Positions 1 to 64,000 of a stretch of 64,000 bases of DNA are shown here, piece by piece. Position numbers and translations under genes: made by a program. Each line of letters starts with the position of its first letter. The first letter of the stretch is position 1. The DNA comes from Thermodesulfobium sp. 4217-1 (GTDB lineage Bacteria; Thermodesulfobiota; Thermodesulfobiia; Thermodesulfobiales; Thermodesulfobiaceae), in the NCBI RefSeq assembly GCF_039822205.1, contig NZ_JBAGBW010000004.1, forward strand, positions 31,530 to 95,529. Reading direction: 5' to 3'. The notes below the pieces were generated by a model that worked only from the letters and a program-made list of their open reading frames with translations, ran no database searches and had not been told where the DNA came from.

Positions 1-523
1 TAGCCTTTATATATATCTCTGGAGGCAAGACTTTAGTACAGCCCAACTGTGATAGGATAAAATCTTGAATATCATAAATATTTTTAACCTCAGCGGGTAT
101 GCTGATGCACTTATCAGTAAACAGGCAATTATTTAATCTAATCAAATTTCTAAATGGATGAGATTTTTCAAATTTAATTGAAATATTTAATTCTGGCTTA
201 ATCAACTTACCAAGCAAGTTCTCTCTTATATCGCCAATATTATTTAAAACGAAATCATATTTATTTTTAGACAAAAGATTGATAACCTTAATAAGTCTGA
301 AAAGCTCTTTATAATTAAAATTTTTATTTGTGCCCATTGGAAAATTTGCATAATAGATATTATTTACATAAGGATTCTTTTCAAAAATTTCTTTAAAATC
401 ATATCTAGTTAAGAGGTCAATCTTATAATCAGAAAAATTATTCCCAAAAGAGTTTATCAGAGAGGTAGAGATTATAGCATCGCCAAAATTTCTGGCTGAA
501 ATTATCAAAATTCTTTTATTCAT
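1..523 (-). CDS. Glycosyltransferase family 9 (heptosyltransferase-like), partial
   Basis: A reading frame begins with ATG at 523 and runs off the left edge, giving 174 visible residues. The start MNKRILIISARNFGDAIIST carries the GT9 signature of a first beta strand followed by Gly-Asp and a Ser/Thr-rich turn, as in ADP-heptose:LPS heptosyltransferases. The start overlaps the last 8 bases of the next GT9 gene, so the two are translationally coupled paralogs. The family transfers sugars, usually heptose, onto lipopolysaccharide core at the inner face of the cytoplasmic membrane. The C-terminal nucleotide-sugar half is outside the window, so the donor cannot be judged. Confidence 0.75.
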   Translation of the reverse strand, partial: MNKRILIISARNFGDAIISTSLINSFGNNFSDYKIDLLTRYDFKEIFEKNPYVNNIYYANFPMGTNKNFNYKELFRLIKVINLLSKNKYDFVLNNIGDIRENLLGKLIKPELNISIKFEKSHPFRNLIRLNNCLFTDKCISIPAEVKNIYDIQDFILSQLGCTKVLPPEIYIKA

Positions 524-1664
524 TACGTAAGCTTCCCCTGATTAATTCTATCGACCTATCAAAGACCATTTCAGGCGTTATCATCTTCATACAAATATTG
601 TTTTCACAATTAATTTTATAGCACTTCTCACACTCTACGTCGATCTTAATAATGCTGACATTTCCAAAAACTTCAATTGGCCTAAATAGATTAAAATCAA
701 GCACTCCACTATATAGTGCAACAGTTCTTATCCCGAGCATTGCTGCAGCATGAGTGGGACCGCTATCCAAGCCGATAAAAAGATAAGTATCCCTCAGGAC
801 AGAAAAAAGTTCCATCAAAGTTGTTTCGTTTGTTAGATTTATTAGGTTTTTATTACCGAGTCTATTATACTCTTTTGACTCATCTGGCGTAATCTTGCCA
901 ATTAAAACCACAGTATAGCCTTTATCAAAAAACATATTAATTAGCTTTATGAAATTGTTAATCTCCCAATCTTTAGAACGAGCGCCAGTTTGGCCCACAG
1001 CAATTACTATATATTTATCTTCTTTGACAGGATTGGGAGTTTTCAAATCATAATAGCTATCTAACTTTCTAATTTCAGGAATTTTAATTTTGAAAAACTC
1101 TAAGAACATATTGTAGGTCTCTGTAATGTGCTTCCCATAGGGATATTCGAGCGCTTTGTCAAGCAAAAATCCTGCTCCGCCCACATTGAAACCTACTAAG
1201 TATTTATATTTTGAAAAAAGGTTTATAAACGGGATAATATTTATGTCCCCTCTTACCTCAAGAACTATATCAGCATCTATTTTCGAAAAGGATTTTATAG
1301 CAGAATGGATAGAGTTATCATTTGATCTTGAATAAATTTTTCTTGGATGTTCTAAGACTATTACCTCGTCTACGCCTTTTAAATTTGACGCAAGCTCAAA
1401 AGTGTTCTTATTAATAGCAATGATAAGCTTGCCATAAAAATTTTCTCTAATCTCACTGATCATTGGCGTGCTGAGCAGAAAGTCACCAATGTGTCCCATT
1501 TGAACGATACAGATAGACTTAAAGTTATTCATATCCAGATTATCAAGATTGGCTTTGTTTTTACAAAAAAATCGATACCCAAAAAAATCTATAAATTTTT
1601 TTATAGGAGTCATTTTGGAATTGGGATTTAGATATATAATTTTTCTTGTTATGAATTTATCCAT
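516..1664 (-). CDS. Glycosyltransferase family 9, ADP-heptose:LPS heptosyltransferase-like
   Basis: The protein has 382 residues. The N-terminal Rossmann fold starts near residue 50 with QMGHIGDFLLSTP (G60-D61), and the donor-binding half contains GQTGARSKDW near 224 and LDSGPTHAAAMLG near 299, the D-S-G-P-T-H motif of the family. The C-terminus has a cluster of four cysteines (C-x2-C-x4-C-x4-C) often seen in GT9 proteins. About 45 residues precede the usual start, so M45 is an alternative initiation site. It overlaps both neighbours (8 and 16 bases), forming an operon with the partial GT9 and the upstream GT2 gene. It probably adds heptose or a similar sugar to a surface glycolipid. The exact acceptor is unknown. 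Confidence 0.85.
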   Translation of the reverse strand: MDKFITRKIIYLNPNSKMTPIKKFIDFFGYRFFCKNKANLDNLDMNNFKSICIVQMGHIGDFLLSTPMISEIRENFYGKLIIAINKNTFELASNLKGVDEVIVLEHPRKIYSRSNDNSIHSAIKSFSKIDADIVLEVRGDINIIPFINLFSKYKYLVGFNVGGAGFLLDKALEYPYGKHITETYNMFLEFFKIKIPEIRKLDSYYDLKTPNPVKEDKYIVIAVGQTGARSKDWEINNFIKLINMFFDKGYTVVLIGKITPDESKEYNRLGNKNLINLTNETTLMELFSVLRDTYLFIGLDSGPTHAAAMLGIRTVALYSGVLDFNLFRPIEVFGNVSIIKIDVECEKCYKINCENNICMKMITPEMVFDRSIELIRGSLRNE

Positions 1665-2758
1665 TTTGGTTTTCCCATTTTCCCTCTGATTCCATCACAA
1701 ACTGCTATTAATAGAAATTTAATTCTCTTAAATTTCTCATCGTCATAGACAATGATTCCAAATATCAGCCTTAATACAAAAGAAAAATTTAGAATAAGAA
1801 ATAAATAGAAATAAAAAGTTCCAAAAAATTTTTTAGTAAAGTAAATTCTATTTCTTAAGTGTAGGCAAGGAGTTTGCAAAAATCTTTTAAAATTATTCCT
1901 TAAGCTCTTTCTTCCAAAAAAGGTCTTTATGGTACCATAGCCTGTACTTGCACCAACTTTATGATATATTACAGATTTACAGCAGCAGATAATCTTCCAA
2001 CTGCGTTTCCTAACCATAAAACAAAAGTCATCTTCTTCAACCTGCATAAAATATTTTTCATCAAAAAGCCCAGCATCACTCAAGCACTCTTTTCTTGCCA
2101 CCATACTTGCACCAAATAAGGCACCTTCAATTTCAAAGCTTTTTCTGAAATTTTGAGAATCTTTAGAATTGAAAGATATCCACTTAAAAGAGTTGTTGTC
2201 CCAGGGTATTATTTTGTTACTACCACATAGTGCCTGGATAGTATCTGTATGGTGATAATATATTATTTTCGATCCTACCAAGCCAATTTTATTGTCATTA
2301 TCAAATATTTTCAAAGCACAAGTAAGCGCGTTACTATCCACAACAGTGTCATTGTTTAAAAACCAAAAAAAATCAGCATCGCCCTTCTTTAATGCATACT
2401 TAATGCCCAGATTATTGCCGAATGAAAATCCGCCGTTGTAGCCCGATTGTATAAAGATCAAGCCATCGCCGCTAAGATCTTTCATGCTTTCAAACTCAGT
2501 GTCTTTGTAGAGAGTATATTGAACTGGCTTTGAGATAGGCGAAAAAGAAAACTTTCTAAGAGGGTTGTCAGGATTTACCCAAACGTCCAATCCCCCTTCA
2601 GCCCACAACTTTAGATATTCAATAGAATCATTCACAGAATGGTTGTCAACTACGATTATCTGAAAGTTTGTGTAATTTAACTTGAATAGGCTCTCAATAC
2701 ACTCAATAGTGTCATGCCAATTGTTATAATTTACAAGTATGATGTAAACCTTATTAAT
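1649..2758 (-). CDS. Glycosyltransferase family 2 with a probable AUU start
   Basis: The GT-A core shows FFWFLNNDTVVD (the DXD-like site), the donor loop EGALFGASMVARKECL, the FMQVEEDDFCFMVR acceptor-site motif, and a C-terminal membrane segment. These fit rhamnosyl-type GT2 enzymes. The first conventional start is a GTG at 2635, but the frame stays open to 2770 and encodes VYIILVNYNNWHDTIECIES and IIVVDNHS, the obligatory first strand and nucleotide-binding Asp of the fold. No ATG, GTG or TTG occurs in that stretch. An ATT at 2756-2758 has GGGGAG about 6 bases upstream and overlaps the end of the previous gene, so I choose it. The function as a surface-glycan transferase is secure; the start is inference. 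Confidence 0.78.
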   Translation of the reverse strand: MNKVYIILVNYNNWHDTIECIESLFKLNYTNFQIIVVDNHSVNDSIEYLKLWAEGGLDVWVNPDNPLRKFSFSPISKPVQYTLYKDTEFESMKDLSGDGLIFIQSGYNGGFSFGNNLGIKYALKKGDADFFWFLNNDTVVDSNALTCALKIFDNDNKIGLVGSKIIYYHHTDTIQALCGSNKIIPWDNNSFKWISFNSKDSQNFRKSFEIEGALFGASMVARKECLSDAGLFDEKYFMQVEEDDFCFMVRKRSWKIICCCKSVIYHKVGASTGYGTIKTFFGRKSLRNNFKRFLQTPCLHLRNRIYFTKKFFGTFYFYLFLILNFSFVLRLIFGIIVYDDEKFKRIKFLLIAVCDGIRGKMGKPKWINS

Positions 2759-3041
2759 TTTTCGCTCCCCTTATGCCAAGCATCGTTCTCACTACACCTG
2801 GCGTTCCTGGCGGTACAAGGCCCACTCTATCTCCAGGCCTAATCTTTTCTTTCAATCCACAGGTATTGTGATTTATGAAAACAGCCTCCACATCGTCCTC
2901 ACCAAGCTTTAGGATTTTAAGGAGTTCATATCCATCTATCTCTCTGTCCAGATCCAAGATATAAGGCTGATCCAAACCCCTATCTTTAAAAAGTCCATAC
3001 AACCCTGCAAAAGCCCTAATCTCAATATTATTTTTATTCAC
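2754..3041 (-). CDS. MoaD/ThiS-like beta-grasp protein
   Basis: The protein has 95 residues with a ubiquitin-like beta-grasp pattern: IEIRAFAGLYGLF at the start, a helix ending in LLKILKLGEDDV, then EAVFINHNTCGLKEKIRPGD and VGLVPPGTPG. MoaD and ThiS carry sulfur as a C-terminal Gly-Gly thiocarboxylate. Here the equivalent end reads VVRTMLGIRGAKN, so there is no terminal GG without processing. It may therefore be a divergent sulfur carrier or a non-carrier beta-grasp protein. Its stop overlaps the proposed AUU start of the GT2 gene, although no functional link to glycosylation is obvious. Upstream is a divergent intergenic region shared with uppP. Confidence 0.6.
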   Translation of the reverse strand: MNKNNIEIRAFAGLYGLFKDRGLDQPYILDLDREIDGYELLKILKLGEDDVEAVFINHNTCGLKEKIRPGDRVGLVPPGTPGVVRTMLGIRGAKN

Positions 3042-3203
3042 AACCCACCTCGGGAAACAAGTAAAATAAGTTTAACAAATATATAGTATATAATATTTTG
3101 CTTTAAATATTCATTAGCACAATCTATGTGTATTTATTTTTTAGATCCTAATGAACAAATGCGATACTTAACTAACAAAATGAAAACTTAATTTGACAAC
3201 AAA

Positions 3204-3249
3204 GTGTTTTTAATATAAATTTAATCACGTGTTTTTAATATAAATTTAA
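3204..3249. repeat. Tandem 21-bp direct repeat upstream of uppP
   Basis: Two perfect 21-base copies (3204-3224 and 3229-3249), each starting GTGTTTTTAATATAAAT, are separated by 4 bases, giving a 25-base period. A TTGACA at 3193-3198 lies just before the first copy, and each copy contains a TATAAA, so the repeat duplicates a possible -10 box. Copy two ends about 10 bases before the ribosome-binding site AAGGGAG of uppP. It could be a duplicated promoter or an operator. Confidence 0.6.
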
Positions 3250-3272
3250 ATATTATAAGGGAGCATAAATTT

Positions 3273-4034
3273 ATGAATATTATCCATGCTATTATACTGG
3301 GCATTGTCGAAGGCGTGCTAGAATTTCTACCGGTTTCTGCTGCTGGAAACCTTACTCTTGTGGGAAAACTATTATCAATTCCCTCTTCTGATTTTATAAA
3401 GATTTATGAAATAGTTATGCAGCTTGGTGCAGTCATTGCAGTTTTGATTCTGTATGCAAAAAGACTTTTGGTCGATCATGAAACTATAAAAAAGATAATT
3501 GTAGCCTTTATCCCTACGGGAATCATCGGGCTGCTCGTCTATAAAATAGTTAAAAACTTTCTTCTATATAACGACACTATTACAGTATTTTCCCTCATTG
3601 TAGGCGGCGTAATCATACTTCTCGTCGAATACAAGAAGATTAAACCTTCTACTGTAAACATTTCAAATATCAGCTACAAGCAGGCTTTAGCAATTGGATT
3701 TATCCAAACCCTTGCATTCATACCGGGAGTATCGCGTTCTGGCGCTACAATTGTTGGCGCAATGTTACTGGGAGTTGAAAGAAAGGCAGCAGTAGAGTTC
3801 TCTTTCTTGCTTGCTATTCCTACAATCTTAGCAGCGGGTTCATACGCGCTCTTAAAAGACCATTCAGCTCTTGCAGGGGCAAACCTTTTACCAATGGCAG
3901 TTAGTTTTATAACAGCGCTAATATTCGCAATAATATCAGTAAAAACCTTTTTGAAGTTTATCTCATCAAACAATCTTAAACCGTTTGGATTTTATAGAAT
4001 AATAGTTGGGGTGCTCTACTCAGTCTTCAGATAA
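3273..4034 (+). CDS. uppP: Undecaprenyl-diphosphatase (BacA/UppP family)
   Basis: This 253-residue polytopic protein has the two family signatures: EGVLEFLPVSAAGNL (residues 13-27) and PGVSRSGATIVGAMLLGV near 151. It would dephosphorylate undecaprenyl diphosphate at the membrane, recycling the lipid carrier for peptidoglycan and O-antigen. The first signature is unusual. E. coli BacA reads SSTGH, where the final His is reported as important for catalysis; here the stretch is SAAGN, with both conserved Glu and the Ser-Arg-Ser-Gly motif kept. Some archaeal and divergent homologs also lack that His, so activity is likely but may differ. It ends one base before convergent chrA. The start has AAGGGAG about 10 bases upstream. 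Confidence 0.88.
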   Translation: MNIIHAIILGIVEGVLEFLPVSAAGNLTLVGKLLSIPSSDFIKIYEIVMQLGAVIAVLILYAKRLLVDHETIKKIIVAFIPTGIIGLLVYKIVKNFLLYNDTITVFSLIVGGVIILLVEYKKIKPSTVNISNISYKQALAIGFIQTLAFIPGVSRSGATIVGAMLLGVERKAAVEFSFLLAIPTILAAGSYALLKDHSALAGANLLPMAVSFITALIFAIISVKTFLKFISSNNLKPFGFYRIIVGVLYSVFR

Positions 4035-4035
4035 G

Positions 4036-5241
4036 CTAAAGATGTATAGTCATAAATACATTTAAAACTATACTGACTATTGCAGTAGCAAGAATTACCC
4101 ACAGAGGGCTGATCTTTAATGACAGTGCTGTAAATGAAACTGCTAATATAACAAGCTGTTTTATATCCCAGCTAATCAGAGTCGCAAATGTAAATGTAAC
4201 ATTTATTAACAATCCAACAAAAGAGCTCAATATGCTCATAATAATCCTTTGAAATATCCAGAAATTTTTCAATTTACTAAATATAGGCTCCACTGTAATG
4301 AGAACAATCAAGGCAGGTAGATAGATGCTGGTCATTGCAACCACTGCGCCTAAAATGCCGAATATCACAAAACCTATGAATACCGATACCATACCAGGTC
4401 CAGGAGTAACCCTACCAAATATCATGCCATCGAGAAAGGTTTGAGGAGATATCATGTGAAATTTTTCTACTATTTCTTTAAACATCAGTGATGTCCCAGA
4501 ATAACCGCTTCCAAAAGACACTATGCTTATTTTGACAAAAGTAACAGATAGATTATATAGATTTTTGCTGTAGAAAAATGAAAACAGCATTACTGATGCT
4601 AAAATTAAGAGCATAAACAAAATCGATTTCAGATTTTTAAATACAGCATATCTACCTTCAACAGCGTAATCTTGTTTTAAATTTACTTTAATATTGTTAA
4701 AAAGGAAGAGCCCTAAGATAGCTGAAAGAAAAATTGTCATAAATGAGCTAAATTTTAGCCAAAAAAGTATAGTGCCAATTATAGCTATAAGAAAAGACCT
4801 TGCGTTTTTGATATTCATTTTTCCAATGACAAAGGTAGCCTGGATCATCAGTGCTACTACCACCGTTTGAAGGTTCATAAATATGTCCTTTGTAAAGTCT
4901 GAACCCTTTGTAAGGATGTAAAAATAAGAGAAAAAAATAATAAACAAAAATGAAGGGGTCATAAAACCAACCAGGCTTACAGCAGATCCAGAGATACCGC
5001 GCAACTTCAGCCCAATATAACTGCAAAGCTGAATTATAGTAGCACCAGGAATAGTTTGACAAAGAGCGAGCCCTTCCAGAAATTCTTTATCGCTAAACCA
5101 TTGTTTCTCTTTAACAATTTTTTTATTTATATTTACGATCATCAGCAAACCGCCAAAAGCAGTCAGTCCAAGATACAAAAAAGTCTTGAATATCTCCTTT
5201 AAACCTGGGGATGTAAATTTAAGATTATCTAAAGATTCCAA
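4036..5241 (-). CDS. chrA: Chromate transporter family protein (CHR, two-domain)
   Basis: The protein has 401 residues and two CHR domains in tandem. The first contains LGLTAFGGLLMI, the second KISIVSFGSGYSGTSLMF and GRVTPGPGMVSVFIGFVIFG. The Phe-Gly-Gly and Pro-Gly-Pro motifs typify chromate/sulfate-type CHR transporters. At least ten hydrophobic segments are visible, so it is an inner-membrane protein. The usual second residue of the first FGG-x-hydrophobic signature is somewhat divergent. CHR proteins export chromate, but in organisms with active sulfur metabolism the physiological substrate may be another oxyanion. It stands alone, convergent with uppP and separated by a terminator from the glycosyltransferase operon behind it. 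Confidence 0.85.
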   Translation of the reverse strand: MESLDNLKFTSPGLKEIFKTFLYLGLTAFGGLLMIVNINKKIVKEKQWFSDKEFLEGLALCQTIPGATIIQLCSYIGLKLRGISGSAVSLVGFMTPSFLFIIFFSYFYILTKGSDFTKDIFMNLQTVVVALMIQATFVIGKMNIKNARSFLIAIIGTILFWLKFSSFMTIFLSAILGLFLFNNIKVNLKQDYAVEGRYAVFKNLKSILFMLLILASVMLFSFFYSKNLYNLSVTFVKISIVSFGSGYSGTSLMFKEIVEKFHMISPQTFLDGMIFGRVTPGPGMVSVFIGFVIFGILGAVVAMTSIYLPALIVLITVEPIFSKLKNFWIFQRIIMSILSSFVGLLINVTFTFATLISWDIKQLVILAVSFTALSLKISPLWVILATAIVSIVLNVFMTIHL

Positions 5242-5325
5242 ATTATTTTGAGATATATTAAACCCTCAATTCAATATTTTATTTCTAAATATATTAACAC
5301 TTTATTTAATTTTTAATCACCGAAT

Positions 5326-5353
5326 AAAAAAGAGGGCGAAATATCACGCCCTC
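5326..5353 (-). terminator. Rho-independent terminator of the glycosylation operon
   Basis: A perfect 7-bp GC-rich stem (GAGGGCG 5332-5338 with CGCCCTC 5347-5353) has an 8-base loop. On the minus strand it is followed by six T (A-run 5326-5331). It would stop leftward transcription of the 12.6-5.5 kb operon before chrA. Confidence 0.85.
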
Positions 5354-5376
5354 AAGGTTTTAACATAGAGAAAAAT

Positions 5377-5505
5377 TTAATGATGCCACTCGTAATAGCC
5401 GTGATTGTAATAGTGTTCATGATGGTGATGATACCAATACCAGTCATGATGACAGTTGCAATTGTTATCAGGAGTTAAAATAATCTCTACATCAGCACTT
5501 AAAGA
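5377..5505 (-). pseudogene. Histidine/tyrosine-rich tail without a start codon
   Basis: Directly after the TAA of the neighbouring polytopic gene, the same frame continues for 42 codons to a second TAA. It encodes LTPDNNCNCHHDWYWY and then HHHHEHYYNHGYYEWHH. The composition, 14 of the last 24 residues being His or Tyr plus two Cys, resembles the metal-binding tails of small chaperones. No ATG, GTG or TTG is available. The segment lies between the stop and the operon terminator. I read it as the remnant of a small metal-binding protein whose front was lost, or as a readthrough extension. The chance of a random His-rich frame cannot be excluded. Confidence 0.4.
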
Positions 5506-6771
5506 TTATTTTTTATAGCAACTCAAATTATAAATACCCAGCCTGTGAGATTCTTCATAAATATTTACTGCATGCTCTTCTTTATCAAAATAATAAATAC
5601 ACTGTGAATTAAGGTTTGAATCGTATTTAATGAGATTTCTAACTCCATTTGGCATAGCAATAGAAAAAATAAGCATAGATAATCCTAAAGCAATAATATA
5701 AATATAATTGTTTGATTTTTTATCTTTATCTGGCAAAATTGATAGATAGTTAAAAGAAAGCAAAATAATCGGATATATAGAATATCTTGAGCTCAAAGCC
5801 TGCCAGATACCAAAATGAACTCTATCAATAGCTACAGCAAGTGCAGTAAGCGTCACAGCCAACAGGATCAATATTTGGAATTCGCATCGCTTTTTAAAAG
5901 CTATATAAATTGAGCAAAGAAGAAAGACCAAGCCAACTATATATTCATACCTTGTTAAAACCTTAATATTACCAATAAAGTTTAGAACATAAATTAATAT
6001 ATCAGAGAAATGTTTGAGAAAATATGAAAATGAAACACTTGACATGAATTGATAGTTAAAAAATATAAAATAAAAATATGCGTTAATTAAAAACAAAATA
6101 ATTGTAAAAATTGCTTCTTTATTTCTTTTTTTAAAAAATAAATAAATTACTGCAGGTATATAGAAAATAAGTCCTCCTCCACCAGTCCATACTCCTAAAA
6201 GAAGAAAAAATTGATATAAAAGTGCATTCTTAATTGAAAATTTATAAATTAAAAAATAATATGAGAGAAGTAGAAATAATACTTGATAGTATTGCTGAAT
6301 TGATGCCATCGACCATGACATTAATGTGTGCGTTAAAAATGAAAAAAATATAATCGAAATGGGTAGAAGATACTTGAAATTATTAAATTTCTTTTTGTAA
6401 AGCTTATAAATTACGAAAAATGATAATACCCAGCCAAGATTGCCTATGATAGAAAGTACATAAAAGTTTGCCTTGCCCATAATACAATATTGCAACAGTT
6501 CAACTACTCTATTGAAAAATATCCTGTGTTCATTGTGCTGAGAGAACAAAAGCCAGACTTTCTCGCCAAGATTATTGCTAGTAACGAATTTGTTTAGAAA
6601 TCCTAAAACTGCATCGTAGTCATCATCAGCAGGAATGTTTATAGAAAAAATTAAAACTGCTGCGATATAAATTGCAAATGGAAGCAAAACCAACAACCGG
6701 TAAATTTTATCTCTAAACTTATCTGAAAGACTAAATTTCTTAAAAATATCTCTTACGCACTGCATATACAT
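5506..6771 (-). CDS. Polytopic membrane protein, glycosyltransferase-like (paralog of the 17.4-kb gene)
   Basis: The protein has about 421 residues and roughly ten membrane segments. The first large loop carries NIPADDDYDAVLGFLNKF and LLFSQHNEHRIFFNR, an Asp-rich loop after TM1 that resembles the catalytic loop of GT-C-fold transferases using polyprenyl-phosphate sugars. The same motifs recur in the protein at 17419-19152, so the two are paralogs. The frame can be opened to 6858, but that would overlap the upstream gene by 119 bases; ATG at 6771 (or 6765) fits better. It follows a polyprenyl-phosphate GT2 gene, suggesting it transfers the lipid-linked sugar made by that enzyme. It lacks the C-terminal beta domain present in its paralog. 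Specific function is unknown. Confidence 0.65.
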   Translation of the reverse strand: MYMQCVRDIFKKFSLSDKFRDKIYRLLVLLPFAIYIAAVLIFSINIPADDDYDAVLGFLNKFVTSNNLGEKVWLLFSQHNEHRIFFNRVVELLQYCIMGKANFYVLSIIGNLGWVLSFFVIYKLYKKKFNNFKYLLPISIIFFSFLTHTLMSWSMASIQQYYQVLFLLLSYYFLIYKFSIKNALLYQFFLLLGVWTGGGGLIFYIPAVIYLFFKKRNKEAIFTIILFLINAYFYFIFFNYQFMSSVSFSYFLKHFSDILIYVLNFIGNIKVLTRYEYIVGLVFLLCSIYIAFKKRCEFQILILLAVTLTALAVAIDRVHFGIWQALSSRYSIYPIILLSFNYLSILPDKDKKSNNYIYIIALGLSMLIFSIAMPNGVRNLIKYDSNLNSQCIYYFDKEEHAVNIYEESHRLGIYNLSCYKK

Positions 6772-7450
6772 ACCACTTAATATATTTTGGAAGCCATCTA
6801 AAAAGCTTAAAATTGGATTTGCCCTCAGACCTGTCTTTCCAGGTAGAAGGCACTTCACCTATCCTACCACCGTTTAAGAATGTCTTTACAGTTATCTCCA
6901 TGCCTATCTCAAAGCCGCCAGTACTCTCTATATTTATTCTTTTTAGAGCATTTCTACTGTACATCTTGAAGCTATTCGTTACATCGTGAGTAGGTATACC
7001 TATAAGATAGTGAAGGCTGATGCCTGCAAGTCTGGAAAGAAGGCCTTTAAGCTTTGGTCCGCCAAATTGAGCACCGCCTTTCATATACCTTGAGCCGCAA
7101 ACCACGTCATATCCATTTCTTATTAGGTCAAACATCTTATCTGCTACAGATAAGTCATCAGAGAGATCTGCCATCACTACCAGGACTGCATCTTCAGTAG
7201 ATTCCTCTATACCTGTCTTTATGGCATTTAGAGCACCTTTGCCGTATTTATTTCTCAAGAGAGATACTTTGTAATCACCTAAATTAACGCTTTTTAGTGC
7301 CTTTAGGGTAGTATCCTCATCAAAGTCATATACGATGTAGATTCTGTTGTATGACTTTATCTTATTCTTTATTTCGCTAAGCGTTTTAAGGATGTTGTCC
7401 CCTTCGTTGTAAACGGGGACTACAATTCCTAAGGTTATTTCATGGTTCAA
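6740..7450 (-). CDS. Polyprenyl-phosphate glycosyltransferase (GT2, DPM1-like)
   Basis: The protein has 236 residues. The start MNHEITLGIVVPVYNEGDNI is the GT2 opening, VMADLSDD near 93 is the metal-binding DXD equivalent, and GGAQFGGPKLKGLLSRLAG followed by THDVTNSFKMY fits dolichol-phosphate mannosyltransferase relatives. C-terminal membrane spans are absent, so it is probably a soluble or peripheral enzyme. It should load a sugar onto a polyprenyl phosphate, giving the donor for the GT-C-like membrane proteins next to it. Its start is one base from the stop of the epimerase gene, and GtrA, the usual flippase partner, is encoded further upstream in the same operon. Confidence 0.85.
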   Translation of the reverse strand: MNHEITLGIVVPVYNEGDNILKTLSEIKNKIKSYNRIYIVYDFDEDTTLKALKSVNLGDYKVSLLRNKYGKGALNAIKTGIEESTEDAVLVVMADLSDDLSVADKMFDLIRNGYDVVCGSRYMKGGAQFGGPKLKGLLSRLAGISLHYLIGIPTHDVTNSFKMYSRNALKRINIESTGGFEIGMEITVKTFLNGGRIGEVPSTWKDRSEGKSNFKLFRWLPKYIKWYVYAVRKRYF

Positions 7451-8473
7451 TTAGACCTTACCCAGCTCAATTTGTTTTTTTATCCATGGGATTATCTCGT
7501 CTAAGGCCTCTTCCAGGGTTACCTTGGCCTCAAAGTTTAGAAGCCTCTTTGCCTTTGATACGTCAGGAGATCTCTTCTGAACGTCGTATGGAAATGGCTC
7601 ATCTGATACATATCTGAAGGGTTTTGAATTGCCGTGAATCTTTTTCCAGATAATCTGAGCCAGTTCAAGAACAGTGTGAGCTTTAGAGGTGGATATGTTA
7701 AAGTCCTCGTTTACAGCATTTTCGCTTTCAATACAATATCTGATACCCCTTGCAAGGTCTCCTCCATAGGTATAGTGTCTGAGTTGATTTCCACTACCAA
7801 GTATGTGAAGGGGATCTTGGCCCTTTAGGACCTTTTGGACCAGATCTGGGACTACGTGACTCATAGCAAGTTTTACGTTGCCAGACATAACGCTCTCATC
7901 TGAAAGAGCTCTTCTCTCCCCTATTCCAATACAGTTAAAGGGCCTGATAATGGTGTATGGAAGTCTGTATTGTTCCCATGCTCCCTGAGCAAAGTATTCG
8001 CAGGCAAGTTTCTGAAAGCCGTATGTGGAGGATGGAGGCGGACACTTTCTCTCTTCTCCCTCTGGAGTAGGAAATACCGATGTGTTTTCAAATACCATAG
8101 AGGATGAAAGTACGTTTATCTTCTTTAATTTCTTGTTTTTAAATGCCCATATAGCAGCGTCAAAGGTAGATGCTATTATCCTTTCGTTTTCAGCCAAGAG
8201 ATCGTATGCAAACTTGTGAAAATACGGTATGCCTCCTATCATAGCAGCTCCTGCTACCACCTGATCGCAGTCAGAGATTAGCTCCTTTAAGAGTTCTGTA
8301 TCCTTTACGTCTCCTTTTACAAGCCTATACTTTGAATTTGTATCATAGCTTTTAGATAGCTCACCGTATTTTGAAAAGTTATCTATTCCTACTACCTCAT
8401 GGCCGTTGTTCAAAAGCTCTTCTACAAGATATCCTCCTACAAAACCAGCAGATCCAGTTACAAGTATCTTCAT
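7451..8473 (-). CDS. NAD-dependent epimerase/dehydratase (extended SDR)
   Basis: The protein has 340 residues. MKILVTGSAGFVGGYLVEEL contains the G-x-x-G-x-x-G NAD-binding turn, SSSMVF supplies the catalytic Ser, and STYGFQKLACEY gives the Y-x-x-x-K pair. IRPFNCIGIGE is the substrate loop of nucleotide-sugar SDRs. The family includes UDP-glucose 4-epimerase, UDP-glucuronate decarboxylase and 4,6-dehydratases; which reaction occurs here is not clear. The adjacent gene encodes a UDP-sugar 6-dehydrogenase, so conversion of a uronic acid nucleotide (epimerisation or decarboxylation) is plausible. The gene abuts the GT2 gene and lies 18 bases after the dehydrogenase. Confidence 0.85.
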   Translation of the reverse strand: MKILVTGSAGFVGGYLVEELLNNGHEVVGIDNFSKYGELSKSYDTNSKYRLVKGDVKDTELLKELISDCDQVVAGAAMIGGIPYFHKFAYDLLAENERIIASTFDAAIWAFKNKKLKKINVLSSSMVFENTSVFPTPEGEERKCPPPSSTYGFQKLACEYFAQGAWEQYRLPYTIIRPFNCIGIGERRALSDESVMSGNVKLAMSHVVPDLVQKVLKGQDPLHILGSGNQLRHYTYGGDLARGIRYCIESENAVNEDFNISTSKAHTVLELAQIIWKKIHGNSKPFRYVSDEPFPYDVQKRSPDVSKAKRLLNFEAKVTLEEALDEIIPWIKKQIELGKV

Positions 8474-8491
8474 TAAATTAGCCTCCTAAAA

Positions 8492-9712
8492 TTAGATTTG
8501 TTTTTTATTCTTAAAATCCTTTTTAAACATAGTGTTCCACGGATCAATTAATATCTTTTCATCAGGTATCTCTAAATTATTATATTTGCTATGCGGACAG
8601 CCTATGAATATGATATCGCTTTTTTCTATTAACTCATCTTCGGATAAAAATCTAGGATCTTTTATAAATGGATCTGAGCAAAAGAGCGTGCAGTTTTCAA
8701 ACTCTAATATGTGTTTTAACTTGTATGAAAGAGATTCTCTCTTGTCATCGCTATCTGGCTTAAATGCCATGCCAAGAATGCCTACTGTTTTGTTCTCAAG
8801 AGATATTCTTTGTTTTAGCTGCTCTACAAGAAAGTAAGGAAGTCCTTCGTTTACGAGCATAGCTGCATGTCCTAAGAAGAAATTGTTCTTGCTAAAGGCA
8901 GCAAGCTGCATGGTATCCTTAAAAAGACATGGCCCTGCAGTAAAGCCTGCTCTAGGAAGGTCCTTTGCTCTCGGGTAGTTATACACAATAGCATCATATA
9001 TCTTGTAGAAGTCGAGGTCGTTTTGAGAGGCAATCTGATAGAACTGATTTGCAATAGAGAACTTTATATACCTATAAACATTTGTAAAGAGCTTTGCTAA
9101 CTCTGCTTCCATAAAAGAGAGCCTTATTACTTCTGACGTAATAGTCTTAAATAGTTTTTCAGCCTCAGAAAAAGATTCTTCGTCATCAGATGAGATTATC
9201 TGAGGGAGACTGGATATTTCAGATATAGCATAGCCCTGGGCAATTCTTTCAGGACAAAAGGATACCCTTGTCTTCAGATTGTTCTTTCTAAGGTAGTCAA
9301 CAATCTTTTCAGTAGTACCAGGATATACCGTGCTTCTTAAGATTATATGCTGGTCATCTGAAAATAGATTTATAAATCGTGATAGAAAGTCTCTGAATAA
9401 GACAAAATTAGGAGATAGGTGCTCATCTACTGGGGTTCCTATTACTATGACGATGAACTTTGAATCCTTAATTACATCTCTATCGTCAGTAACGAAAAGG
9501 GTTTTATCAAGAGTAGTTTTTAATATTTCATCTGCACCGTATTCCATAAAGGGCATCACTTTATTCTTTACCAGATCTATTGCATCCTTATTAATGTCAT
9601 ACAGGATAGTTTTTAGATTTTTGCTTGCAAAGGATAGTCCAAGTGGTAGTCCCACATGACCTAGACCGCCAACTATACATACGTCATACTTAAAGCTCAA
9701 TTTAACCTCCAA
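8492..9712 (-). CDS. Nucleotide-sugar dehydrogenase (UDP-glucose/GDP-mannose dehydrogenase family)
   Basis: The protein has 406 residues in three domains. VCIVGGLGHVGLPLGLSFA (from residue 11) is the NAD-binding strand-turn-helix, RSTVYPGTTE is the conserved Thr/Pro turn, and AGPCLFKDTMQL carries the catalytic Cys and Lys (usual form GGPCLPKD, so Pro is replaced by Phe). ILGMAFKPDSDDKRES opens the C-terminal UDP-binding domain. The enzyme oxidises C6 of a UDP- or GDP-hexose to the uronic acid with two NAD. It heads the nucleotide-sugar part of the operon, and its product is the likely substrate of the epimerase/decarboxylase that follows. Confidence 0.88.
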   Translation of the reverse strand: MEVKLSFKYDVCIVGGLGHVGLPLGLSFASKNLKTILYDINKDAIDLVKNKVMPFMEYGADEILKTTLDKTLFVTDDRDVIKDSKFIVIVIGTPVDEHLSPNFVLFRDFLSRFINLFSDDQHIILRSTVYPGTTEKIVDYLRKNNLKTRVSFCPERIAQGYAISEISSLPQIISSDDEESFSEAEKLFKTITSEVIRLSFMEAELAKLFTNVYRYIKFSIANQFYQIASQNDLDFYKIYDAIVYNYPRAKDLPRAGFTAGPCLFKDTMQLAAFSKNNFFLGHAAMLVNEGLPYFLVEQLKQRISLENKTVGILGMAFKPDSDDKRESLSYKLKHILEFENCTLFCSDPFIKDPRFLSEDELIEKSDIIFIGCPHSKYNNLEIPDEKILIDPWNTMFKKDFKNKKQI

Positions 9713-9729
9713 ATTTAGTTAAGTAAGAT

Positions 9730-10182
9730 TTATCTCTTAAAGATTGCCTTGTCGTACACTACATAATTTAACAGTGATGCTATTCCGATTCCAATTGCAA
9801 CATTCAGCATATAGTTTAATTTAAAAAAGTAGTCAAAGAAGGCAAAAGAAACTGTTCTGATGACAATTGCAAATGTGTTGGAAGAGTAGAAAAGAATTAG
9901 TTGTTTTAAAAGCTTGTATCCTTTTTCAAAAACGCAGTCTCTCCATGTCCAGGCCCTGTGTAAAAAAAATGCAAACAATATGCTCAAGATGAGGGCAATA
10001 AAGTTAGAAATATTTTTTAAAAGAGTAGAGTTCATTCTGAAGAGATCTATGAAGACATATATTAGAAGAAAGTTAAAGGCAGCAGAAATTAAACCTATCA
10101 GGATAAACCTAATTACCCTTTCTTTATGCGTGAGAAAAACTTTATCAGCATTCAATTCTAAATCTTTAATATGAACCTCCAA
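9730..10182 (-). CDS. GtrA-family membrane protein
   Basis: This small protein of 150 residues has four predicted membrane helices. RVIRFILIGLISAAFNFLLI opens the GtrA domain, and LSILFAFFLHRAWTWRD is the conserved N/H-R-x-W-T/W motif after TM2. GtrA proteins are thought to flip polyprenyl-phosphate-linked sugars across the cytoplasmic membrane. In this operon it would connect the DPM1-like GT2 enzyme to the GT-C-like transferases. It sits 17 bases upstream of the dehydrogenase gene, with AACCTCCAA (reverse: TTGGAGGTT) giving its partner a good ribosome-binding site. Confidence 0.85.
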   Translation of the reverse strand: MEVHIKDLELNADKVFLTHKERVIRFILIGLISAAFNFLLIYVFIDLFRMNSTLLKNISNFIALILSILFAFFLHRAWTWRDCVFEKGYKLLKQLILFYSSNTFAIVIRTVSFAFFDYFFKLNYMLNVAIGIGIASLLNYVVYDKAIFKR

Positions 10183-10228
10183 TTGGTTGTGATCACAAAT
10201 TAAAAAAACAATTCATAATTATTCTACA

Positions 10229-12618
10229 TTACTTTTCAATATTTAATTCTATTGGCTTAGATTCATAATAACCAGTTTCATCATAATTTATTATTCTTAA
10301 GGTTAAAATGTGTTTCCCATAACTTAATTCGTTCAAAGGTATTGAACCACTAAATCCGGAATATTCATAATTTAAATTATTAAAAGCCTTACTTACATCA
10401 GGTCTTTTGACTCCACTTCCTAACGGATAAAAATATTTATTATCTATTACTGCAATAACACCTCTATCAGCATTTTTTGCAACGCTGTCTACTGCCCAGC
10501 CAGATATTTGGATAATGTCATTTTTATCATTTTTTGTTAGATTTATATCAGTTGGAGGTGTAGGATTTTGTGATAAGTTATATAAAGGTTTTGTATTATT
10601 TAATGTGATTGATTCTATTGTGTAAGAGGTTGGTTGATTTAATAAATGAGTGTTTTGAGTCAAAAAGCTAATATCTTTAAATTTAGCATCAGAATTATAA
10701 AAAATCACATTATAGCTATTATCATAATCTAAGTTTATGCCTTTTGTAATAATTTTAAAAGATTTTATTTTCAAGAGGTTATAAGCATCCCCATTCATTA
10801 TGTCGTTTAAATCGCTTTGGTTTCTAATAAAATATTTTACAAAAAGGTGATCCCCAGATACAGTAGGAATAAATCTATATGGACCAACTATTTGATTGTT
10901 TGATAGCTTAAAAGATATGTAAATTTGGCTAAGAGGTTTGTAAAGAATATCTATAATATGAGATATAAAGGTCGGATTGATATAAATATCCATAAAATCA
11001 GCATTTGAGGGCAAATCAACCCATTGATTTAATTCAGTTTTTATACTTGATATTGAAGTCAAATTTAGATCATGACATGAATCTCTTCTTGTAAGAAGAC
11101 TATACCTATTTCCCTGAATTTCAGTTCTATAACAAGATAATATTGCCATAAAAGTATATGGCTCAGAGAATAAGGGATATCTGTTATCAATATCCTCAAA
11201 TGTGTAAATTATTTTTTGCAAAGCTATATCGCTTAAAATTTGCTTTGCATTCTGCTCATCAAGATATGGAGTATATGCAGAATAAGCTTGTGGGATAATT
11301 TGTGGGGTAAATTTAAAATTATAACCCTGAGCCATCATAAGATCCCAGGGAATTATTGTAACAGATTTATCTCCAATAGTCTGAAGAATCGCTGAATCAA
11401 TTTTAAATTGGTTACGAATAGCGCTATCTGTTGATTGCTGAAGTTTGATTCTTTCGTGTTTGTTAAAACTTAGATTTATAAAATTAATAATGGATTTAGT
11501 ACTATTGGCACCGTTAATATTTACTGAACCACCAATTAAATTAAAGCAAAATATAAACAAGAAAATAAAATTTATGAAATTATTTGACAACCTCATTCTT
11601 GAATAAAGAAGAATGGTAAATGCTATTACAATTATACAAACTGTAAAAAAGGATAAAGCATGTCCGCCAGCTATACCAGGATCCTGTCTAACAAAACCTT
11701 CTTTAAAAACAAGAAATAACAATAATAAAAGTAAAAAAAGTTGAGAAAAAAGAATTTTTTGCTTATTTTTATACGAATTTAAAATTAAATAAATAAAATA
11801 TAAAAGTGTAGTTATCGCACCAAATGTCTGTAAAATCCTACCATTTAAAAACATTGCTGGAGTATATCCTTTTATTATTTCATATACTCCCATAAAGAGA
11901 TCAGGTAAATTAGACAAATTTTGTCCAATAAGTAGATAGATAAGTAGAAAAACTAAGATAAATGAAAATAATCCGACAAAGCCTTGAAAGAAATTTTTTT
12001 TACTTTTGAAATTATATTCTATTAAAAATGGATATATTAGTAAGAATAATATTGAAAAGGGGATAATGTTAAATTTGATAAGCGAGCTAAATGCGAACAA
12101 AGCCCCAGACAAGACATATCTTATCAAAATAATCTTATTATTTTTTATAAAATCGCAATTAAAAGTATCAGCAATTATCAGAGTTGCCATCAGGCAAAGA
12201 AGCATTGAGATAGGGATAGAAGATGATACTATGATGCTAATTGCAATTATATATATATATATATATATGATGCTATTGAATTGTGAATATTAGAATCTTT
12301 GTTCTTAAAAACATATAAATACAGAAAATAAATAAATATTGCACAGAAACTAAGTCTTACAAAAATACTTGTGATAGCTGTTATAAGCCATAACAAATGA
12401 TTGCTATAAAAATAAGTATTCTCCAAAAAGCCAAGAGGTCCAAAGGTAAATATTATCTCTTTACCCCATTGCAAATTATTTGAAAATGCATATCCAAGAA
12501 GCCAGCACCATGATGTGTCTAGAGTATCGCCAGTTGGAGCAAAAACCTTTACAAGATCAGGAATAGTAGTTAAAATAAGAATAAATACAGTTATAATTAA
12601 AAAAGTTTTCTTTCTCAT
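10229..12618 (-). pseudogene. Large polytopic glycosylation protein split at an (AT)10 tract
   Basis: Two frames form one gene. The first (12618 to 12247) encodes 123 residues with an N-terminal membrane span, FAPTGDTLDTSWCWLLGYAF and GPLGFLENTYF, then ends in SYIYIYI and TAA inside a dinucleotide run. The second is open from 12289, crosses the same run as IYIYIYI, and continues through several more membrane helices to 10229. Removing one AT unit joins them into a protein of about 795 residues. The end of the second part is a beta domain (GWAVDSVAKNADRG, PLGSGVKRPDV, YSGFSGSIPLNEL) shared with the 17.4-kb protein. It is probably a GT-C-type transferase for surface glycans. It may be phase-variable rather than dead. 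Confidence 0.72.
12248..12268. repeat. (AT)10 dinucleotide microsatellite inside a coding region
   Basis: An uninterrupted TA/AT run of 21 bases (ten AT units at 12249-12268) lies inside the polytopic glycosylation gene. With 10 units the upstream frame hits TAA at 12249-12247. With 9 (or 6, or 12) units the upstream and downstream frames join. Such tracts change length by slipped-strand mispairing. Confidence 0.9.
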
Positions 12619-12950
12619 TTCTTATAGAAAATTCCTTTCATTTCAATTACTGATCTTTGTACATAACTTTAGATGCAATAAAATATTTCGCATATCCATT
12701 TATATTCCAAATTAAATTTTAATTTTAACAAATTCTATCTTAAAAGTAAAAAAAGCTAATTATAAAAAAGATTTGTACATTGACAATAGCCCTATAAATT
12801 TATACGGTACTCATTTGGATATAAAAAAAGCCTAAAATCATTCGAAATATAAAAAAATTTATTTGTAGCACATTATATTAATAGATTAATATGTGCTTTT
12901 ATTTAAAATTTTTTGTATAATAATGATAAACACAAATGAGGTGTTAATTT
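12619..12950. other. 332-bp divergent intergenic region
   Basis: This AT-rich spacer separates the leftward glycosylation operon from the rightward carbonic-anhydrase-like gene. On the plus strand I see TTGACA at 12780-12785 with TATACG 15 bases later (weak), a terminator-like hairpin at 12867-12897, and TATAAT at 12916-12921 followed by the ribosome-binding site GAGGTG at 12938-12943. No supported gene lies inside. Confidence 0.5.
12867..12903 (+). terminator. Terminator-like hairpin ahead of the carbonic-anhydrase-like gene
   Basis: AGCACA (12867-12872) plus TATTAAT (12876-12882) pairs with ATTAATA (12885-12891) plus TGTGCT (12892-12897), with a 3-base bulge and a 2-base loop. It is followed by TTTTATTT. 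It is AU-rich, so moderate stability only. It lies upstream of TATAAT 12916, so it would end a short transcript or insulate the gene. Confidence 0.4.
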
Positions 12951-13325
12951 ATGGACTTTGCAAGCACTATAAATTGCATGGATGGAAGAACTCAAGAACC
13001 TGTTATAAATTGGATAAAAGATAACTATGACGTAAAATATGTCGATATGATTACTGAAGCAGGACCAATCAAAATTATTTCTGAAAACTCAGATATTTGC
13101 CTAATAAATTCTATAAAAGAAAGATTAAACATTTCCATAAATATTCACGGCTCAAAACTTATTGCGATAGTTGGACACTATGACTGTGCCAGAAATCCAG
13201 AGAATATGAACACTCAAGTAATGCAAATAAGAGAATGCATAAAAATAGTCAAACATTGGTATGATGTAGAAATTATAGGCCTATGGGTAAATGAAAATTG
13301 GCAGGTTGAGAAGATAAAGATATAA
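12951..13325 (+). CDS. Small carbonic-anhydrase-like protein (Pro_CA_2 type)
   Basis: The protein has 124 residues. INCMDGRTQ (C9, D11, R13) and IVGHYDCARNP (H76, C79) reproduce the beta-carbonic-anhydrase zinc ligands Cys-His-Cys and the Asp-Arg dyad in a much shorter protein. This matches the compact carbonic-anhydrase-like family seen in clostridia and other anaerobes. If active, it would interconvert CO2 and bicarbonate in the cytoplasm; most members have not been tested. The GTG-rich ribosome-binding site GAGGTG sits 7 bases before ATG. It is 84 bases upstream of the GGDEF/EAL gene on the same strand, so they may be co-transcribed. Confidence 0.7.
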   Translation: MDFASTINCMDGRTQEPVINWIKDNYDVKYVDMITEAGPIKIISENSDICLINSIKERLNISINIHGSKLIAIVGHYDCARNPENMNTQVMQIRECIKIVKHWYDVEIIGLWVNENWQVEKIKI

Positions 13326-13409
13326 TTTGCCGATTTAATTAGTAGTATAATTATTACAAATCTCTATAAATTTAAATCATAAGGAGCATAGTTCTGAAAG
13401 CGTGTAATT

Positions 13410-16400
13410 ATGAATCAGGATATAAACAATAAAGCTCATATTTTAATTCGAGAATTTAAAAAAACAAATCCTGATATTACTTCTATGGCAAAAAGAAACA
13501 ATATATATAAACAAATTATTTCTTACAGGAATTTTTATGTTTTATTGACAAAATACATCCGAATAAGAAATAAATTAAAATTGCAAATCGAAAAAGCCAA
13601 ATATTTCTTTAATTTAAATTTATTGTTGACAAAAACTATCCAGCTAGTAAATGACTCGGATGATGAAGACACTTTTCTCAAATCAATGTGTAATTTGGCT
13701 TCAAAATATGGCCAGTTCAATCTAGTTTTTATAGCCAAGATTAATAAAGATGGGGCTTTTAAGATAATAGCCTCCAATGATGAAAATATAGAAGGTAAAA
13801 CCATCAAAGTTGCAGCGAACCAAAATCTGATTGAAAGTGCCAAAAGAGATTCCCGAAATTCAAACGAAAGAAATTTTAACGAATTATCATTGAATATTGT
13901 TTCTCAGAGCTTTACAGATGAAACTGAGAATAAACTTGAAGATTATTCCAGATACTCATTTCCGATTTACAGTAAAAATCACCTGTGGGCCATTCTTTTT
14001 GTTTATTGCGACAAGAAAAGGGTTTTATACAAGGATTGTAAAATATTAACCAATGAAACTGCCAACTGCATTTCCATTGGTGTTAGTAAAATAAGGTCGC
14101 AAAAACGACAGAAAAGAATTAATTTTTTACAAAAAGCCATTTTAGACAACGCTATGATAGGAATCGCGATGATAAAGGATAGAAAGATTGTCCAGATAAA
14201 CAAGCATTGTTTGGAGATGTTTGGCTATAACAGACCAATGGATCTCATCGGTAAATCCACAAGAATGGTGCTATCTGATGAAGACGAGTATAAGCGTATA
14301 GGTTCTTTTTATCCAGAACTATCTAAAAAGGGAAATATATCTATTAATAACGTTCGATATAAGAATAAAAATTCTGAGATCTTAACTTGCGATGTATCAG
14401 TCGGACTGGTCAGAGACAATGATGAAAATATCAGCATTTGGGCTATAAAGGATGTGTCAGAGCGAAATGTCCTGCAAAAGCAGCTTTCACAATCTCTTGA
14501 ATATCAAAGGACTATTTTCGAAAATAGTTCAGCTGGCATATTCGTAGTCGATTCCAGAAGAGTGATTGCTGAAGTCAATCCTGCAATGTGCAAAATATTT
14601 GGATATGACAGAGAAGAGCTAATTGGTCAAAGCGCTTTAATCCTTCACGAGAGTAAAATTTCTTATTATCAATTTTATCCAATATTTGAAACATCCAAAA
14701 AAGATAAATCAAAAACAAGAATAGAATATAAATTTAAGAAGAAAGATGGTTCTATAATTTGGACAGAAATTTTAGGCGCTCCACTAACTCTTCCAAATGG
14801 GGAGAAAGGGGTAATTTGGAATCTGATAGATGTAACTGAATTACATGATACTAAGCAAAAAATAGTTTATCAGGCATTTCACGATGCCCTTACAGGACTT
14901 CCGAATAGGCGCGCATTAGAAAATCACATACCGCTATCAATTGAAAGATCCAAAAAAAATGGCTCTTATATCGCTGTCGGTATAATTGATCTGGACAACT
15001 TTAAGCCAGTGAATGATAAATGGGGACATGAAGCTGGGGATAGGTTGCTAAAAGATTTTTCTCACAGACTCCAAAATTTAATGAGAAATTCAGAATTGGT
15101 TATACGGCTGGGCGGAGATGAATTTATTATAGTAATTGAAGACCTTGACTATCTAAAATATTATCAACAACTCGAAATAATATTGAAACGCATTCATAAA
15201 GCAATTGAAGCTCCATTTGAGGTAGCCAAAGGCATATATGCCAATGTAGGGATGAGCATAGGGGTTTCTATTTACCCAAAAGATGCCCAGGATACTGATT
15301 CTCTGATAAGAAAGGCTGACGCAGCTCTTTACCACATGAAGCTTCATAAACTTGATAGAGAAAATTGGTATCACTTTTTTACCAAAAGTCTATATGAGCC
15401 TGAAATTGAAGAAGAGTTTGATGCTTATGGTGAAAAAGCCACAATACTTTTAAAAAACGCCTCAAATGATTTTGATTCTGTAATATCTCAATTTATAGAA
15501 GCCTTTTTCAAAAAGGTATCGCATGACCCAGAGCAAAAGAAGATTGCTGTCAATCTTTCTATAGCAGAAGTGGATAAATTAAAGCAAAGCCAGTTTGCTC
15601 ATTTAAGATTTATTTTTAATCCAAAAACTACTAAGGATGAAATTGTAAAAAGGGCGCAAAATGCAGGTCGTTCCCATGCGCTAGTTGGTGTGACTAGTTC
15701 AATGCTTTTACAAACTACAGATTTATTTAGAAGACTATTGAGCGATCATTTAAACAGCACTCTTATGTCGCCTCGTGACAGATATTGGATATTGTTGATT
15801 GCAGATATCAGACTTCATCAAGATATTAAAACAGAACTTGAATTTGAAAATTCCTATAAAGAAGAATATCTAAAGATTTTGTCGTCAAGTCTCCCACCGC
15901 ATAGCATATCATGGCCAGACGCAAGAGAAAGAGAGCTAACTCCACTAGGCAGGCTGCCAGGAATCCAATCGGTTTTACTTATTAGACTAGACAAAAAAAG
16001 AATTTTTACCTTAGAAAGCAGTAGCGGTAATAACATCGTTGGGACTACAATAGATTTTGAATCGCTATTAAATAAAGAAAACCCTGCAAAAAATAATATT
16101 AGCTTGCGAAAAATACTTTCAAAAATGTGGCTTGGTAAGAAAATTATAAGCTTGGCTTGCCTGTCAAACGACCTAAATGACATTTATATAAATGAAATAG
16201 CGCTAAAAAATAATATTAGATCTATATTAAGTATTCCGATATTAGACGAATCAAATCAAACAACAGCTATAATAGTTCTAAATGGCGCCTTTCCAAATCA
16301 ATTTGAATCTTCATTTATGGGTCAATTCGCCAGAAGTCTAAAGTATCGTTGGGAGCAAATTATCTCAATTTATAAAAAAACCGAAATTGTTATGCCCCAA

Positions 16401-17429
16401 AGCATTGCAACTTATTATAAACAGCAGCTATTTTCAGGAGGTCTAAAAATATTCTTCCAGCCAATTTTAGACCTTAAATTAAAAAAATTTGTCAAAGTAG
16501 AGGCCTTAGCCAGATTGCAAATTTCAAATAATGAAATAATCCCCCCTGGTGTTTTTTTGCCGCTATTAAGCAATAAAGATTTAGATTTGCTGTTCCACTT
16601 GGGTTTGGAAGAGGTATTATATCAAATTTCCATTTGGGATTCTATCGGATTTTTTATTGATTCATCAATCAATCTTGCCCCTTGCTCGCTACTCGACATC
16701 TCTCTCCCTAAATATATTAAAAATACTTTAGATAGATATTCAATATCTCTAGAAAGGCTCACCCTTGAACTTTTAGAGTCTCAAAATATTGAAAAGGATA
16801 TACAAGACCGCTCAATAAATGAGATTTCAAATATTGGAGTTCAAATTGCTATGGATGACTTGGGGTCTGGATACAGCAGCCTGCAAAGGTTATCAAATCT
16901 TCCATTTGATTTAGTAAAAGTTGATCAGGGCTTATTGTCTAAGATAAGGCAAAACCCCTTGCAAACGCTATGTTTTGTAGAAAGTATAATTCAGATGGGC
17001 GATGATTTTGAAAGAAAAGTAGTAGTAGAAGGACTAGAGAAGATAGATATGGTTGAGGCAGCAGCCATCCTTGGAGCCCAATATGGACAAGGATATGCAT
17101 TGGCTAAGCCAATGCCAGCAAATCAGGTAGTTCAATGGATACAAAATTTTAAATTCCCCATAGAAGAAGGCAAGATACATAGCTATCTTGGAGCACTTGC
17201 ATATCATCTTCAATATATGAGAAGAAAAAACTTTCTACACGACAATTCTATTCAGGATTGTCCATTAACAGACTTTTTAATTAAGAGCAATCTTGAAAAA
17301 ACCGATGCTTTTAGATTTCACGAGCTTATCCATTCTGGAAAAGATCTAAAGTCAAACAGCAAGAAGCTATTAGAGTGGCTAAACAAAAAGGTAATTGAAG
17401 AAGATTTAGAAATAAAAAATGAAAAATAA
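13410..17429 (+). CDS. Multidomain GGDEF/EAL cyclic-di-GMP protein with GAF, PAS and globin-like sensors
   Basis: The protein has 1339 residues. In order: a GAF-like region (about 65-215), PAS1 (240-355), PAS2 (360-485), GGDEF (485-650, with DLDNFKPVNDKWGHEAG and an intact GGDEF at 568-572), an all-helical segment (about 670-810) that resembles sensor-globin domains linked to cyclases, a second GAF-like region (830-970), and EAL (from about 1010, EAL at 1031-1033, MDDLGSGYSSLQRL, VVEGLE, QGYALAKPM). The I-site RxxD reads RNSE, so product inhibition may be weakened. Both catalytic domains look intact, so it could synthesise or degrade c-di-GMP. No membrane span is obvious. Its stop overlaps the next gene by 11 bases. 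Confidence 0.88.
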   Translation: MNQDINNKAHILIREFKKTNPDITSMAKRNNIYKQIISYRNFYVLLTKYIRIRNKLKLQIEKAKYFFNLNLLLTKTIQLVNDSDDEDTFLKSMCNLASKYGQFNLVFIAKINKDGAFKIIASNDENIEGKTIKVAANQNLIESAKRDSRNSNERNFNELSLNIVSQSFTDETENKLEDYSRYSFPIYSKNHLWAILFVYCDKKRVLYKDCKILTNETANCISIGVSKIRSQKRQKRINFLQKAILDNAMIGIAMIKDRKIVQINKHCLEMFGYNRPMDLIGKSTRMVLSDEDEYKRIGSFYPELSKKGNISINNVRYKNKNSEILTCDVSVGLVRDNDENISIWAIKDVSERNVLQKQLSQSLEYQRTIFENSSAGIFVVDSRRVIAEVNPAMCKIFGYDREELIGQSALILHESKISYYQFYPIFETSKKDKSKTRIEYKFKKKDGSIIWTEILGAPLTLPNGEKGVIWNLIDVTELHDTKQKIVYQAFHDALTGLPNRRALENHIPLSIERSKKNGSYIAVGIIDLDNFKPVNDKWGHEAGDRLLKDFSHRLQNLMRNSELVIRLGGDEFIIVIEDLDYLKYYQQLEIILKRIHKAIEAPFEVAKGIYANVGMSIGVSIYPKDAQDTDSLIRKADAALYHMKLHKLDRENWYHFFTKSLYEPEIEEEFDAYGEKATILLKNASNDFDSVISQFIEAFFKKVSHDPEQKKIAVNLSIAEVDKLKQSQFAHLRFIFNPKTTKDEIVKRAQNAGRSHALVGVTSSMLLQTTDLFRRLLSDHLNSTLMSPRDRYWILLIADIRLHQDIKTELEFENSYKEEYLKILSSSLPPHSISWPDARERELTPLGRLPGIQSVLLIRLDKKRIFTLESSSGNNIVGTTIDFESLLNKENPAKNNISLRKILSKMWLGKKIISLACLSNDLNDIYINEIALKNNIRSILSIPILDESNQTTAIIVLNGAFPNQFESSFMGQFARSLKYRWEQIISIYKKTEIVMPQSIATYYKQQLFSGGLKIFFQPILDLKLKKFVKVEALARLQISNNEIIPPGVFLPLLSNKDLDLLFHLGLEEVLYQISIWDSIGFFIDSSINLAPCSLLDISLPKYIKNTLDRYSISLERLTLELLESQNIEKDIQDRSINEISNIGVQIAMDDLGSGYSSLQRLSNLPFDLVKVDQGLLSKIRQNPLQTLCFVESIIQMGDDFERKVVVEGLEKIDMVEAAAILGAQYGQGYALAKPMPANQVVQWIQNFKFPIEEGKIHSYLGALAYHLQYMRRKNFLHDNSIQDCPLTDFLIKSNLEKTDAFRFHELIHSGKDLKSNSKKLLEWLNKKVIEEDLEIKNEK

Positions 17430-19152
17430 TTTATCAGCCATATTGCTAAAAATTAAAAATTTACTAAAAAATATAATTTATAAATTAAATAAGATTTATC
17501 TACTGACTTCTATTCCGTTGATTGTAATAGCGATTATTTTTTATTTTTATACCAGCATAAAATTTTCTGTAAATATGCCCTATTCAGACGATTATGATGC
17601 TATTTTAGACTTCATAAACAAATTTTATACTCATAACGACTTCGGATATAGACTATATCTGCTCTTTTCTCAATTTCACGAGCACAGAATTGTATTTGAC
17701 AGGATTATTACACTATTTTTTTTCAATATTATTGGCAAGATAGACTTTAAAATATTATCAATTGTAGGAAACTTTGGACTTCTCTTTATAATATTATTTT
17801 TGTTTATCTTTTTTAAGAAAAAATATAATTTGAAAATATCAGAGTTATTTCCAGTGGTCATAGCAATGCTTTGCTTTTCACAATGGGAGCTGATGTCGAA
17901 CTTTCCAATGGCATCTATTCAGCAATATTATGAGCTTCTTTTCTCGATCATATCCATCACAGCATTTACCTGTGAAGGGTATGGCTTTATGCTTGGGATA
18001 ATATTCTTCATAATAGCAGTCTTTACTGGCGGAGGCGGTCTATTCGTAGCACCTATCGTTCTTTTATATCTATTGTTAACAAAACAATATAAAAGATTTT
18101 CGATTTTTTTGATTGTATCTATCATAATTTTTTACATTTACTTTCCTCTTCTGCATTACATCTCGCCTCCGATAAAAGACACATTAATCTCTTGCTTAAA
18201 AAACCCCGCCTCACTATTGGGCTATATGTTGATTTTTATAGCATCAGCTGCCAAAAATTATGCCTTAGTGTTTATTATCGCAATTTTATTAATATTAAAC
18301 TATCTCTGGCTCTTGCGCAGAAAACTAAATAAAGAAAACCATGCCTTAATATTACTTATTAGTTTCATATTCTTGACATCTATGGTAGTAGGTCTAAATA
18401 GAATTTTTTTAGGATTTGATAGCGCAATGTTTTCAAGATATACAATGTATTCGCTTTTCTTATTTTCTCTATCTTATATATCACTTTTCTTAAACGCTAA
18501 AAGTAAAAATATCAGAAAATTTATAGCTCTTTCGGGCTTTATACTATCAATCGTTTTATATGTTGGCTGGATTCAAACAGCATACTCAGAGCTATCTGAC
18601 AAACAATATATGTTAAATAATTTTATGTCATACCCATATCAGGACAGAGCGTTTGAAAATATAAGGCTTGCCAAGAATCATGGATGGTTTACCCCACTGC
18701 AAAATGTTTATGATAAAACAAAGCAAGAATTTCACCTTGCGGAAAATATAAAACAGCTCAGAAAATATAGCTCACCGCCATTGATCGTGCTTACTTACTT
18801 TCATAAATATCCATTTCCCTTCGCAAACAAAAGTTTTCAATTAATAGTAAAAAGATATGAGAGCATAAATCTATATGGATGGGCGCTAGATCCTTTTGCA
18901 TTAAATACCGCATCATTTTTATATGCCGATATCGATGGCAAACTTTATCCATTGACTTATGGCTTCCCAAGGAAAGACGTCGTTAGACTTTTCAAAATTC
19001 CCCAGTTCAAATTTTCAGGATTTAATTCCAATGTCAGCATAAAAAACCTTCCAAACGGGAGCCATGAATTTAGTTTGATAGTGGTAAACCACAACGAAAG
19101 CGCATACTATCAAACAAATAAGCTAACTTTCTATAAAGAAAACGCAGATTAA
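17419..19152 (+). CDS. Polytopic membrane protein with C-terminal GWxxD beta domain
   Basis: The protein has 577 residues and about ten membrane helices. NMPYSDDYDAILDFINKF and LLFSQFHEHRIVFDR after TM1 match the protein at 5506-6771, as do PMASIQQYYELLF and the Gly-rich FTGGGGLF loop, so it is a paralog. It adds a soluble C-terminal domain of about 85 residues (LYGWALDPFALNTASF, DGKLYPLTYGFPRKDV, FSGFNSNVSIKNLPNGSH) that is also found at the end of the 10.2-kb polytopic protein. The Asp-rich loop suggests a GT-C-type sugar transferase facing outside. It overlaps the c-di-GMP gene by 11 bases, hinting that c-di-GMP signalling and a surface glycan are linked. The function is not established. 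Confidence 0.65.
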   Translation: MKNNLSAILLKIKNLLKNIIYKLNKIYLLTSIPLIVIAIIFYFYTSIKFSVNMPYSDDYDAILDFINKFYTHNDFGYRLYLLFSQFHEHRIVFDRIITLFFFNIIGKIDFKILSIVGNFGLLFIILFLFIFFKKKYNLKISELFPVVIAMLCFSQWELMSNFPMASIQQYYELLFSIISITAFTCEGYGFMLGIIFFIIAVFTGGGGLFVAPIVLLYLLLTKQYKRFSIFLIVSIIIFYIYFPLLHYISPPIKDTLISCLKNPASLLGYMLIFIASAAKNYALVFIIAILLILNYLWLLRRKLNKENHALILLISFIFLTSMVVGLNRIFLGFDSAMFSRYTMYSLFLFSLSYISLFLNAKSKNIRKFIALSGFILSIVLYVGWIQTAYSELSDKQYMLNNFMSYPYQDRAFENIRLAKNHGWFTPLQNVYDKTKQEFHLAENIKQLRKYSSPPLIVLTYFHKYPFPFANKSFQLIVKRYESINLYGWALDPFALNTASFLYADIDGKLYPLTYGFPRKDVVRLFKIPQFKFSGFNSNVSIKNLPNGSHEFSLIVVNHNESAYYQTNKLTFYKENAD

Positions 19153-19212
19153 ACCTGGTTTTTAAATTTCTAAAAATCTAAATTAACATTTAAAATAGCT
19201 TCAACCTTCAAA

Positions 19213-19279
19213 TTGACTAAAGCATATAAATAAGTATATAACTCAATTTAATTTGTCAGTTTTTCAATTAGGTTATAAT
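19213..19279 (+). promoter_or_regulatory. Candidate kdp promoters
   Basis: Two weak candidates lie ahead of kdpA. TTGACT at 19213-19218 is followed 17 bases later by ATATAA. TTGTCA at 19253-19258 is followed 15 bases later by TATAAT at 19274-19279. The second would give a leader of about 45 bases. I see no c-di-AMP (ydaO-type) riboswitch in this short region. Confidence 0.35.
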
Positions 19280-19330
19280 TAACTTTTAAGTAATAGTAAA
19301 TTTATATGTTTTCAGGAGGTGTTAATTAAT

Positions 19331-21019
19331 TTGTTTTTAGATATTTTGCAGTTTTTAATTTTCTTTGCGTTATTGACGTTGTGCGTAAAACCTCTTGGTT
19401 TGTACATGTCAAATATTTTTGAAGGTAGAAAAAACTTTCTTTCGAAAATCATCTCTCCAATAGAACTGCTTGTTTACAGATTGAGTTTCGTAGATCCAGA
19501 CAACCAGATGGAGTGGAAAGAGTATGCTATATCAATGCTGCTCTTTAACTTTCTGGGTTTTATGTTTCTTTTCTTGTTACTTCTAACACAGCAATTGCTG
19601 CCACTAAATCCTGAACACTTTCAAGGCTTTTCATTTGACATCGCCTTAAATAGTGCCATAAGCTTTATCACGAACACAAATTGGCAAGCTTATTCAGGAG
19701 AGTCATCTGTTAGTTATCTAACCCAGATGCTCGGCTTTGCAGTCCAAAATTTCCTTAGCGCTGCAACAGGCATCGCTATCCTTGTTGCGCTAATTCGAGG
19801 TTTTGCAAGAAGAGAATCAAAAGTTATTGGAAATTTTTGGGTTGACATAACAAGATCAACTTTTTACATTCTTTTGCCATTATCGATAATCTTTGCAGTT
19901 TTCTTGATAAGTCAAGGAGTTATCCAAAACTTTAAAGATTATCAATCAGTTCATCTAATTTCATCACAGATTATTCCGATGGGACCCGTAGCCTCACAAG
20001 AAGCAATCAAGTTTACAGGCACGAACGGAGGAGGTTTTTTCAACGCAAACTCTTCACATCCTTACGAAAATCCCAACCCTTTAACAAACTTTTTGGAAAC
20101 ATTTATGATGATTCTTATTCCTGCCTCGCTCACATACACATTTGGGAGGATGCAAAAAAACACCAAACAAGGTTGGGCAATTTATTTTACAATGCTTTTC
20201 TTGCTCATAACCTTTATGGGCATTCAATATTGGGCAAATATTTCTTCCAACCATATAGTTAGTCTTCTTGGAATTTCAGGACATTATCTGGAGGGACAAG
20301 AAATAAGATTTGGGGTTGCAGGCTCCACACTCTTTTCATCAATTACCACAGCAACTGGATGCGGAGCAGTTAATGCTATGCTCGATTCCCTTTTGCCTAT
20401 TGGATCGATGATTTCGATGATATTCATATTGTCAGGTGAGGCAATATTTGGAGGTGTTGGTTCAGGGTTGTACACAATGTTTGCATTCATAATAATTGCT
20501 GTCTTCGTGGCAGGCCTAATGATAGGCCGTACCCCTGAATTTCTAGGGAAGAAGATAGAAGTTAAGGAGATGTGGATGTCGATAATCATAGTACTAACTT
20601 CAGGCATCTTAATATTGATATTTACATCTATTGCGCTTACTACAAAGGAAGGATTGAGTTCTATATTAAATCCTGGTCCCCACGGATTATCCGAAATACT
20701 ATATGCTTATGCGTCTACTGCAAATAATAACGGAAGCGCCCTTGCTGGTTTAAATGCGAACACATTATTTTATAATATTACGACTTCTATAACTATGTTA
20801 ATTGGTCGCTATGTGCCTGCGGTAGCAGTTATTTATATGGCAGGCTCTCTTGCAGGGAAAAAATACATTCCTCCTAGTGTCGGAACTCTTCCTACTGACC
20901 GCGTTCCCTTTATCATATGGCTTATGTTGATAATAATTATTGTAGGAGCTTTAACCTTCTTTTCAGCATTAGCATTGGGACCATTTCTTGAAAATATTCT
21001 TATGCAGAGAGGCTTTTAA
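19331..21019 (+). CDS. kdpA: Potassium-transporting ATPase subunit KdpA
   Basis: KdpA is the K+-binding, channel-like subunit of the KdpFABC pump. [21 protein letters not shown] is the first-selectivity-filter region, and [16 protein letters not shown] and [13 protein letters not shown] are the later filter loops. About ten membrane helices and a length of 562 residues match the family. A GTG at 19319 could extend the frame, but it lies inside the ribosome-binding site AGGAGGTG (19314-19321); the TTG at 19331 is correctly spaced, so I choose it. kdpB starts at the very next base after its stop. No kdpF is seen upstream. Confidence 0.93.
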
Positions 21020-23077
21020 ATGAGCGCAAAAAAATCAGATCTCTACAGTGTTGAAATATTTAAAACTTCTTTAATTAATTCCTTAAAAAAGTTAAACCCG
21101 AAAGAATTGATTTCGAATCCCGTTATGCTATCAGTAGAAATTGGCAGCATACTCACCACACTTGAGTTCGTGCGCCAAATCATTTTTGGGAGCAGTATAC
21201 CTATTTGGTTTACAGGATGGGTCTCAATATGGCTTTGGTTTACAGTATTTTTTTCAAATTTCGCTGAAGCATTTTCCGAAAGCAGAGGAAAGGCAAGAGC
21301 TGAATCTTTAAAAAAATCGAAAACACAAATAATGGCAAAAAAAATCGAGAAGGCTTCATTTGATAGTAAATTCGAGGTCATTCCCTCTACACAATTAAAA
21401 AAGGGAGATATCATAGTTGTAGAACAAGATGACTTGATACCTGGTGATGGAGAGGTAATATCAGGCGCTGCCCTGGTAAACGAGTCAGCAGTAACAGGTG
21501 AATCTGCGCCAGTTGTAAGAGAAGCAGGAGGAGACAGGAGTGCTGTAACTGGGGGTACTTTAGTAATTTCAAATAATATTATAGTAAAAATAACATCCAA
21601 TCCTGGAGAAACCTTTTTAGATAGGATGATCTCGATGGTAGAAGGCGCAAAACGCCGTAAAACGCCGAATGAGGTCGCACTCGAAGTTTTATTAATAGCT
21701 CTTACATTAGTTTTTATATTTGTAGTAATCAACCTAAAAGCGCTTTCAATCTATAGCATCAATTCTTCAGGACATGGCTCACCTATATCGCTTGTAATCC
21801 TTGTAGCTCTGTTTGTTTGCCTTGCCCCCACCACTATTGCCGCACTTCTTCCAGCAATAGGCATCGCAGGAATAGATAGGCTTTTCAGAAAAAATGTAGT
21901 TGCATTATCTGGAAAGGCAGTAGAGGCAGCAGGAGATGTGAACGTGCTGCTACTGGATAAGACGGGCACCATTACGCTTGGGAACAGACAAGCCGTTGAA
22001 TTTATACCAGCTGGAAGTCACACTAAAGAAGAATGCGCTCAAATAGCCTTGATGTCATCTTTGACAGACGAGACGCCAGAAGGCAGAAGTATAGTTGTAT
22101 TAGCCAAAGAGAAATACAACCTACGCTTCCATGAATTGCCTGCCAATACAGAAACAATACCCTTTAGCGCCAAAACTAGAATGAGTGGAGTAAACATCGA
22201 TTCTCATAAATATCGAAAAGGTTCCGCTGACGCTATCAGCGAATACATATCCCAAATAGGCGGAAAGATTCCTGAAAATTTGGAAAAAATTGTTATGGAA
22301 ATTTCAAAGTTAGGCGGCACACCTCTAGTAGTTGCCTATGACAATGATATTGTAGGAGTTATAAATCTAAAAGATATACTAAAAACTGGCATAAATGAAA
22401 GATTTGGACAACTTCGCAAAATGGGAATAAAAACTGTAATGATCACAGGAGACAACCCTCTCACAGCAGCTACCATAGCAGCAGAAGCAGGGGTAGATGA
22501 CTTCTTAGCCCAGGCAAAACCAGAAGACAAGCTCAGACTTGTAAAAGAATATCAGCAGCAAGGTTTGATGGTCGCTATGACAGGAGATGGCACAAATGAT
22601 GCGCCAGCTCTCGCTCAAGCTGACGTGGCAGTGGCTATGAATACAGGCACACAAGCTGCCAGAGAAGCTGCCAATGTTATAGACTTAGATTCTAATCCTA
22701 CAAAACTTTTGGACATAGTGGATATTGGCAAACAGCTTCTTATGACTCGAGGTGCTCTTACAACGTTCAGCATATCAAATGATATAGCAAAATATTTTGT
22801 AATAATTCCTGCGGCTGTAATATCTATTTACCCTCAGTTGAACACCCTAAATATAATGCAATTAGCTAATCCATTTTTAGCGATTTTATCAGCAGTAATT
22901 TTTAATGCAATTGTAATACCTTTGCTTACCCCTTTAGCTCTTAGAGGTGTTTGGTATAGGCCTATGAAAGCAGAGAACCTGCTTATATACAATCTTCTTA
23001 TTTACGGTGGTGGCGGGTTGATTGCACCCTTTATTGGCATTAAGTTAATATACTTAGTTTTAAGCATATTTATTTAA
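21020..23077 (+). CDS. kdpB: Potassium-transporting P-type ATPase subunit KdpB
   Basis: The protein has 685 residues. VTGESAPVV in the actuator domain, DKTGT at 313-317 with the phosphorylated Asp313, [22 protein letters not shown] in the hinge, and seven hydrophobic segments define a P-type ATPase. [16 protein letters not shown] is the KdpB M5 segment that couples to KdpA. It hydrolyses ATP to drive K+ uptake at very low external potassium. ATG follows the kdpA stop directly, so translation is coupled. kdpC follows after 11 bases. Confidence 0.95.
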
Positions 23078-23088
23078 GTGAGGTAGAA

Positions 23089-23670
23089 ATGAAAAATTTA
23101 AAAAGCTGTATAATAATTTTTATAATTTTAACCTTTACTACAGGAATAGTTTATCCTCTATTAATCACTGCCATTGGACAAATATTTTTTCCATGGCAAG
23201 CTAACGGCAGCCTTATATATCAAAACAAGGTTGCAGTGGGCTCAGCCTTAATCGGTCAATCGTTTAGCACAAGACCTGATTTATTTTGGTCAAGACCTTC
23301 AGGAACGCCTGATCGTCCATATAACGCAACCTCTAGTGGCGGTTCAAATTTAGGCCCTACAAATCCAAAACTTATTTCAGAAATAGAAAATAGGATTGAA
23401 TTTTTAAAGAAAAATGGGATAGAATTGCCTATTCCTTCTGACCTGGTTATGGGTTCTGGCAGCGGACTAGATCCAGACATCACACCAGAATCAGCCATGG
23501 TTCAGATTCCAAGAATCTCAAAGATTACCAACATACCAGAAGACACTTTAAAAGAGCTTGTTATAAATAACACTGAGCCAAAAGACTTTGGACTTCTTGG
23601 AGCTAATAGAGTAAACGTTCTTAAATTAAATTTAAAACTTTTAGAGATAGAGAAACAATATGCCAGATGA
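23089..23670 (+). CDS. kdpC: Potassium-transporting ATPase subunit KdpC
   Basis: The protein has 193 residues with one N-terminal membrane helix (IIIFIILTFTTGIVYPLLI). The periplasmic domain carries GSALIGQSF, FWSRPSGTPDRPYNATSSGG SNLGPTNP and GSGLDPDITPESAMVQIPRI, all hallmarks of KdpC. It stabilises the KdpAB complex and raises ATP affinity. The end overlaps the kdpD-like gene by 11 bases. The ribosome-binding site GAGGT precedes ATG by 7 bases. Confidence 0.95.
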   Translation: MKNLKSCIIIFIILTFTTGIVYPLLITAIGQIFFPWQANGSLIYQNKVAVGSALIGQSFSTRPDLFWSRPSGTPDRPYNATSSGGSNLGPTNPKLISEIENRIEFLKKNGIELPIPSDLVMGSGSGLDPDITPESAMVQIPRISKITNIPEDTLKELVINNTEPKDFGLLGANRVNVLKLNLKLLEIEKQYAR

Positions 23671-25594
23671 AGAACTAAAAAGACCATCTCCAGAAGAAAT
23701 GCTTCAACTCGCAATAAGCGAGGAAAAAGCTAAAAGAGGCCAGCTTACAATTTATCTGGGATATGCCCCTGGAGTTGGAAAAACCTATTCAATGCTCAGC
23801 GATGCACATCTTAGAAAAAATGAAGGCATTGATATCGTAGTTGGTTACGCAGAAACTCACAATCGTCCAGAAACACAAGCACTACTTGATGGTTTAGAGA
23901 TCATACCTACATTGAGAGTAGAATATAAGGGCTTAAAGTTAAAAGAGGTAGATTTTGAAAAAATACTAAAAAGAAATCCACAAATAGTAATTATAGATGA
24001 ACTTGCCCATACCAATCCCCCCAGCTTCCCTAATTCCAAAAGATATCAAGACATAGTGGAGTTGCTAAATGCTGGGATAGACGTTTATACCGCAGTCAAC
24101 GTCCAACACATTGAAAGCTTTAAAGATATCGTCTTGCAAATTTCAAAAATTTCTATAAAAGAAACAGTACCAGATAATTTTTTTCAAGAAGCGGCTGAAA
24201 TAAAACTGGTAGACCTCACGCCCGAAGAGCTTATAAAAAGGCTCAAAGAAGGCAAGATATATGTTGAAAACATGGCTAAGAATGCTATAGACCAATATTT
24301 TAAAGCGGGAAATCTACTAGCTTTAAGACAAATTACATTAAGGGTTGTAGCCGACAGCGTAGATGACAAAATGCGCCTATATATGATGCGGCATGCAGTA
24401 GCAGGTCCATGGTCTATAAAGAAAAAAGTCCTTGTGGGAGTTTTTGCAAGTCCGTATGCAAAACAGCTTGTAAGAGCGACATATAGATTTGCCAGTGAAA
24501 TAGACGCTCAATGGATAGCACTTCATGTAGAAACACAAAAAAATAAATCTTTCACAGAAGAAGAGATGAAATGGCTTAATGGAGCTCTTGATTTGGTTAG
24601 AACCCTCGGCGGCCAAATTGTTTGGCTAAAGGGCGATGATACCGCCAAAGAGATGATCGATTATGCCAAGGGCCATAACGTTACCAAGATTGTTATAGGT
24701 AAACCAAAAAAATTTAATATGATTTTACGCAGCATACCGGAAAAGCTCATCACAAAGACAAAGAATATAGATATATACATGCTTGATCTAAAGGAAGAAT
24801 CAGCCAATCTTAAAAAGAAAAAATTCAAGCTTATCTACCCAGGCCAATACGCAATAGGAATATTTAATATTTTTGTTGTGTCAATTTTAGCTTATATTCT
24901 AAGAGGATATTTAAATCATACCAATATGATATCCCTATTTTTATTAGCTCTAATTTTAAACGCATTTTTCCTCCAGATATTGCCAACGCTGTTGTCTACT
25001 CTTTTAAGCCTGCTAATTTTTGATTTTTTCTTTACACCGCCGTATTTCAGCTTTGCAATATCAGATTTAAACTATTTTTTTTCCTTCATGGTTTATTCTA
25101 TTGCTGTTGCCACCATCAGCATGTTAGCCTCGAAGCTTAAAAATAAAGTTGAAACTCTTAAAGAGAGCCAGAAAAGAGAGATAGGATTATATGAATTGAG
25201 TTCAGACCTGGTAATGGCAAGAAATATAAATCACGTTTTATCTTTAACTATAAATCACATAAAAAAATTATTTTTATGTGAAACAGCTATATTCATTAAA
25301 GAAGAAGAAAAAATTAAATTAGGTGCGAAAACTGATAAATTTGAAATAAGTCAAGAAATAAAAGGAATAATCTCATGGTGTTTTGTAAACAAAAAATCTG
25401 CAGGATTTGGAACCGATACCTTCTCGAACACAAAAGCATTATATTTGCCTATGCTCACTGCAAAAGATATTTATGGAATAATAGCAGTAAACATCACAGA
25501 TGTTAAAAATTTAAAAATTGATGACAGAATAGCACTTGATGCTATCACCCACCTTAGCGCTATGGCGCTGGAAAGAATATCCAATTTAGCTTAA
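23660..25594 (+). CDS. kdpD: KdpD-like sensor lacking the histidine kinase domains
   Basis: The protein has 644 residues. The N-terminal KdpD domain has Walker A GYAPGVGKT (34-42) and Walker B IIDELAHTN (111-119). A universal-stress-protein-like domain follows (about 255-375), then four membrane helices of the DUF4118 type (about 400-500), a linker helix and a GAF domain (about 520-640). It then stops. The HisKA and HATPase_c modules of normal KdpD (about 900 residues) are absent, and the next gene is on the opposite strand, so no transmitter and no KdpE are encoded nearby. Truncated KdpD proteins are known in some bacteria. It may sense K+ or turgor and act through another partner. Confidence 0.85.
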   Translation: MPDEELKRPSPEEMLQLAISEEKAKRGQLTIYLGYAPGVGKTYSMLSDAHLRKNEGIDIVVGYAETHNRPETQALLDGLEIIPTLRVEYKGLKLKEVDFEKILKRNPQIVIIDELAHTNPPSFPNSKRYQDIVELLNAGIDVYTAVNVQHIESFKDIVLQISKISIKETVPDNFFQEAAEIKLVDLTPEELIKRLKEGKIYVENMAKNAIDQYFKAGNLLALRQITLRVVADSVDDKMRLYMMRHAVAGPWSIKKKVLVGVFASPYAKQLVRATYRFASEIDAQWIALHVETQKNKSFTEEEMKWLNGALDLVRTLGGQIVWLKGDDTAKEMIDYAKGHNVTKIVIGKPKKFNMILRSIPEKLITKTKNIDIYMLDLKEESANLKKKKFKLIYPGQYAIGIFNIFVVSILAYILRGYLNHTNMISLFLLALILNAFFLQILPTLLSTLLSLLIFDFFFTPPYFSFAISDLNYFFSFMVYSIAVATISMLASKLKNKVETLKESQKREIGLYELSSDLVMARNINHVLSLTINHIKKLFLCETAIFIKEEEKIKLGAKTDKFEISQEIKGIISWCFVNKKSAGFGTDTFSNTKALYLPMLTAKDIYGIIAVNITDVKNLKIDDRIALDAITHLSAMALERISNLA

Positions 25595-25614
25595 TTTTAA
25601 ATAGAATTTATTTG

Positions 25615-26469
25615 CTAAGTTAAAAGTTTATTAACATCGAAAAATCTTCGTAGCTGAAGCTCTTCCACAGAAACCTTGCCTTTGATAACCTTTACATGAA
25701 GTATGTTGTAAGAAGGATCTCCAAAATTCAAAGGGAAGATCTTGCCGCCTGCACCTCCAGAAATATAATAATTTATTCCGCCAATGACCTTGTGGTCGTA
25801 AAGATGAATGTGCCCCTGAAAAACCGAGTCTACCTGATGTGCAGATATTATATTTATCGCCTCTTTATCGCCTTTGTCATATGAGTGTATCCACCAATCA
25901 CCATAAGATGGCGGCTCATGCATGGCCACGAATAGAATCTTGCGATCGTCAGAGAGCTCTTTATCCAAAAATTGCAGCTGATTTTCTTTCAATATACCCT
26001 CAGAATTATCCATACATACCAGTTTCAAGTTCAATCTATCCACACCAAGCGTATAATTCAGAGGTCCCATATAATTTTCATACAAAGCCTTGGTAGAATT
26101 TCTTACCTCATGATTTCCAATTATTGGAAAAATAGGAATATCGCCGAGCATATTGCACATGTTTAGAAAATCTTTGTATTCGAATTCGTAACCATCGTTT
26201 GTCATATCGCCTGTAAAAAGCACAAACAACGGATCATAAGATCTTGCAAGCTCAAATGCCCTTTTTAAAACTCTATCATTCCTATGGCTATCCCCCATCA
26301 CTATAAAAGAAAAGTAATCATCACTAAAGAATTTAATCTTATTGTTAAGAAGTTCCAGAGACCTCAAATAAAGAGTGTCTTCCTGAGCAAAAAGCTTGGT
26401 AGGAAATTCAAGCAAAGATACAGATGCAAACAGACCAAAAGTTAATTTAACGAAATCTCTTCTATTCAT
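25615..26469 (-). CDS. Tat-exported metallophosphoesterase
   Basis: The protein has 284 residues. The start MNRRDFVKLTFGLFASVSLL is a twin-arginine signal with a hydrophobic core, ending near FAQ, so the folded enzyme is probably exported or anchored. The calcineurin-like metal site is complete: MGDSH (57-61 region), FTGDMTND, IIGNHEV, AMHEPPS and FQGHIHLYD. It would hydrolyse a phosphomonoester or diester with two metal ions; the substrate is unknown. It converges with the kdp operon. No ribosome-binding site precedes ATG, and a TATAAT (reverse of 26476-26481) lies only 6 bases upstream, so the mRNA may be leaderless. Confidence 0.82.
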   Translation of the reverse strand: MNRRDFVKLTFGLFASVSLLEFPTKLFAQEDTLYLRSLELLNNKIKFFSDDYFSFIVMGDSHRNDRVLKRAFELARSYDPLFVLFTGDMTNDGYEFEYKDFLNMCNMLGDIPIFPIIGNHEVRNSTKALYENYMGPLNYTLGVDRLNLKLVCMDNSEGILKENQLQFLDKELSDDRKILFVAMHEPPSYGDWWIHSYDKGDKEAINIISAHQVDSVFQGHIHLYDHKVIGGINYYISGGAGGKIFPLNFGDPSYNILHVKVIKGKVSVEELQLRRFFDVNKLLT

Positions 26470-26539
26470 GAAATTATTATACTATCTAAAAATTATATTT
26501 TGTTTAAAAAAATACGCTTTGAAATTATAAACAAAATAT

Positions 26540-26568
26540 TTAACATTAAAACAAAAAATTGGTATAAA
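26540..26568 (+). promoter_or_regulatory. Sigma70-type promoter of the DHA2 exporter
   Basis: TTAACA (26540-26545), a 17-base spacer, and an extended -10 TGGTATAAA (26560-26568) form a strong promoter match, about 15 bases before the ribosome-binding site AGAGGTG. Confidence 0.65.
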
Positions 26569-26590
26569 ATATTTAAAAGAGGTGATAAAG

Positions 26591-28195
26591 TTGGGCTTTA
26601 GTCAGATAATGATAACTGTGGCTGTAATGATTTGTATTTTTATGTCCTCACTTGATATTAGCATCGTAAACGTAGCAATTCCTACCATTAGAGGTGCAAT
26701 AGGAGTATCTATATCAGAAGCTACATGGATTTCTACTTCCTATATGCTTGCGAATGTAATAATAATGCCAGCAATTAACTTTCTTACATCAATGTTTGGC
26801 AAAACAAGGTGCTTTTTCGCAGGGGTATTGCTTTTTGGAATCGGTTCCTTTATGTGCGGATTTGCCTGGAATCTCGAGTCAATAATAATCTTTAGAGTTT
26901 TACAGGGAATCGGAGGAGGAGCCCTAATCCCACTCTCTCAGGCGATATTAAGAGAGACCTTCCCCCCGAATGAACAAGCCAAGGCAATGAGCTTCTTTGG
27001 AATAGGCATCGTACTTGGCCCTGGCTTAGGACCTACTATCGGGGGCTGGATTACTGATAATATCAGTTGGAACTGGATCTTTTATATAAACATTCCTTTT
27101 GTAATTATAGATTTAATCTTAATTTTTATATTCATATTGAACAAATCAGAAAAATTTTCAAAGGGGATCAAGATTGACTATTTCGGGCTCATTACAATGG
27201 CATTGGGTCTTGGTGCGCTGCAAGTAATGCTTGAGAAGGGGCAAGAAAATAACTGGTTTAGTTCTCAATTTATAGTAAATCTTGCCATTGTTGCGGCAAT
27301 ATCATTGATCCTATTTGCAATTAGAGAATTTACCTGTGAAAAACCCGCAGTTAATCTAAAATTATTGAAAAATTTTGGTTTTTCCAATCCCACAGTCATT
27401 CAGGGAATATTCGGAATGGGTCTATTTGCTGGACTATTTTTGGTCCCTATTTTATTTCAGGAATCACTAGGATACAGCGCTACCGAAGCAGGGATCGCTA
27501 TGATACCCAGAAGTATTTCTATGGCTATGTTTATGCCTATTGCGGGAAAGCTTTACAATAGAACTGGACCAAAGAAAATGATAATGTTCGCTGCTGCTCT
27601 GATATCTCTTAGTTTCCTGCCTCTTAGCTTTATGAGCCTTGACACGTCAGCGTGGGATCTATTCTGGCCCCAGTTTGTTCAAGGCATCGCATTTGCATTT
27701 ATATTCGTATCGCTAAGCACCGTAGCGCTTATGGCCCTTGACAGAAAAGATATCGTTTCAGGCGCTGGGATTTTCAATCTTGTAAGAGTGCTATGCGGGA
27801 GTATAGGCACAGCTGTTTTTGCCACAGAACTTGAAAACTATCAAATTATAAATAGAGCCTACCTTACAGAGCACATTGTAACAAACAGCCCATATACCGT
27901 TCAAGGTTTTATGACAAACCCAGCAACACTGCTAAGTCCTTTTACCACATCACCAGCAATAACCAATTTTTTTGCTGGAATGAATCAAGTGCTTATGATG
28001 CAGGGAGCAAGCGCAGCAGATCTTCAAAATAAAGCGTATGCAATGCTCAGCAATTTTGTAGACAGGCAGGCATTGATAATGTCATTTAACAACGTATTTT
28101 TTACACTTTGCCTGTTGTTTTGCATTGCATTCCTTTTAAGTTTATTTATAGTAGAAAAAAAGTCATCCTGGCATAGAGATGGGGAAAGTAAGTAA
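26591..28195 (+). CDS. MFS drug exporter, DHA2 (EmrB/QacA) family
   Basis: The protein has about 534 residues and 14 predicted membrane helices. MSSLDISIVNVAIPTI in TM1 (motif D1), the TM5 antiporter motif C GIGIVLGPGLGPTIGGW, and NWIFYINIPFV are diagnostic of EmrB/QacA-type H+-coupled exporters. A GTG at 26582 lies within the ribosome-binding site AGAGGTG, so the TTG at 26591 is the better start. An EmrA-type adaptor gene is not adjacent, so it may act alone or with a distant partner. It ends 28 bases before the convergent CRISPR III-C module. Confidence 0.87.
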   Translation: MGFSQIMITVAVMICIFMSSLDISIVNVAIPTIRGAIGVSISEATWISTSYMLANVIIMPAINFLTSMFGKTRCFFAGVLLFGIGSFMCGFAWNLESIIIFRVLQGIGGGALIPLSQAILRETFPPNEQAKAMSFFGIGIVLGPGLGPTIGGWITDNISWNWIFYINIPFVIIDLILIFIFILNKSEKFSKGIKIDYFGLITMALGLGALQVMLEKGQENNWFSSQFIVNLAIVAAISLILFAIREFTCEKPAVNLKLLKNFGFSNPTVIQGIFGMGLFAGLFLVPILFQESLGYSATEAGIAMIPRSISMAMFMPIAGKLYNRTGPKKMIMFAAALISLSFLPLSFMSLDTSAWDLFWPQFVQGIAFAFIFVSLSTVALMALDRKDIVSGAGIFNLVRVLCGSIGTAVFATELENYQIINRAYLTEHIVTNSPYTVQGFMTNPATLLSPFTTSPAITNFFAGMNQVLMMQGASAADLQNKAYAMLSNFVDRQALIMSFNNVFFTLCLLFCIAFLLSLFIVEKKSSWHRDGESK

Positions 28196-28223
28196 AAGTA
28201 AATTTTCAAATTATTTAATACAA

Positions 28224-29084
28224 CTAAAAATTATTAAAAATAACTTTACCTTTCTTTAAATCTCCTAAAATATTATCTCTTTTAGTAATCTTAGTAATCT
28301 TACTTCCAACAGATAAGTAAAATTTTGCATCAGTCATCTTTGGCTTATTTTTAGTAAAATCAAACTCGCCCAGCAACTCAATTTCCCCTTCAAAGGTTAT
28401 ATCATTGCTAAAGGGTATAAAATATAAGCTATCTTTGTCTTTGGCTATTTTTACTTTATTATTTTCTATTTGGAAAACGGTATCATTACTATCTTTTAAC
28501 TCTTTTTTATTAACAAGTTCTAATTCTCCATAACCATATCTAATATCAGCTCCTACATATATTTTTAAGCCTTTTTCGATAAAGTTTTCTATACGATCAG
28601 AATCTAAGTAAATAATTCCCATCCAGTAGAGATTATCTTTAAACCCTTTTCTCTTCAGTTTTTCATAAAAATCATTTTTGGGTCGTGGAAGCAAATAATC
28701 TATTTCATGAAGACTTTTGTCCTTTGCCTTTCTGCTCACAGGCTCTACTGCAGTCTGGACAAAAGTATCTACAAAGTATAATCTAAATTCTACCTCACTA
28801 AATTCTACCTCACTAAATTCTTCCAAATAAAATTCCCCACTTTTATATGATGGTTTTAAAAAATTACTTTCATTGAAAGCTGGGAAAAAATTAGAAATTC
28901 TTTCGAAACTCTTCTGAACTTCTTCTATATTTTGAAATCCATTTTTTCTTAGATAAGAATTCACCAAAGCTCCCCACATTATTTGGCCCGATATAAAGAT
29001 ATCTGTCTCTTTTAAAACTCCCCATTTCGATGAGCCTATATGAATTGGTTGATTTTGCTTAAAAACAAGTTTATACCAGCTCAC
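28224..29084 (-). CDS. cmr3: Type III-C RAMP protein Cmr3-like (gr5)
   Basis: The protein has 286 residues. YKLVFKQNQPIHIGSSKWG is the first strand of a RAMP/ferredoxin-like fold, ISGQIMWGALVNSYLRK fits the conserved helix, and VGADIRYGYGELELV is a Gly-rich loop. Size and its place as the last gene after cmr4-cmr5 suggest the Cas5-like (gr5) subunit that holds the crRNA 5' tag. Sequence similarity to classical Cmr3 is weak, so the name rests on order. The start GTG overlaps the cmr5 stop (GTGA) with GGAGG 7 bases upstream. Residues 95-106 contain a short tandem duplication (EEFSEVEFSEVEF). Confidence 0.62.
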   Translation of the reverse strand: MSWYKLVFKQNQPIHIGSSKWGVLKETDIFISGQIMWGALVNSYLRKNGFQNIEEVQKSFERISNFFPAFNESNFLKPSYKSGEFYLEEFSEVEFSEVEFRLYFVDTFVQTAVEPVSRKAKDKSLHEIDYLLPRPKNDFYEKLKRKGFKDNLYWMGIIYLDSDRIENFIEKGLKIYVGADIRYGYGELELVNKKELKDSNDTVFQIENNKVKIAKDKDSLYFIPFSNDITFEGEIELLGEFDFTKNKPKMTDAKFYLSVGSKITKITKRDNILGDLKKGKVIFNNF

Positions 29085-29506
29085 TTCAAATCCTCCATTG
29101 CTTTTGCGTGATAGCGCGCATATATTAAAATTCTCTCAAGCACGTCTTTAAAGAAGAGAAGTTGATGCAGATCTGCCGATAGTAAAAGAAAGAACTTTTC
29201 AAAACTCTCTAAAACATCTTTTTCATTTTCACTGTTTTCTTTACATAAGAAATAGTCAGTATTTTCATTTTTTAAATTTTCCAAAATATTTTTAAAAATA
29301 TTTTTTATAATATCTTCACAAAGGATGATACGCATTAATTTTACTGTATTAGAACCAATTTTAACATTTGTGTAAATCCACCAGGCATAAGCTCCATCAG
29401 TTGCTAAAACTCCTAGCATTTTATTTATTTCACTAGCATTAATTATTTTGTTATTTACAATTTCATAACTTATCTTATTTATAGTTGCTTCAAGATTGTT
29501 TTCCAT
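29081..29506 (-). CDS. cmr5: Type III-C small subunit Cmr5-like (gr11)
   Basis: The protein has about 141 mostly helical residues, rich in Lys, Glu and Asn, with no catalytic motif. LATDGAYAWWIYTNVK near 45 and the closing LLFFKDVLERILIYARYHAKAM resemble the helix bundle of small subunits that line the target RNA in type III complexes. ATG at 29506 has GGGGGAG 6 bases upstream, and it overlaps cmr4 by 17 bases; an upstream GTG at 29521 is less likely. Position between cmr4 and cmr3 is the main basis for the name. Confidence 0.58.
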   Translation of the reverse strand: MENNLEATINKISYEIVNNKIINASEINKMLGVLATDGAYAWWIYTNVKIGSNTVKLMRIILCEDIIKNIFKNILENLKNENTDYFLCKENSENEKDVLESFEKFFLLLSADLHQLLFFKDVLERILIYARYHAKAMEDLK

Positions 29507-30656
29507 TTTGTACTCCCCCACTTTGTGCTTCAGAATTCGATTTTAAATTAGTCAAGATCTTTAGCCTTCCAAATCCTCTTGTAGTCATTCCGCCTATTCC
29601 AAGAGTTTCATAATAGTGTTTCGAATCTTCAAGAGCCTCTTTTAACTGTTCTTTTGTTGGAAGGCAATTTAACCCCCCATCTATGCCGTTAAAAACAGAT
29701 TTATCAAAAATTCTTATAGTTGAGTAAAATATTGTTCCTCTTGGAATAGCTTCTGATGTAAACAGAGCGCCTTCTTTTGCTGCTCCTGTTATTGGATCGA
29801 TAGATACAGACGTCCTAACTTCAAGGTTTGAGTTTACTATCTGAGAATACAAATTTTCAGGAACTATTACAATATCTTTATTAGAAATAATATTATTAAC
29901 ATATACTTTATTTAAATTTATACTACAACTTTCAGCAATATATGGCAAATATAGCCATCCCAGGTTTATATAGCCACTTTTCTTGTCATCATATATATTC
30001 TCAACAACAACCTTAACTTGTCCATCATTATTATCTTTATTATCTTCTTTAACATCTAACGAAAACCCTACTTCCTTTAAAATTCTCTCAGTAGTTATCC
30101 ATTTAGTTCCAGACATAGTAAATACAGGGAAAAATACAATCTGTAAATCAGAAAAGAATAACATTCCCTGCCAACTTATATCTTTTTTAGAAAATCCAAA
30201 ACCCTTGCAAACTATACAATGTCCACAATGACCCGTTTTGCCTTCCTTATTTTTAGCATCTGGTGAATTCAATAATTCTTCTTGTGAAGTATTATCCTGC
30301 CCTGCACAGGTTATTTTTGCCACAACATTGCCACTAAATTTCAAACAGTCTTCCCCCTTGCAATCATTAGAATTACTTTTTTTAGTCCAATTATTTATTT
30401 TCTCTTCTAAAGTTTTCCCCTTGCAATTTTTAATTTCATTAAATTCAGGTTGCTTACCTCTAACTTTAGTTAAAAGTTCAAGTGCCATATAATATCTCCA
30501 AGTTCCAGCTAAAGAACTGCCAGGAATTTTTGGAAGCTTAGTAATTGGGTCTCTTACTATAGTATTGTCAACTCTACCTATAGTATATCCGCCTGTACCA
30601 ATGTAAATAGGATCTGTAGCTATACTATAAACCTTGAGCTCTTCAACTTTACTCAC
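29490..30656 (-). CDS. cmr4: Type III-C backbone RAMP protein Cmr4 (gr7)
   Basis: The protein has 388 residues. YSIATDPIYIGTGGYTIGRVD, then VRDPITKLPKIPGSSLAGTWR, is the Cmr4 signature. D30 lies in the VD that corresponds to the Asp cleaving target RNA every 6 nt in type III-B complexes. The Cys-rich insertion with CKGEDC and CGHCIVC (about 107-150) could bind zinc. FFSDLQIVFFPVFT and TKWITTERIL are typical. Multiple copies form the filament along the crRNA. Start is GTG, with AGGAGG upstream inside the end of csx11 (8-base overlap). Target-RNA cleavage therefore looks possible. Confidence 0.82.
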   Translation of the reverse strand: MSKVEELKVYSIATDPIYIGTGGYTIGRVDNTIVRDPITKLPKIPGSSLAGTWRYYMALELLTKVRGKQPEFNEIKNCKGKTLEEKINNWTKKSNSNDCKGEDCLKFSGNVVAKITCAGQDNTSQEELLNSPDAKNKEGKTGHCGHCIVCKGFGFSKKDISWQGMLFFSDLQIVFFPVFTMSGTKWITTERILKEVGFSLDVKEDNKDNNDGQVKVVVENIYDDKKSGYINLGWLYLPYIAESCSINLNKVYVNNIISNKDIVIVPENLYSQIVNSNLEVRTSVSIDPITGAAKEGALFTSEAIPRGTIFYSTIRIFDKSVFNGIDGGLNCLPTKEQLKEALEDSKHYYETLGIGGMTTRGFGRLKILTNLKSNSEAQSGGVQNGKQS

Positions 30657-33600
30657 CTTTAACCTCCTTTAACATTTTGTGCCAAAAATCAAACATATCC
30701 AAAAATAGATATAGATTTTTCTTATCCTCAAATTTTTTAATCAATTCATTATGGAAATTTGCTTCATTTAATTCAAATATCTCAGAAATTCTCTTTTTCA
30801 TTACATCATTCTTATTTATTTCAAGAATATTTAAAAAAGAAGCAGCTATAAAAGAAGCATAATTTTCATTACAATCTTGAATTTTTTCATAAAGTAAACT
30901 AATTAGATTGTTTAATTTTGATGAATTTGACTTATCTTTAAAAAGTTCTTTAAATTTCTTAAATTTTCCCCAGTATATTTCTAAGTCATATGGTCTATTT
31001 GATTTTATTTCAAGTATTCTTTTTCCTTTTTCATCGTAAAAAATGTCATTTCGTCTGGTATTTGTATCCAAAAATTCGAAGTCAAAGGTATTTGGAATTA
31101 TTGATACCTCTTCTTTTTCATCAAATTTATCAATACTCTTAATAGTTTCTTGCTTCTTCTTTGATTCTAAGAAATAAAACTTAAACCCTTTGTCGGCTTC
31201 TGTTTTACTTTTATACAACGAATAATAACTTTGTGTATTGTTCAGTAATTCTTCTGTTTTCTGACATTTTAATCTTTCTTTAATTTCAGAAGATTTTACA
31301 AATACTTCTAAGTTTTTTAAATCTTTATCTTTAACATCTCTTCTAACTTTTCTAAGCGCATTAATTCCAACATATAGCGGCTTTTTATAATCCTGCACTA
31401 CTACTCCAATATGTAAAGGCAGTTTTCCGTACACAAATCTAAAATTTTCATCGTATTTTTTCATTACGATATCTATCAAATTTGGCACATATTCAGCAGG
31501 TATAATAAACTGCCAGCTTATAGGAGTCGGGTCAATTATCGACATATATGGTTGGTAATTTTCTTTATTATTATCATTCACCTTAAAAGTTCCAACACTT
31601 TCTTTAACATTAGGATATTTTTTTAACTTAAATTCTTTGTTTATTAAATCCTTATCATTAATATAAGATATTAAATAAATCTTTCTATCTATGACCCAAA
31701 AAATTGCTTCACCATCATAATACTCACCTTCCTGAAGGTTTTTGTCATTTTCTCGATAATACCTTATGCCTCTCTCGGGTGGAATACCTGCATAACTACA
31801 TATGTTTCTTTCTATATCCTCAAAAAATTCTTTAGTACTCTCCCAAATTCTTCTTAACCTTGCAGGAGAAGGATTTTTCCTGAGAAGGAATTGAAGAATA
31901 AGAATAGAAAGAAATTCTATATTCTCGTCTGAAAGACTTTGCCATTTTATTTCTGCATTATCAAAATCAATTTTATTTTTCCTAGGCTTATTTTGAACAG
32001 AATCCCAATCATCTAATTTTTCATAAATAAATTTTTCCCATTTATCACCAATAGAGCGTTCAAGTAATAAACTTTCGATAATTTTATTGTCTTTGACCTT
32101 GAGTTTACCAAGAGCTATATCTGTATAATTTTTTAGAACAGTATCTGAAACTTTTTTATCTTGATTGTTTTTATAAATATTTATAAGATTACCAATTAGC
32201 TTTTTAACATCCTCTACAAAGTTAATGTCTTTTTGCAATACCATGCTACTCAGCATATCACCATTTAACCAATCATGAAGCTCAAACTTCATTGTTACCA
32301 AAGCGACTCTCTTGTTTTTATCCTTTAATTCATCCATCCAGATAGTCTCTTTACTTGTATCTTCAAACCATTTGCTAATTCTGCCCACTGTTTTCTCTTT
32401 ATAACAAACGTTGCAAATATTTTTGTTTTCATCATCTTTTATATCTGATTCAAATACAGGCCTTTGCCTACAAATCTGACATATTCCTATTGCCCGATCA
32501 CTTCCAGATTTTTCTATAAATTTGTCTTTATCTTTTTTACTCCAATCTGTCTTTAAAAAGTTCTCCCTTGCACTTTCAAGAAGATAACATAGATTCATAA
32601 GCCCTCTGGAATTCTTAGTAAGAAAAATGGCAGGATAGAACTCATCAAGAGTTTTTTCTTTGAAAATATTTAATATTTTTTCCTTTATATCTCTTAAGTC
32701 ATTTTTTAACGTAGCTAATTTACTATTATCTTCAGAATCCTCCCCTAAATCTTCTCCAACTAAAAAATATATTCCTGTTTCATCGCGATAAATCTCATTG
32801 CCAACAGGATATTCATATTCCAGAAGATTTTTTATTTCATTGTCTATCTCTCTTGCTATGTCTCTGTACCACTGTATTTGCTGAGGCTTAAAACCTCTTT
32901 CAGCAAACCCAAGTTTATCATATTGTATTCCCAGAATACGCCATTTTATATCAGACGGATTATTTTTGTATTCTTCTACTTTTGATGGTTCCATGCACAA
33001 TTGAGCTAATACTGCCTTAAACATAGTAGCGCTCATATATGCCTGATCCCATAGAGTAACATCATTTACAGGAAAACGCGAATCGCTTAAAAGATTGGAA
33101 TACCACTCTTTAATTTCATCAAAAATAAATTCTCTTATTTCTCTCCATTCTGGATTACTGTAGTAATTGTTACATGAAAGGAAGTTATGAAGCTTATTGT
33201 AAAAGCAAACTCTTGCGTCATCAAGATTTTGTAGTTCTACATTTTTCTTAAAAGATCCAAAAGCGTTTGAAATCCATAAATTGCCTTTTAGTTGCTCTTT
33301 TGGCGATCCTTTATCTATACCAGAATTTATATTTTCGCAACCACGGAAGAAAATTTTCTTAATAAAATCTGAAGAACTTTTGTCACCTTTCATTATTTCT
33401 TTAAATTTAAGCTTTAAACTAGATATAAAATTTAGATCTATTTGCGTCGCATCTATAAAATCTTTTAGTTGTATATCAGTGTTTTTAAGTTCTCCGTCTA
33501 AAAAATTATCAACATAATCTTTGTAACTTGACCATTTATAATTTGAATTGGAGAAAAATGGTCTCCAAGGTGAAAATCCAACATGTGTTTTCCCTAAGTT

Positions 33601-33678
33601 AAATAACAATGTTCCTATCTCAGCTTTTAAAATATCATCTCTATATTTTTTTAAATTTTCCAAATTTAACTCTAACAT
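30649..33678 (-). CDS. csx11: Csx11, Cas10-like large subunit of a type III-C effector
   Basis: The protein has about 1009 residues, which fits the large, rare Csx11 family found beside Cmr-type RAMP genes. A zinc ribbon CQIC...CNVC (C403, C406, C425, C428 counted from the upstream GTG 33687) sits in the middle, as in Cas10. The N-terminal site where Cas10 carries an HD nuclease reads LLFNLGKTH, so the His-Asp pair is missing there. RVALVTMKFELHDWLNGD is a palm-like strand, but I see no GGDD cyclase motif anywhere. The protein is therefore probably structural, without cyclic oligoadenylate synthesis, as described for type III-C. ATG at 33678 has GGGGTG 6 bases upstream and overlaps cmr6. Confidence 0.75.
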   Translation of the reverse strand: MLELNLENLKKYRDDILKAEIGTLLFNLGKTHVGFSPWRPFFSNSNYKWSSYKDYVDNFLDGELKNTDIQLKDFIDATQIDLNFISSLKLKFKEIMKGDKSSSDFIKKIFFRGCENINSGIDKGSPKEQLKGNLWISNAFGSFKKNVELQNLDDARVCFYNKLHNFLSCNNYYSNPEWREIREFIFDEIKEWYSNLLSDSRFPVNDVTLWDQAYMSATMFKAVLAQLCMEPSKVEEYKNNPSDIKWRILGIQYDKLGFAERGFKPQQIQWYRDIAREIDNEIKNLLEYEYPVGNEIYRDETGIYFLVGEDLGEDSEDNSKLATLKNDLRDIKEKILNIFKEKTLDEFYPAIFLTKNSRGLMNLCYLLESARENFLKTDWSKKDKDKFIEKSGSDRAIGICQICRQRPVFESDIKDDENKNICNVCYKEKTVGRISKWFEDTSKETIWMDELKDKNKRVALVTMKFELHDWLNGDMLSSMVLQKDINFVEDVKKLIGNLINIYKNNQDKKVSDTVLKNYTDIALGKLKVKDNKIIESLLLERSIGDKWEKFIYEKLDDWDSVQNKPRKNKIDFDNAEIKWQSLSDENIEFLSILILQFLLRKNPSPARLRRIWESTKEFFEDIERNICSYAGIPPERGIRYYRENDKNLQEGEYYDGEAIFWVIDRKIYLISYINDKDLINKEFKLKKYPNVKESVGTFKVNDNNKENYQPYMSIIDPTPISWQFIIPAEYVPNLIDIVMKKYDENFRFVYGKLPLHIGVVVQDYKKPLYVGINALRKVRRDVKDKDLKNLEVFVKSSEIKERLKCQKTEELLNNTQSYYSLYKSKTEADKGFKFYFLESKKKQETIKSIDKFDEKEEVSIIPNTFDFEFLDTNTRRNDIFYDEKGKRILEIKSNRPYDLEIYWGKFKKFKELFKDKSNSSKLNNLISLLYEKIQDCNENYASFIAASFLNILEINKNDVMKKRISEIFELNEANFHNELIKKFEDKKNLYLFLDMFDFWHKMLKEVKGE

Positions 33679-34814
33679 TTTTTCCACCCCATTTTTTCAA
33701 TAGTTACAATGGACTCAACATCTCCATTAATACAATAATACTTTTCGTTATCTATTATCTCAAAAGTTCCCCAACCAAGCTTTGTCTTAGCTCCTATCCC
33801 ATTTTCCGATACCCTTTCAATTGCTGACATAAGGTTTTCTAAATCCTTTTTTGCTTCGTCTTTTATCTCATTATCTGCTTTTAAAACCGCATCAAAAGGA
33901 ACATAAATAATTTGCAAGATACCTTTTGTTTCCTTTGGAACTACTTCATAAAAAATGGGCTGAGTTCCTGCCCTTTTTCTTCTATCATGAGGATTTATAA
34001 CTTCTAAAGAAAGCTTGTCAAAATATGTAGGATAAAATATTGCCCTACCTTTATGTGTTTGAAATTCAATTGGAAGATTTTTGTTGTCTTTTTGATGTTT
34101 TTCAGATATTTTTTCACAAAGAATATTTTTAAGTTCTTCATATGATTTTTTACTCTTAATTTCGTCTATAAGATCTTTGTCTATTTTCATCCCAAGTTCA
34201 AATAACATAAATTCCAGAATCTTTTCTTTAAACTGCTCTATATCACTACTATTCTCTTTTAAATATTCTTCTATCCCTTTTATATTTTCAGAACCTGCCC
34301 CAAAAATTCTTAAGTAGCTGTTAATGATTTCTCTTTTTCCATCCAAGTTATCCTTTTCATTAATTAATTCTTTAAACGATCCTGCTAAGGCCCCTTTCCA
34401 CCCTGAACCCCTTATCATTGGAACTTTAAAAGCCTTATCCTTTAAGCAAGAATTTTGAATTATATAATATTCATCGTCATCTTTAGAAAAATAAGGCTGT
34501 TTTAGTTTAAATTCTGCCCGAATTATAAATGAATAAATGGGAAGTTTTTTTATAAATTTTTTTAAACTATTATTTTCTCTATTGTCAATAGATATAAAGT
34601 TTGAAATTTCTTTTGCAGTTTGAAATTCTTTAGTAGGTACAGGAAACTTTTTTTTACATTTAATCTTCTCACAAAACCCTTTAACTTCATCGGATTTCTT
34701 TCTTAAATCTTTAAATTTCAATTCTAAATAATATCTTGCCTCTGTCTCATTATTTATAAAAGAATTAAAATTTTCAATAGCTTCTGCAAATGCGTCATAT
34801 TTAACATTACCCAT
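33672..34814 (-). CDS. cmr6: Type III-C RAMP protein Cmr6-like (gr7)
   Basis: The protein has 380 residues. KVPMIRGSGWKGALAGSFK near 131 is the RAMP loop and helix, KGRAIFYPTYFDKLSLEVI, NPHDRRKRAGTQP and FYEVVPKETKG form a conserved core, and GIGAKTKLGWGTF near 340 is the Gly-rich C-terminal loop. In Cmr complexes, Cmr6 and Cmr1 cap the end that meets the 3' side of the crRNA. The order cmr1-cmr6-large subunit-cmr4-cmr5-cmr3 supports the name. A helical N-terminal extension of about 90 residues precedes the RAMP core. It overlaps cmr1 by 8 bases and csx11 by a few bases. Confidence 0.7.
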   Translation of the reverse strand: MGNVKYDAFAEAIENFNSFINNETEARYYLELKFKDLRKKSDEVKGFCEKIKCKKKFPVPTKEFQTAKEISNFISIDNRENNSLKKFIKKLPIYSFIIRAEFKLKQPYFSKDDDEYYIIQNSCLKDKAFKVPMIRGSGWKGALAGSFKELINEKDNLDGKREIINSYLRIFGAGSENIKGIEEYLKENSSDIEQFKEKILEFMLFELGMKIDKDLIDEIKSKKSYEELKNILCEKISEKHQKDNKNLPIEFQTHKGRAIFYPTYFDKLSLEVINPHDRRKRAGTQPIFYEVVPKETKGILQIIYVPFDAVLKADNEIKDEAKKDLENLMSAIERVSENGIGAKTKLGWGTFEIIDNEKYYCINGDVESIVTIEKMGWKKC

Positions 34815-35815
34815 TTAAATTACCCTGTCCTTCTGTAAATTTAAACAATAACTCTTTATATTTATCAAATATCTCCTTCTTTAATGGTTCGTTATAATCG
34901 AATGGATTATTAAAATTTATTAAATAAACCGAATCATTATCCCCTAGTAAATTAGATACATATATACGTGATGCTGCTTTTTGCTCCCCAAAGTTTTCTT
35001 TTCTAAGACACTTGTCTTCACTCTTCCTTAAAAAGTATTTAAAATTAAATCCCAATACCTTTTTTTGGTTGTTATATTTAACTTTTTCTATTTTGTGGAC
35101 ACGAATTATATCATTGTAGTCGCTAATATTTCTTTTATTTTCATTTTTATCACCTTCAACTTTAATATTTACTAATCCGAAGCCAAAAGAAAGTTTACCC
35201 CCAATTAAAATTGGCTTATCTTTATAAAAATCAAAAAAAATCAGATAAATATTTTTTCTGCCAATATTCAGTTGTTCTAATCAATAATTTTATATTTTTA
35301 AACAAAATTATTTCCGAATTGTTATTTTCAAAAAGATTCTTTTTAATCCAGAACTTTGTATTAACTTTAATACTATCACTACTTGGAAAGTTGAAATCTA
35401 ATTCATTAAGTCTAAGTTTTTCTTCATAAGAATCAATCTTTTTTACTTCAATTCTACTCTTCCAACCTGTAAATCCAAATAAACGAGACGGAATAGGTAA
35501 ACCTAATTCTTTTAATGATTGATCTAACATTTCATCAAAGCTTTTATCATCATTATTGTTCTTTAAGTGATTTTTTAAAATTTGATTTAACGTACGACCA
35601 ATTTTTGGGTCTTCGAGTTCACTTAAGTTATCGATGACAACATTGTCACTATTTAAATTTTCTGTTTTACCATTTTTAACAGTTTTCCAATATACTACAA
35701 ACCAAAATCTCAAACTCCCCATTAAAGATGACGGCCTGATTTCTTTTGATTCACCCCAGGCATCTCCCGTCCACACAGGAGTAATTGTCTCAAATTCTAC
35801 TTTTATCTCTTTCAT
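34807..35815 (-). pseudogene. cmr1: Type III-C RAMP protein Cmr1, frameshifted at a T8 tract
   Basis: Two frames belong to one gene. The first (35815-35231) starts MKEIKVEFETITPVWTGDAW and EIRPSSLMGSLRFWF, the Cmr1 opening, and stops right after LSDFF at a run of eight T (coding strand). Removing one T gives DFFDFYKDKPILIGGKLSFG and continues without interruption through the Gly-rich loop GKLSFGFGLVNI and KVLGFNFKYFLRK to the stop at 34807, in total about 335 residues. Cmr1 binds the distal end of target RNA duplexes. As written, the protein would be cut to 194 residues and lose its second RAMP loop. Slippage at the T8 run could restore it. The start has GGGGTGAAAA directly upstream. Confidence 0.78.
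35233..35240. repeat. A8/T8 homopolymer at the cmr1 frameshift
   Basis: Eight A on the plus strand (T8 in the gene) lie exactly where the two cmr1 frames meet. Seven would restore the frame. This could be a phase-variable tract, a site of transcriptional slippage or a sequencing error. Confidence 0.85.
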
Positions 35816-35845
35816 TTTTCACCCCACACAATCCCAGTTTTAAGT

Positions 35846-35874
35846 ATTTTATCATTTTTAGAATAATTTTTTAA
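35846..35874 (-). promoter_or_regulatory. Candidate promoter of the type III-C operon
   Basis: Read leftwards: -35 TTAAAA (35869-35874), 17 bases, and an extended -10 TGATAAAAT ending at 35846. The predicted start is about 30 bases before cmr1. The same TGnTAAAAT form is seen in the array leader. It lies in the 80 bases between array and cmr1. Confidence 0.5.
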
Positions 35875-35896
35875 CTTAGTTTTTAAAAAACTTCAT

Positions 35897-38402
35897 GTTT
35901 CAATTCCTCATAGGTATCGTAAAAACTTGACCGTTGCTTTTTTTAACGATAAATATAATGTGTACACGTTTCAATTCCTCATAGGTATCGTAAAAACTAG
36001 CCAAAGTAGTTTGTTGAAATCATTTCGTAATTCATGTTTCAATTCCTCATAGGTATCGTAAAAACAATGTAATAAACATGAAGGGCGTGTTTGCTAATTG
36101 CTAGTTTCAATTCCTCATAGGTATCGTAAAAACTCGAAAGAAATCACAGAAGATTTTAATTTGATTTGGTTTCAATTCCTCATAGGTATCGTAAAAACTC
36201 GAAAGAAATCACAGAAGATTTTAATTTGATTTGGTTTCAATTCCTCATAGGTATCGTAAAAACAAATTAGGGATCTCCGAACAGGAGAATATTTATTGTA
36301 GTTTCAATTCCTCATAGGTATCGTAAAAACCGAAATAGCCTGGGTCTTCAGGGTCAAGAATGAAAACATGTTTCAATTCCTCATAGGTATCGTAAAAACC
36401 TTAATAGAGTTAATGTTTATTTTGAAGTATAGACATGTTTCAATTCCTCATAGGTATCGTAAAAACCTATTGGGAACATCAATACAGCTTTATCCCATAC
36501 GAGTTTCAATTCCTCATAGGTATCGTAAAAACCTTAATAGAGTTAATGTTTATTTTGAAGTATAGACATGTTTCAATTCCTCATAGGTATCGTAAAAACC
36601 TCTTTTTTGAGGAGTATTTGTACTGGCGTGATGTGAGTTTCAATTCCTCATAGGTATCGTAAAAACCCTTTATCCCTAAATTCCTTCAAGGCTGGGACAT
36701 CAAGTTTCAATTCCTCATAGGTATCGTAAAAACCATCAATGAGCAACCAATTAGCTGTGTCTGCATGCCGTTTCAATTCCTCATAGGTATCGTAAAAACT
36801 GAGTGGGTGTGTATGTATACATCAAACCGCACTCTGTTTCAATTCCTCATAGGTATCGTAAAAACACAAAGATCAAAGAAGCTTTCCTCACGTGGGAAAG
36901 CTGTTTCAATTCCTCATAGGTATCGTAAAAACTTTAGTACAATTATATATTTTCTTTATATTTTCTATAGTTTCAATTCCTCATAGGTATCGTAAAAACT
37001 GGGATATCTGATTTTGCAAGACAACACGAACTATCTAGTTTCAATTCCTCATAGGTATCGTAAAAACTAAATCCATCTTCATCCACATCTATCCTGGATG
37101 CCCTGTTTCAATTCCTCATAGGTATCGTAAAAACTATATTAATCGAAATCATCATAACCTTCTTCATACTCGTTTCAATTCCTCATAGGTATCGTAAAAA
37201 CTTTTTGCGCATCTTCTTTTGCTTTATCTGTTTTCCCATGTTTCAATTCCTCATAGGTATCGTAAAAACCGTAAAATCTCTTGCTGGGACACTTGATTTA
37301 TTTTGGTTTCAATTCCTCATAGGTATCGTAAAAACTGAACGTGTATAAAGCCAAATAACGTTTAGACTATGTTTCAATTCCTCATAGGTATCGTAAAAAC
37401 AAAGATTTTTACGCTTCCATTTCTGAAGACATACTGTTTCAATTCCTCATAGGTATCGTAAAAACTGCAACAATAAGATCATCAATTGTTTCAAATTTTC
37501 TGTTTCAATTCCTCATAGGTATCGTAAAAACAGTATTTCAGATTATTTAAATAAACACAAAAAATAGTTTCAATTCCTCATAGGTATCGTAAAAACCTTG
37601 CGGAAAAGAAAGCACAGGCAAAACAAGAAAAGAGTTTCAATTCCTCATAGGTATCGTAAAAACCATCTGATCTTCGCTCACTCTTTCCGAGTGAGCGTAG
37701 TTTCAATTCCTCATAGGTATCGTAAAAACTATTTTAGTACTACGCACAATATTATTTTTACACTCGTTTCAATTCCTCATAGGTATCGTAAAAACTCAAA
37801 AATATTCCCAGAAGTAGTTGATTATAGATACAGGTTTCAATTCCTCATAGGTATCGTAAAAACTTTGTATTTTTCTTTGTATTTTTCTTTGTATTTTTTA
37901 GTTTCAATTCCTCATAGGTATCGTAAAAACTATTACAATCAAAACCTAAACAACCTGGATCAATTGGAGTTTCAATTCCTCATAGGTATCGTAAAAACCA
38001 TAACAAAATCTTTATTGGTTTTTGCCCCTTTTGTAGTTTCAATTCCTCATAGGTATCGTAAAAACTTATATTTTGTTGCCCATTGAATGTTATTTGGTTT
38101 CTGTTTCAATTCCTCATAGGTATCGTAAAAACCCATAATCCATATTTCGTTCTCCTTTCAAAAAACATGTTTCAATTCCTCATAGGTATCGTAAAAACAT
38201 ATCATTTGAGCCATTGCTTTGTTATATGCATCTTGGTTTCAATTCCTCATAGGTATCGTAAAAACAGAAGGGAGATGACGATGAGTTAATTATTCTTGGG
38301 GAGTGTTTCAATTCCTCATAGGTATCGTAAAAACAGAGTTACTTAATTTGCTTAGACATGAGCTTGTTATCCGTTTCAATTCCTCATAGGTATCGTAAAA
38401 AC
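35897..38402 (-). CRISPR. CRISPR array, 38 repeats and 37 spacers
   Basis: I counted 38 copies of a 30-base repeat, seemingly all identical; on the plus strand it begins GTTTCAATTCC and ends TATCGTAAAAAC. Spacers are 35-41 bases. Read on the minus strand the repeat ends in ATTGAAAC, the classic 8-base crRNA tag of type I-B, so transcription runs leftwards from a leader at 38403 next to cas2. The newest spacers are at the right and the oldest at the left, beside the III-C operon. Two spacers occur twice: 36134-36168 equals 36199-36233, and 36400-36436 equals 36533-36569. Short frames reading through the array are artefacts. Confidence 0.98.
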
Positions 38403-38548
38403 CACTAGACTTAACTAAGTATTTTAGCATACTAAACATGAAATTCCAAGCTTAACATAATAAAAAAGCTGAATATTTATGCTTTTATTTTAAAAGAGAT
38501 TCTGTCTATATATCATATATTTGTCATTATTTGGAATCGACAGATAAA
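38403..38548 (-). promoter_or_regulatory. CRISPR leader with array promoter
   Basis: This AT-rich 146-base leader lies between cas2 and the first repeat. Leftward promoter: -35 TTGGAA (38444-38449), exactly 17 bases, and an extended -10 TGCTAAAAT (TAAAAT at 38421-38426). Transcription would start about 10 bases before repeat 1. The leader is also where Cas1-Cas2 would insert new spacers. Confidence 0.75.
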
Positions 38549-38815
38549 TTAAATAAAATTAATATCTGATTTCTTATCCTTTCCTACGACGATTCTATCT
38601 GTATATCTTTGAGATTCGAACTTATAAATAATTAAGCTATCGCCTTCTTCTTCATTTACAATCTTTGCTAAAACAGAAATCAATCTTTTAAGTTGTGACT
38701 CAGTTAAATTCCCTTCAAAAACTGAGTTTTGGACCCACTGCAAATATGCTCTGCACTTTTTTAACATCTTTGAACATCGTTTTTCGCTTACATCATAGTA
38801 CAAGATTATAAACAT
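38549..38815 (-). CDS. cas2: CRISPR-associated endonuclease Cas2
   Basis: The protein has 88 residues. FIILYYDVSEKRCSKMLKKC is the first ferredoxin-fold strand with the conserved Asp, and YLQWVQNSVFEGNLTESQLK follows. Cas2 is the dimeric bridge in the Cas1-Cas2 spacer integrase. An upstream TTG at 38821 exists, but ATG at 38815 overlaps the cas1 stop as TAATG, which favours the ATG. It is the last gene of the I-B operon, next to the leader. Confidence 0.93.
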   Translation of the reverse strand: MFIILYYDVSEKRCSKMLKKCRAYLQWVQNSVFEGNLTESQLKRLISVLAKIVNEEEGDSLIIYKFESQRYTDRIVVGKDKKSDINFI

Positions 38816-39810
38816 TACCAATCCATAACAAATGGCTTATATTCATAATATTCCATAAGAAACTTTTCAATCTTATAGCATTCTAATCTTATTAATCTTC
38901 TGTAACTAACTTCTCTTTTTAAAGTTGAATGTTTTATTGTCTGATTCAATCTTTCCTGTAATACTTCTAAAAACTTTCTACAACCTGATGGTTTCAAAAT
39001 AATTCCATTTAAATTATTATCAAAATCTTTACTGTCAATTATTCCTTTGTTCAAAACAGCAAATATGGTTCTATCACCAATTACTGGTTTAAATATTTCT
39101 GCTATATCCAGATTCAGAGAGAACCTTCTGAAATTAGTTGCATGCAAAAAACCCATTCGTGGGTCTAGATGAGTTTGATATATCTCAGAAAGGCAATAGG
39201 TATATATCAAAGAATTAGAAAAGCTAATCAAAGCATTTAAGTAATCTTTAGGAGGTTTTTTCGTGCGTTTTTCAAACGTAAAATCGCTATTATTAATAAT
39301 ATTTTTAAACGCACCATAATAAGATTGTTTTATTTTTCCCTCAACATGCATCAATGTCTCAATACTTTCCTGACACTCAATTTCTTGTAAATAACTTTCA
39401 ATTTCTTCGATAATACTACTTAAATTCTGCCCCCTTCTATTGTAATATTTAAGTATTTTCAAAGAATTTTTCGCTGCACCTTCTACAAAGCATCTTGCAA
39501 TCTTGAGCCTTTTATTAATTGCTTCATACGCTAATGCCTGTTTTAGTATCATGTACCCAGAGTTATAATGCTCCCGAGGGTAAAAACTGCCTATGTAGTA
39601 ATCATAAAAATTAAAAAAGTGAACAATTATTTCTTTTGTTGTTAAAAATTCTAATATTCTTTTGTTAAAATCTACTTCACCAAATACAAAAATTTCTTTT
39701 ATATTCTCTACTGGTAAAAACTTATTAGTTCCATCTTCGCTTTCAAAAAATAAAGTATTATCTTTTCTTTGAATTCTACCGCTATTAAAAATATAAATAG
39801 TCTCTTTCAT
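38815..39810 (-). CDS. cas1: CRISPR-associated integrase Cas1
   Basis: The protein has about 331 residues, the typical size of type I-B Cas1. The N-terminal beta domain is followed by a helical catalytic domain with HVEG (E157), GFLHATNF (H223) and LDIAEIFKPVIGDR (E238), the metal-binding triad. It joins protospacer ends to the leader-proximal repeat. A TTG at 39831 would extend it into cas4, but MKETIYIFNSGRI at 39810 is the normal beginning, although without a clear ribosome-binding site. The gene is translationally coupled to cas2. Confidence 0.93.
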   Translation of the reverse strand: MKETIYIFNSGRIQRKDNTLFFESEDGTNKFLPVENIKEIFVFGEVDFNKRILEFLTTKEIIVHFFNFYDYYIGSFYPREHYNSGYMILKQALAYEAINKRLKIARCFVEGAAKNSLKILKYYNRRGQNLSSIIEEIESYLQEIECQESIETLMHVEGKIKQSYYGAFKNIINNSDFTFEKRTKKPPKDYLNALISFSNSLIYTYCLSEIYQTHLDPRMGFLHATNFRRFSLNLDIAEIFKPVIGDRTIFAVLNKGIIDSKDFDNNLNGIILKPSGCRKFLEVLQERLNQTIKHSTLKREVSYRRLIRLECYKIEKFLMEYYEYKPFVMDW

Positions 39811-39818
39811 TTTATTAA

Positions 39819-40316
39819 CTACACAAAGCAAAATTCATAGTGTGCACATTTTGAACAGTATTTAATTCTCTTTACTAAGGGTGAATTTTCAGAATTTAAA
39901 ACTTCTATAATTTCACGAATTCTCTTCTCGATATAATCAATATCTGAAGAGTTCAAAGTAATTTCTAAGCTCTTTTTTTCAAGCGGTATTTTTATCATTC
40001 CCTTAATTTCTACTCCTTTTAATCTAAGAAGATACATATAATATTTCAGTTGTTCAATCCCCGATTGCATAGTGGCTGAAGACTTCTTTATTTCAGCTAC
40101 AAAATATTTTCCATCTTTAAGCGTTATCATATCAATCTTGGCAGATAAATCAGGAATATATATCTCTTTTCTCTCTCTAGAAAATGATTCTTCGCTTATA
40201 AGTCTGCCTATATCAAGGTAAGTAAATTCCTGATCAGCAACCATCTGACGAGACATCAGCCATGCCTGCCTTTGACAGATAAGAAATGCATTATAAATTG
40301 ATGGAGAAATCAACAT
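39819..40316 (-). CDS. cas4: CRISPR-associated exonuclease Cas4
   Basis: The protein has 165 residues. RecB-type nuclease residues are visible in SAKIDMI and VAEIKKSS (E-x-K). Cysteines C14 (LICQRQAW) and C154, C157, C163 (YCSKCAHYEFC) would hold a 4Fe-4S cluster. Cas4 trims prespacers and selects PAM-proximal ends for Cas1-Cas2. It lies between cas3 and cas1, the usual type I-B order. The start ATG is 9 bases after the cas3 stop. Confidence 0.92.
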   Translation of the reverse strand: MLISPSIYNAFLICQRQAWLMSRQMVADQEFTYLDIGRLISEESFSRERKEIYIPDLSAKIDMITLKDGKYFVAEIKKSSATMQSGIEQLKYYMYLLRLKGVEIKGMIKIPLEKKSLEITLNSSDIDYIEKRIREIIEVLNSENSPLVKRIKYCSKCAHYEFCFV

Positions 40317-40325
40317 TTGATACTC

Positions 40326-42608
40326 TTACAAAAAATTTTCATTAGTATCAACTATAAATCCAACATCATCTTTATAAAGCATTTGAACGAGATCTTTACT
40401 TAAAATCTTAAAACTGCCCATTTCATCAAATGATTGATATGAATATTTTGCATCATTACTTAGCATGGGCAGACTAATAACATATTGATAAAATTGACTC
40501 TTTATTTGTAAAAACTTTTTCTTTCTTTCAAATGGATCTTCTATCTCACGTATTTCTTTAAATTTATCTAAAATTTTAGAAGCATTAATATCTTTTTCTA
40601 TAAATAAGCTATAAGAAGGCAGATCATCAATAAGTTTAAATTTCTCCTTAATACCTTTATATTCAAGTTTTTCAATACTATTAATTAATTCACTAGATTC
40701 ATTTGTTGAAGAGTTATTTTTTAACTTTTGATAATAGCTATCAATGATATCATTTAAACTACATTCATCTAACTTTTCAACTTTTTCAAAAATTGACAAG
40801 GTAGTATCTAACAATAAGCCATGATAAATATACTCACAATCGTATTTATTAGCATGATTTTTTAATCTGAAAACATAAACGCTACCTTTTGGTTTTCTAC
40901 AATGTCTATTGCATCTTCCAGCAGCCTGAATTATATTATCAAGGGGCGCAAAGTCTCTATATACTATATCAAAATCAATATCAACTCCAGCCTCCACTAA
41001 TTGAGTTGTAATTAATATTTTACGTCCTGAAAAATTTTTAATCAGATTAATTACTGCAAATCTATCAATTGGCAAAACTCTTGATGAAAGAAAAAATATA
41101 TTATGGTTAACAAATATTTCTTTTAATTTAAAGAAAAAATCTCTTGCACTTTTAATAGTATTAAAAATAAACATAAAATCTTTATCTGGATTATCTATGA
41201 TATGAGTCTTTACTATTGGTAAAAGTTCATCCAAATATAATCCATCAAGAATGATTTTGTTTATAGAATATCTATTAAAAATAGAAAAATATTTTTTACG
41301 ATTACCCTTACCAATTAAATTACAGATCTTATCCTTTTCAAAAATCATAGGCATTGTAGCTGTCAAGATAATAATCTTACAATTAAGTGTTTCTGCCAGA
41401 TTAGTTAAAAGAAAGTTTGCAAGCATCCAATATCTATAAGGTAAGGTTTGAATTTCATCTAAAATTATCACAGAATTAGAAATGTTATGAAATTTTCGCA
41501 AGATAGAATTTCCATTTGAAAGCATTGAATAAAAAATCTGCCAAAAGGTGGTTACTATAAATGGTTTATCCCAATTTTCAATTATAAATTGCGCTTTATC
41601 AGCATCCAGATAACCATCAGAAAGTTTTACTTTTATCTCTGCAAGATTATGGTGGACATTTAATATATTTTCGGATTCATAGCCATATAGGTTTTTGACG
41701 ACGTCAGCAGTTTGTTCAACTATAGATGTAAAAGGCAAAGCATAGATTATTCTTTTTATAGAATTATCACTGTTTAATATTTGTAAAGCCGTATTTACGG
41801 CAGTAAGAGTTTTACCAAATCCTGTTGGTAAATTAAGAGAAAAAATAGATTGATCTAAATTGGATAGCAAAGTATTTTCTACAAGATTATAAGCCTCTTC
41901 TCTAATGATGTTTATCTTACTATCAACAATAAAATTTGCTTTCTTATAGCTATAGACAACACTGGTATCGATGCTGGTTGCACATTCGAAAGGTTTTTCA
42001 AAAATTACATCATTTTTATCAGCATATGTAAGTATCGAAAACATCAAATTATTTACAAAATACCAAACAACATTCCATTCAATAGAATCATAGGCATCAT
42101 ATAGTTCATCGTCTATACAATTTTTTACATCTGAAAACTCTGGATGCAGTTCATTAAAATCATGCCAAATTATAACATCCCATTGTTTTTCTAAAACCCT
42201 CCACTTTTTTGTATCTACAACTAACATATCATTAAAATTATCCATATCCCCATGATGTTTTAAAATACAGATAAAAACCAAGCACGCTAATCTTATATCT
42301 TTAGACTTAAATTTTTTATATGCTATATATCCTGCAAAAATAGCAGATAAAAGAGAGTGATTTCTTAATTCCCCATAGGAGCATTTTTGGTTATCTACAG
42401 AACACTGAAGATATTCTTGAAAATATTTTGTAGATTTACCAAAATCATGATACCAAAGAGCAATTTCCAGAGCTTCCTTAAAATCATCCGCATCAATTGG
42501 TAACTTTAATAAGATTTTAGAATCAAATACACTTAAACCAATTTTCTTAACGTTATTCAAATGATCTATTAGGTATTTTTTAGGATGAGAAAAACATTTA
42601 TATTCCAT
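40326..42608 (-). CDS. cas3: CRISPR-associated helicase-nuclease Cas3
   Basis: The protein has 760 residues. The N-terminal HD nuclease has LIDHLNNV (H16) and LWYHDFGKS (H54-D55). The helicase part has Walker A PTGFGKT (261-267), DEIQ in place of DEAH at 384-387, motif III ILTATMP, and motifs V-VI TQLVEAGVDIDFD and QAAGRCNRH. It is a single-chain HD-helicase, recruited by the I-B Cascade to unwind and degrade target DNA. The start overlaps the cas5 stop by one base (TGATG). All motifs look intact. Confidence 0.94.
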   Translation of the reverse strand: MEYKCFSHPKKYLIDHLNNVKKIGLSVFDSKILLKLPIDADDFKEALEIALWYHDFGKSTKYFQEYLQCSVDNQKCSYGELRNHSLLSAIFAGYIAYKKFKSKDIRLACLVFICILKHHGDMDNFNDMLVVDTKKWRVLEKQWDVIIWHDFNELHPEFSDVKNCIDDELYDAYDSIEWNVVWYFVNNLMFSILTYADKNDVIFEKPFECATSIDTSVVYSYKKANFIVDSKINIIREEAYNLVENTLLSNLDQSIFSLNLPTGFGKTLTAVNTALQILNSDNSIKRIIYALPFTSIVEQTADVVKNLYGYESENILNVHHNLAEIKVKLSDGYLDADKAQFIIENWDKPFIVTTFWQIFYSMLSNGNSILRKFHNISNSVIILDEIQTLPYRYWMLANFLLTNLAETLNCKIIILTATMPMIFEKDKICNLIGKGNRKKYFSIFNRYSINKIILDGLYLDELLPIVKTHIIDNPDKDFMFIFNTIKSARDFFFKLKEIFVNHNIFFLSSRVLPIDRFAVINLIKNFSGRKILITTQLVEAGVDIDFDIVYRDFAPLDNIIQAAGRCNRHCRKPKGSVYVFRLKNHANKYDCEYIYHGLLLDTTLSIFEKVEKLDECSLNDIIDSYYQKLKNNSSTNESSELINSIEKLEYKGIKEKFKLIDDLPSYSLFIEKDINASKILDKFKEIREIEDPFERKKKFLQIKSQFYQYVISLPMLSNDAKYSYQSFDEMGSFKILSKDLVQMLYKDDVGFIVDTNENFL

Positions 42609-43336
42609 CAGTATAAAATAATGTTGTTTTTAAGCTCTTTAATAAAAACATAATCTTTAGGCTTTGCAGAAATTGTTTGTCCATTCATCTCTATTAAAAA
42701 ATAATCAGCTTTTAATAGCTCTCTTTCGGAAGAAAGTTCTACAGGCATATTGAGTTTAATATATTTTCTATTTTCAATTAATAATTTAATATCTTCAATT
42801 AATTCAATGCTAGATATGGGTAAAAGAGAATTTATCTCAACAAAATCATCTGGTTTACTATTTGTAAATCCATCATATATACCAATCAGAGCAAAATTTG
42901 CAAGCAATTCACTTATTCCTAGCGATATGGTATAAACTGATTTGTGATCTTTTAACATATCATATAAACTATAGATTTTGCTATCTTCCGATTGACAATA
43001 TATTCTATATTTAGGATTTTTTAAAAGTTCCAGCCTAATTTGTGTTCTTGAAGATTTTTTTGGATTTAAGCTCACAAAATCATGTGCTACCTTTACATTA
43101 ATAAAATTTTCTACCATACGAATTTTTGATATTGGATTCACTGCTGAGACACTAAATTGCCATTTTTTATCATTAAAATACTTTAAATATTCATCTTTAT
43201 CCAAACCTAAAATTGCCCCCACAATACCATAAAGAGTTGGTTTTGGCGGCACAGGAAAACTAATGGGTGACGTGGTGGTAAAAGGTACCTTAAAATGCCC
43301 ATAATCAGCCCATATATCAAAAACAACTATTTTCAT
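42608..43336 (-). CDS. cas5b: Type I-B Cascade subunit Cas5
   Basis: The protein has 242 residues. GHFKVPFTTTSPISFPVPPK followed by PTLYGIVGAILGLDKDEY is the Cas5h opening with its Gly-rich turn. Cas5 holds the 5' tag of the crRNA and contacts Cas8. It follows cas7 after 4 bases and precedes cas3 with a one-base overlap. Confidence 0.9.
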   Translation of the reverse strand: MKIVVFDIWADYGHFKVPFTTTSPISFPVPPKPTLYGIVGAILGLDKDEYLKYFNDKKWQFSVSAVNPISKIRMVENFINVKVAHDFVSLNPKKSSRTQIRLELLKNPKYRIYCQSEDSKIYSLYDMLKDHKSVYTISLGISELLANFALIGIYDGFTNSKPDDFVEINSLLPISSIELIEDIKLLIENRKYIKLNMPVELSSERELLKADYFLIEMNGQTISAKPKDYVFIKELKNNIILY

Positions 43337-43340
43337 AATA

Positions 43341-44288
43341 CTAACCTAAATTTGGAAGTTCAATCCATTTTTGAGGTATTTCACAACTCAATCTTAATTT
43401 ATCATCTATTTTATAATAAACATTACTAACTTTTGTCGAATTTTCTAAGACTTTTACTAATTCCGAAATATCTAAAGTAAAATCAGATAAACTTCTGATA
43501 GCAAATTCATTTGTAAAATCTTTAATTTTCAACATCTTATCTAAGTCCCCAATAAAATATCCTTTTTCGTTATAATCAACTTTCAACAAAAAACGCGGCA
43601 TCTGACCAAATTTTGAACGCGATATCAAATTTTTCGTTCCATTCCACATAGCATCAATCAATTCATTGGAATCATCTTCGCTCATATTAGTTTTTCTTGC
43701 AGCAGTTTCATTAATAATACCGTAAAAAGTTATAAAAGAATATGGCAAAACATATTCCTCTCTAAATGTAGCCTGGCCCTTACCTGCCTTTGATGCAAAT
43801 GCACCAGTACCTTTTAGATATTTAACATCAATTTTATTTAAAGACCTGCCAATTTTAAATTGAACAGGACCCGTAAAGGTGATGGAATTACTTTTATTAT
43901 CAAGTTCTTCTCGAGATTCATCATTCTTTTTTCCTTTTTCACGTTCTTTAAGAGGAATTACGCCTCCAAATAATCTTACATCAATGCATTGTTCTAATAC
44001 TTTCTCTTGATTTTCCCCAAAATCCCTCGCCCTTTCTTTTGCATCTTGTATACCCCCTTCTTTACTAGGCAATTCTCTAACAAAAATATCTTTCCCATTT
44101 GTCCCATCATATCCTTTATATTCAATAAGATAATCCCTAATTGTTCGCTTTAGTCTAACGTCAGTAACAATATTTATCTTTGTCTCTTCATCTATTCTAG
44201 GTCTATTCTCATCTGCAGGATCACCATTTGGATTTGCATCTGTAACATCGTAACAAAATAAAAGCTCGCTTTTTTTATCTAAAATCAT
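43341..44288 (-). CDS. cas7: Type I-B Cascade backbone Cas7 (Csh2 type)
   Basis: The protein has 315 residues. LLFCYDVTDANPNGDPADEN RPRID, then TDVRLKRTIRDYL, is the Csh2/DevR-family signature. LFGGVIPL and FTGPVQFKIGRSLNKI are the central strands. Several copies coat the crRNA spacer. The ATG overlaps the cas8b stop by one base. Confidence 0.93.
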   Translation of the reverse strand: MILDKKSELLFCYDVTDANPNGDPADENRPRIDEETKINIVTDVRLKRTIRDYLIEYKGYDGTNGKDIFVRELPSKEGGIQDAKERARDFGENQEKVLEQCIDVRLFGGVIPLKEREKGKKNDESREELDNKSNSITFTGPVQFKIGRSLNKIDVKYLKGTGAFASKAGKGQATFREEYVLPYSFITFYGIINETAARKTNMSEDDSNELIDAMWNGTKNLISRSKFGQMPRFLLKVDYNEKGYFIGDLDKMLKIKDFTNEFAIRSLSDFTLDISELVKVLENSTKVSNVYYKIDDKLRLSCEIPQKWIELPNLG

Positions 44289-46093
44289 CAGTTTTCCTCC
44301 AAGTTTTCTTCATTTTTTTTAAATTTCTTCTCTAAAACCATACCTAATGTAAAATAATAGCTTAATTCATCAACTGAATACCTTGAAAAATCACTATTCA
44401 TAAGATAAGATCCAATAATTTCTTCTAATTTTTTGTAATAGTTTTCATCATATTCTTCTAGTTTATTTATTGCTTCACTAAATATCTTTTTTGCTATTTT
44501 TTCATCGATCTTTAAACCATTAAGTTTTTTTCTAAATGGTTTAGAGTTCCGATCGCGGTATTGTATGTTAAGTAACCTCTGGATTAGTACGCCTTCTAAA
44601 AAAAGTGCTTTTTTTGTGCTGTCATCAAAAATAGGATAATGTTTAAAAAAACTCTCATAATTTTCATTTGATTCATTCACATTAAACCTCCTTCTAATTA
44701 AAATATTAATTTCTTCCAGATACAATAAAATTTTAAAGGATTTTAAGGTAAAGATAGATAACGTAAAAAAATTATCTGAATTCAAAAATATTTGTCTGAA
44801 TTTTTGCATAAATCTACTAAAAAGAAAATCAACGTCAATGCCCTGACCAATAAAAATATTGTTTAATATTTCAAGGAAAGCTTTATCAAATCCTCCATCA
44901 AATTTGTTGTTTGGGAAAAACTCTCTAATAAATGTAAATGAGAAATCAAATTTTACCTCATCATTCTTAGTAGACATAGAGTCAAATATACCGATAGGGT
45001 CCCTTTTAAAATCATCAACTGCATACATTGCATCAACTAATTGTTTCAATCTTGTAGGAGCAATTTCTTGGATATAAAGCAATATATTAAAAGCACTCTG
45101 AGAAACTTTATAAAAAACAAAATTAAAATTAACAAGATTATTCTCAGCTGACAATTTTTTTATAATGCTTTTTTCTGCTTTATATGTGGTTCCTGAATCA
45201 TTCGAAAGGGTAAAATTCTTAAAATCTTTAGATATCTTATTTAATAACGTTTTTAACATTGATTTATCTGGATAAATCAGTTCAGGTATTAAATAATAAT
45301 CAAATCCACAAAACTTGTAATTTAAATTATCTTGAATATATTTTTTTGCCCTTTCAAGAACTTCCACACAACCTGGACATACAGGATAGTTTTTCCATGC
45401 AAGACCTTGATCAAAGCCGCCAGTTACAAAGCTTCTTTTGTCAACTGTATAGAAATTATAAGTGTTAACAAAACCCCAAACTTCTGTAGCTTTTTGTCCA
45501 CATACGTAACAGAGCTTATTTTTCGCCTTACTTTGGGTATTATATTTAGAATAATAATCTTTATATTTATTTTCTTTGCTAATAAATGGTTTTTTAAATA
45601 CGTGCATATCACCTACATAATACATATTATCTTGATCTACAAATTGAAGAGTAATAGCCTTTGATTTTTTAGAGTTATTTAAATTATTTTCTACATAACT
45701 TTTAATTTTATCCAGATTAGAGCTTATTTCGGTATGTAATTTATTAACAAAATTTAAATCGTCTGGTTCTAACTTATTATTCTTTTTAAAATCATCAAAA
45801 AATCTCATATATTTCTTGAAAGCTTTATCAATGGATTTAGGATCAATTCTAGTAGTAGGTGTAAGATCTGTCTGATTACCCTTTCTTCCTTTGAAAAAAT
45901 ATTTCATCTTTTTATCCTGGCTGTATTCTTCATATTGAGTTTCTTTAAAAATAGGGTTATTTTTATCCGAATAATCAAAAATAATCTTAAAAATTAAGTC
46001 GTATTTATCACTTTTACCAATTTCATCAATAAACTCATCCAATTCGCTTTTCTCTTCCAAAACACTTCCTATAGCAAAAAGAGCTTCTATCAT
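44288..46093 (-). CDS. cas8b: Type I-B Cascade large subunit Cas8b (Csh1 type)
   Basis: The protein has 601 residues. MIEALFAIGSVLEEKSELDE at the start, a central zinc site LCYVCGQKA (near 198) with VCPGCVEVL (near 240), and a helical C-terminus that may serve as the small-subunit part agree with Csh1. Cas8b recognises the PAM. Its stop codon overlaps the cas7 start. The cas6 stop is one base upstream of its ATG, with GGATGAA as ribosome-binding site. Confidence 0.88.
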   Translation of the reverse strand: MIEALFAIGSVLEEKSELDEFIDEIGKSDKYDLIFKIIFDYSDKNNPIFKETQYEEYSQDKKMKYFFKGRKGNQTDLTPTTRIDPKSIDKAFKKYMRFFDDFKKNNKLEPDDLNFVNKLHTEISSNLDKIKSYVENNLNNSKKSKAITLQFVDQDNMYYVGDMHVFKKPFISKENKYKDYYSKYNTQSKAKNKLCYVCGQKATEVWGFVNTYNFYTVDKRSFVTGGFDQGLAWKNYPVCPGCVEVLERAKKYIQDNLNYKFCGFDYYLIPELIYPDKSMLKTLLNKISKDFKNFTLSNDSGTTYKAEKSIIKKLSAENNLVNFNFVFYKVSQSAFNILLYIQEIAPTRLKQLVDAMYAVDDFKRDPIGIFDSMSTKNDEVKFDFSFTFIREFFPNNKFDGGFDKAFLEILNNIFIGQGIDVDFLFSRFMQKFRQIFLNSDNFFTLSIFTLKSFKILLYLEEINILIRRRFNVNESNENYESFFKHYPIFDDSTKKALFLEGVLIQRLLNIQYRDRNSKPFRKKLNGLKIDEKIAKKIFSEAINKLEEYDENYYKKLEEIIGSYLMNSDFSRYSVDELSYYFTLGMVLEKKFKKNEENLEEN

Positions 46094-46094
46094 T

Positions 46095-46877
46095 TCATCC
46101 TCTCTTTAAATCTAAATTATTAACAACTTCAACAAATCCAAGCCCCTGTGAATTTCTACTACCTAAACCAGCATCTAAAATAAACTTTAGAAATTCAGGT
46201 TCTCCTTTTAAGTTATATATTCCCTTCCAACCCTTAATTATTGTCTTGTTATTATCTTTTACAAAATATCGAATTGTCTCATATGAATTATCCTTAAACA
46301 GTGGTTTTATTTCAAGGTTGTATTCGCATTCACTTTTAAAGTAGGCGCTCCATTTTTTCCTTGCATTTTGATTGATCAAGTAAGAAAATTCTTTTTCAAA
46401 TGGAGAATAATAATATGTTTTTCTTGATTTACTTTCATTCACAAAGGTAGAGTGAACTTCGATTGGGGTCAAAGCTTTTATTTTTATTTCATTAGAAGTA
46501 AAAGAATCCTTAGACAGACTATTCAGAACGCTAACTTCTTCAAGTTGTAATAGATTATCTCCCAATCTAAATACGTCTCCTTTGAAAGAATTAATAGCAA
46601 TCTGTTTTAAAATCCATTCAACTGGTGAACTAATAATAAAACTCATTTTCGAATCAAAGGAAATAGTATGTAAAGATCTATTAAAAACTCCTCGTTCAAT
46701 TATTTCAGAAAAAGTAAATAGCCTAAATTGTCTTTTCTCAAACATAAATCCCCCATCATGTAATTTCTTTGCATCAATATAATCTAACAAATTATATATG
46801 AGCCCTTGTATAAGAGAATTATATCCAGAACTAAGAACTATAAAATTATTAGAAATAAATTTTAGTCTTATCCTCAC
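46095..46877 (-). CDS. cas6: CRISPR repeat endoribonuclease Cas6
   Basis: The protein has about 260 residues. RIRLKFISNNFIVLSSGYNS, then LIQGLIYNLLDY, is the Cas6 beginning, and DAGLGSRNSQGLGFVEVV near the end is the Gly-rich loop that binds the repeat. It cuts the array transcript to leave the ATTGAAAC tag. A TTG at 46931 could add 18 residues, but a promoter overlaps that stretch, and GTG at 46877 has AAGGGG upstream, so GTG is chosen. It heads the I-B operon, and it is the only crRNA-processing enzyme for both effectors in this window. Confidence 0.9.
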   Translation of the reverse strand: MRIRLKFISNNFIVLSSGYNSLIQGLIYNLLDYIDAKKLHDGGFMFEKRQFRLFTFSEIIERGVFNRSLHTISFDSKMSFIISSPVEWILKQIAINSFKGDVFRLGDNLLQLEEVSVLNSLSKDSFTSNEIKIKALTPIEVHSTFVNESKSRKTYYYSPFEKEFSYLINQNARKKWSAYFKSECEYNLEIKPLFKDNSYETIRYFVKDNNKTIIKGWKGIYNLKGEPEFLKFILDAGLGSRNSQGLGFVEVVNNLDLKRG

Positions 46878-46902
46878 CGCATTCCCCTTAAGTTTTATAT
46901 TT

Positions 46903-46931
46903 ATTAAAGCACAATACATAAAATTAATCAA
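46903..46931 (-). promoter_or_regulatory. Candidate promoter of the type I-B cas operon
   Basis: Leftward: -35 TTGATT (46926-46931), 17 bases, extended -10 TGCTTTAAT (TTTAAT at 46903-46908). The transcript would begin near 46896, 18 bases before the GTG of cas6. Confidence 0.5.
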
Positions 46932-47141
46932 TAATATGCCAAATTAAAATATAACTTACTGCTTAATACTATTTTATCTTTAAAAACCACAATAAAATAA
47001 ACTTTCTATAATACTAAAATACCATATTTTAAGCAATTTCGGTATCTTTTCAAAAACCTATTAATGGTTTAAAATATTATTTATGATTAATGATATAAAA
47101 TATATAAGTATAAAAACAAATAGTTTAAGAAAGTTAAATAT

Positions 47142-47954
47142 ATGCATATAATGCCAATTGTATTTAGTAGTATTGTTGTTTTGTCCTTTTCCATGATAGT
47201 TGCCATCATAGGCAATATTATAGGCATTGGCGGTGGCGTCATGCTGCTGCCCTTTTTTATTTTCTATCTACATCTAAACTCTATAGCTGCTAGCGGATTA
47301 AGTCTTTTTACAATTATCTTGAGCACTATTGGCGGCACATTCGCTTTTATTAGACAAAAAACAATTAATTACAAATTATTTCTTATTATAATTAGTTTGA
47401 TCATTCCAGGTGTAATAATTGGTTCAATTGTTAACAAATTTGTAAACACTCAAGAATTTAAAGAGATTTTGCCTATATGGGTGATTTCTATCGGAACATT
47501 TTCTTTGATCACTGCGAAAAAGCAACCTCTAAAAAAGATGGACAGTTCTGAGAACGAATCCATAAAACACAACAAGCTCACAAGGATAGTATCGTTTATT
47601 TCAGGCTTTGTTTCTGGTTTTTTTGGCGTTGGCATAGGTGGAGTAATGGGAACTTATTTGGTAGCAGTAGAAGAAATTTCTGCAAGAATAGCCTTTTCAA
47701 CATTGATCATGGTAATGACTATTACCTCATTATTCGGTTTCTTAGTGCACTATGAAAGCGCAGGATTGAATTTTACATCCTGGATAATGTATTTAATTCC
47801 TCTTTCTTTAGGCGCAATTTTAGGTTCACAAATAGGCGCATACATTTCAAAAGTATCTAATATAAAAACGCTCAGACTATATCAGGGTTATGTAATACTG
47901 TCTTTAGGAATTTCTTTACTCATAGTTAACTTATTGAATATTATAAAAATTTGA
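47142..47954 (+). CDS. Sulfite exporter TauE/SafE (TSUP) family permease
   Basis: The protein has 270 residues and about eight membrane helices in two homologous halves. IIGIGGGVMLLPFFIF in the first half and GFFGVGIGGVMGTYLV in the second are the paired G-x-G-G-G motifs of the family. TSUP proteins export sulfite, sulfoacetate or similar organic or inorganic anions. A role in sulfur-compound export is plausible but not shown by neighbours, because it stands alone beside the CRISPR island. Confidence 0.85.
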   Translation: MHIMPIVFSSIVVLSFSMIVAIIGNIIGIGGGVMLLPFFIFYLHLNSIAASGLSLFTIILSTIGGTFAFIRQKTINYKLFLIIISLIIPGVIIGSIVNKFVNTQEFKEILPIWVISIGTFSLITAKKQPLKKMDSSENESIKHNKLTRIVSFISGFVSGFFGVGIGGVMGTYLVAVEEISARIAFSTLIMVMTITSLFGFLVHYESAGLNFTSWIMYLIPLSLGAILGSQIGAYISKVSNIKTLRLYQGYVILSLGISLLIVNLLNIIKI

Positions 47955-48030
47955 TTTTTTAAAATAGTGCTTCAAGAAAAAAGCAATCTAAACCCATCCA
48001 TTTATAAAAATAATTCAAAATATATTTGAT

Positions 48031-48075
48031 AAAAAAAAACGCCCACTATCGAAAGTAAAGCATTCAATAGTGGGC
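48031..48075 (-). terminator. Rho-independent terminator of cspA
   Basis: A 9-bp stem GCCCACTAT (48041-48049) with ATAGTGGGC (48067-48075) is followed on the minus strand, after one G, by nine T (A-run 48031-48039). Confidence 0.9.
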
Positions 48076-48091
48076 TTAATTTTAAGAGATA

Positions 48092-48304
48092 TTATAACGC
48101 TTTAACGTTGACTGCTCTTAATTTTTTTGAGTTCTTAGGATCTGCTTCGATATCGAAAGTGACTTGCTGACCTTCGTTTAGCGATTTAAATCCATCTGAA
48201 ACTATTGCAGAAAAATGCACGAATACATCTTCGCCACCATCTGCATTGGAAATAAAACCAAAACCTTTTTCTGCATTAAACCATTTTACCGTACCTTTAT
48301 TCAT
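48092..48304 (-). CDS. cspA: Cold-shock protein, CspA family
   Basis: The protein has 70 residues. [15 protein letters not shown] (RNP1 KGFGFI) and [10 protein letters not shown] (RNP2 DVFVHF) form the nucleic-acid-binding face of the OB fold. It is an RNA chaperone that melts structures and aids translation. AGGAGG lies 6 bases before ATG. A strong promoter places the start about 120 bases upstream, leaving a long structured leader as in enterobacterial cspA genes. Confidence 0.95.
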
Positions 48305-48348
48305 CTTGACCTCCTAAAATAATACAACCTAATAATAACCAAAAAACC

Positions 48349-48398
48349 CACGCATTTTTGTAAATAAAAATGCAAGAATTAACCTACAAAAATACGTG
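48349..48398 (-). promoter_or_regulatory. cspA leader: two mutually exclusive hairpins
   Basis: Segment 48385-48398 can pair with 48349-48362 as a 14-bp stem with one G-U pair. Alternatively 48366-48373 pairs with 48352-48359 as a perfect 8-bp hairpin, using the same downstream bases. The long stem is followed by GGUUUUUU in the transcript, so it also looks like an attenuator. Possible thermosensor. Confidence 0.5.
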
Positions 48399-48429
48399 AG
48401 TTTAATTAGCATATATTTAGTCTATTTAT

Positions 48430-48458
48430 ACGATACCATGTAGAAATAGTTTTGTCAA
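48430..48458 (-). promoter_or_regulatory. cspA promoter
   Basis: Leftward: perfect -35 TTGACA (48453-48458), exactly 17 bases, extended -10 TGGTATCGT (TATCGT at 48430-48435). The predicted start is near 48423. Confidence 0.65.
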
Positions 48459-48578
48459 CTACCAAAATTACATTTGTGTTACCTGACACTGATTTCATCC
48501 CCTAAGAAGACAGTAATTTTATTACTATGATGAAAGAGCTTTTTGATCGTACTAGGTTCACAAATTAGTAAATATATT

Positions 48579-51101
48579 TTATATTAAAATTTTTTCATTG
48601 GTTAATACAAAATCTTCAAAGACATCCTGAGGAAGTGGCTTAGAAAAGAGAAAGCCCTGGAAATAGTCGCATCCAATATCTTTCAGTATTTCAAACTGCT
48701 CCACTGTTTCCACACCTTCGGCTATGCTTTTTATATTTAATTTCTTTGAAAGAAACACTATTGTTTCAATAACGTTCTTTGTGTGCTCATCTAAAATATT
48801 TCTTACAAAAGAGATGTCAATTTTAAGATAGTCTATCTTTAGCTTAGATATATATGAAAGAGAAGAATATCCTGTACCAAAATCATCTAACATAAAACGA
48901 ATTCCGCTATCCGTAAGTTTCTCTATCAAATCTTGTGTATATTGTAGGTCTTCCATAAATATTCTCTCAATAATCTCAATTCTTATCATGCCCGGATCTA
49001 TGTTATACTTTCTAATCTTCGAGCTTAAAATGTCAGCAATATTGTCCCTTTTAAGAGTTTTATATGAAAAGTTCACCGATAGCGGGACCCTAATTTCATT
49101 TAAAGATAATTTTGAGATTGTCTGTAGGGCCAAATCAAAAACAAACTCTTCAACGTCCATTATTAACCCGGTCTGTTCAAGAAAGGGTATAAATTTCATG
49201 GGGAGTATAACTTCATCTTTCTTTTTCCATCGAAGCAAACTTTCTGCACCCACAATATTAAGGTCTTTATCCACATAGGGCTGGTAGTACAATACAAATT
49301 CTTTATTTAATATTGCTTTTTCTAGATCATTTCTTAAAACTAGCTTTTCTTTAGCCTTAGAGCCAAATTCTCTTCTGAAAAAGCCTATAGAGTTATCCTC
49401 TCTAATCCTTGCATCTAAAAGCGCTATTAATGCTCTGTCAACCAATTTTGCTGCAGTTTCTCCATCTTTAGGATAAATACCAATCCCAATATTAAATGAT
49501 ACAGAAATTGCCTGATCATCGACATCATAACTTTTAGTAAGGACATCTAATAAACCATAGGCAAGATTTAATATCCCATCTTCTGAATTTACATTATTCA
49601 CAAAAACTGCAAATCTATCTGATTCGAGTTTTGCTATAGCATTATTAACTCCAAAAAAAGACTTCAATCTCTGAGCAATTTGCATTAAAACTAAATTGCC
49701 CTTATCGAAACCAAAAGCTTGATTTATAACAGTGAAATTTAAAGGATTAATTTTTATGATAAAAGAGATGGGCTTTTCAGGTAAGAACTTTTTAATAAAT
49801 GAATCAATCTCATTGTAAAATGAAATCCTGTTTAAAAGGCCTGTTAGCGCATCAAAATAATTTCCTGATACGTCTTTTGCAAGGGATACATATTTTTGAA
49901 TTCTGTTTCCAATCATAATTGGAACAATTATCGTATCAAGATAAAACAAAGATCCGTCTTTTCTTTTATTTATGAACTTGCAATAAAATATTAACCCCTG
50001 TTCAAGAGTTTTCCACATGTCTATATAAAAATCAGCATCATGAAACCCTGATTCTAATATATTTATATTGCTCCCAATAAGATCGTCTTTGGAATAACCA
50101 GAAATTTTTACAACTGCATCATTTACATATAATATCTTCCCTCGCTTATTCGTCACAAGAAACCATTCATGGGCATTCTCAACTGCTTTCTGTAGTAAAG
50201 TTAAGTTATTTTGATACTCTATCTTCCCAATAGCAAACGATATGTCAGTTTGAACTTCTTTTAGTAAGCGAATGGTTTCATCGGTAAAAGAGAGCCTCAT
50301 AGAATCAAGTATCGCAATTATATATTTAACTTTATTATCTTTAAGAATGGGTATAGAACAGATTGAAAACGCATTTATTTCTGTATAATAATCTTGCCAA
50401 TACTTCAAGTCTTCATTCTTCATTACATCAGATATAACAACCACATTTCCAGTATGATACGCTCTTGATACCGAACCCTTGCCATATGGAGTATCTGGAT
50501 CGACACCTACAGTAACCCTTTTAAAAGCCAAGGTTTGTTCTTTTGTCTGAGATTTTATAAATTTTATTTTTAGAAGCTTAGTTTTCTCATCAATATACCC
50601 AACGCTTGCAATAGCGTATCCCACATCTTTAACAAGAATCCTGCATATAGACTCTAGCAAGGTATCTTCCTTGTCTTCTCTGACAATCAGCTGGTTTATC
50701 TGAGTAAGTGCGTAAAAAAGCTTTTCGATTGACTTTTCCTTCGTCTTGTCAAGGACTATCACCAGTCCAGATGGCTTTTCGTTATAGTTAATCGTATATG
50801 CAGATATTTGCACAGGTAATAAACCATTTTTACATTTATAATAATGATTTTCTATCTCTATCGAGAAAAATTCCCCATTAAGTCTTCTATTTGCATATTC
50901 TATAACTTCTTCTTTGTGGTCAGCTAACAGATCATAAAAGCTCATTTTTAAAAGCTCTTCAGTATCATAACCCACAATCTGAGAAAATCTACTGTTTGCA
51001 AAAACTATAATGCCATTTTCCTGATAAATATAAACACCAAATATGTTTGAGTTAAAAAAATTATTTAATATCTCATCACATATTAATTTTTTTACCCCCA
51101 A
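48579..51101 (-). CDS. PAS-GAF-PAS-GGDEF-EAL protein, probable c-di-GMP phosphodiesterase
   Basis: The protein has 840 residues. An N-terminal PAS (about 10-125), a GAF (about 130-290), a second PAS (about 300-415), a GGDEF-type domain (about 415-575) and EAL (580-835) are visible. The GGDEF loop reads ESDRF (493-497), so cyclase activity is unlikely. EAL is ESL at 620-622, but the metal and catalytic residues (ESLLRW, LSVNFS, MLDDFGTGYSSL, KIDISFV, AEGVET) remain, as do QGFLFSKPLP. It therefore probably hydrolyses c-di-GMP, and the GGDEF may bind GTP to regulate it. Start codon TTG lies at 51101; no conventional site is clearly better. It is monocistronic. Confidence 0.85.
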   Translation of the reverse strand: MGVKKLICDEILNNFFNSNIFGVYIYQENGIIVFANSRFSQIVGYDTEELLKMSFYDLLADHKEEVIEYANRRLNGEFFSIEIENHYYKCKNGLLPVQISAYTINYNEKPSGLVIVLDKTKEKSIEKLFYALTQINQLIVREDKEDTLLESICRILVKDVGYAIASVGYIDEKTKLLKIKFIKSQTKEQTLAFKRVTVGVDPDTPYGKGSVSRAYHTGNVVVISDVMKNEDLKYWQDYYTEINAFSICSIPILKDNKVKYIIAILDSMRLSFTDETIRLLKEVQTDISFAIGKIEYQNNLTLLQKAVENAHEWFLVTNKRGKILYVNDAVVKISGYSKDDLIGSNINILESGFHDADFYIDMWKTLEQGLIFYCKFINKRKDGSLFYLDTIIVPIMIGNRIQKYVSLAKDVSGNYFDALTGLLNRISFYNEIDSFIKKFLPEKPISFIIKINPLNFTVINQAFGFDKGNLVLMQIAQRLKSFFGVNNAIAKLESDRFAVFVNNVNSEDGILNLAYGLLDVLTKSYDVDDQAISVSFNIGIGIYPKDGETAAKLVDRALIALLDARIREDNSIGFFRREFGSKAKEKLVLRNDLEKAILNKEFVLYYQPYVDKDLNIVGAESLLRWKKKDEVILPMKFIPFLEQTGLIMDVEEFVFDLALQTISKLSLNEIRVPLSVNFSYKTLKRDNIADILSSKIRKYNIDPGMIRIEIIERIFMEDLQYTQDLIEKLTDSGIRFMLDDFGTGYSSLSYISKLKIDYLKIDISFVRNILDEHTKNVIETIVFLSKKLNIKSIAEGVETVEQFEILKDIGCDYFQGFLFSKPLPQDVFEDFVLTNEKILI

Positions 51102-51366
51102 AGTCTTTTAATTTAAAAGTAGAATGTTTTAATATTATTTATTCACTTTACCAAAATTATTAATATATTACAATCGTTTAAATGAATTGCTAATTGATAT
51201 TCCGCATTAAGATATCATTTAGACATGAGTTTTTCATTGCCACAAACATATTTCGACTCTCTTGATAGCCATTATCAAAAATTTAATATGTCATATTACA
51301 AAAAATATATTAAATAAATTTTATATTAGATGTATAATAGATTAATATATCAAAGGAGGTGTCAAA

Positions 51367-51558
51367 ATGAAACAAAATGAAGGAACTATAGACAGGATCA
51401 TAAGATTTATTTTAGGACTTGTTCTTATTTATATTGGCTTTTCAATGCAATTTGATACGTTGGGCATTATTTTGACGGTTATAGGAATTGTGCTGATTTT
51501 TACTGCTGCTACAGGTTTTTGTGCACTTTATAAACTCTTAAAAATTTCTACAAAGTAA
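51367..51558 (+). CDS. Small DUF2892 (YgaP-like transmembrane) protein
   Basis: The protein has 63 residues with two membrane helices. The start MKQNEGTIDRIIRFILGLVL, and the end TAATGFCALYKLLKIST, match the DUF2892 pattern (N-x-G-x-x-D-R at the start, G-x-C-x-x-Y near the end). In other bacteria this domain is fused to rhodanese in YgaP or occurs alone; function is unknown. The ribosome-binding site AAAGGAGGTG is excellent. A terminator follows. Confidence 0.85.
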   Translation: MKQNEGTIDRIIRFILGLVLIYIGFSMQFDTLGIILTVIGIVLIFTAATGFCALYKLLKISTK

Positions 51559-51571
51559 TATATTTATTCCA

Positions 51572-51612
51572 AACAGGATAAAGGAAACATAAGCCTTTAT
51601 CCTGTTTTTTCA
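51572..51612 (+). terminator. Rho-independent terminator of the DUF2892 gene
   Basis: A 13-bp perfect stem AACAGGATAAAGG (51572-51584) with CCTTTATCCTGTT (51594-51606), 9-base loop, followed by a T-run. Confidence 0.92.
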
Positions 51613-51644
51613 TTTTAAGTCTACTCATGCTATTATGTATAAAA

Positions 51645-51984
51645 CAGGACAGGCGCGCAACTTACAAGTTAACTGCTTGAGGAAAGTCCGAGCTCCATTG
51701 GGCAGGATGCTGGTTAATTGCCAGAGAGGGAGACCTCTGGATAGGGCCACAGAAAAGAACTACTATCTTTGATAGTACAGGTGAAAAGGCGAGGTAAAAG
51801 CTCACCGGCAGAAGAGCGATCTTCTGGCCAGGTAACCCCCATCAGGAGCAAGGCCAAATAGGGAAGGAGATAGCCCAGATCGATAATACTTCCGGGTAGG
51901 CCGCAAGAGACTGAAGAAAACTTCAGCCCCAGATAAATGGTTGCGACCCTTTTGGGTACAGAACTCGGCTTATAGCCTGTCCTG
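51645..51984 (+). ncRNA. rnpB: RNase P RNA (bacterial type A)
   Basis: The catalytic RNA of RNase P matures tRNA 5' ends. GAGGAAAGTCCGAGCTCC (51679 onward) is the conserved P4/CR-I segment, and ACAGAACTCGGCTTA near 51959 is the CR-V complement. P1 is formed by GGACAGGC (51647-51654) with GCCTGTCC (51975-51982). Inner parts such as CCACAGAAA, AGGTGAAAAGGCGAGGTAA and GGTAAACCCC-like stretches are typical. Length is about 340 bases. A T-run after P1 may end it. The 3' strand of P1 overlaps the end of lspA on the other strand. Confidence 0.95.
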
Positions 51985-52416
51985 GTTTTTCATTTCTGTT
52001 AAGTAATAGTAAATTAGCAGGAGCGCTCCAATATCAATGTACACATCGGAAAGATTAAAAACCGGCAAAATATGAATATTTATAAAGTCAATTACCTGAT
52101 GAGTGCCAAAAATTCTATCCAATAGGTTACTAGATACGCCAGCAATCAAAAACGACAGAGAAGCCCTCAGATTAGGTATTTTATACCATAACACGATACA
52201 AGATATCAAAAATATAGTTCCAACAAAGATAAAAAAATATGTTTGACCGCTAAGAATCCCCCAAGCCCCCCCCAAGTTCTTAACAAGAACAAACTGTATC
52301 AGAAAAAAATTATAGCTGTGTTCTGCCAAGAACTTGATAGCCAGAAGCTTTGTAAATCTATCAATCAAAAAAATCACAAGAGCAAATACCAGAAAACAAA
52401 AAGACTTAAGCTTCAA
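51970..52416 (-). CDS. lspA: Lipoprotein signal peptidase (signal peptidase II)
   Basis: The protein has 148 residues and four membrane helices. FLIDRFTKLLA, NLGGAWGILSG (usual N-x-G-A-F/W-G), SSNLLDRIFGTHQVIDFI with the first catalytic Asp, and FNLSDVYIDIG with the second (usual F-N-x-A-D) define the aspartic protease that cleaves prolipoprotein signals. The closing residues KNQDRL are encoded by the complement of the rnpB P1 helix, so the two transcripts overlap tail to tail by about 15 bases. It follows ahcY by 44 bases. Confidence 0.92.
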   Translation of the reverse strand: MKLKSFCFLVFALVIFLIDRFTKLLAIKFLAEHSYNFFLIQFVLVKNLGGAWGILSGQTYFFIFVGTIFLISCIVLWYKIPNLRASLSFLIAGVSSNLLDRIFGTHQVIDFINIHILPVFNLSDVYIDIGALLLIYYYLTEMKNQDRL

Positions 52417-52460
52417 TATCTTAAATTCAAACTCAATAAAAAATTAAAATTCTTTCGAAT

Positions 52461-53696
52461 TTACCAGGATTTCATATACTTTTCTTGTTCAGCACTAAGA
52501 GTATCTATGCTGGTGCCCATAGAGTCAATCTTTAATCTTGCAATCTCTCTATCAATGTCTATTGGAACAGGATATACACCAATTTCAATTTTATTGGTCA
52601 AAAGATATAGCGCACTCAAAAATTGGTTTGCAAAGCTCATATCCATAACGCTTGAGGGGTGACCTTCAGCAGCAGCAAGGTTTACAAGTCTGCCTTCGCC
52701 TACCAGAAATACCTTTTTGCCATTTTTAAATGTATACTCATCCAGTTCGTGCCTTATCCTTCTCTTTAAAACCTTCTCTTCTTCCATCTTGTCTACATCT
52801 ATCTCCACGTTAAAGTGTCCAGAATTTGCCACTATAGCTCCATCTTTCATACTCAAAACGTGATCAAACCTTATAACGTTGCAGTTACCAGTAACAGTTA
52901 TAAATATATCTCCAACTTTTGCGGCCTCGTCCATGGGCATCACGTCAAAGCCATCCATTATTGCCTCAAGAGCCCTTACTGGTTCGACCTCAGTAACTAT
53001 AACCCTTGCGCCCATTCCCTTAGCTCTCATACTTACGCCTTTTCCGCACCAACCGTAACCTGCTACCACTACCCTTTTACCTGCAAAAAGTATGTTTGTA
53101 GCCCTAATAATACCATCAAGAGTGCTTTGTCCAGTTCCGTATCTATTATCAAAAAAGTGCTTTGTCATAGCATCGTTCACAGCTATAAATGGAAATTTTA
53201 ATAGCTTGTCCTTGTGAAGAGCATCAATTCTATGAACGCCCGTCGTAGTTTCTTCACAGCCACCTACTACTTTATCAGCAAGTTTCGGATAATCCTTGTG
53301 CAATGTAACCGTCAAGTCAGCACCATCGTCGATGGTAATATCTGGTTCAGATTCAATACAAGTTTTAATATTGTCCCAATAGCTTTTAGCATCCTCTCCT
53401 CTTTGAGCAAAAACAAATATTCCTTCTTTTGCCAGATAGGCAGCTACCTCATCGCTTGTGCTCAAAGGGTTTGACGCACATAAATATACCTGCGCCCCTG
53501 CATCCCTGAATGTGGTTATGAGATTTGCAGTTTCTGTGGTCACATGAAGACAGGCAGCAATCTTCTTACCGGAGAAAGGCTTTGAAACACTATATTTTTT
53601 CCTTAGGATATCAAGGACTGGCATCTCACGGTATGCCCACTCAACTTTTTTTAAACCCTCATCAGCTAAGCTAATGTCTTTAATTTGATAATTCAT
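52461..53696 (-). CDS. ahcY: Adenosylhomocysteinase
   Basis: The protein has 411 residues. Substrate-side residues appear in ACLHVTTETANL (H51, T53), TIDDGADLT (D123-D124), GGCEETTTGVHR (E148) and VNDAMTKHFFDNRYGTGQS (K179, D183). The NAD motif GYGWCGKG is at 213-220, and NSGHFNVEID follows. It reversibly splits S-adenosylhomocysteine into adenosine and homocysteine, removing the inhibitor of methyltransferases. It lies between ileS (17-base overlap) and lspA. Confidence 0.95.
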   Translation of the reverse strand: MNYQIKDISLADEGLKKVEWAYREMPVLDILRKKYSVSKPFSGKKIAACLHVTTETANLITTFRDAGAQVYLCASNPLSTSDEVAAYLAKEGIFVFAQRGEDAKSYWDNIKTCIESEPDITIDDGADLTVTLHKDYPKLADKVVGGCEETTTGVHRIDALHKDKLLKFPFIAVNDAMTKHFFDNRYGTGQSTLDGIIRATNILFAGKRVVVAGYGWCGKGVSMRAKGMGARVIVTEVEPVRALEAIMDGFDVMPMDEAAKVGDIFITVTGNCNVIRFDHVLSMKDGAIVANSGHFNVEIDVDKMEEEKVLKRRIRHELDEYTFKNGKKVFLVGEGRLVNLAAAEGHPSSVMDMSFANQFLSALYLLTNKIEIGVYPVPIDIDREIARLKIDSMGTSIDTLSAEQEKYMKSW

Positions 53697-56436
53697 CTAA
53701 AACCCTCCTGCATCTATCACAAATTTTTAGTTCACTACCGACTACGCTTTCCTGATATTGCCAGCATCTCTCACACTTCTCGCCTTTTGCATGAAAAACT
53801 TCTACACCAAAATTGTCATTTTCAAGAGAAAATTTTGAAGTAGACTTTTCACCAATGCTAACCTGTGACACGATCATCAGCTCTGGCAAAATATCTTTAT
53901 ATTTGAGCAATGTTTCTTTTAAATTGTCATTTTTTGGAAAAATGTTTACATATGCCTCCAAAGATGATCCTATTAACTTTTCTTTTCTGGCCTCTTCCAA
54001 AACTTTTTTCGCTTCGTCCCTGACCTCAAGAAGTGCATCAAAATCTACAGGTCTCTCAACCCCTTCAAGATTCTTTGCTGCATCAGGATATGAAGCAAAG
54101 AATACGCTTTCAGGCAGTGTGCTATCAAATTCTCTTAGATATCCCCATGCCTCTTCAGAGGTAAAAGATATTATCGGACAAAGAATTACCAAAAGATCTT
54201 TTAGCATTCTATATACGACAGTCTGAGCAGACTTTCTTTCACTATCAAATCCTGCATAAAGTCTATCTTTTAGAACGTCCAGATAAAAGGCACTCAAATC
54301 TATAGTCATAAATGATTTTATCTTGTAAAGCATTTTATAAAATTGATAGTCTTTAAAATATTGTTCTATTTCTAAAATAAGATCGTTAAATTTAGAATAA
54401 ATATATCTATCCAAAACAAGCCATTTTTCTGGTGCCAATGAATTTTTTGGATCAAAATCATTTAAAAGACTGAGCATATATCTTATAGTGTTTCTTAATT
54501 TTTTATAGGTATCAGATTGCTGCTCGAGAATTCTGTCTGAAATTGCTACATCAGCTGTGTAATCAGAAGATGCTACCCAAATTCTCAATACGTCTGCCCC
54601 GCTTTTTTCAATAACTTCAAGCGGCGCTATTACGTTCCCTCTCGATTTTGACATCTTATAACCATTTTCGTCTACAATAAACCCATGAGTTAAAACGCTC
54701 TCATAAGGTGCCCTTCCAAAAACAGCAGTAGAAGTAAGTAAAGATGACTGAAACCAACCTCTGTGCTGATCTGTTCCTTCCAGATACATATCAGCAGGCC
54801 ATCTAAGCTCGTCTCTCTGCCTTAGGACACATGCATGACTTGACCCAGAATCAAACCACACATCCATAATGTCAGTTTCTTTTCTAAAATGCTTGCCGCC
54901 ACAAGATGGACAGGTATAGTCTCCCAGAATCTGTGAAGCATCCTTGTTAAACCAGGAATCAGAACCTTCTTTGGAAAACATTTCGCAAACTTTATTTATT
55001 GTATCTTCATTAACCACAGTAGCTTTACAGTCCTCACAATAAAATGCAGGTATAGGAAGGCCCCAGGATCTCTGCCTTGAAATACACCAATCAGCTCTAT
55101 TGGAAACCATAGCGCTCATTCTGTCTATCCCGCCTTCTGGAATCCACCTCACATCCCTTGTAGCCTTAAGAGCCTCTTCTCTGAATGCGTCCACAGAAGC
55201 AAACCACTGCTCTGTAGCTCTATATATTAGCTTCCCTTTACATCTCCAACAATGAGGGTATGAGTGCTCAAGCTCGTCTTTCGACAGCAAAAGCCCGCTT
55301 TTTTCGAGATCTTCAATAACTGCCTTGCTCGCATCGTGAACGAAAAGATTTTCAAATCTTTGAGCTTTGCTATTGAATAGGCCCTGATCGTTCAACAATG
55401 ACTCTACTTCCAAATTTTTTTGCATGCCTACAATATAATCCTCAGGACCATGTCCGGGAGCCATATGGACAATTCCAGAGCCATCCTCCATACTTACAAA
55501 AGGTGCAGTAACCACAAGCGATCTCTTTTCAGGAAAGAGCGGATTGGACGCAAGAATGCCTTCCAAATCCTTGCCCTCAATTGTCTTTAATTCTTTATAA
55601 GTTCCAAACATCTCTTTGAGCTCTTCAAGTCTTTCTTTTGCAACAAGAATTTGTTCATCTTTGACCTTGATCAAAGAATAAATTGAATCCGATTTTACAG
55701 CCAGGCCCTTGTTCGAAATCAAAGTCCATGGCGTAGTGGTCCAGATAAGAATCATATCGCCTTTATTCAGAATGCCCTTGCCATCAATTACAGGAAATTT
55801 TACAAAGATTGATGGGGAGGTAGTATCGTAATATTCTACTTCAGCCTCCGCCAAAGCAGTCTCACAAGAAGGGCACCAGAAGACAGGCTTAAGGCCTTTA
55901 TAGATATAGCCCTTTTTGTACATCTCCCAGAATATCCTAATTTGCATTGCTTCATATTTTGGATCCATCGTAATATACGGTTTCTCCCAATAGCCAAACA
56001 CTCCAAGCCTTATAAATTGTTTCCTTTGTCTGTCAATAAACTTCAGAGCATGCTCATGACACATCTTTCTAATGTCTGACACGGTAAACTCTTTTTTATT
56101 TTTGCCCAGAGTTTTCAAAGCCTGAAATTCTATAGGAAGGCCATGACAATCCCAACCGGGTACGTATGGAGTATATCTGCCCTTGATCATGTAATACTTA
56201 TTTATCATATCTTTAAGAATTTTATTAAATGCAGTGCCTAAATGAATATCACCGTTCGCATAAGGCGGGCCATCGTGAAGAATGAAAAATTCATTATTTG
56301 CCCTTAGTTTTATAGCCTCTTCATAAGTATTATCTTTTTGCCATCTTTTCAAAAACTCAGGCTCTTTTTGGGTAAGCCTTGCCTGCATTGGAAAATTTGT
56401 TTTTGGCAGCTTTAAAGTTTTTTTGTATTCGACCAT
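53680..56436 (-). CDS. ileS: Isoleucyl-tRNA synthetase
   Basis: The protein has 918 residues, class I. The HIGH box reads PYANGDIHLG (58-67), KMSKS is at 594-598, and the editing domain with TTTPWTLISN lies between. The C-terminal zinc knuckle CERCWQYQESV...CDRC is present, so this is the bacterial IleS1 type. It charges tRNA-Ile with proofreading of valine. No T-box leader is visible in the 54 bases before it. It overlaps ahcY by 17 bases. Confidence 0.96.
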   Translation of the reverse strand: MVEYKKTLKLPKTNFPMQARLTQKEPEFLKRWQKDNTYEEAIKLRANNEFFILHDGPPYANGDIHLGTAFNKILKDMINKYYMIKGRYTPYVPGWDCHGLPIEFQALKTLGKNKKEFTVSDIRKMCHEHALKFIDRQRKQFIRLGVFGYWEKPYITMDPKYEAMQIRIFWEMYKKGYIYKGLKPVFWCPSCETALAEAEVEYYDTTSPSIFVKFPVIDGKGILNKGDMILIWTTTPWTLISNKGLAVKSDSIYSLIKVKDEQILVAKERLEELKEMFGTYKELKTIEGKDLEGILASNPLFPEKRSLVVTAPFVSMEDGSGIVHMAPGHGPEDYIVGMQKNLEVESLLNDQGLFNSKAQRFENLFVHDASKAVIEDLEKSGLLLSKDELEHSYPHCWRCKGKLIYRATEQWFASVDAFREEALKATRDVRWIPEGGIDRMSAMVSNRADWCISRQRSWGLPIPAFYCEDCKATVVNEDTINKVCEMFSKEGSDSWFNKDASQILGDYTCPSCGGKHFRKETDIMDVWFDSGSSHACVLRQRDELRWPADMYLEGTDQHRGWFQSSLLTSTAVFGRAPYESVLTHGFIVDENGYKMSKSRGNVIAPLEVIEKSGADVLRIWVASSDYTADVAISDRILEQQSDTYKKLRNTIRYMLSLLNDFDPKNSLAPEKWLVLDRYIYSKFNDLILEIEQYFKDYQFYKMLYKIKSFMTIDLSAFYLDVLKDRLYAGFDSERKSAQTVVYRMLKDLLVILCPIISFTSEEAWGYLREFDSTLPESVFFASYPDAAKNLEGVERPVDFDALLEVRDEAKKVLEEARKEKLIGSSLEAYVNIFPKNDNLKETLLKYKDILPELMIVSQVSIGEKSTSKFSLENDNFGVEVFHAKGEKCERCWQYQESVVGSELKICDRCRRVLDELSN

Positions 56437-56490
56437 AATACAACTCCTTTTTTATTTATATCAAAACTTAATATGTCCAAATCTATATAA

Positions 56491-57501
56491 TTAATCCAAC
56501 AAAGTTAGAATTTCTTCTGGCTTATACACGCCTGTTTCGGTTATGATTGCCTTTATGAGCTTTGCAGGAGTAATATCAAAAGCATAGTTCAATCCAATCG
56601 TATCAGCCTTGTTTGTAAAAGAGTCCATAAATCTGACTACTTCTTTTCCATCTCTCTCTTCAATAGGAATTTCTTCACCAGTGGCGATAGAAAAGTCAAT
56701 TGTGCTCACAGGTGCAGCCACATAAAATGGAACATCATAAAATTTAGCTGCCAATGCATGCATAAAAGTTCCAATCTTATTTGCTGTATCACCATTTGCC
56801 GCAATTCTATCAGCACCGACTATGACAGCATCTACCATAGAATTTCTCATTAATATACCCGAAGATCCATCTACGATTAGCTTGTAAGGAATAGCATCTC
56901 TATCCAATTCGAAAACGGTAAGTCTGGCTCCCTGCAGAAGAGGTCTGGTCTCAGAAACATAAACTAAATTTAGTTTTCTCATTTGAAACATCTTCCTTAT
57001 GACCCCCAGAGCAGTTCCTACTCCTGGAGCGGCCAACGAGCCAGTGTTACAATGAGTTAAAATATTTCCCTCTGGCAAGACATTGGCGCCATTTGCAGCA
57101 ATTTTATCGTTTATTTCAATTTCTTGAAGATACAGTGAATAAGCAAAATCAAATATTTCATTTATATTTAAGCTATTAACTGCAAATTCAAGAATCTTAT
57201 CCACTCCCCATGAGAGGTTAATGGCAGTTGGACGACAATTTTTAATCTTATCAGCTTCACTTTTCAGTGAGCTATTATCAGTTAAAAGCGTGTTATCGTT
57301 ATAAATAGATAGATATAAAGCAAAAGCCCCACAAATACCTATAGATGGTGCTCCTCTGACTCTAAGATTTTGAATAGCCTCAATTATCATATCTGAGTTA
57401 GATAATTCAAGCCAATCTTCCTCAAAGGGCAATTTTGTCTGATCGAGCAACAATAAACAATCTTTTTTAAATTTAAATGGTTCAAATATATGCCTATGCA
57501 T
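56491..57501 (-). CDS. mtnA: S-methyl-5-thioribose-1-phosphate isomerase (MtnA)
   Basis: The protein has 336 residues. RGAPSIGICGAFAL, CRPTAINLSWGVD, LTHCNTGSLAAPGVGTALG with the catalytic Cys, SETRPLLQGARLT, and VGADRIAANGDTANKIGT with the catalytic Asp are all diagnostic. It converts methylthioribose 1-phosphate to methylthioribulose 1-phosphate. The neighbours are a class II aldolase and a purine nucleoside phosphorylase, so three successive steps of nucleoside or methylthioadenosine breakdown are encoded together. Related proteins isomerise ribose 1,5-bisphosphate or deoxyribose phosphates, which is an alternative. Confidence 0.92.
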   Translation of the reverse strand: MHRHIFEPFKFKKDCLLLLDQTKLPFEEDWLELSNSDMIIEAIQNLRVRGAPSIGICGAFALYLSIYNDNTLLTDNSSLKSEADKIKNCRPTAINLSWGVDKILEFAVNSLNINEIFDFAYSLYLQEIEINDKIAANGANVLPEGNILTHCNTGSLAAPGVGTALGVIRKMFQMRKLNLVYVSETRPLLQGARLTVFELDRDAIPYKLIVDGSSGILMRNSMVDAVIVGADRIAANGDTANKIGTFMHALAAKFYDVPFYVAAPVSTIDFSIATGEEIPIEERDGKEVVRFMDSFTNKADTIGLNYAFDITPAKLIKAIITETGVYKPEEILTLLD

Positions 57502-57518
57502 AACACTAACTCCTTAAA

Positions 57519-58088
57519 TTAACTATTAATTTTAGAACATTTGTTTAAAAACCACGCCATCTTTGCGCTTTCTTCCAAGAGTTCAGATAAATAATAACAT
57601 TCTTTCAAAGTTTTACCAACTACAATTGTCCCATGATTTTCAAGTATTCCAGCACAAATACCATTTGACAAATATTCAACTACTTTTTTGCCCAATTCTG
57701 AGCTTCCCGGTTGAGCAAATGGTATCAAAGGTATTTCTTTTAGATATATTTTTGCTTCTTCAGAAAGAACAGGAATGCTACTTTTCGTAAATGCAAATAA
57801 AGTAGCATAAAATGAGTGTGTGTGAAAAATCGATTTTACAAAGGGCAATTTTCTATAGATTTCAAGGTGCATTGGAAATTCAGATGATGGCTTAAAATTA
57901 TTTCTAGTAGTGCCATCAATATCTATTATGCTAATTTTCCATGGCAAAACATCAAAAAAAGAGTAACCAGAAGGCTTTATATATATCTTGTTATCCTTAA
58001 AAAGGCTAATGTTGCCGCCCTTTGCTTTAGCCAGACCTCTTAGATATGAAATTTGTGACCAAAGAGCAATTTCAAATCTTGGTCGCAT
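57519..58088 (-). CDS. Class II aldolase/adducin family protein
   Basis: The protein has about 189 residues. GGNISLFKDNKIYIKPSG, SSEFPMHLEIYR (catalytic Glu), IFHTHSFYATLF (two zinc His) and LENHGTIVVGKTLKECYYL (third His) give the full zinc site. The fold is shared by fuculose-1-phosphate aldolase, MtnB dehydratase and the methylthioribulose-1-phosphate aldolase of the DHAP shunt. Since mtnA follows and no mtnC or mtnD is visible, aldol cleavage to dihydroxyacetone phosphate and an aldehyde is my preferred reading. ATG at 58088 is preferred to TTG at 58103. It overlaps the phosphorylase by 17 bases. Confidence 0.78.
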   Translation of the reverse strand: MRPRFEIALWSQISYLRGLAKAKGGNISLFKDNKIYIKPSGYSFFDVLPWKISIIDIDGTTRNNFKPSSEFPMHLEIYRKLPFVKSIFHTHSFYATLFAFTKSSIPVLSEEAKIYLKEIPLIPFAQPGSSELGKKVVEYLSNGICAGILENHGTIVVGKTLKECYYLSELLEESAKMAWFLNKCSKINS

Positions 58089-58935
58089 CAACCTTACCCG
58101 CAAGATCCACTACGAGATCTCTCAATTTATCACTGTTATTGGAGACAATATCAATTACCTCCTCAGCAGAAACCTTTAGAGGGTTGTCTGGACTTGCAAT
58201 ATTGGAAATCAAAGAAAAGCACAGCGTCTTAATCTTCAGAGCATTAAGAGCGATCACTTCCATAACTGTAGACATGCCCACTATATCAGCTCCCATTGTT
58301 CTCATAGCATATAGCTCTGCAGGCGTTTCAAAACTCGGTCCCAAGACTCCCACGTATACAACTTCTTTTGGCTCATAACCCAATACGTTCACGGATTCAG
58401 ATTTAGCCAAAGTCCTTAATTTTTTGTTATAGGGATCGCTCATATCTACAAATCTTTCACCAAAATAAATGTCAGACAATCCAATTAAAGGATTATATCC
58501 TGTAAAATTAATGTGATCTTTCAAAATTACAACTTCTCCAACTTTTAAATTACTATTTATTCCGCCTGAAGCGTTGGTAAGATAGGCTATATTAGGCCTA
58601 AATCTCGAAAGAACTACAATGGGAAATATTACCTCCCAAACGCCATAGTTCTCATAAAGATGAAACCTTCCCTCCAAAATTACATAAGGCTTTGAATTAA
58701 TGTAAACCAAACTAAGCTGTGAACGGTGTGATGGGGCTGAGGCTTTTGGAAAAAATGGGATCTTGTCATATTTAATTATCATATCTTTTTTCAACTCATC
58801 AAATGCCCTGCCAAAACCAGATCCAAGCTCTATTATGCCCTCAATCTTCTCTGGCAAAAAATCTTTCAGGTATCTCGAAGCTGCTTCACAATTCGCCTTA
58901 AATTCAAACTCATTGAGAAAGGAAAAGTTTTTCAT
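58072..58935 (-). CDS. punA: Purine-nucleoside phosphorylase (trimeric type)
   Basis: The protein has 287 residues. LEGRFHLYENYGVWEVIFPI, LTNASGGINSNLKVG, KDHINFTGYNPLIGL, VGVLGPSFETPAELYAMRTM and GADIVGMSTVMEVIAL are the signatures of trimeric PNP/MTAP enzymes. The base-binding pair Glu (FETPAE) and Asn (LISNIAS) indicate 6-oxopurine nucleosides (inosine, guanosine). MTAP normally has Asp at the Asn position, so methylthioadenosine is less likely, yet the mtnA context suggests it may be used as well. It overlaps yggU by 4 bases (ATGA). Confidence 0.88.
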   Translation of the reverse strand: MKNFSFLNEFEFKANCEAASRYLKDFLPEKIEGIIELGSGFGRAFDELKKDMIIKYDKIPFFPKASAPSHRSQLSLVYINSKPYVILEGRFHLYENYGVWEVIFPIVVLSRFRPNIAYLTNASGGINSNLKVGEVVILKDHINFTGYNPLIGLSDIYFGERFVDMSDPYNKKLRTLAKSESVNVLGYEPKEVVYVGVLGPSFETPAELYAMRTMGADIVGMSTVMEVIALNALKIKTLCFSLISNIASPDNPLKVSAEEVIDIVSNNSDKLRDLVVDLAGKVDATKI

Positions 58936-59201
58936 ATTTTTTGTTGCTCCTGTTCTTTTATTTTTTGCAAAATATTTTCTGATTTAACCAACAAAACCTT
59001 ATTTCTGTTCTTTTCTCCTGAAGATATTTCAATATCTCTTTTTTTGCAATCTAAAAATTTTGAAATTAATTCTAATACCCTTTTGTTTGCCCTCCCGTCC
59101 TCTGGAGGTGCGCCTACCTTGCAAAATATCTTTCCATCTCTTACTTCTACTGACTCCTTTTTTGCATTGGGAGTGACTCTTAGCTCTACCTTAAAGTCCA
59201 T
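58932..59201 (-). CDS. DUF167/YggU family protein
   Basis: The protein has 89 residues. ELRVTPNAKKESVEVRDG and KVGAPPEDGRANKRVLELIS, then GEKNRNKVLLV, match the DUF167 alpha/beta fold. Function is unknown. It is commonly found beside yggS, proC and divIVA/sepF genes, as here. Its stop overlaps the punA start, and it follows divIVA by one base. Confidence 0.9.
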   Translation of the reverse strand: MDFKVELRVTPNAKKESVEVRDGKIFCKVGAPPEDGRANKRVLELISKFLDCKKRDIEISSGEKNRNKVLLVKSENILQKIKEQEQQKI

Positions 59202-59202
59202 T

Positions 59203-59700
59203 TTACTGTGAAGATTGATTATCTCTATCCATACTTTGTATTTCTCTGTTTACAATAGTCTGAAGCCTGGAAATAAACTCTTCCAATCCCTTCAATTCTC
59301 TTCTTTTTTCTTGTTTAATTCTCTCTATGTCAGAGAACAGTTTAGTGTGCTCTTCTTTAGTTCTTTGAATCATAGCCCTACACTCTTCGTCAGATTTTAC
59401 CTTTTTTAATTCTATTTCCTTTTCGACCTGAAGCTTTGCTTCTTCAACCTTTTTTTGAATAAGTGAAAGAAAATCGCTCGTTGATGTTTCAAGCTCGCTC
59501 TTCTTTTGAGTTGTCTGGATACGTGACCTTAAATAGTCATTTTCCTTTTCAAGCCTCTCAATTTCTGACATCATTTGAGAGATGACTCCTGAAAGATCGT
59601 CTAAAAATTTATCAACGTCATCTTCCTTGTAGCCTCTCAAGCCTTTGCTAAAATCTCTATTCTGGATGTCTAAAGGTGTAATATTCGGTTTAAAAGTCAC
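59203..59700 (-). CDS. divIVA: DivIVA-domain protein
   Basis: The protein has 165 residues. The N-terminal DivIVA lipid-binding motif is ITPLDIQNRDFSKGLRGYKEDDVDKFLDDL (positions 8-36 in the protein; F18 and R22 are the membrane-contact residues), followed by a coiled coil from about 40 to 155. DivIVA marks negatively curved membranes at poles and septa and recruits division or wall-synthesis proteins. It is short, without the C-terminal tetramerisation extension of B. subtilis. Its start overlaps proC by 4 bases. Confidence 0.87.
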   Translation of the reverse strand: MTFKPNITPLDIQNRDFSKGLRGYKEDDVDKFLDDLSGVISQMMSEIERLEKENDYLRSRIQTTQKKSELETSTSDFLSLIQKKVEEAKLQVEKEIELKKVKSDEECRAMIQRTKEEHTKLFSDIERIKQEKRRELKGLEEFISRLQTIVNREIQSMDRDNQSSQ

Positions 59701-60494
59701 TCCATTTCCCTCGCTCTCTGATATGCTTTTACAACTGCCTGAATCAGGTTCCCCTTGACAGCAGATGATTCCAGAAACAAAAGCCCTTGAGCAGTTGTAC
59801 CGCTTGGCGACATAACTGCTTCTTTCAGATATACTGGATGCTCGTACACATCAACTAAACCCACAAGCGACTGGAACAAATGCTCTACAATCTTTTTTGA
59901 TATATTTCTTGAAAGACCGATTGTTACCCCCGAATCAACCAATGACTCCATCACCAACGCCACATAAGCAGGTCCAGAACCGCCAAGAGCTGTAAAAGCA
60001 GCAAATTTATCTTCCTCTAATCTCATAACATTGCCCAAAGCAGATAATATAGATTCTACATCCATCCAGTCTTGGGGTTCTACCAAACTTGAAGCGCACA
60101 TTGCCATCAAGCCGTTCTGATTTATTACACCAAGAGTTGGCATAATTCTAAATGCCTTGCCTATATCTGCCTTTTCATGAAGCTCACTCAATGTTATACC
60201 AGCCATAACGCTAATAACTGTTTTATCTTTAAATAAAGTCTTTTTTTTCATCGATTCGGAAAGGCCTCTGAACTGATCGGGCTTTAGCGTAATGACAACA
60301 AGGTCAGAAGATTGTACTAGCTCGTCATTGGAAGAGTATATTTTAAGAGAATATTTTCTGCCAAGCTCTTCTCTTCTCTCCAACCTTCTATGGCTTGCAG
60401 CAACAAAAATCCTTCCTTCATCGTGTAAAACTTTCAGCCCTTTCAGAAAGGCTTCTCCGACCCTGCCCGCTCCCAAAATTCCTATTTTAATCAT
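59697..60494 (-). CDS. proC: Pyrroline-5-carboxylate reductase
   Basis: The protein has 265 residues. IGILGAGRVGEAFLKGL (G-x-G-x-x-G) binds NADPH, and TALGGSGPAYVALVMESLVD is the ProC active-site signature; VMSPSGTTAQGLLFLE follows. It reduces pyrroline-5-carboxylate to proline, the last step. In many genomes proC sits between yggS and divIVA, as here, although some such proteins may have other roles. It overlaps yggS and divIVA by 4 bases each. Confidence 0.92.
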   Translation of the reverse strand: MIKIGILGAGRVGEAFLKGLKVLHDEGRIFVAASHRRLERREELGRKYSLKIYSSNDELVQSSDLVVITLKPDQFRGLSESMKKKTLFKDKTVISVMAGITLSELHEKADIGKAFRIMPTLGVINQNGLMAMCASSLVEPQDWMDVESILSALGNVMRLEEDKFAAFTALGGSGPAYVALVMESLVDSGVTIGLSRNISKKIVEHLFQSLVGLVDVYEHPVYLKEAVMSPSGTTAQGLLFLESSAVKGNLIQAVVKAYQRAREME

Positions 60495-61183
60495 ATGTCT
60501 ATCCCCTCAAAAAATGCTCTGCCAATCCTAAGCATGTTTGAGCCTTCCATTATAGCTATTTCAAAGTCATCAGTCATGCCCATTGATAACACGTTAAGGT
60601 TATAGCCCTCTGCGTTTAACCTTTCATAGAGAATTCTAAGTGAAGAGAACTCCTTTCTAATTATGGCGGTATCATCAGTCAACGAAGCCATACCCATTAG
60701 ACCTTCAATGTTCACAAATTTTAAAGGTGAAGTCATTCTAAAAAGGTTCATTACCTCACGCGGCGAAAAGCCATGTTTCTGATTTTCACCACTAATATTT
60801 ACCTCCACGAGAACAGGCATGGTAATCTTTTTTTTAGATGCTCTCTCGTTTATCTCTGTTAATAAGTTCAAGGAATCTACAGATTGAATGCGTTCAAATA
60901 TATCGATAGCATCCTTAACCTTATTTGTCTGAAGATGACCGATCATCTCAAACTCAGCGCTGCTAACTTCTTTAAGTTTCTCCTTAGCTTCCCTAACTCT
61001 ATTTTCTCCAAATCTATTAAAGCCTAAGCCAAGCAGTGCTTTAACAATTTCTGTAGATTTTGTTTTTGTAACTGGCAGAATGTAAATTTCATCCTTCCTA
61101 AGAGCAGCTTCTTTAGCTTTTTGAACGCGGTTTTTTACCAGTTGAACGTTTTCTTGAAGTTTTTTCTCCCAGTCCAGTGACAA
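60491..61183 (-). CDS. yggS: Pyridoxal-phosphate homeostasis protein (YggS/PLPBP)
   Basis: The protein has about 230 residues in a TIM-barrel fold like alanine racemase. LPVTKTKS has the PLP lysine, FGENRVREAKEKL and MIGHLQTNKVKDA are family motifs, and SMGMTDDFEIAIMEGSNMLR IG holds the phosphate. It buffers PLP. An ATG at 61204 is possible, but AAGGAGG sits between it and a TTG at 61183, at 6-base spacing, so TTG is the better start. Even so, it overlaps the end of uvrB by 71 bases. Confidence 0.9.
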   Translation of the reverse strand: MSLDWEKKLQENVQLVKNRVQKAKEAALRKDEIYILPVTKTKSTEIVKALLGLGFNRFGENRVREAKEKLKEVSSAEFEMIGHLQTNKVKDAIDIFERIQSVDSLNLLTEINERASKKKITMPVLVEVNISGENQKHGFSPREVMNLFRMTSPLKFVNIEGLMGMASLTDDTAIIRKEFSSLRILYERLNAEGYNLNVLSMGMTDDFEIAIMEGSNMLRIGRAFFEGIDI

Positions 61184-63167
61184 AATCGACCTCCTTATCA
61201 TCAAAAATATTTTTTAACAATTTTAAAAGATCTCTATATTTTGCAGCCTCTTCAAACTTCCATTCTTTAGCATATTCTATCATTTTTGTTCTAATTTCTT
61301 TTTCCGATAATTCTAAACTGTTCTTATTTGATTTAATTATAGATCTAAGTTCTTCCTCAATCGATACTTCCGACGCTTCTCTGTCCACAATGTCGCCAAT
61401 AGGTTTCGATATTGACTTTGGTGTTATATTATTGATTAAATTATACTCCATTTGAACCGTTCTTCTTCTATCAGTTTCATCTATAGCTTCTTTCATAGAA
61501 TCAGTGATTTTAGATGCATATAATATAACCTTTGATTCCACATTTCTGGCAGCCCTGCCTATTGTTTGGATGAGAGATGTCGAAGACCTCAAAAAACCCT
61601 CTTTATCAGCATCAAGAATAAGAACTCTTGTAACCTCAGGTAAATCTAAACCCTCTCTCAATAAATTTATCCCCACAACCACATCATACTTCCCAAGCCT
61701 TAAGTTATGAAGAACATTGAGCCTTTCAATGGCATCTTGCTCAGAATGTAAGTAATAAGCTTTTATTCCTTCTTGAACCAAATAATTTGCGAGATCTTCC
61801 GCCAATCTTTTAGTTAGAGTGGTTATGAGGGTCCTAAATCCTCTCTTTGAGTTTTCCCTAGTCTCATTGATAGAATCATCTACCTGGCTCTCAAAACTTC
61901 TAATCTCTACGATAGGATCGAGTATGCCTGTGGGTCTTATTATTTGCTCCACAATCTGAGAACTATTTTCCTTTTCAAATGAGGCAGGAGTAGCAGACAT
62001 AAAAATTATTTGATTAGCTTTCTGAATAAACTCATCAAACATAAGTGGTCTATTGTCGTATGCAGAGGGCAATCTAAATCCAAATTCGACAAGATTTTTC
62101 TTTCTTGCCTCATCCCCTCTGAACATACCCCTAATTTGCGGAACAGAGAGATGAGACTCGTCCAATATTATCAGAAAATCTTTTGGGTAGTAGTCCAGTA
62201 GAGTTACAGGAGGCTCACCTGGCTTCCTGAAAGTAAAATGTCTTGAATAATTTTCTACACCTTTACAATAACCAATTGTTTCAAGCATTTCAATATCATA
62301 AAGCGTCCTTTGTTCAATCCTCTTTGCTTCTACGATTTTACCCACACTTTCAAAATATCTGATTCTTTCATTAAGCTCAATCATAATTGACTCTATTGCT
62401 CTTTTTAACTTTTCATCCCTCAGGATAAAGTGTGATGCTGGAAATATCCAAAGATTTTCAATCTTTTCAATTGAGTCAAGACTTATCGGATGAAGCTTGG
62501 TAATACTCTTTATACGATCATCTTCAAATCTTACTCTGTAAGCGTATTCGTCAAAAGAGGGTATAAAATCAACGACATCCATGTTTACTCTAAAATTATT
62601 TCTCTTAAACTCATAGTCATTTCTTTTGTATAGCATATAAATCAAATTATCTATAAATTCATCTCTGCTTAATCGATCGCCCTTTCTAATAACAGTAGAA
62701 TTAAGCTTGTATTCTTCTGGCTGTCCAAGGCTGTAAATACAGGATACACTTGCAACCACTATTACGTCATCTCTTTCAAGCAGCGATCGCGTGGCAGAGT
62801 GCCTATATCTATCTATCTCGTCGTTTACAGAAGCATCTTTTTCTATATACAGATCTCTTTGGGGTATGTATGCTTCTGGCTGATAGTAGTCATAATAACT
62901 AATAAAATATTCAACTGCATTTTCAGGAAAAAAAGACCTCAATTCAGAGCACAGTTGCGCTGCGAGCGTCTTATTTGGAGCCATAATTAAAGTAGGCTTT
63001 TTTACTCTATTTATTACATTTGCAATGGTAAATGTCTTACCAGTACCAGTCGCCCCCAAAAGAGTCTGATATTTATATCCTCTTTCTATGCCATTTGATA
63101 GCTGTTCAATAGCCTTAATTTGATCTCCTGCAGGCTTAAAGGGTTCAAATAATTTAAAGGTGCTCAT
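61113..63167 (-). CDS. uvrB: Excinuclease ABC subunit B
   Basis: The protein has 684 residues. Walker A GATGTGKT is at 38-45, the beta-hairpin region YYDYYQPEAYIPQRD follows, DESH is in LIILDESHLSVPQIRGM, and helicase motifs V-VI are GINLLREGLDLPEV and SLIQTIGRAARN. The C-terminal UVR domain (about 625-660) binds UvrC. It verifies damage and loads UvrC in nucleotide excision repair. The tail RKRSTGKKPRSKS is basic, and it is encoded in the overlap with yggS. uvrA and uvrC are not in the window. The start overlaps the permease by 4 bases. Confidence 0.96.
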   Translation of the reverse strand: MSTFKLFEPFKPAGDQIKAIEQLSNGIERGYKYQTLLGATGTGKTFTIANVINRVKKPTLIMAPNKTLAAQLCSELRSFFPENAVEYFISYYDYYQPEAYIPQRDLYIEKDASVNDEIDRYRHSATRSLLERDDVIVVASVSCIYSLGQPEEYKLNSTVIRKGDRLSRDEFIDNLIYMLYKRNDYEFKRNNFRVNMDVVDFIPSFDEYAYRVRFEDDRIKSITKLHPISLDSIEKIENLWIFPASHFILRDEKLKRAIESIMIELNERIRYFESVGKIVEAKRIEQRTLYDIEMLETIGYCKGVENYSRHFTFRKPGEPPVTLLDYYPKDFLIILDESHLSVPQIRGMFRGDEARKKNLVEFGFRLPSAYDNRPLMFDEFIQKANQIIFMSATPASFEKENSSQIVEQIIRPTGILDPIVEIRSFESQVDDSINETRENSKRGFRTLITTLTKRLAEDLANYLVQEGIKAYYLHSEQDAIERLNVLHNLRLGKYDVVVGINLLREGLDLPEVTRVLILDADKEGFLRSSTSLIQTIGRAARNVESKVILYASKITDSMKEAIDETDRRRTVQMEYNLINNITPKSISKPIGDIVDREASEVSIEEELRSIIKSNKNSLELSEKEIRTKMIEYAKEWKFEEAAKYRDLLKLLKNIFDDKEVDFVTGLGEKTSRKRSTGKKPRSKS

Positions 63168-63991
63168 TTCTCCCTCTCTTTTGGATTCATATACAATCTC
63201 AAGCCTTCGCCCAGAAAGTTAAAACCAAGCACAGAAAAGGTTATGCAAAGACCTGGAAAGATTAAAAGGTGAGGATATTCAAGAAAAAAATCCTGTGCCT
63301 CTCCAAGCATATTGCCCCAGCTAGCATAAGGCGGCTGTACTCCCAATCCCAAAAAAGAAAGGGCAGACTCAGTCATTATCGCACTTGACATCCCTAAAAC
63401 AGAAGTTACCAAAACAATATTAAGTACATTGGGCAAAATATGTTTTCTTAAAATCCACATATTATCAGCGCCAAACATCTTGCTCGCCTCTACGTAATTT
63501 GAAGTTTTGATTGAAAGAGCTTGAGTTCTTACCAGCCTTGCAATTCCCATCCAGCTTGTAAATCCTATAATAACCATAGTATAAATAATTTCAGGTCTCT
63601 TTAGAACCGATTGAACAGCCAATAGAAGAAAAATTAGGGGAAAAGAAAGCATAGCATCTACAAATCTCATAAATAAAAAATCAAATACCTTTCCAAATAA
63701 AGCAGACATGCTGCCTAAGAAAGTTCCCAAACATACGGAAATGCTAACGGCGACGAGTGCGACGCTTAAAGATACTCGACCACCATACAATAGTCTTGAC
63801 AAAATATCTCTCCCATATATATCAGTGCCCAAAGGGTGCAAAAGAGATGGAAGTTGAGGAGTGCCCAACGTAGCAAAATCAAACGCTTGTGGCGAATAAG
63901 AAGTTATAAGGGGTGCAAGTATCACACCCCCAACTATTGGAATCAGTAAAGACAAACCTAAAATAAAATAAAATCTTGATAAATTTTTCAA
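63164..63991 (-). CDS. Peptide/nickel-type ABC transporter permease (DppC/OppC family)
   Basis: The protein has 275 residues with six membrane helices. PLGTDIYGRDILSRLLYGGR near 50 is the family hallmark, and the EAA-loop region ARLVRTQALSIKTSNYVEAS KMFGADNMWILRKHILPN identifies a binding-protein-dependent permease. ALSFLGLGVQPPYASWGNML closes it. It would import oligopeptides, dipeptides or nickel chelates with a DppB partner likely encoded to the right. The start is TTG with AAAGGA upstream. The frame stays open to the edge, so a slightly longer form is possible. It overlaps uvrB by 4 bases. Confidence 0.9.
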   Translation of the reverse strand: MKNLSRFYFILGLSLLIPIVGGVILAPLITSYSPQAFDFATLGTPQLPSLLHPLGTDIYGRDILSRLLYGGRVSLSVALVAVSISVCLGTFLGSMSALFGKVFDFLFMRFVDAMLSFPLIFLLLAVQSVLKRPEIIYTMVIIGFTSWMGIARLVRTQALSIKTSNYVEASKMFGADNMWILRKHILPNVLNIVLVTSVLGMSSAIMTESALSFLGLGVQPPYASWGNMLGEAQDFFLEYPHLLIFPGLCITFSVLGFNFLGEGLRLYMNPKEREK

Positions 63992-64000
63992 ATATCCTTT

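Follow-up and report, generated by a model that had tools for sequence, protein, structure and literature searches.

Among described dinucleotide frame switches, the mod gene of Mycoplasma mycoides, in which a run within the coding sequence occurs as (AG)12 or (AG)10 (PMC3498834), offers one of the closest parallels to the locus reported here, gene A of Thermodesulfobium sp. 4217-1. In both genes the number of units in a coding dinucleotide run decides between a full-length and a truncated protein, and in both the sequenced strain is off and an on form is found elsewhere, in another clone for mod and in a related genome (G003) for gene A. The two cases differ in that the enzyme activity of mod has been tested and the gene belongs to a host-adapted pathogen, whereas gene A carries an AT unit, encodes a membrane protein and belongs to an apparently free-living thermophile. 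A tract with a TA unit and of similar length controls fimbriae in Haemophilus influenzae, where (TA)9-11 is present at hifA/hifB (as cited in PMC2651432); that tract is part of a promoter and adjusts transcription, whereas the tract of gene A shifts the reading frame. The phase-variable glycosyltransferases of Haemophilus and Campylobacter also use simple repeats to switch the frame of surface-glycan genes (PMC2651432, PMC6321876), but their repeats are mostly tetranucleotides or poly-G and are spread over many loci, in contrast to the single AT tract of this genome, which interrupts a gene for which we infer a glycan role. The gtr operons of Salmonella and phage P22 resemble the present gene neighbourhood in combining GtrA, a GtrB-like GT2 and large membrane proteins and in moving horizontally (PMC2909390, PMC3688519). 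However, they are switched by Dam methylation and OxyR without a repeat, and the gene A product is not recognised as a Gtr protein.

The window, the whole 64,000-nucleotide stretch of DNA that was analysed, comes from a 69-contig draft genome (G000; 33% GC). It contains a perfect TA run (TATATATATATATATATATAT; 10.5 units, 100% perfect) that reads on the coding strand as ten AT units plus A. As the preliminary description held, the run splits one gene, lying between frames of 123 and 658 residues, and both frames enter it from opposite sides as Ile-Tyr codons. In silico removal of one unit (leaving nine) produces a single open frame of 795 residues with no stop, in agreement with the joined protein proposed in that description. 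Removal of four units (leaving six) opens 793 residues and addition of two (giving 12) opens 797, and all other lengths tried lead to a stop after 121–127 residues. Gene A is therefore open at unit numbers divisible by three, and changes in unit number toggle it between full length and an early stop, as expected of a contingency locus. The second-longest alternating AT run in the window measures 9 nt, no other TA run of at least 12 nt is present in the whole window genome (2,000,902 bases, 69 contigs) and Markov models of order 1–5 predict between 0.00004 and 0.0008 runs of at least 21 nt per 2 Mb. The tract is not a product of chance. No AG run of 12 nt was found across the genus genomes searched.

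Table 1. Positions of gene A, its tract and neighbouring features in the window
Feature	Position	Strand	Remarks
Membrane protein	5506..6858	-	34% related to gene B of G003
GT2 glycosyltransferase, polyprenyl-phosphate type (GtrB-like)	6740..7450	-	
NAD-dependent sugar epimerase/dehydratase	7451..8473	-	
UDP-glucose/GDP-mannose dehydrogenase family	8492..9712	-	
GtrA-type flippase, downstream of gene A	9730..10182	-	Pfam PF04138
Segment carrying the tract	9901..12650	.	97-100% identical to G003; recent exchange between species
C-terminal tail of gene A, residues 522-658	10229..10642	-	98-99% identical to gene B of G003
Gene A 3' part, 658-aa open frame	10229..12205	-	No stops
TA tract, 21 nt	12248..12268	.	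Gene A open if unit number is a multiple of three
Gene A 5' part, 123-aa frame	12247..12618	-	First transmembrane segments; stop just past tract

The gene A protein has about ten hydrophobic segments, with the invariant Asp34 after the first and the tract position at the start of the third. Residues Asp34, Ser36, Trp37, Gly60 and Gly63, the last two in a GPLG motif, are invariant in the homologue alignment and all fall within the 123-aa part, so that the 658-aa part alone would be without them; the off state parts these N-terminal residues from the remaining protein. Distant homologues from other lineages and phyla (20–26% identity) are single chains that span the tract site. The 3' frame is open for 686 codons and has its first ATG at 12205, and it could be imagined that both frames are used, with recoding at the tract or a separate start of the 658-aa frame yielding a working protein. 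This is very improbable, because no Shine-Dalgarno-like sequence or other ribosome-binding site precedes that ATG, because the homologues keep the N-terminal part and its invariant residues in one chain and because the gene of G003 is a single frame.

GT-C glycosyltransferases are recognized by many transmembrane helices and a catalytic aspartate in the first outer loop. Sequence searches with the gene A product against Pfam, NCBIfam, PHROGs and the PDB gave no match usable as a family; matches to SLH and eS1 were discarded as they fell below any cut-off. Structure prediction for the intact G002 homologue, based on three sequences, gave a mean pLDDT of 33 and was unusable. Since the product matches no curated family, we infer, rather than assign, a glycosyltransferase activity. 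A role in glycan synthesis is nonetheless likely, judging from the operon neighbours, the hydrophobic segments and the aspartate after the first of them. The earlier designation as a membrane glycosylation gene thus draws on neighbours and topology and finds no counterpart in Pfam, NCBIfam or the PDB.

Gene A heads a tight minus-strand run of genes (Table 1) that is probably a glycosylation operon, and additional glycosyltransferase genes (family 9 and GT2) are located at 516-2635. A Gtr O-antigen modification operon comprises a GtrA flippase, a GtrB bactoprenol glucosyltransferase and a strain-specific membrane transferase; in the present run GtrA scores above its cut-off and a GT2 is present, and the third gene has no family match. 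Truncation of gene A could also be polar on the downstream genes. In G001 the gtrA–dehydrogenase–epimerase–GT2 block exists in two copies that are 98.8% identical (L022:7791-11400 and L035:7719-11351), one behind gene A and the other behind gene B, a second membrane gene that is described below.

Gene A was compared with its relatives in the three other genomes of the genus (G001, G002 and G003), with one sequence per species and with G003 available as a single contig. The tract of G003 is 13 nt long, corresponding to six units, and the frame is intact, encoding 793 residues plus a stop. Around gene A the two genomes differ by 10 substitutions in 2752 aligned columns (0.36% divergence), by one single-base gap and by 8 bp in the tract, such that ten units in G000 face six in G003 between almost unchanged flanks. 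The length polymorphism and the natural in-frame allele expected of a contingency locus are both present, as seen between species and in one pair only. If sequencing or assembly had added one unit by mistake, the tract would really have nine units and gene A would be intact, which would fit the draft state of the genome and the restoration of the frame by one unit less. This is nevertheless an improbable explanation, as a 21-nt dinucleotide tract lies well inside a short read and as nine units against six would still leave the polymorphism standing. The gene A relatives of G001 and G002 are intact, with open frames of 655 and 660 codons and 83% identity, and have no TA run at the tract site, where the segment is AT-rich and no longer a repeat; the tract is thus not conserved.

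The 658-aa part shows a dN/dS of 0.21–0.23 against G002 and G001. It differs from G003 in six codons, with five non-synonymous changes and one synonymous change; when G002 and the tails of gene B serve as reference, four of the five amino-acid differences are derived in G003 and only Lys600 is derived in the window copy. The preliminary description had named accumulating downstream stops as evidence against its reading, and neither stops nor other indels are found across the 658 codons downstream of the tract. With four of five changes on the in-frame G003 side, the off copy shows no sign of decay, as would be expected if the frameshift were recent or reversible. A possible, though rather unlikely, explanation is one-way loss, in which a single slippage of the tract was fixed as a frameshift (for instance in culture), leaving a young pseudogene with no switching role. 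The off frame is found in the sole genome of its kind, the tail of gene A differs between species, indicating that the gene tolerates change, and non-synonymous changes outnumber synonymous ones relative to G003, although just six changes are involved. One-way loss is countered by the undisturbed downstream codons, by the placement of nearly all amino-acid changes on the in-frame side, by the ability of a slipped tract of this length to slip back and by the presence of another long TA run in a gene that shares the tail of gene A.

This second run, of 16 nt (8 units), is located at 385553-385568 of G003, where no other TA run exceeds 15 nt. It lies near the start of gene B, a membrane gene with 597 open codons, and is in frame with it; an out-of-frame gene B was considered and dropped, since upstream of the run, and in frame with it, there is a GTG start with a AGAAAGGA site. 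The last 137 residues are common to gene A and gene B of G003 (Table 1), and the homology extends beyond the stop to the beginning of gtrA, with 97% identity over 619 bp. In G001 and G002 the tail is reduced to a 31-codon remnant adjoining gene A. The tail of gene A in G000 and G003 was thus acquired (or retained) in a form that can be exchanged with the tail of gene B, the simplest route being recombination via the 3' sequence that they share. Of three TA runs in G003 that reach 12 nt, two fall in the two tail-sharing genes and the third (741898) is intergenic and was set aside; this distribution, noted post hoc, is suggestive. In Campylobacter, phase-variation candidates are called from six dinucleotide units upwards (PMC6321876), a cut-off that is reached by gene A, with ten units in G000 and six in G003, and by gene B of G003 with eight.

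Over most of 1.2–22 kb the window is 77–92% identical to G003, and for this reason the possibility that G003 belongs to the same species as G000 was dropped. Against this background, identity to G003 rises to 98–99% at 7201-9000 and is similarly high in the segment that carries the tract (Table 1); from 12.9 kb on the window is 85–97% identical to G002. This mosaic indicates that gene A recently moved between species, and the difference in tract length between G000 and G003 most likely postdates the exchange.

Each of the four genomes encodes one protein with MutS domain V, which in the window genome is a MutS2 (NCBIfam equivalog, 576.6 bits versus a cut-off of 400) that ends in an Smr domain. 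Neither PF01624, the N-terminal domain of MutS, nor PF01119, the MutL family domain, was matched in any of the four genomes, whereas both searches gave matches in 11 of 14 control genomes, so that canonical mismatch repair seems to be missing. Loss of mismatch repair renders dinucleotide runs more mutable, and without MutS1 and MutL slippage of the tract should escape repair.

Since gene A is off at ten units in G000 and intact at six in the sister genome G003, it probably flips by slippage. We therefore favour, with modest confidence, the reading that the tract is a frame-switching SSR contingency locus caught in the off state. The tract would gain or lose units by slipped-strand mispairing, and these changes would remain uncorrected owing to the missing MutS1 and MutL. 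Tracts of 6, 9 or 12 units would give the full gene A protein (∼793–797 residues) and other unit numbers a stop after 121–127 residues with loss of most of the protein; truncation would in turn alter a surface or secreted glycan, and the sequenced genome would represent the off state. The tract, its frame arithmetic and its length difference between genomes are observed, as are the intact homologues and the lack of MutS1 and MutL hits; slippage as the cause, reversibility and a glycan as the product are proposed. The contingency locus proposed in the preliminary description is strengthened by the length polymorphism, the intact frame of G003, the lack of decay and the apparent absence of mismatch repair. 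Counting against it, the length change is observed once, between species, the tract is not shared by G001 and G002, the G000 assembly is a draft, and a repeat can also expand in an AT-rich hydrophobic segment when switching is not under selection.

Other repeats were observed in these genomes. Poly-G tracts of 14, 12 and 14 nt occupy the same intergenic place in three genomes (L069:3752-3765, which is G000:C20:24251-24264; L070:3992-4003; L071, reverse complement 3760-3773), 75–110 bp upstream of a GGDEF-EAL gene of ∼900 aa. The tract is kept though the surrounding intergenic DNA has diverged, and in each genome it exceeds all other G runs in length; it is a candidate promoter-type switch of the c-di-GMP enzyme. 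In G002 a G11 run near a contig end (G002:C91:141-151; L072, reverse complement 3390-3400) directly follows a gene for a subtilisin-like protease; its context is different, and it may be a further tract or an artefact of the assembly at the contig end. In the window itself, the only G/C homopolymer of at least 7 nt is a C8 run at 52266-52273, and a CRISPR-like array with the repeat GTTTCAATTCCTCATAGGTATCGTAAAAAC extends over 36104-37596. A broader and more doubtful proposal is that this free-living thermophilic genus, lacking mismatch repair, runs a few simple-repeat switches, namely the TA runs in the glycan membrane genes with the shared tail and the conserved 12–14 nt poly-G tract, which would couple the surface glycan to the sessile/motile decision and whose alleles would be traded between species.

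From its assignment to Thermodesulfobium, the host bacterium is probably heat-loving and apparently free-living. A survey reports that long simple repeats in prokaryotes accompany dependence on a eukaryotic host and that mono- and dinucleotide runs are suppressed to about the same degree whatever the growth temperature (PMC4060949); a literature search of partial coverage for slippage phase variation in thermophiles found just this survey. The survey ties long simple repeats more to host dependence than to temperature, so that the oddity of the locus, which had been remarked for a thermophile, lies in the apparently free-living lifestyle and not in the heat. The tract is most likely a further SSR contingency locus of a known type in an unexpected organism. 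Contingency loci have been studied almost solely in host-dependent prokaryotes and, if the present reading is true, a switchable glycan gene in an apparently host-free thermophile would suggest that phages or life in biofilms are what drives it.

Follow-up and report, generated by a model that had tools for sequence, protein, structure and literature searches.

A type III-C CRISPR module, so classified from its sequence, adjoins a type I-B array in the window, i.e., the stretch of 64,000 nucleotides from Thermodesulfobium sp. 4217-1 analysed here. We consider it fairly probable that the I-B system, its array and the III-C module form a composite unit, in which an RNA slicer built around a Csx11 with dead HD and GGDD sites shares crRNAs with the I-B complex, and in which the array end is prone to exchange. 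As the best explanation of where the III-C guides come from, we infer that the I-B array feeds the module, a reading favoured because the same repeat type recurs beside III-C loci, III-C genes are found inside I-B operons, and cas3 is present in every csx11 genome tested.

The I-B cas genes, the array RNA and the III-C genes share the minus strand (Table 1). Along this strand, the I-B genes run in the order cas6b, cas8b, cas7b, cas5b, cas3, cas4, cas1 and cas2 (46931 to 38549), followed by an array of 38 identical 30-nt repeats and, 81 bp past its leader-distal end, by cmr1, cmr6, csx11, cmr4, cmr5 and cmr3 (35815 to 28224). The repeat RNA is placed on the minus strand by its ATTGAAAC handle, which is typical of I-B repeats; the leader therefore lies on the side of cas2 and adjoins it, and the III-C module stands at the old end of the array. 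Repeat strand and coordinates thus support the leader-distal, same-strand position that an earlier reading of the sequence alone had given the module. All eight I-B genes fit I-B or general Cas models in a curated profile search, and the profile matches of the module, together with its gene order and the repeats, are far above chance.

The array holds 37 spacers of 35-41 nt, and within the parts of the genome searched for its repeat it occurs at this site only. Two spacers are duplicated (window positions 36104-36233 and 36370-36567), each being present twice, with the copies of one pair adjacent. Searching the phage collection yielded no phage match for the spacers, and no protospacer was found; none is shared with the congener G001, and no match was obtained in the parts of the host genome examined. 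Promoter-like sites between the array and cmr1 were no better than chance. Given that a terminator-like stem is absent from this gap on the minus strand, read-through from the array into cmr1 is possible.

Table 1. Features of the I-B system, its array and the III-C module in the window.
Feature	Position	Strand	Remarks
cmr3 (Cas5-type subunit), 286 aa	28224..29084	-	PADLOC Cmr3 239 bits, III-B/III-C models
cmr5 (small subunit), 146 aa	29081..29521	-	PADLOC Cmr5 'CAS-III-C' 125 bits
cmr4 (Cas7-type backbone, predicted target-RNA nuclease), 388 aa	29490..30656	-	TIGR02580 108 bits, above cut-off
csx11 / cas10c, 1012 aa	30649..33687	-	TIGR02682 605 bits; PADLOC Cas10c 446 bits
cmr6, 380 aa	33672..34814	-	PADLOC Cmr6 309 bits
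cmr1, frameshifted	34807..35815	-	PADLOC Cmr1 187 bits, first part only
Gap between last repeat and cmr1, 81 bp	35816..35896	-	no terminator-like stem on minus strand
I-B CRISPR array	35897..38402	-	38 identical repeats, RNA strand GTTTTTACGATACCTATGAGGAATTGAAAC
Leader region, cas2 to array, about 150 bp	38403..38548	-	
cas2	38549..38821	-	PADLOC Cas2b
cas1 (I-B type)	38815..39831	-	TIGR03641 440 bits
cas4	39819..40316	-	PADLOC Cas4b
cas3	40326..42608	-	PADLOC Cas3b 629 bits
cas5b	42608..43336	-	TIGR02592
cas7b/csh2	43341..44288	-	TIGR02590
cas8b	44288..46093	-	PADLOC Cas8b 416 bits
cas6b	46095..46931	-	PADLOC Cas6b 205 bits

The sequence-only reading had proposed subtype III-C from the gene order and from a Csx11 of about 1-kb residues, and both observations hold, the protein having 1012 aa. 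When the six proteins were searched against profiles, Csx11 reached 605 bits with TIGR02682, whose cut-off is 248.95 bits, and also matched the PADLOC Cas10c model, and the models for Cmr1, Cmr3, Cmr4, Cmr5 and Cmr6 were matched as well. A III-B identity, i.e., a Cas10/Cmr2 with GGDD, was looked for and is ruled out: no Cmr2 model is among the Csx11 matches at E 0.1, and GGDD is absent. Judged by these profiles, the module is of type III-C. The subtype had also been called uncommon, in agreement with the 8 of 386 sampled genomes in which Csx11 scores above the cut-off. As that reading had noted, CARF and cas6 genes are absent both from the module and from the genes immediately past it. The module has no cas1 or cas2, and the I-B array is the only array nearby.

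Both catalytic sites expected of a Cas10-type subunit are missing from the Csx11 sequence, the loss of the HD site having escaped the earlier reading. At the HD position the protein reads LLFNLGKTHVGF, compared with LLHDIGK in HD-intact relatives, and according to the motif alignment it has lost the HH and D residues further on as well, while the zinc-finger cysteines are retained. Neither GGDD nor GGDE is found in the window protein, and none is conserved in the aligned relatives. GGD-like strings in four other loci (L037, L043, L053 and L071) were inspected by eye and set aside as chance occurrences, being either off the palm hairpin or unconserved. The HD-less proteins form a clade of 11 full-length Csx11 from several phyla, and the branch separating them from the HD-intact proteins has 100/100 support. 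A more distant Csx11 (L072, 8266-11499) has WFHMAGK at the HD position, a sequence that suggests a separate loss of the site. With the short patterns used, no Csx11 relative was found in viral contigs. In the comparison of Hoikkala and colleagues (PMC11229360), III-C loci are without cyclase sites, and half of them have a recognisable HD domain; by its motifs, the HD-less clade belongs to the other half.

At the sequence level, Csx11 has no match among solved chains. Alignment of its predicted structure, which is of moderate confidence (pLDDT 66), with Cas10/Csm1 chains starts at residue 17 and covers 474-479 residues, with a Z of 17.5 at best; as modelled, Csx11 has thus retained the Cas10 fold and lost the sites. 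In Cmr4, the GRVDNTIVRD motif retains its catalytic Asp, as alignment to solved Cmr4 chains shows, and this residue is present in all 11 loci checked; Cmr4 is, on its motif, the sole recognisable nuclease of the module. Given the loss of the HD and GGDD sites, Csx11 is probably a structural, target-sensing subunit, and since the Cmr4 Asp is kept, slicing of target RNA is the sole activity supported by the sequence.

The corresponding site in two congeners suggests how the array end may have changed within the genus. Genome G001 has the same flanking MFS gene and the same repeat in 87 copies, and its cas1, cas2 and cas4 products are 93-96% identical to those of the window at the amino-acid level. 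The space between its array and the MFS gene contains an IS21-type pair, two further repeats and the genes of a III-D module, namely those for a GGDD-bearing Cas10d, Csx10, Csx19 and a CARF-PDDEXK nuclease. The products of cas8, cas7, cas5 and cas3 are only 29-47% identical between the two genomes, and those of cas6 67%, so that the I-B effector genes, too, have either drifted apart or been exchanged, while the adaptation genes and the array stayed conserved as a core; comparing positions 38549-46931 of the window with L031/L032 makes the effector genes look replaced. In G003, the repeat search found no such array, and a csx11 fragment directly adjoins a cas6 fragment, in the arrangement that loss of the intervening DNA would leave. 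This remnant, at first read as descending vertically from the same module, may equally have arrived separately, as its csx11 pieces are about equally close to other members of the clade and to the window and hence not clearly closest to the latter. The flanking DNA is 85% identical between G001 and G003, which are closer to each other than either is to G000 (77-78%). From these alignments, the array end looks like an exchange site for type III modules within the genus.

When species genomes were scanned, 19 csx11 loci emerged, and several of them repeat the association with I-B components. In Thermosyntropha lipolytica (L041), the contig opens with three I-B-type repeats, the last of them degenerate, followed by cmr1 on the same strand, and all six ORFs of its III-C module are open. 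In two Hydrogenothermaceae (L037 and L048), repeats of that type, again ending in a degenerate copy, are followed by cas6 and then by III-C genes. The III-C genes lie inside an I-B operon in a WOR-3 genome (L036), in the order cas6-cas8-[III-C]-cas7-cas5-cas3-cas4-cas1-cas2, and comparable orders are seen in L037 (cas6-[III-C]-cas8-cas7-cas5) and L072 (cas6-[III-C]-cas8-cas7-cas5-cas3). They are divergent from the I-B operon in L073, and in L053 cmr3 is followed by cas5, cas3 and an array. Four loci (L038, L045, L046 and L047) have no array or cas6 within 10 kb and count against a composite unit. The repeat core CCTATGAGGAATTGAAAC occurs in arrays of five of the six further csx11 genomes searched, including those of L045, L046 and L047 (within two mismatches); the search of the L038 genome did not find it, which also speaks against such a unit. 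Every one of the 16 csx11 genomes tested has a cas3 that passes the cut-off, compared with 6 of the 14 controls, and an I-B Cas7 does so in 13 of 20 genomes. Two of these loci also carry other genes: a SIR2-like protein, a small ORF and an AAA ATPase lie between cmr1 and cmr6 of the III-C module in a Desulfonauticus MAG (L047, 4477-8954), and in L037 (17476-21181) the I-B operon is broken up, past its III-C genes on the downstream side, by nucleotidyltransferase/HepT-like pairs of toxin-antitoxin type.

The main alternative to a composite unit is that the module is a decaying relic. A point missed by the earlier reading is that cmr1 is frameshifted, so that one of the six genes is broken: its frame-0 ORF (35231-35815) stops after 194 aa, the lesion being the T8 run at 35233-35240, and the remainder extends in the +1 frame to 34807. 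The two halves (residues 2-194, and 195 onward) align end to end and gapless with intact relatives of 330-357 aa. A general base-calling fault is unlikely, given that several other 8-nt runs in the window fall within long intact ORFs; slippage or a single-site error at the T8 run may account for the shift, and the complex may no longer work in this strain. The frameshift would have inactivated III-C here as a deletion did in G003, leaving defence to I-B and III-A only. Besides the break at this one run, decay agrees with the congener in which nothing but remnants of csx11 and cas6 is left at this site, and with csx11 being broken into several ORFs in L046, L048 and L050. However, the remaining five ORFs are open, including the 3 kb csx11, and the Cmr4 active site is kept, while a 1-nt homopolymer shift is probably recent and reversible and could be bypassed by slippage. 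We regard a relic as unlikely, though it deserves more weight than the other alternatives.

The guides might also come from elsewhere in the genome. The sequence-only reading held that one array and one Cas6 probably feed both complexes; the I-B array does lie next to the module, but the genome has two arrays and two Cas6. Contig C1 carries a complete III-A system: its Cas10 bears HD and GGDD, it has csm2-5, cas1 and a cas6 of its own, and an array of about 50 36-nt repeats and a CARF-HEPN-Csx3 effector belong to it. This effector (L015, 1-1455) is a fusion, the same protein comprising an effector and a ring-nuclease-type domain. A gene of this locus, situated between csm5 and cas1, encodes a 620-aa TPR and archaeo-eukaryotic primase protein (L012, 10806-12668; AEP-TOTE, 169 bits), like CRISPR-associated primase-polymerases. 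Counting against a composite unit, this second array and second Cas6 could also supply crRNAs, in which case the closeness of the III-C module to the I-B array would be incidental; the III-A locus has the repeats, the Cas6 and the cas1, and its array handle ATTGCGAC (in the crRNA also written AUUGCGAC) resembles ATTGAAAC. Such a second array with its own Cas6, of the kind that the earlier reading had named as a possible refutation, weakens the idea of a shared array without overturning it, because there is already a III-A complex for that array to serve. Given that III-C recurs with I-B-type repeats and within I-B operons in other phyla, supply from III-A is improbable. Still more improbable, to the point of being close to negligible, is that the I-B Cas3 is recruited to transcribed DNA by a Csx11 complex whose HD site is dead, so that DNA interference would need no PAM. 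The cas3 genes in every csx11 genome tested and the III-C modules inside I-B operons would suit such recruitment, and the HD domain of Cas3 would make up for the HD loss; yet contact between Csx11 and Cas3 is purely hypothetical, Cas3 is common among thermophiles, and the genomes with HD-intact Csx11 also have cas3, which makes the co-occurrence a weak test.

If the composite unit is as we propose, Cas1, Cas2 and Cas4 of the I-B system would acquire spacers for the array, and Cas6b would cut its transcript into crRNAs with the 5' handle AUUGAAAC. These crRNAs would be common to both complexes: the I-B complex would use them to direct Cas3 to DNA flanked by a PAM, and Csx11-Cmr would use them to bind complementary transcripts, which Cmr4 would cut. 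The III-C arm would then be a PAM-independent RNA slicer, with neither DNA shredding nor a cyclic-oligoadenylate alarm, and over evolution type III modules would come and go at the array end. In this scheme, we infer crRNA sharing, read-through transcription and an output restricted to RNA.

More broadly, and only tentatively, since we rate the idea as somewhat less than an even prospect, the leader-distal ends of I-B arrays may be recurrent docking sites for type III modules, anchored by the repeats and the adaptation genes, with the doubly dead Csx11 clade being a dedicated RNA-slicing arm of type I that neither signals nor cuts DNA. Type III protection is thought to rest mainly on the Cas10 HD nuclease and on the cyclic-nucleotide alarm. 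A doubly inactive Csx11 clade that is kept in several phyla, and found only in cas3-bearing genomes, permits a direct test of whether RNA cutting alone helps when type I shares its guides. The III-D module of G001, with its alarm effector in the same place, offers a natural comparison of RNA slicing and signalling beside the same type of array. Two points are worth following: the type-I-bound clade of doubly inactive Csx11, and the III-C/III-D exchange seen at the end of the array.

Sharing of arrays between I-B and type III systems is already known. In the work of Vink and colleagues (PMC8482600), I-B paired with type III, with 71 cases, is the most frequent class of shared arrays. As in those pairs, there is one array and one adaptation module here, and the type III module has no cas1 or cas2; here, however, the III-C module sits at the very end of the array, with III-D in its stead in a congener, and the sharing is putative. 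Silas and colleagues (PMC5576922) demonstrated that a III-B system of Marinomonas mediterranea borrows I-F crRNAs, and reported many III-B, C and D loci without Cas6 and Cas1-2 that share arrays. The present locus resembles theirs in having a type III module without cas6 alongside a type I system, and in the exchange of modules between strains. Whereas transcription-dependent DNA interference was established experimentally in M. mediterranea, sharing here is putative, and Csx11 is predicted to be nuclease- and cyclase-dead. In comparison with subtype III-C as described (Csx11/Cas10c; MTH326-like), the module has a Csx11 above the cut-off and the full Cmr-type RAMP set, and likewise no cyclase motif, adaptation genes or CARF effector; it differs in that the HD site is also lost, cmr1 is frameshifted, and the module is fixed to the end of a I-B array.
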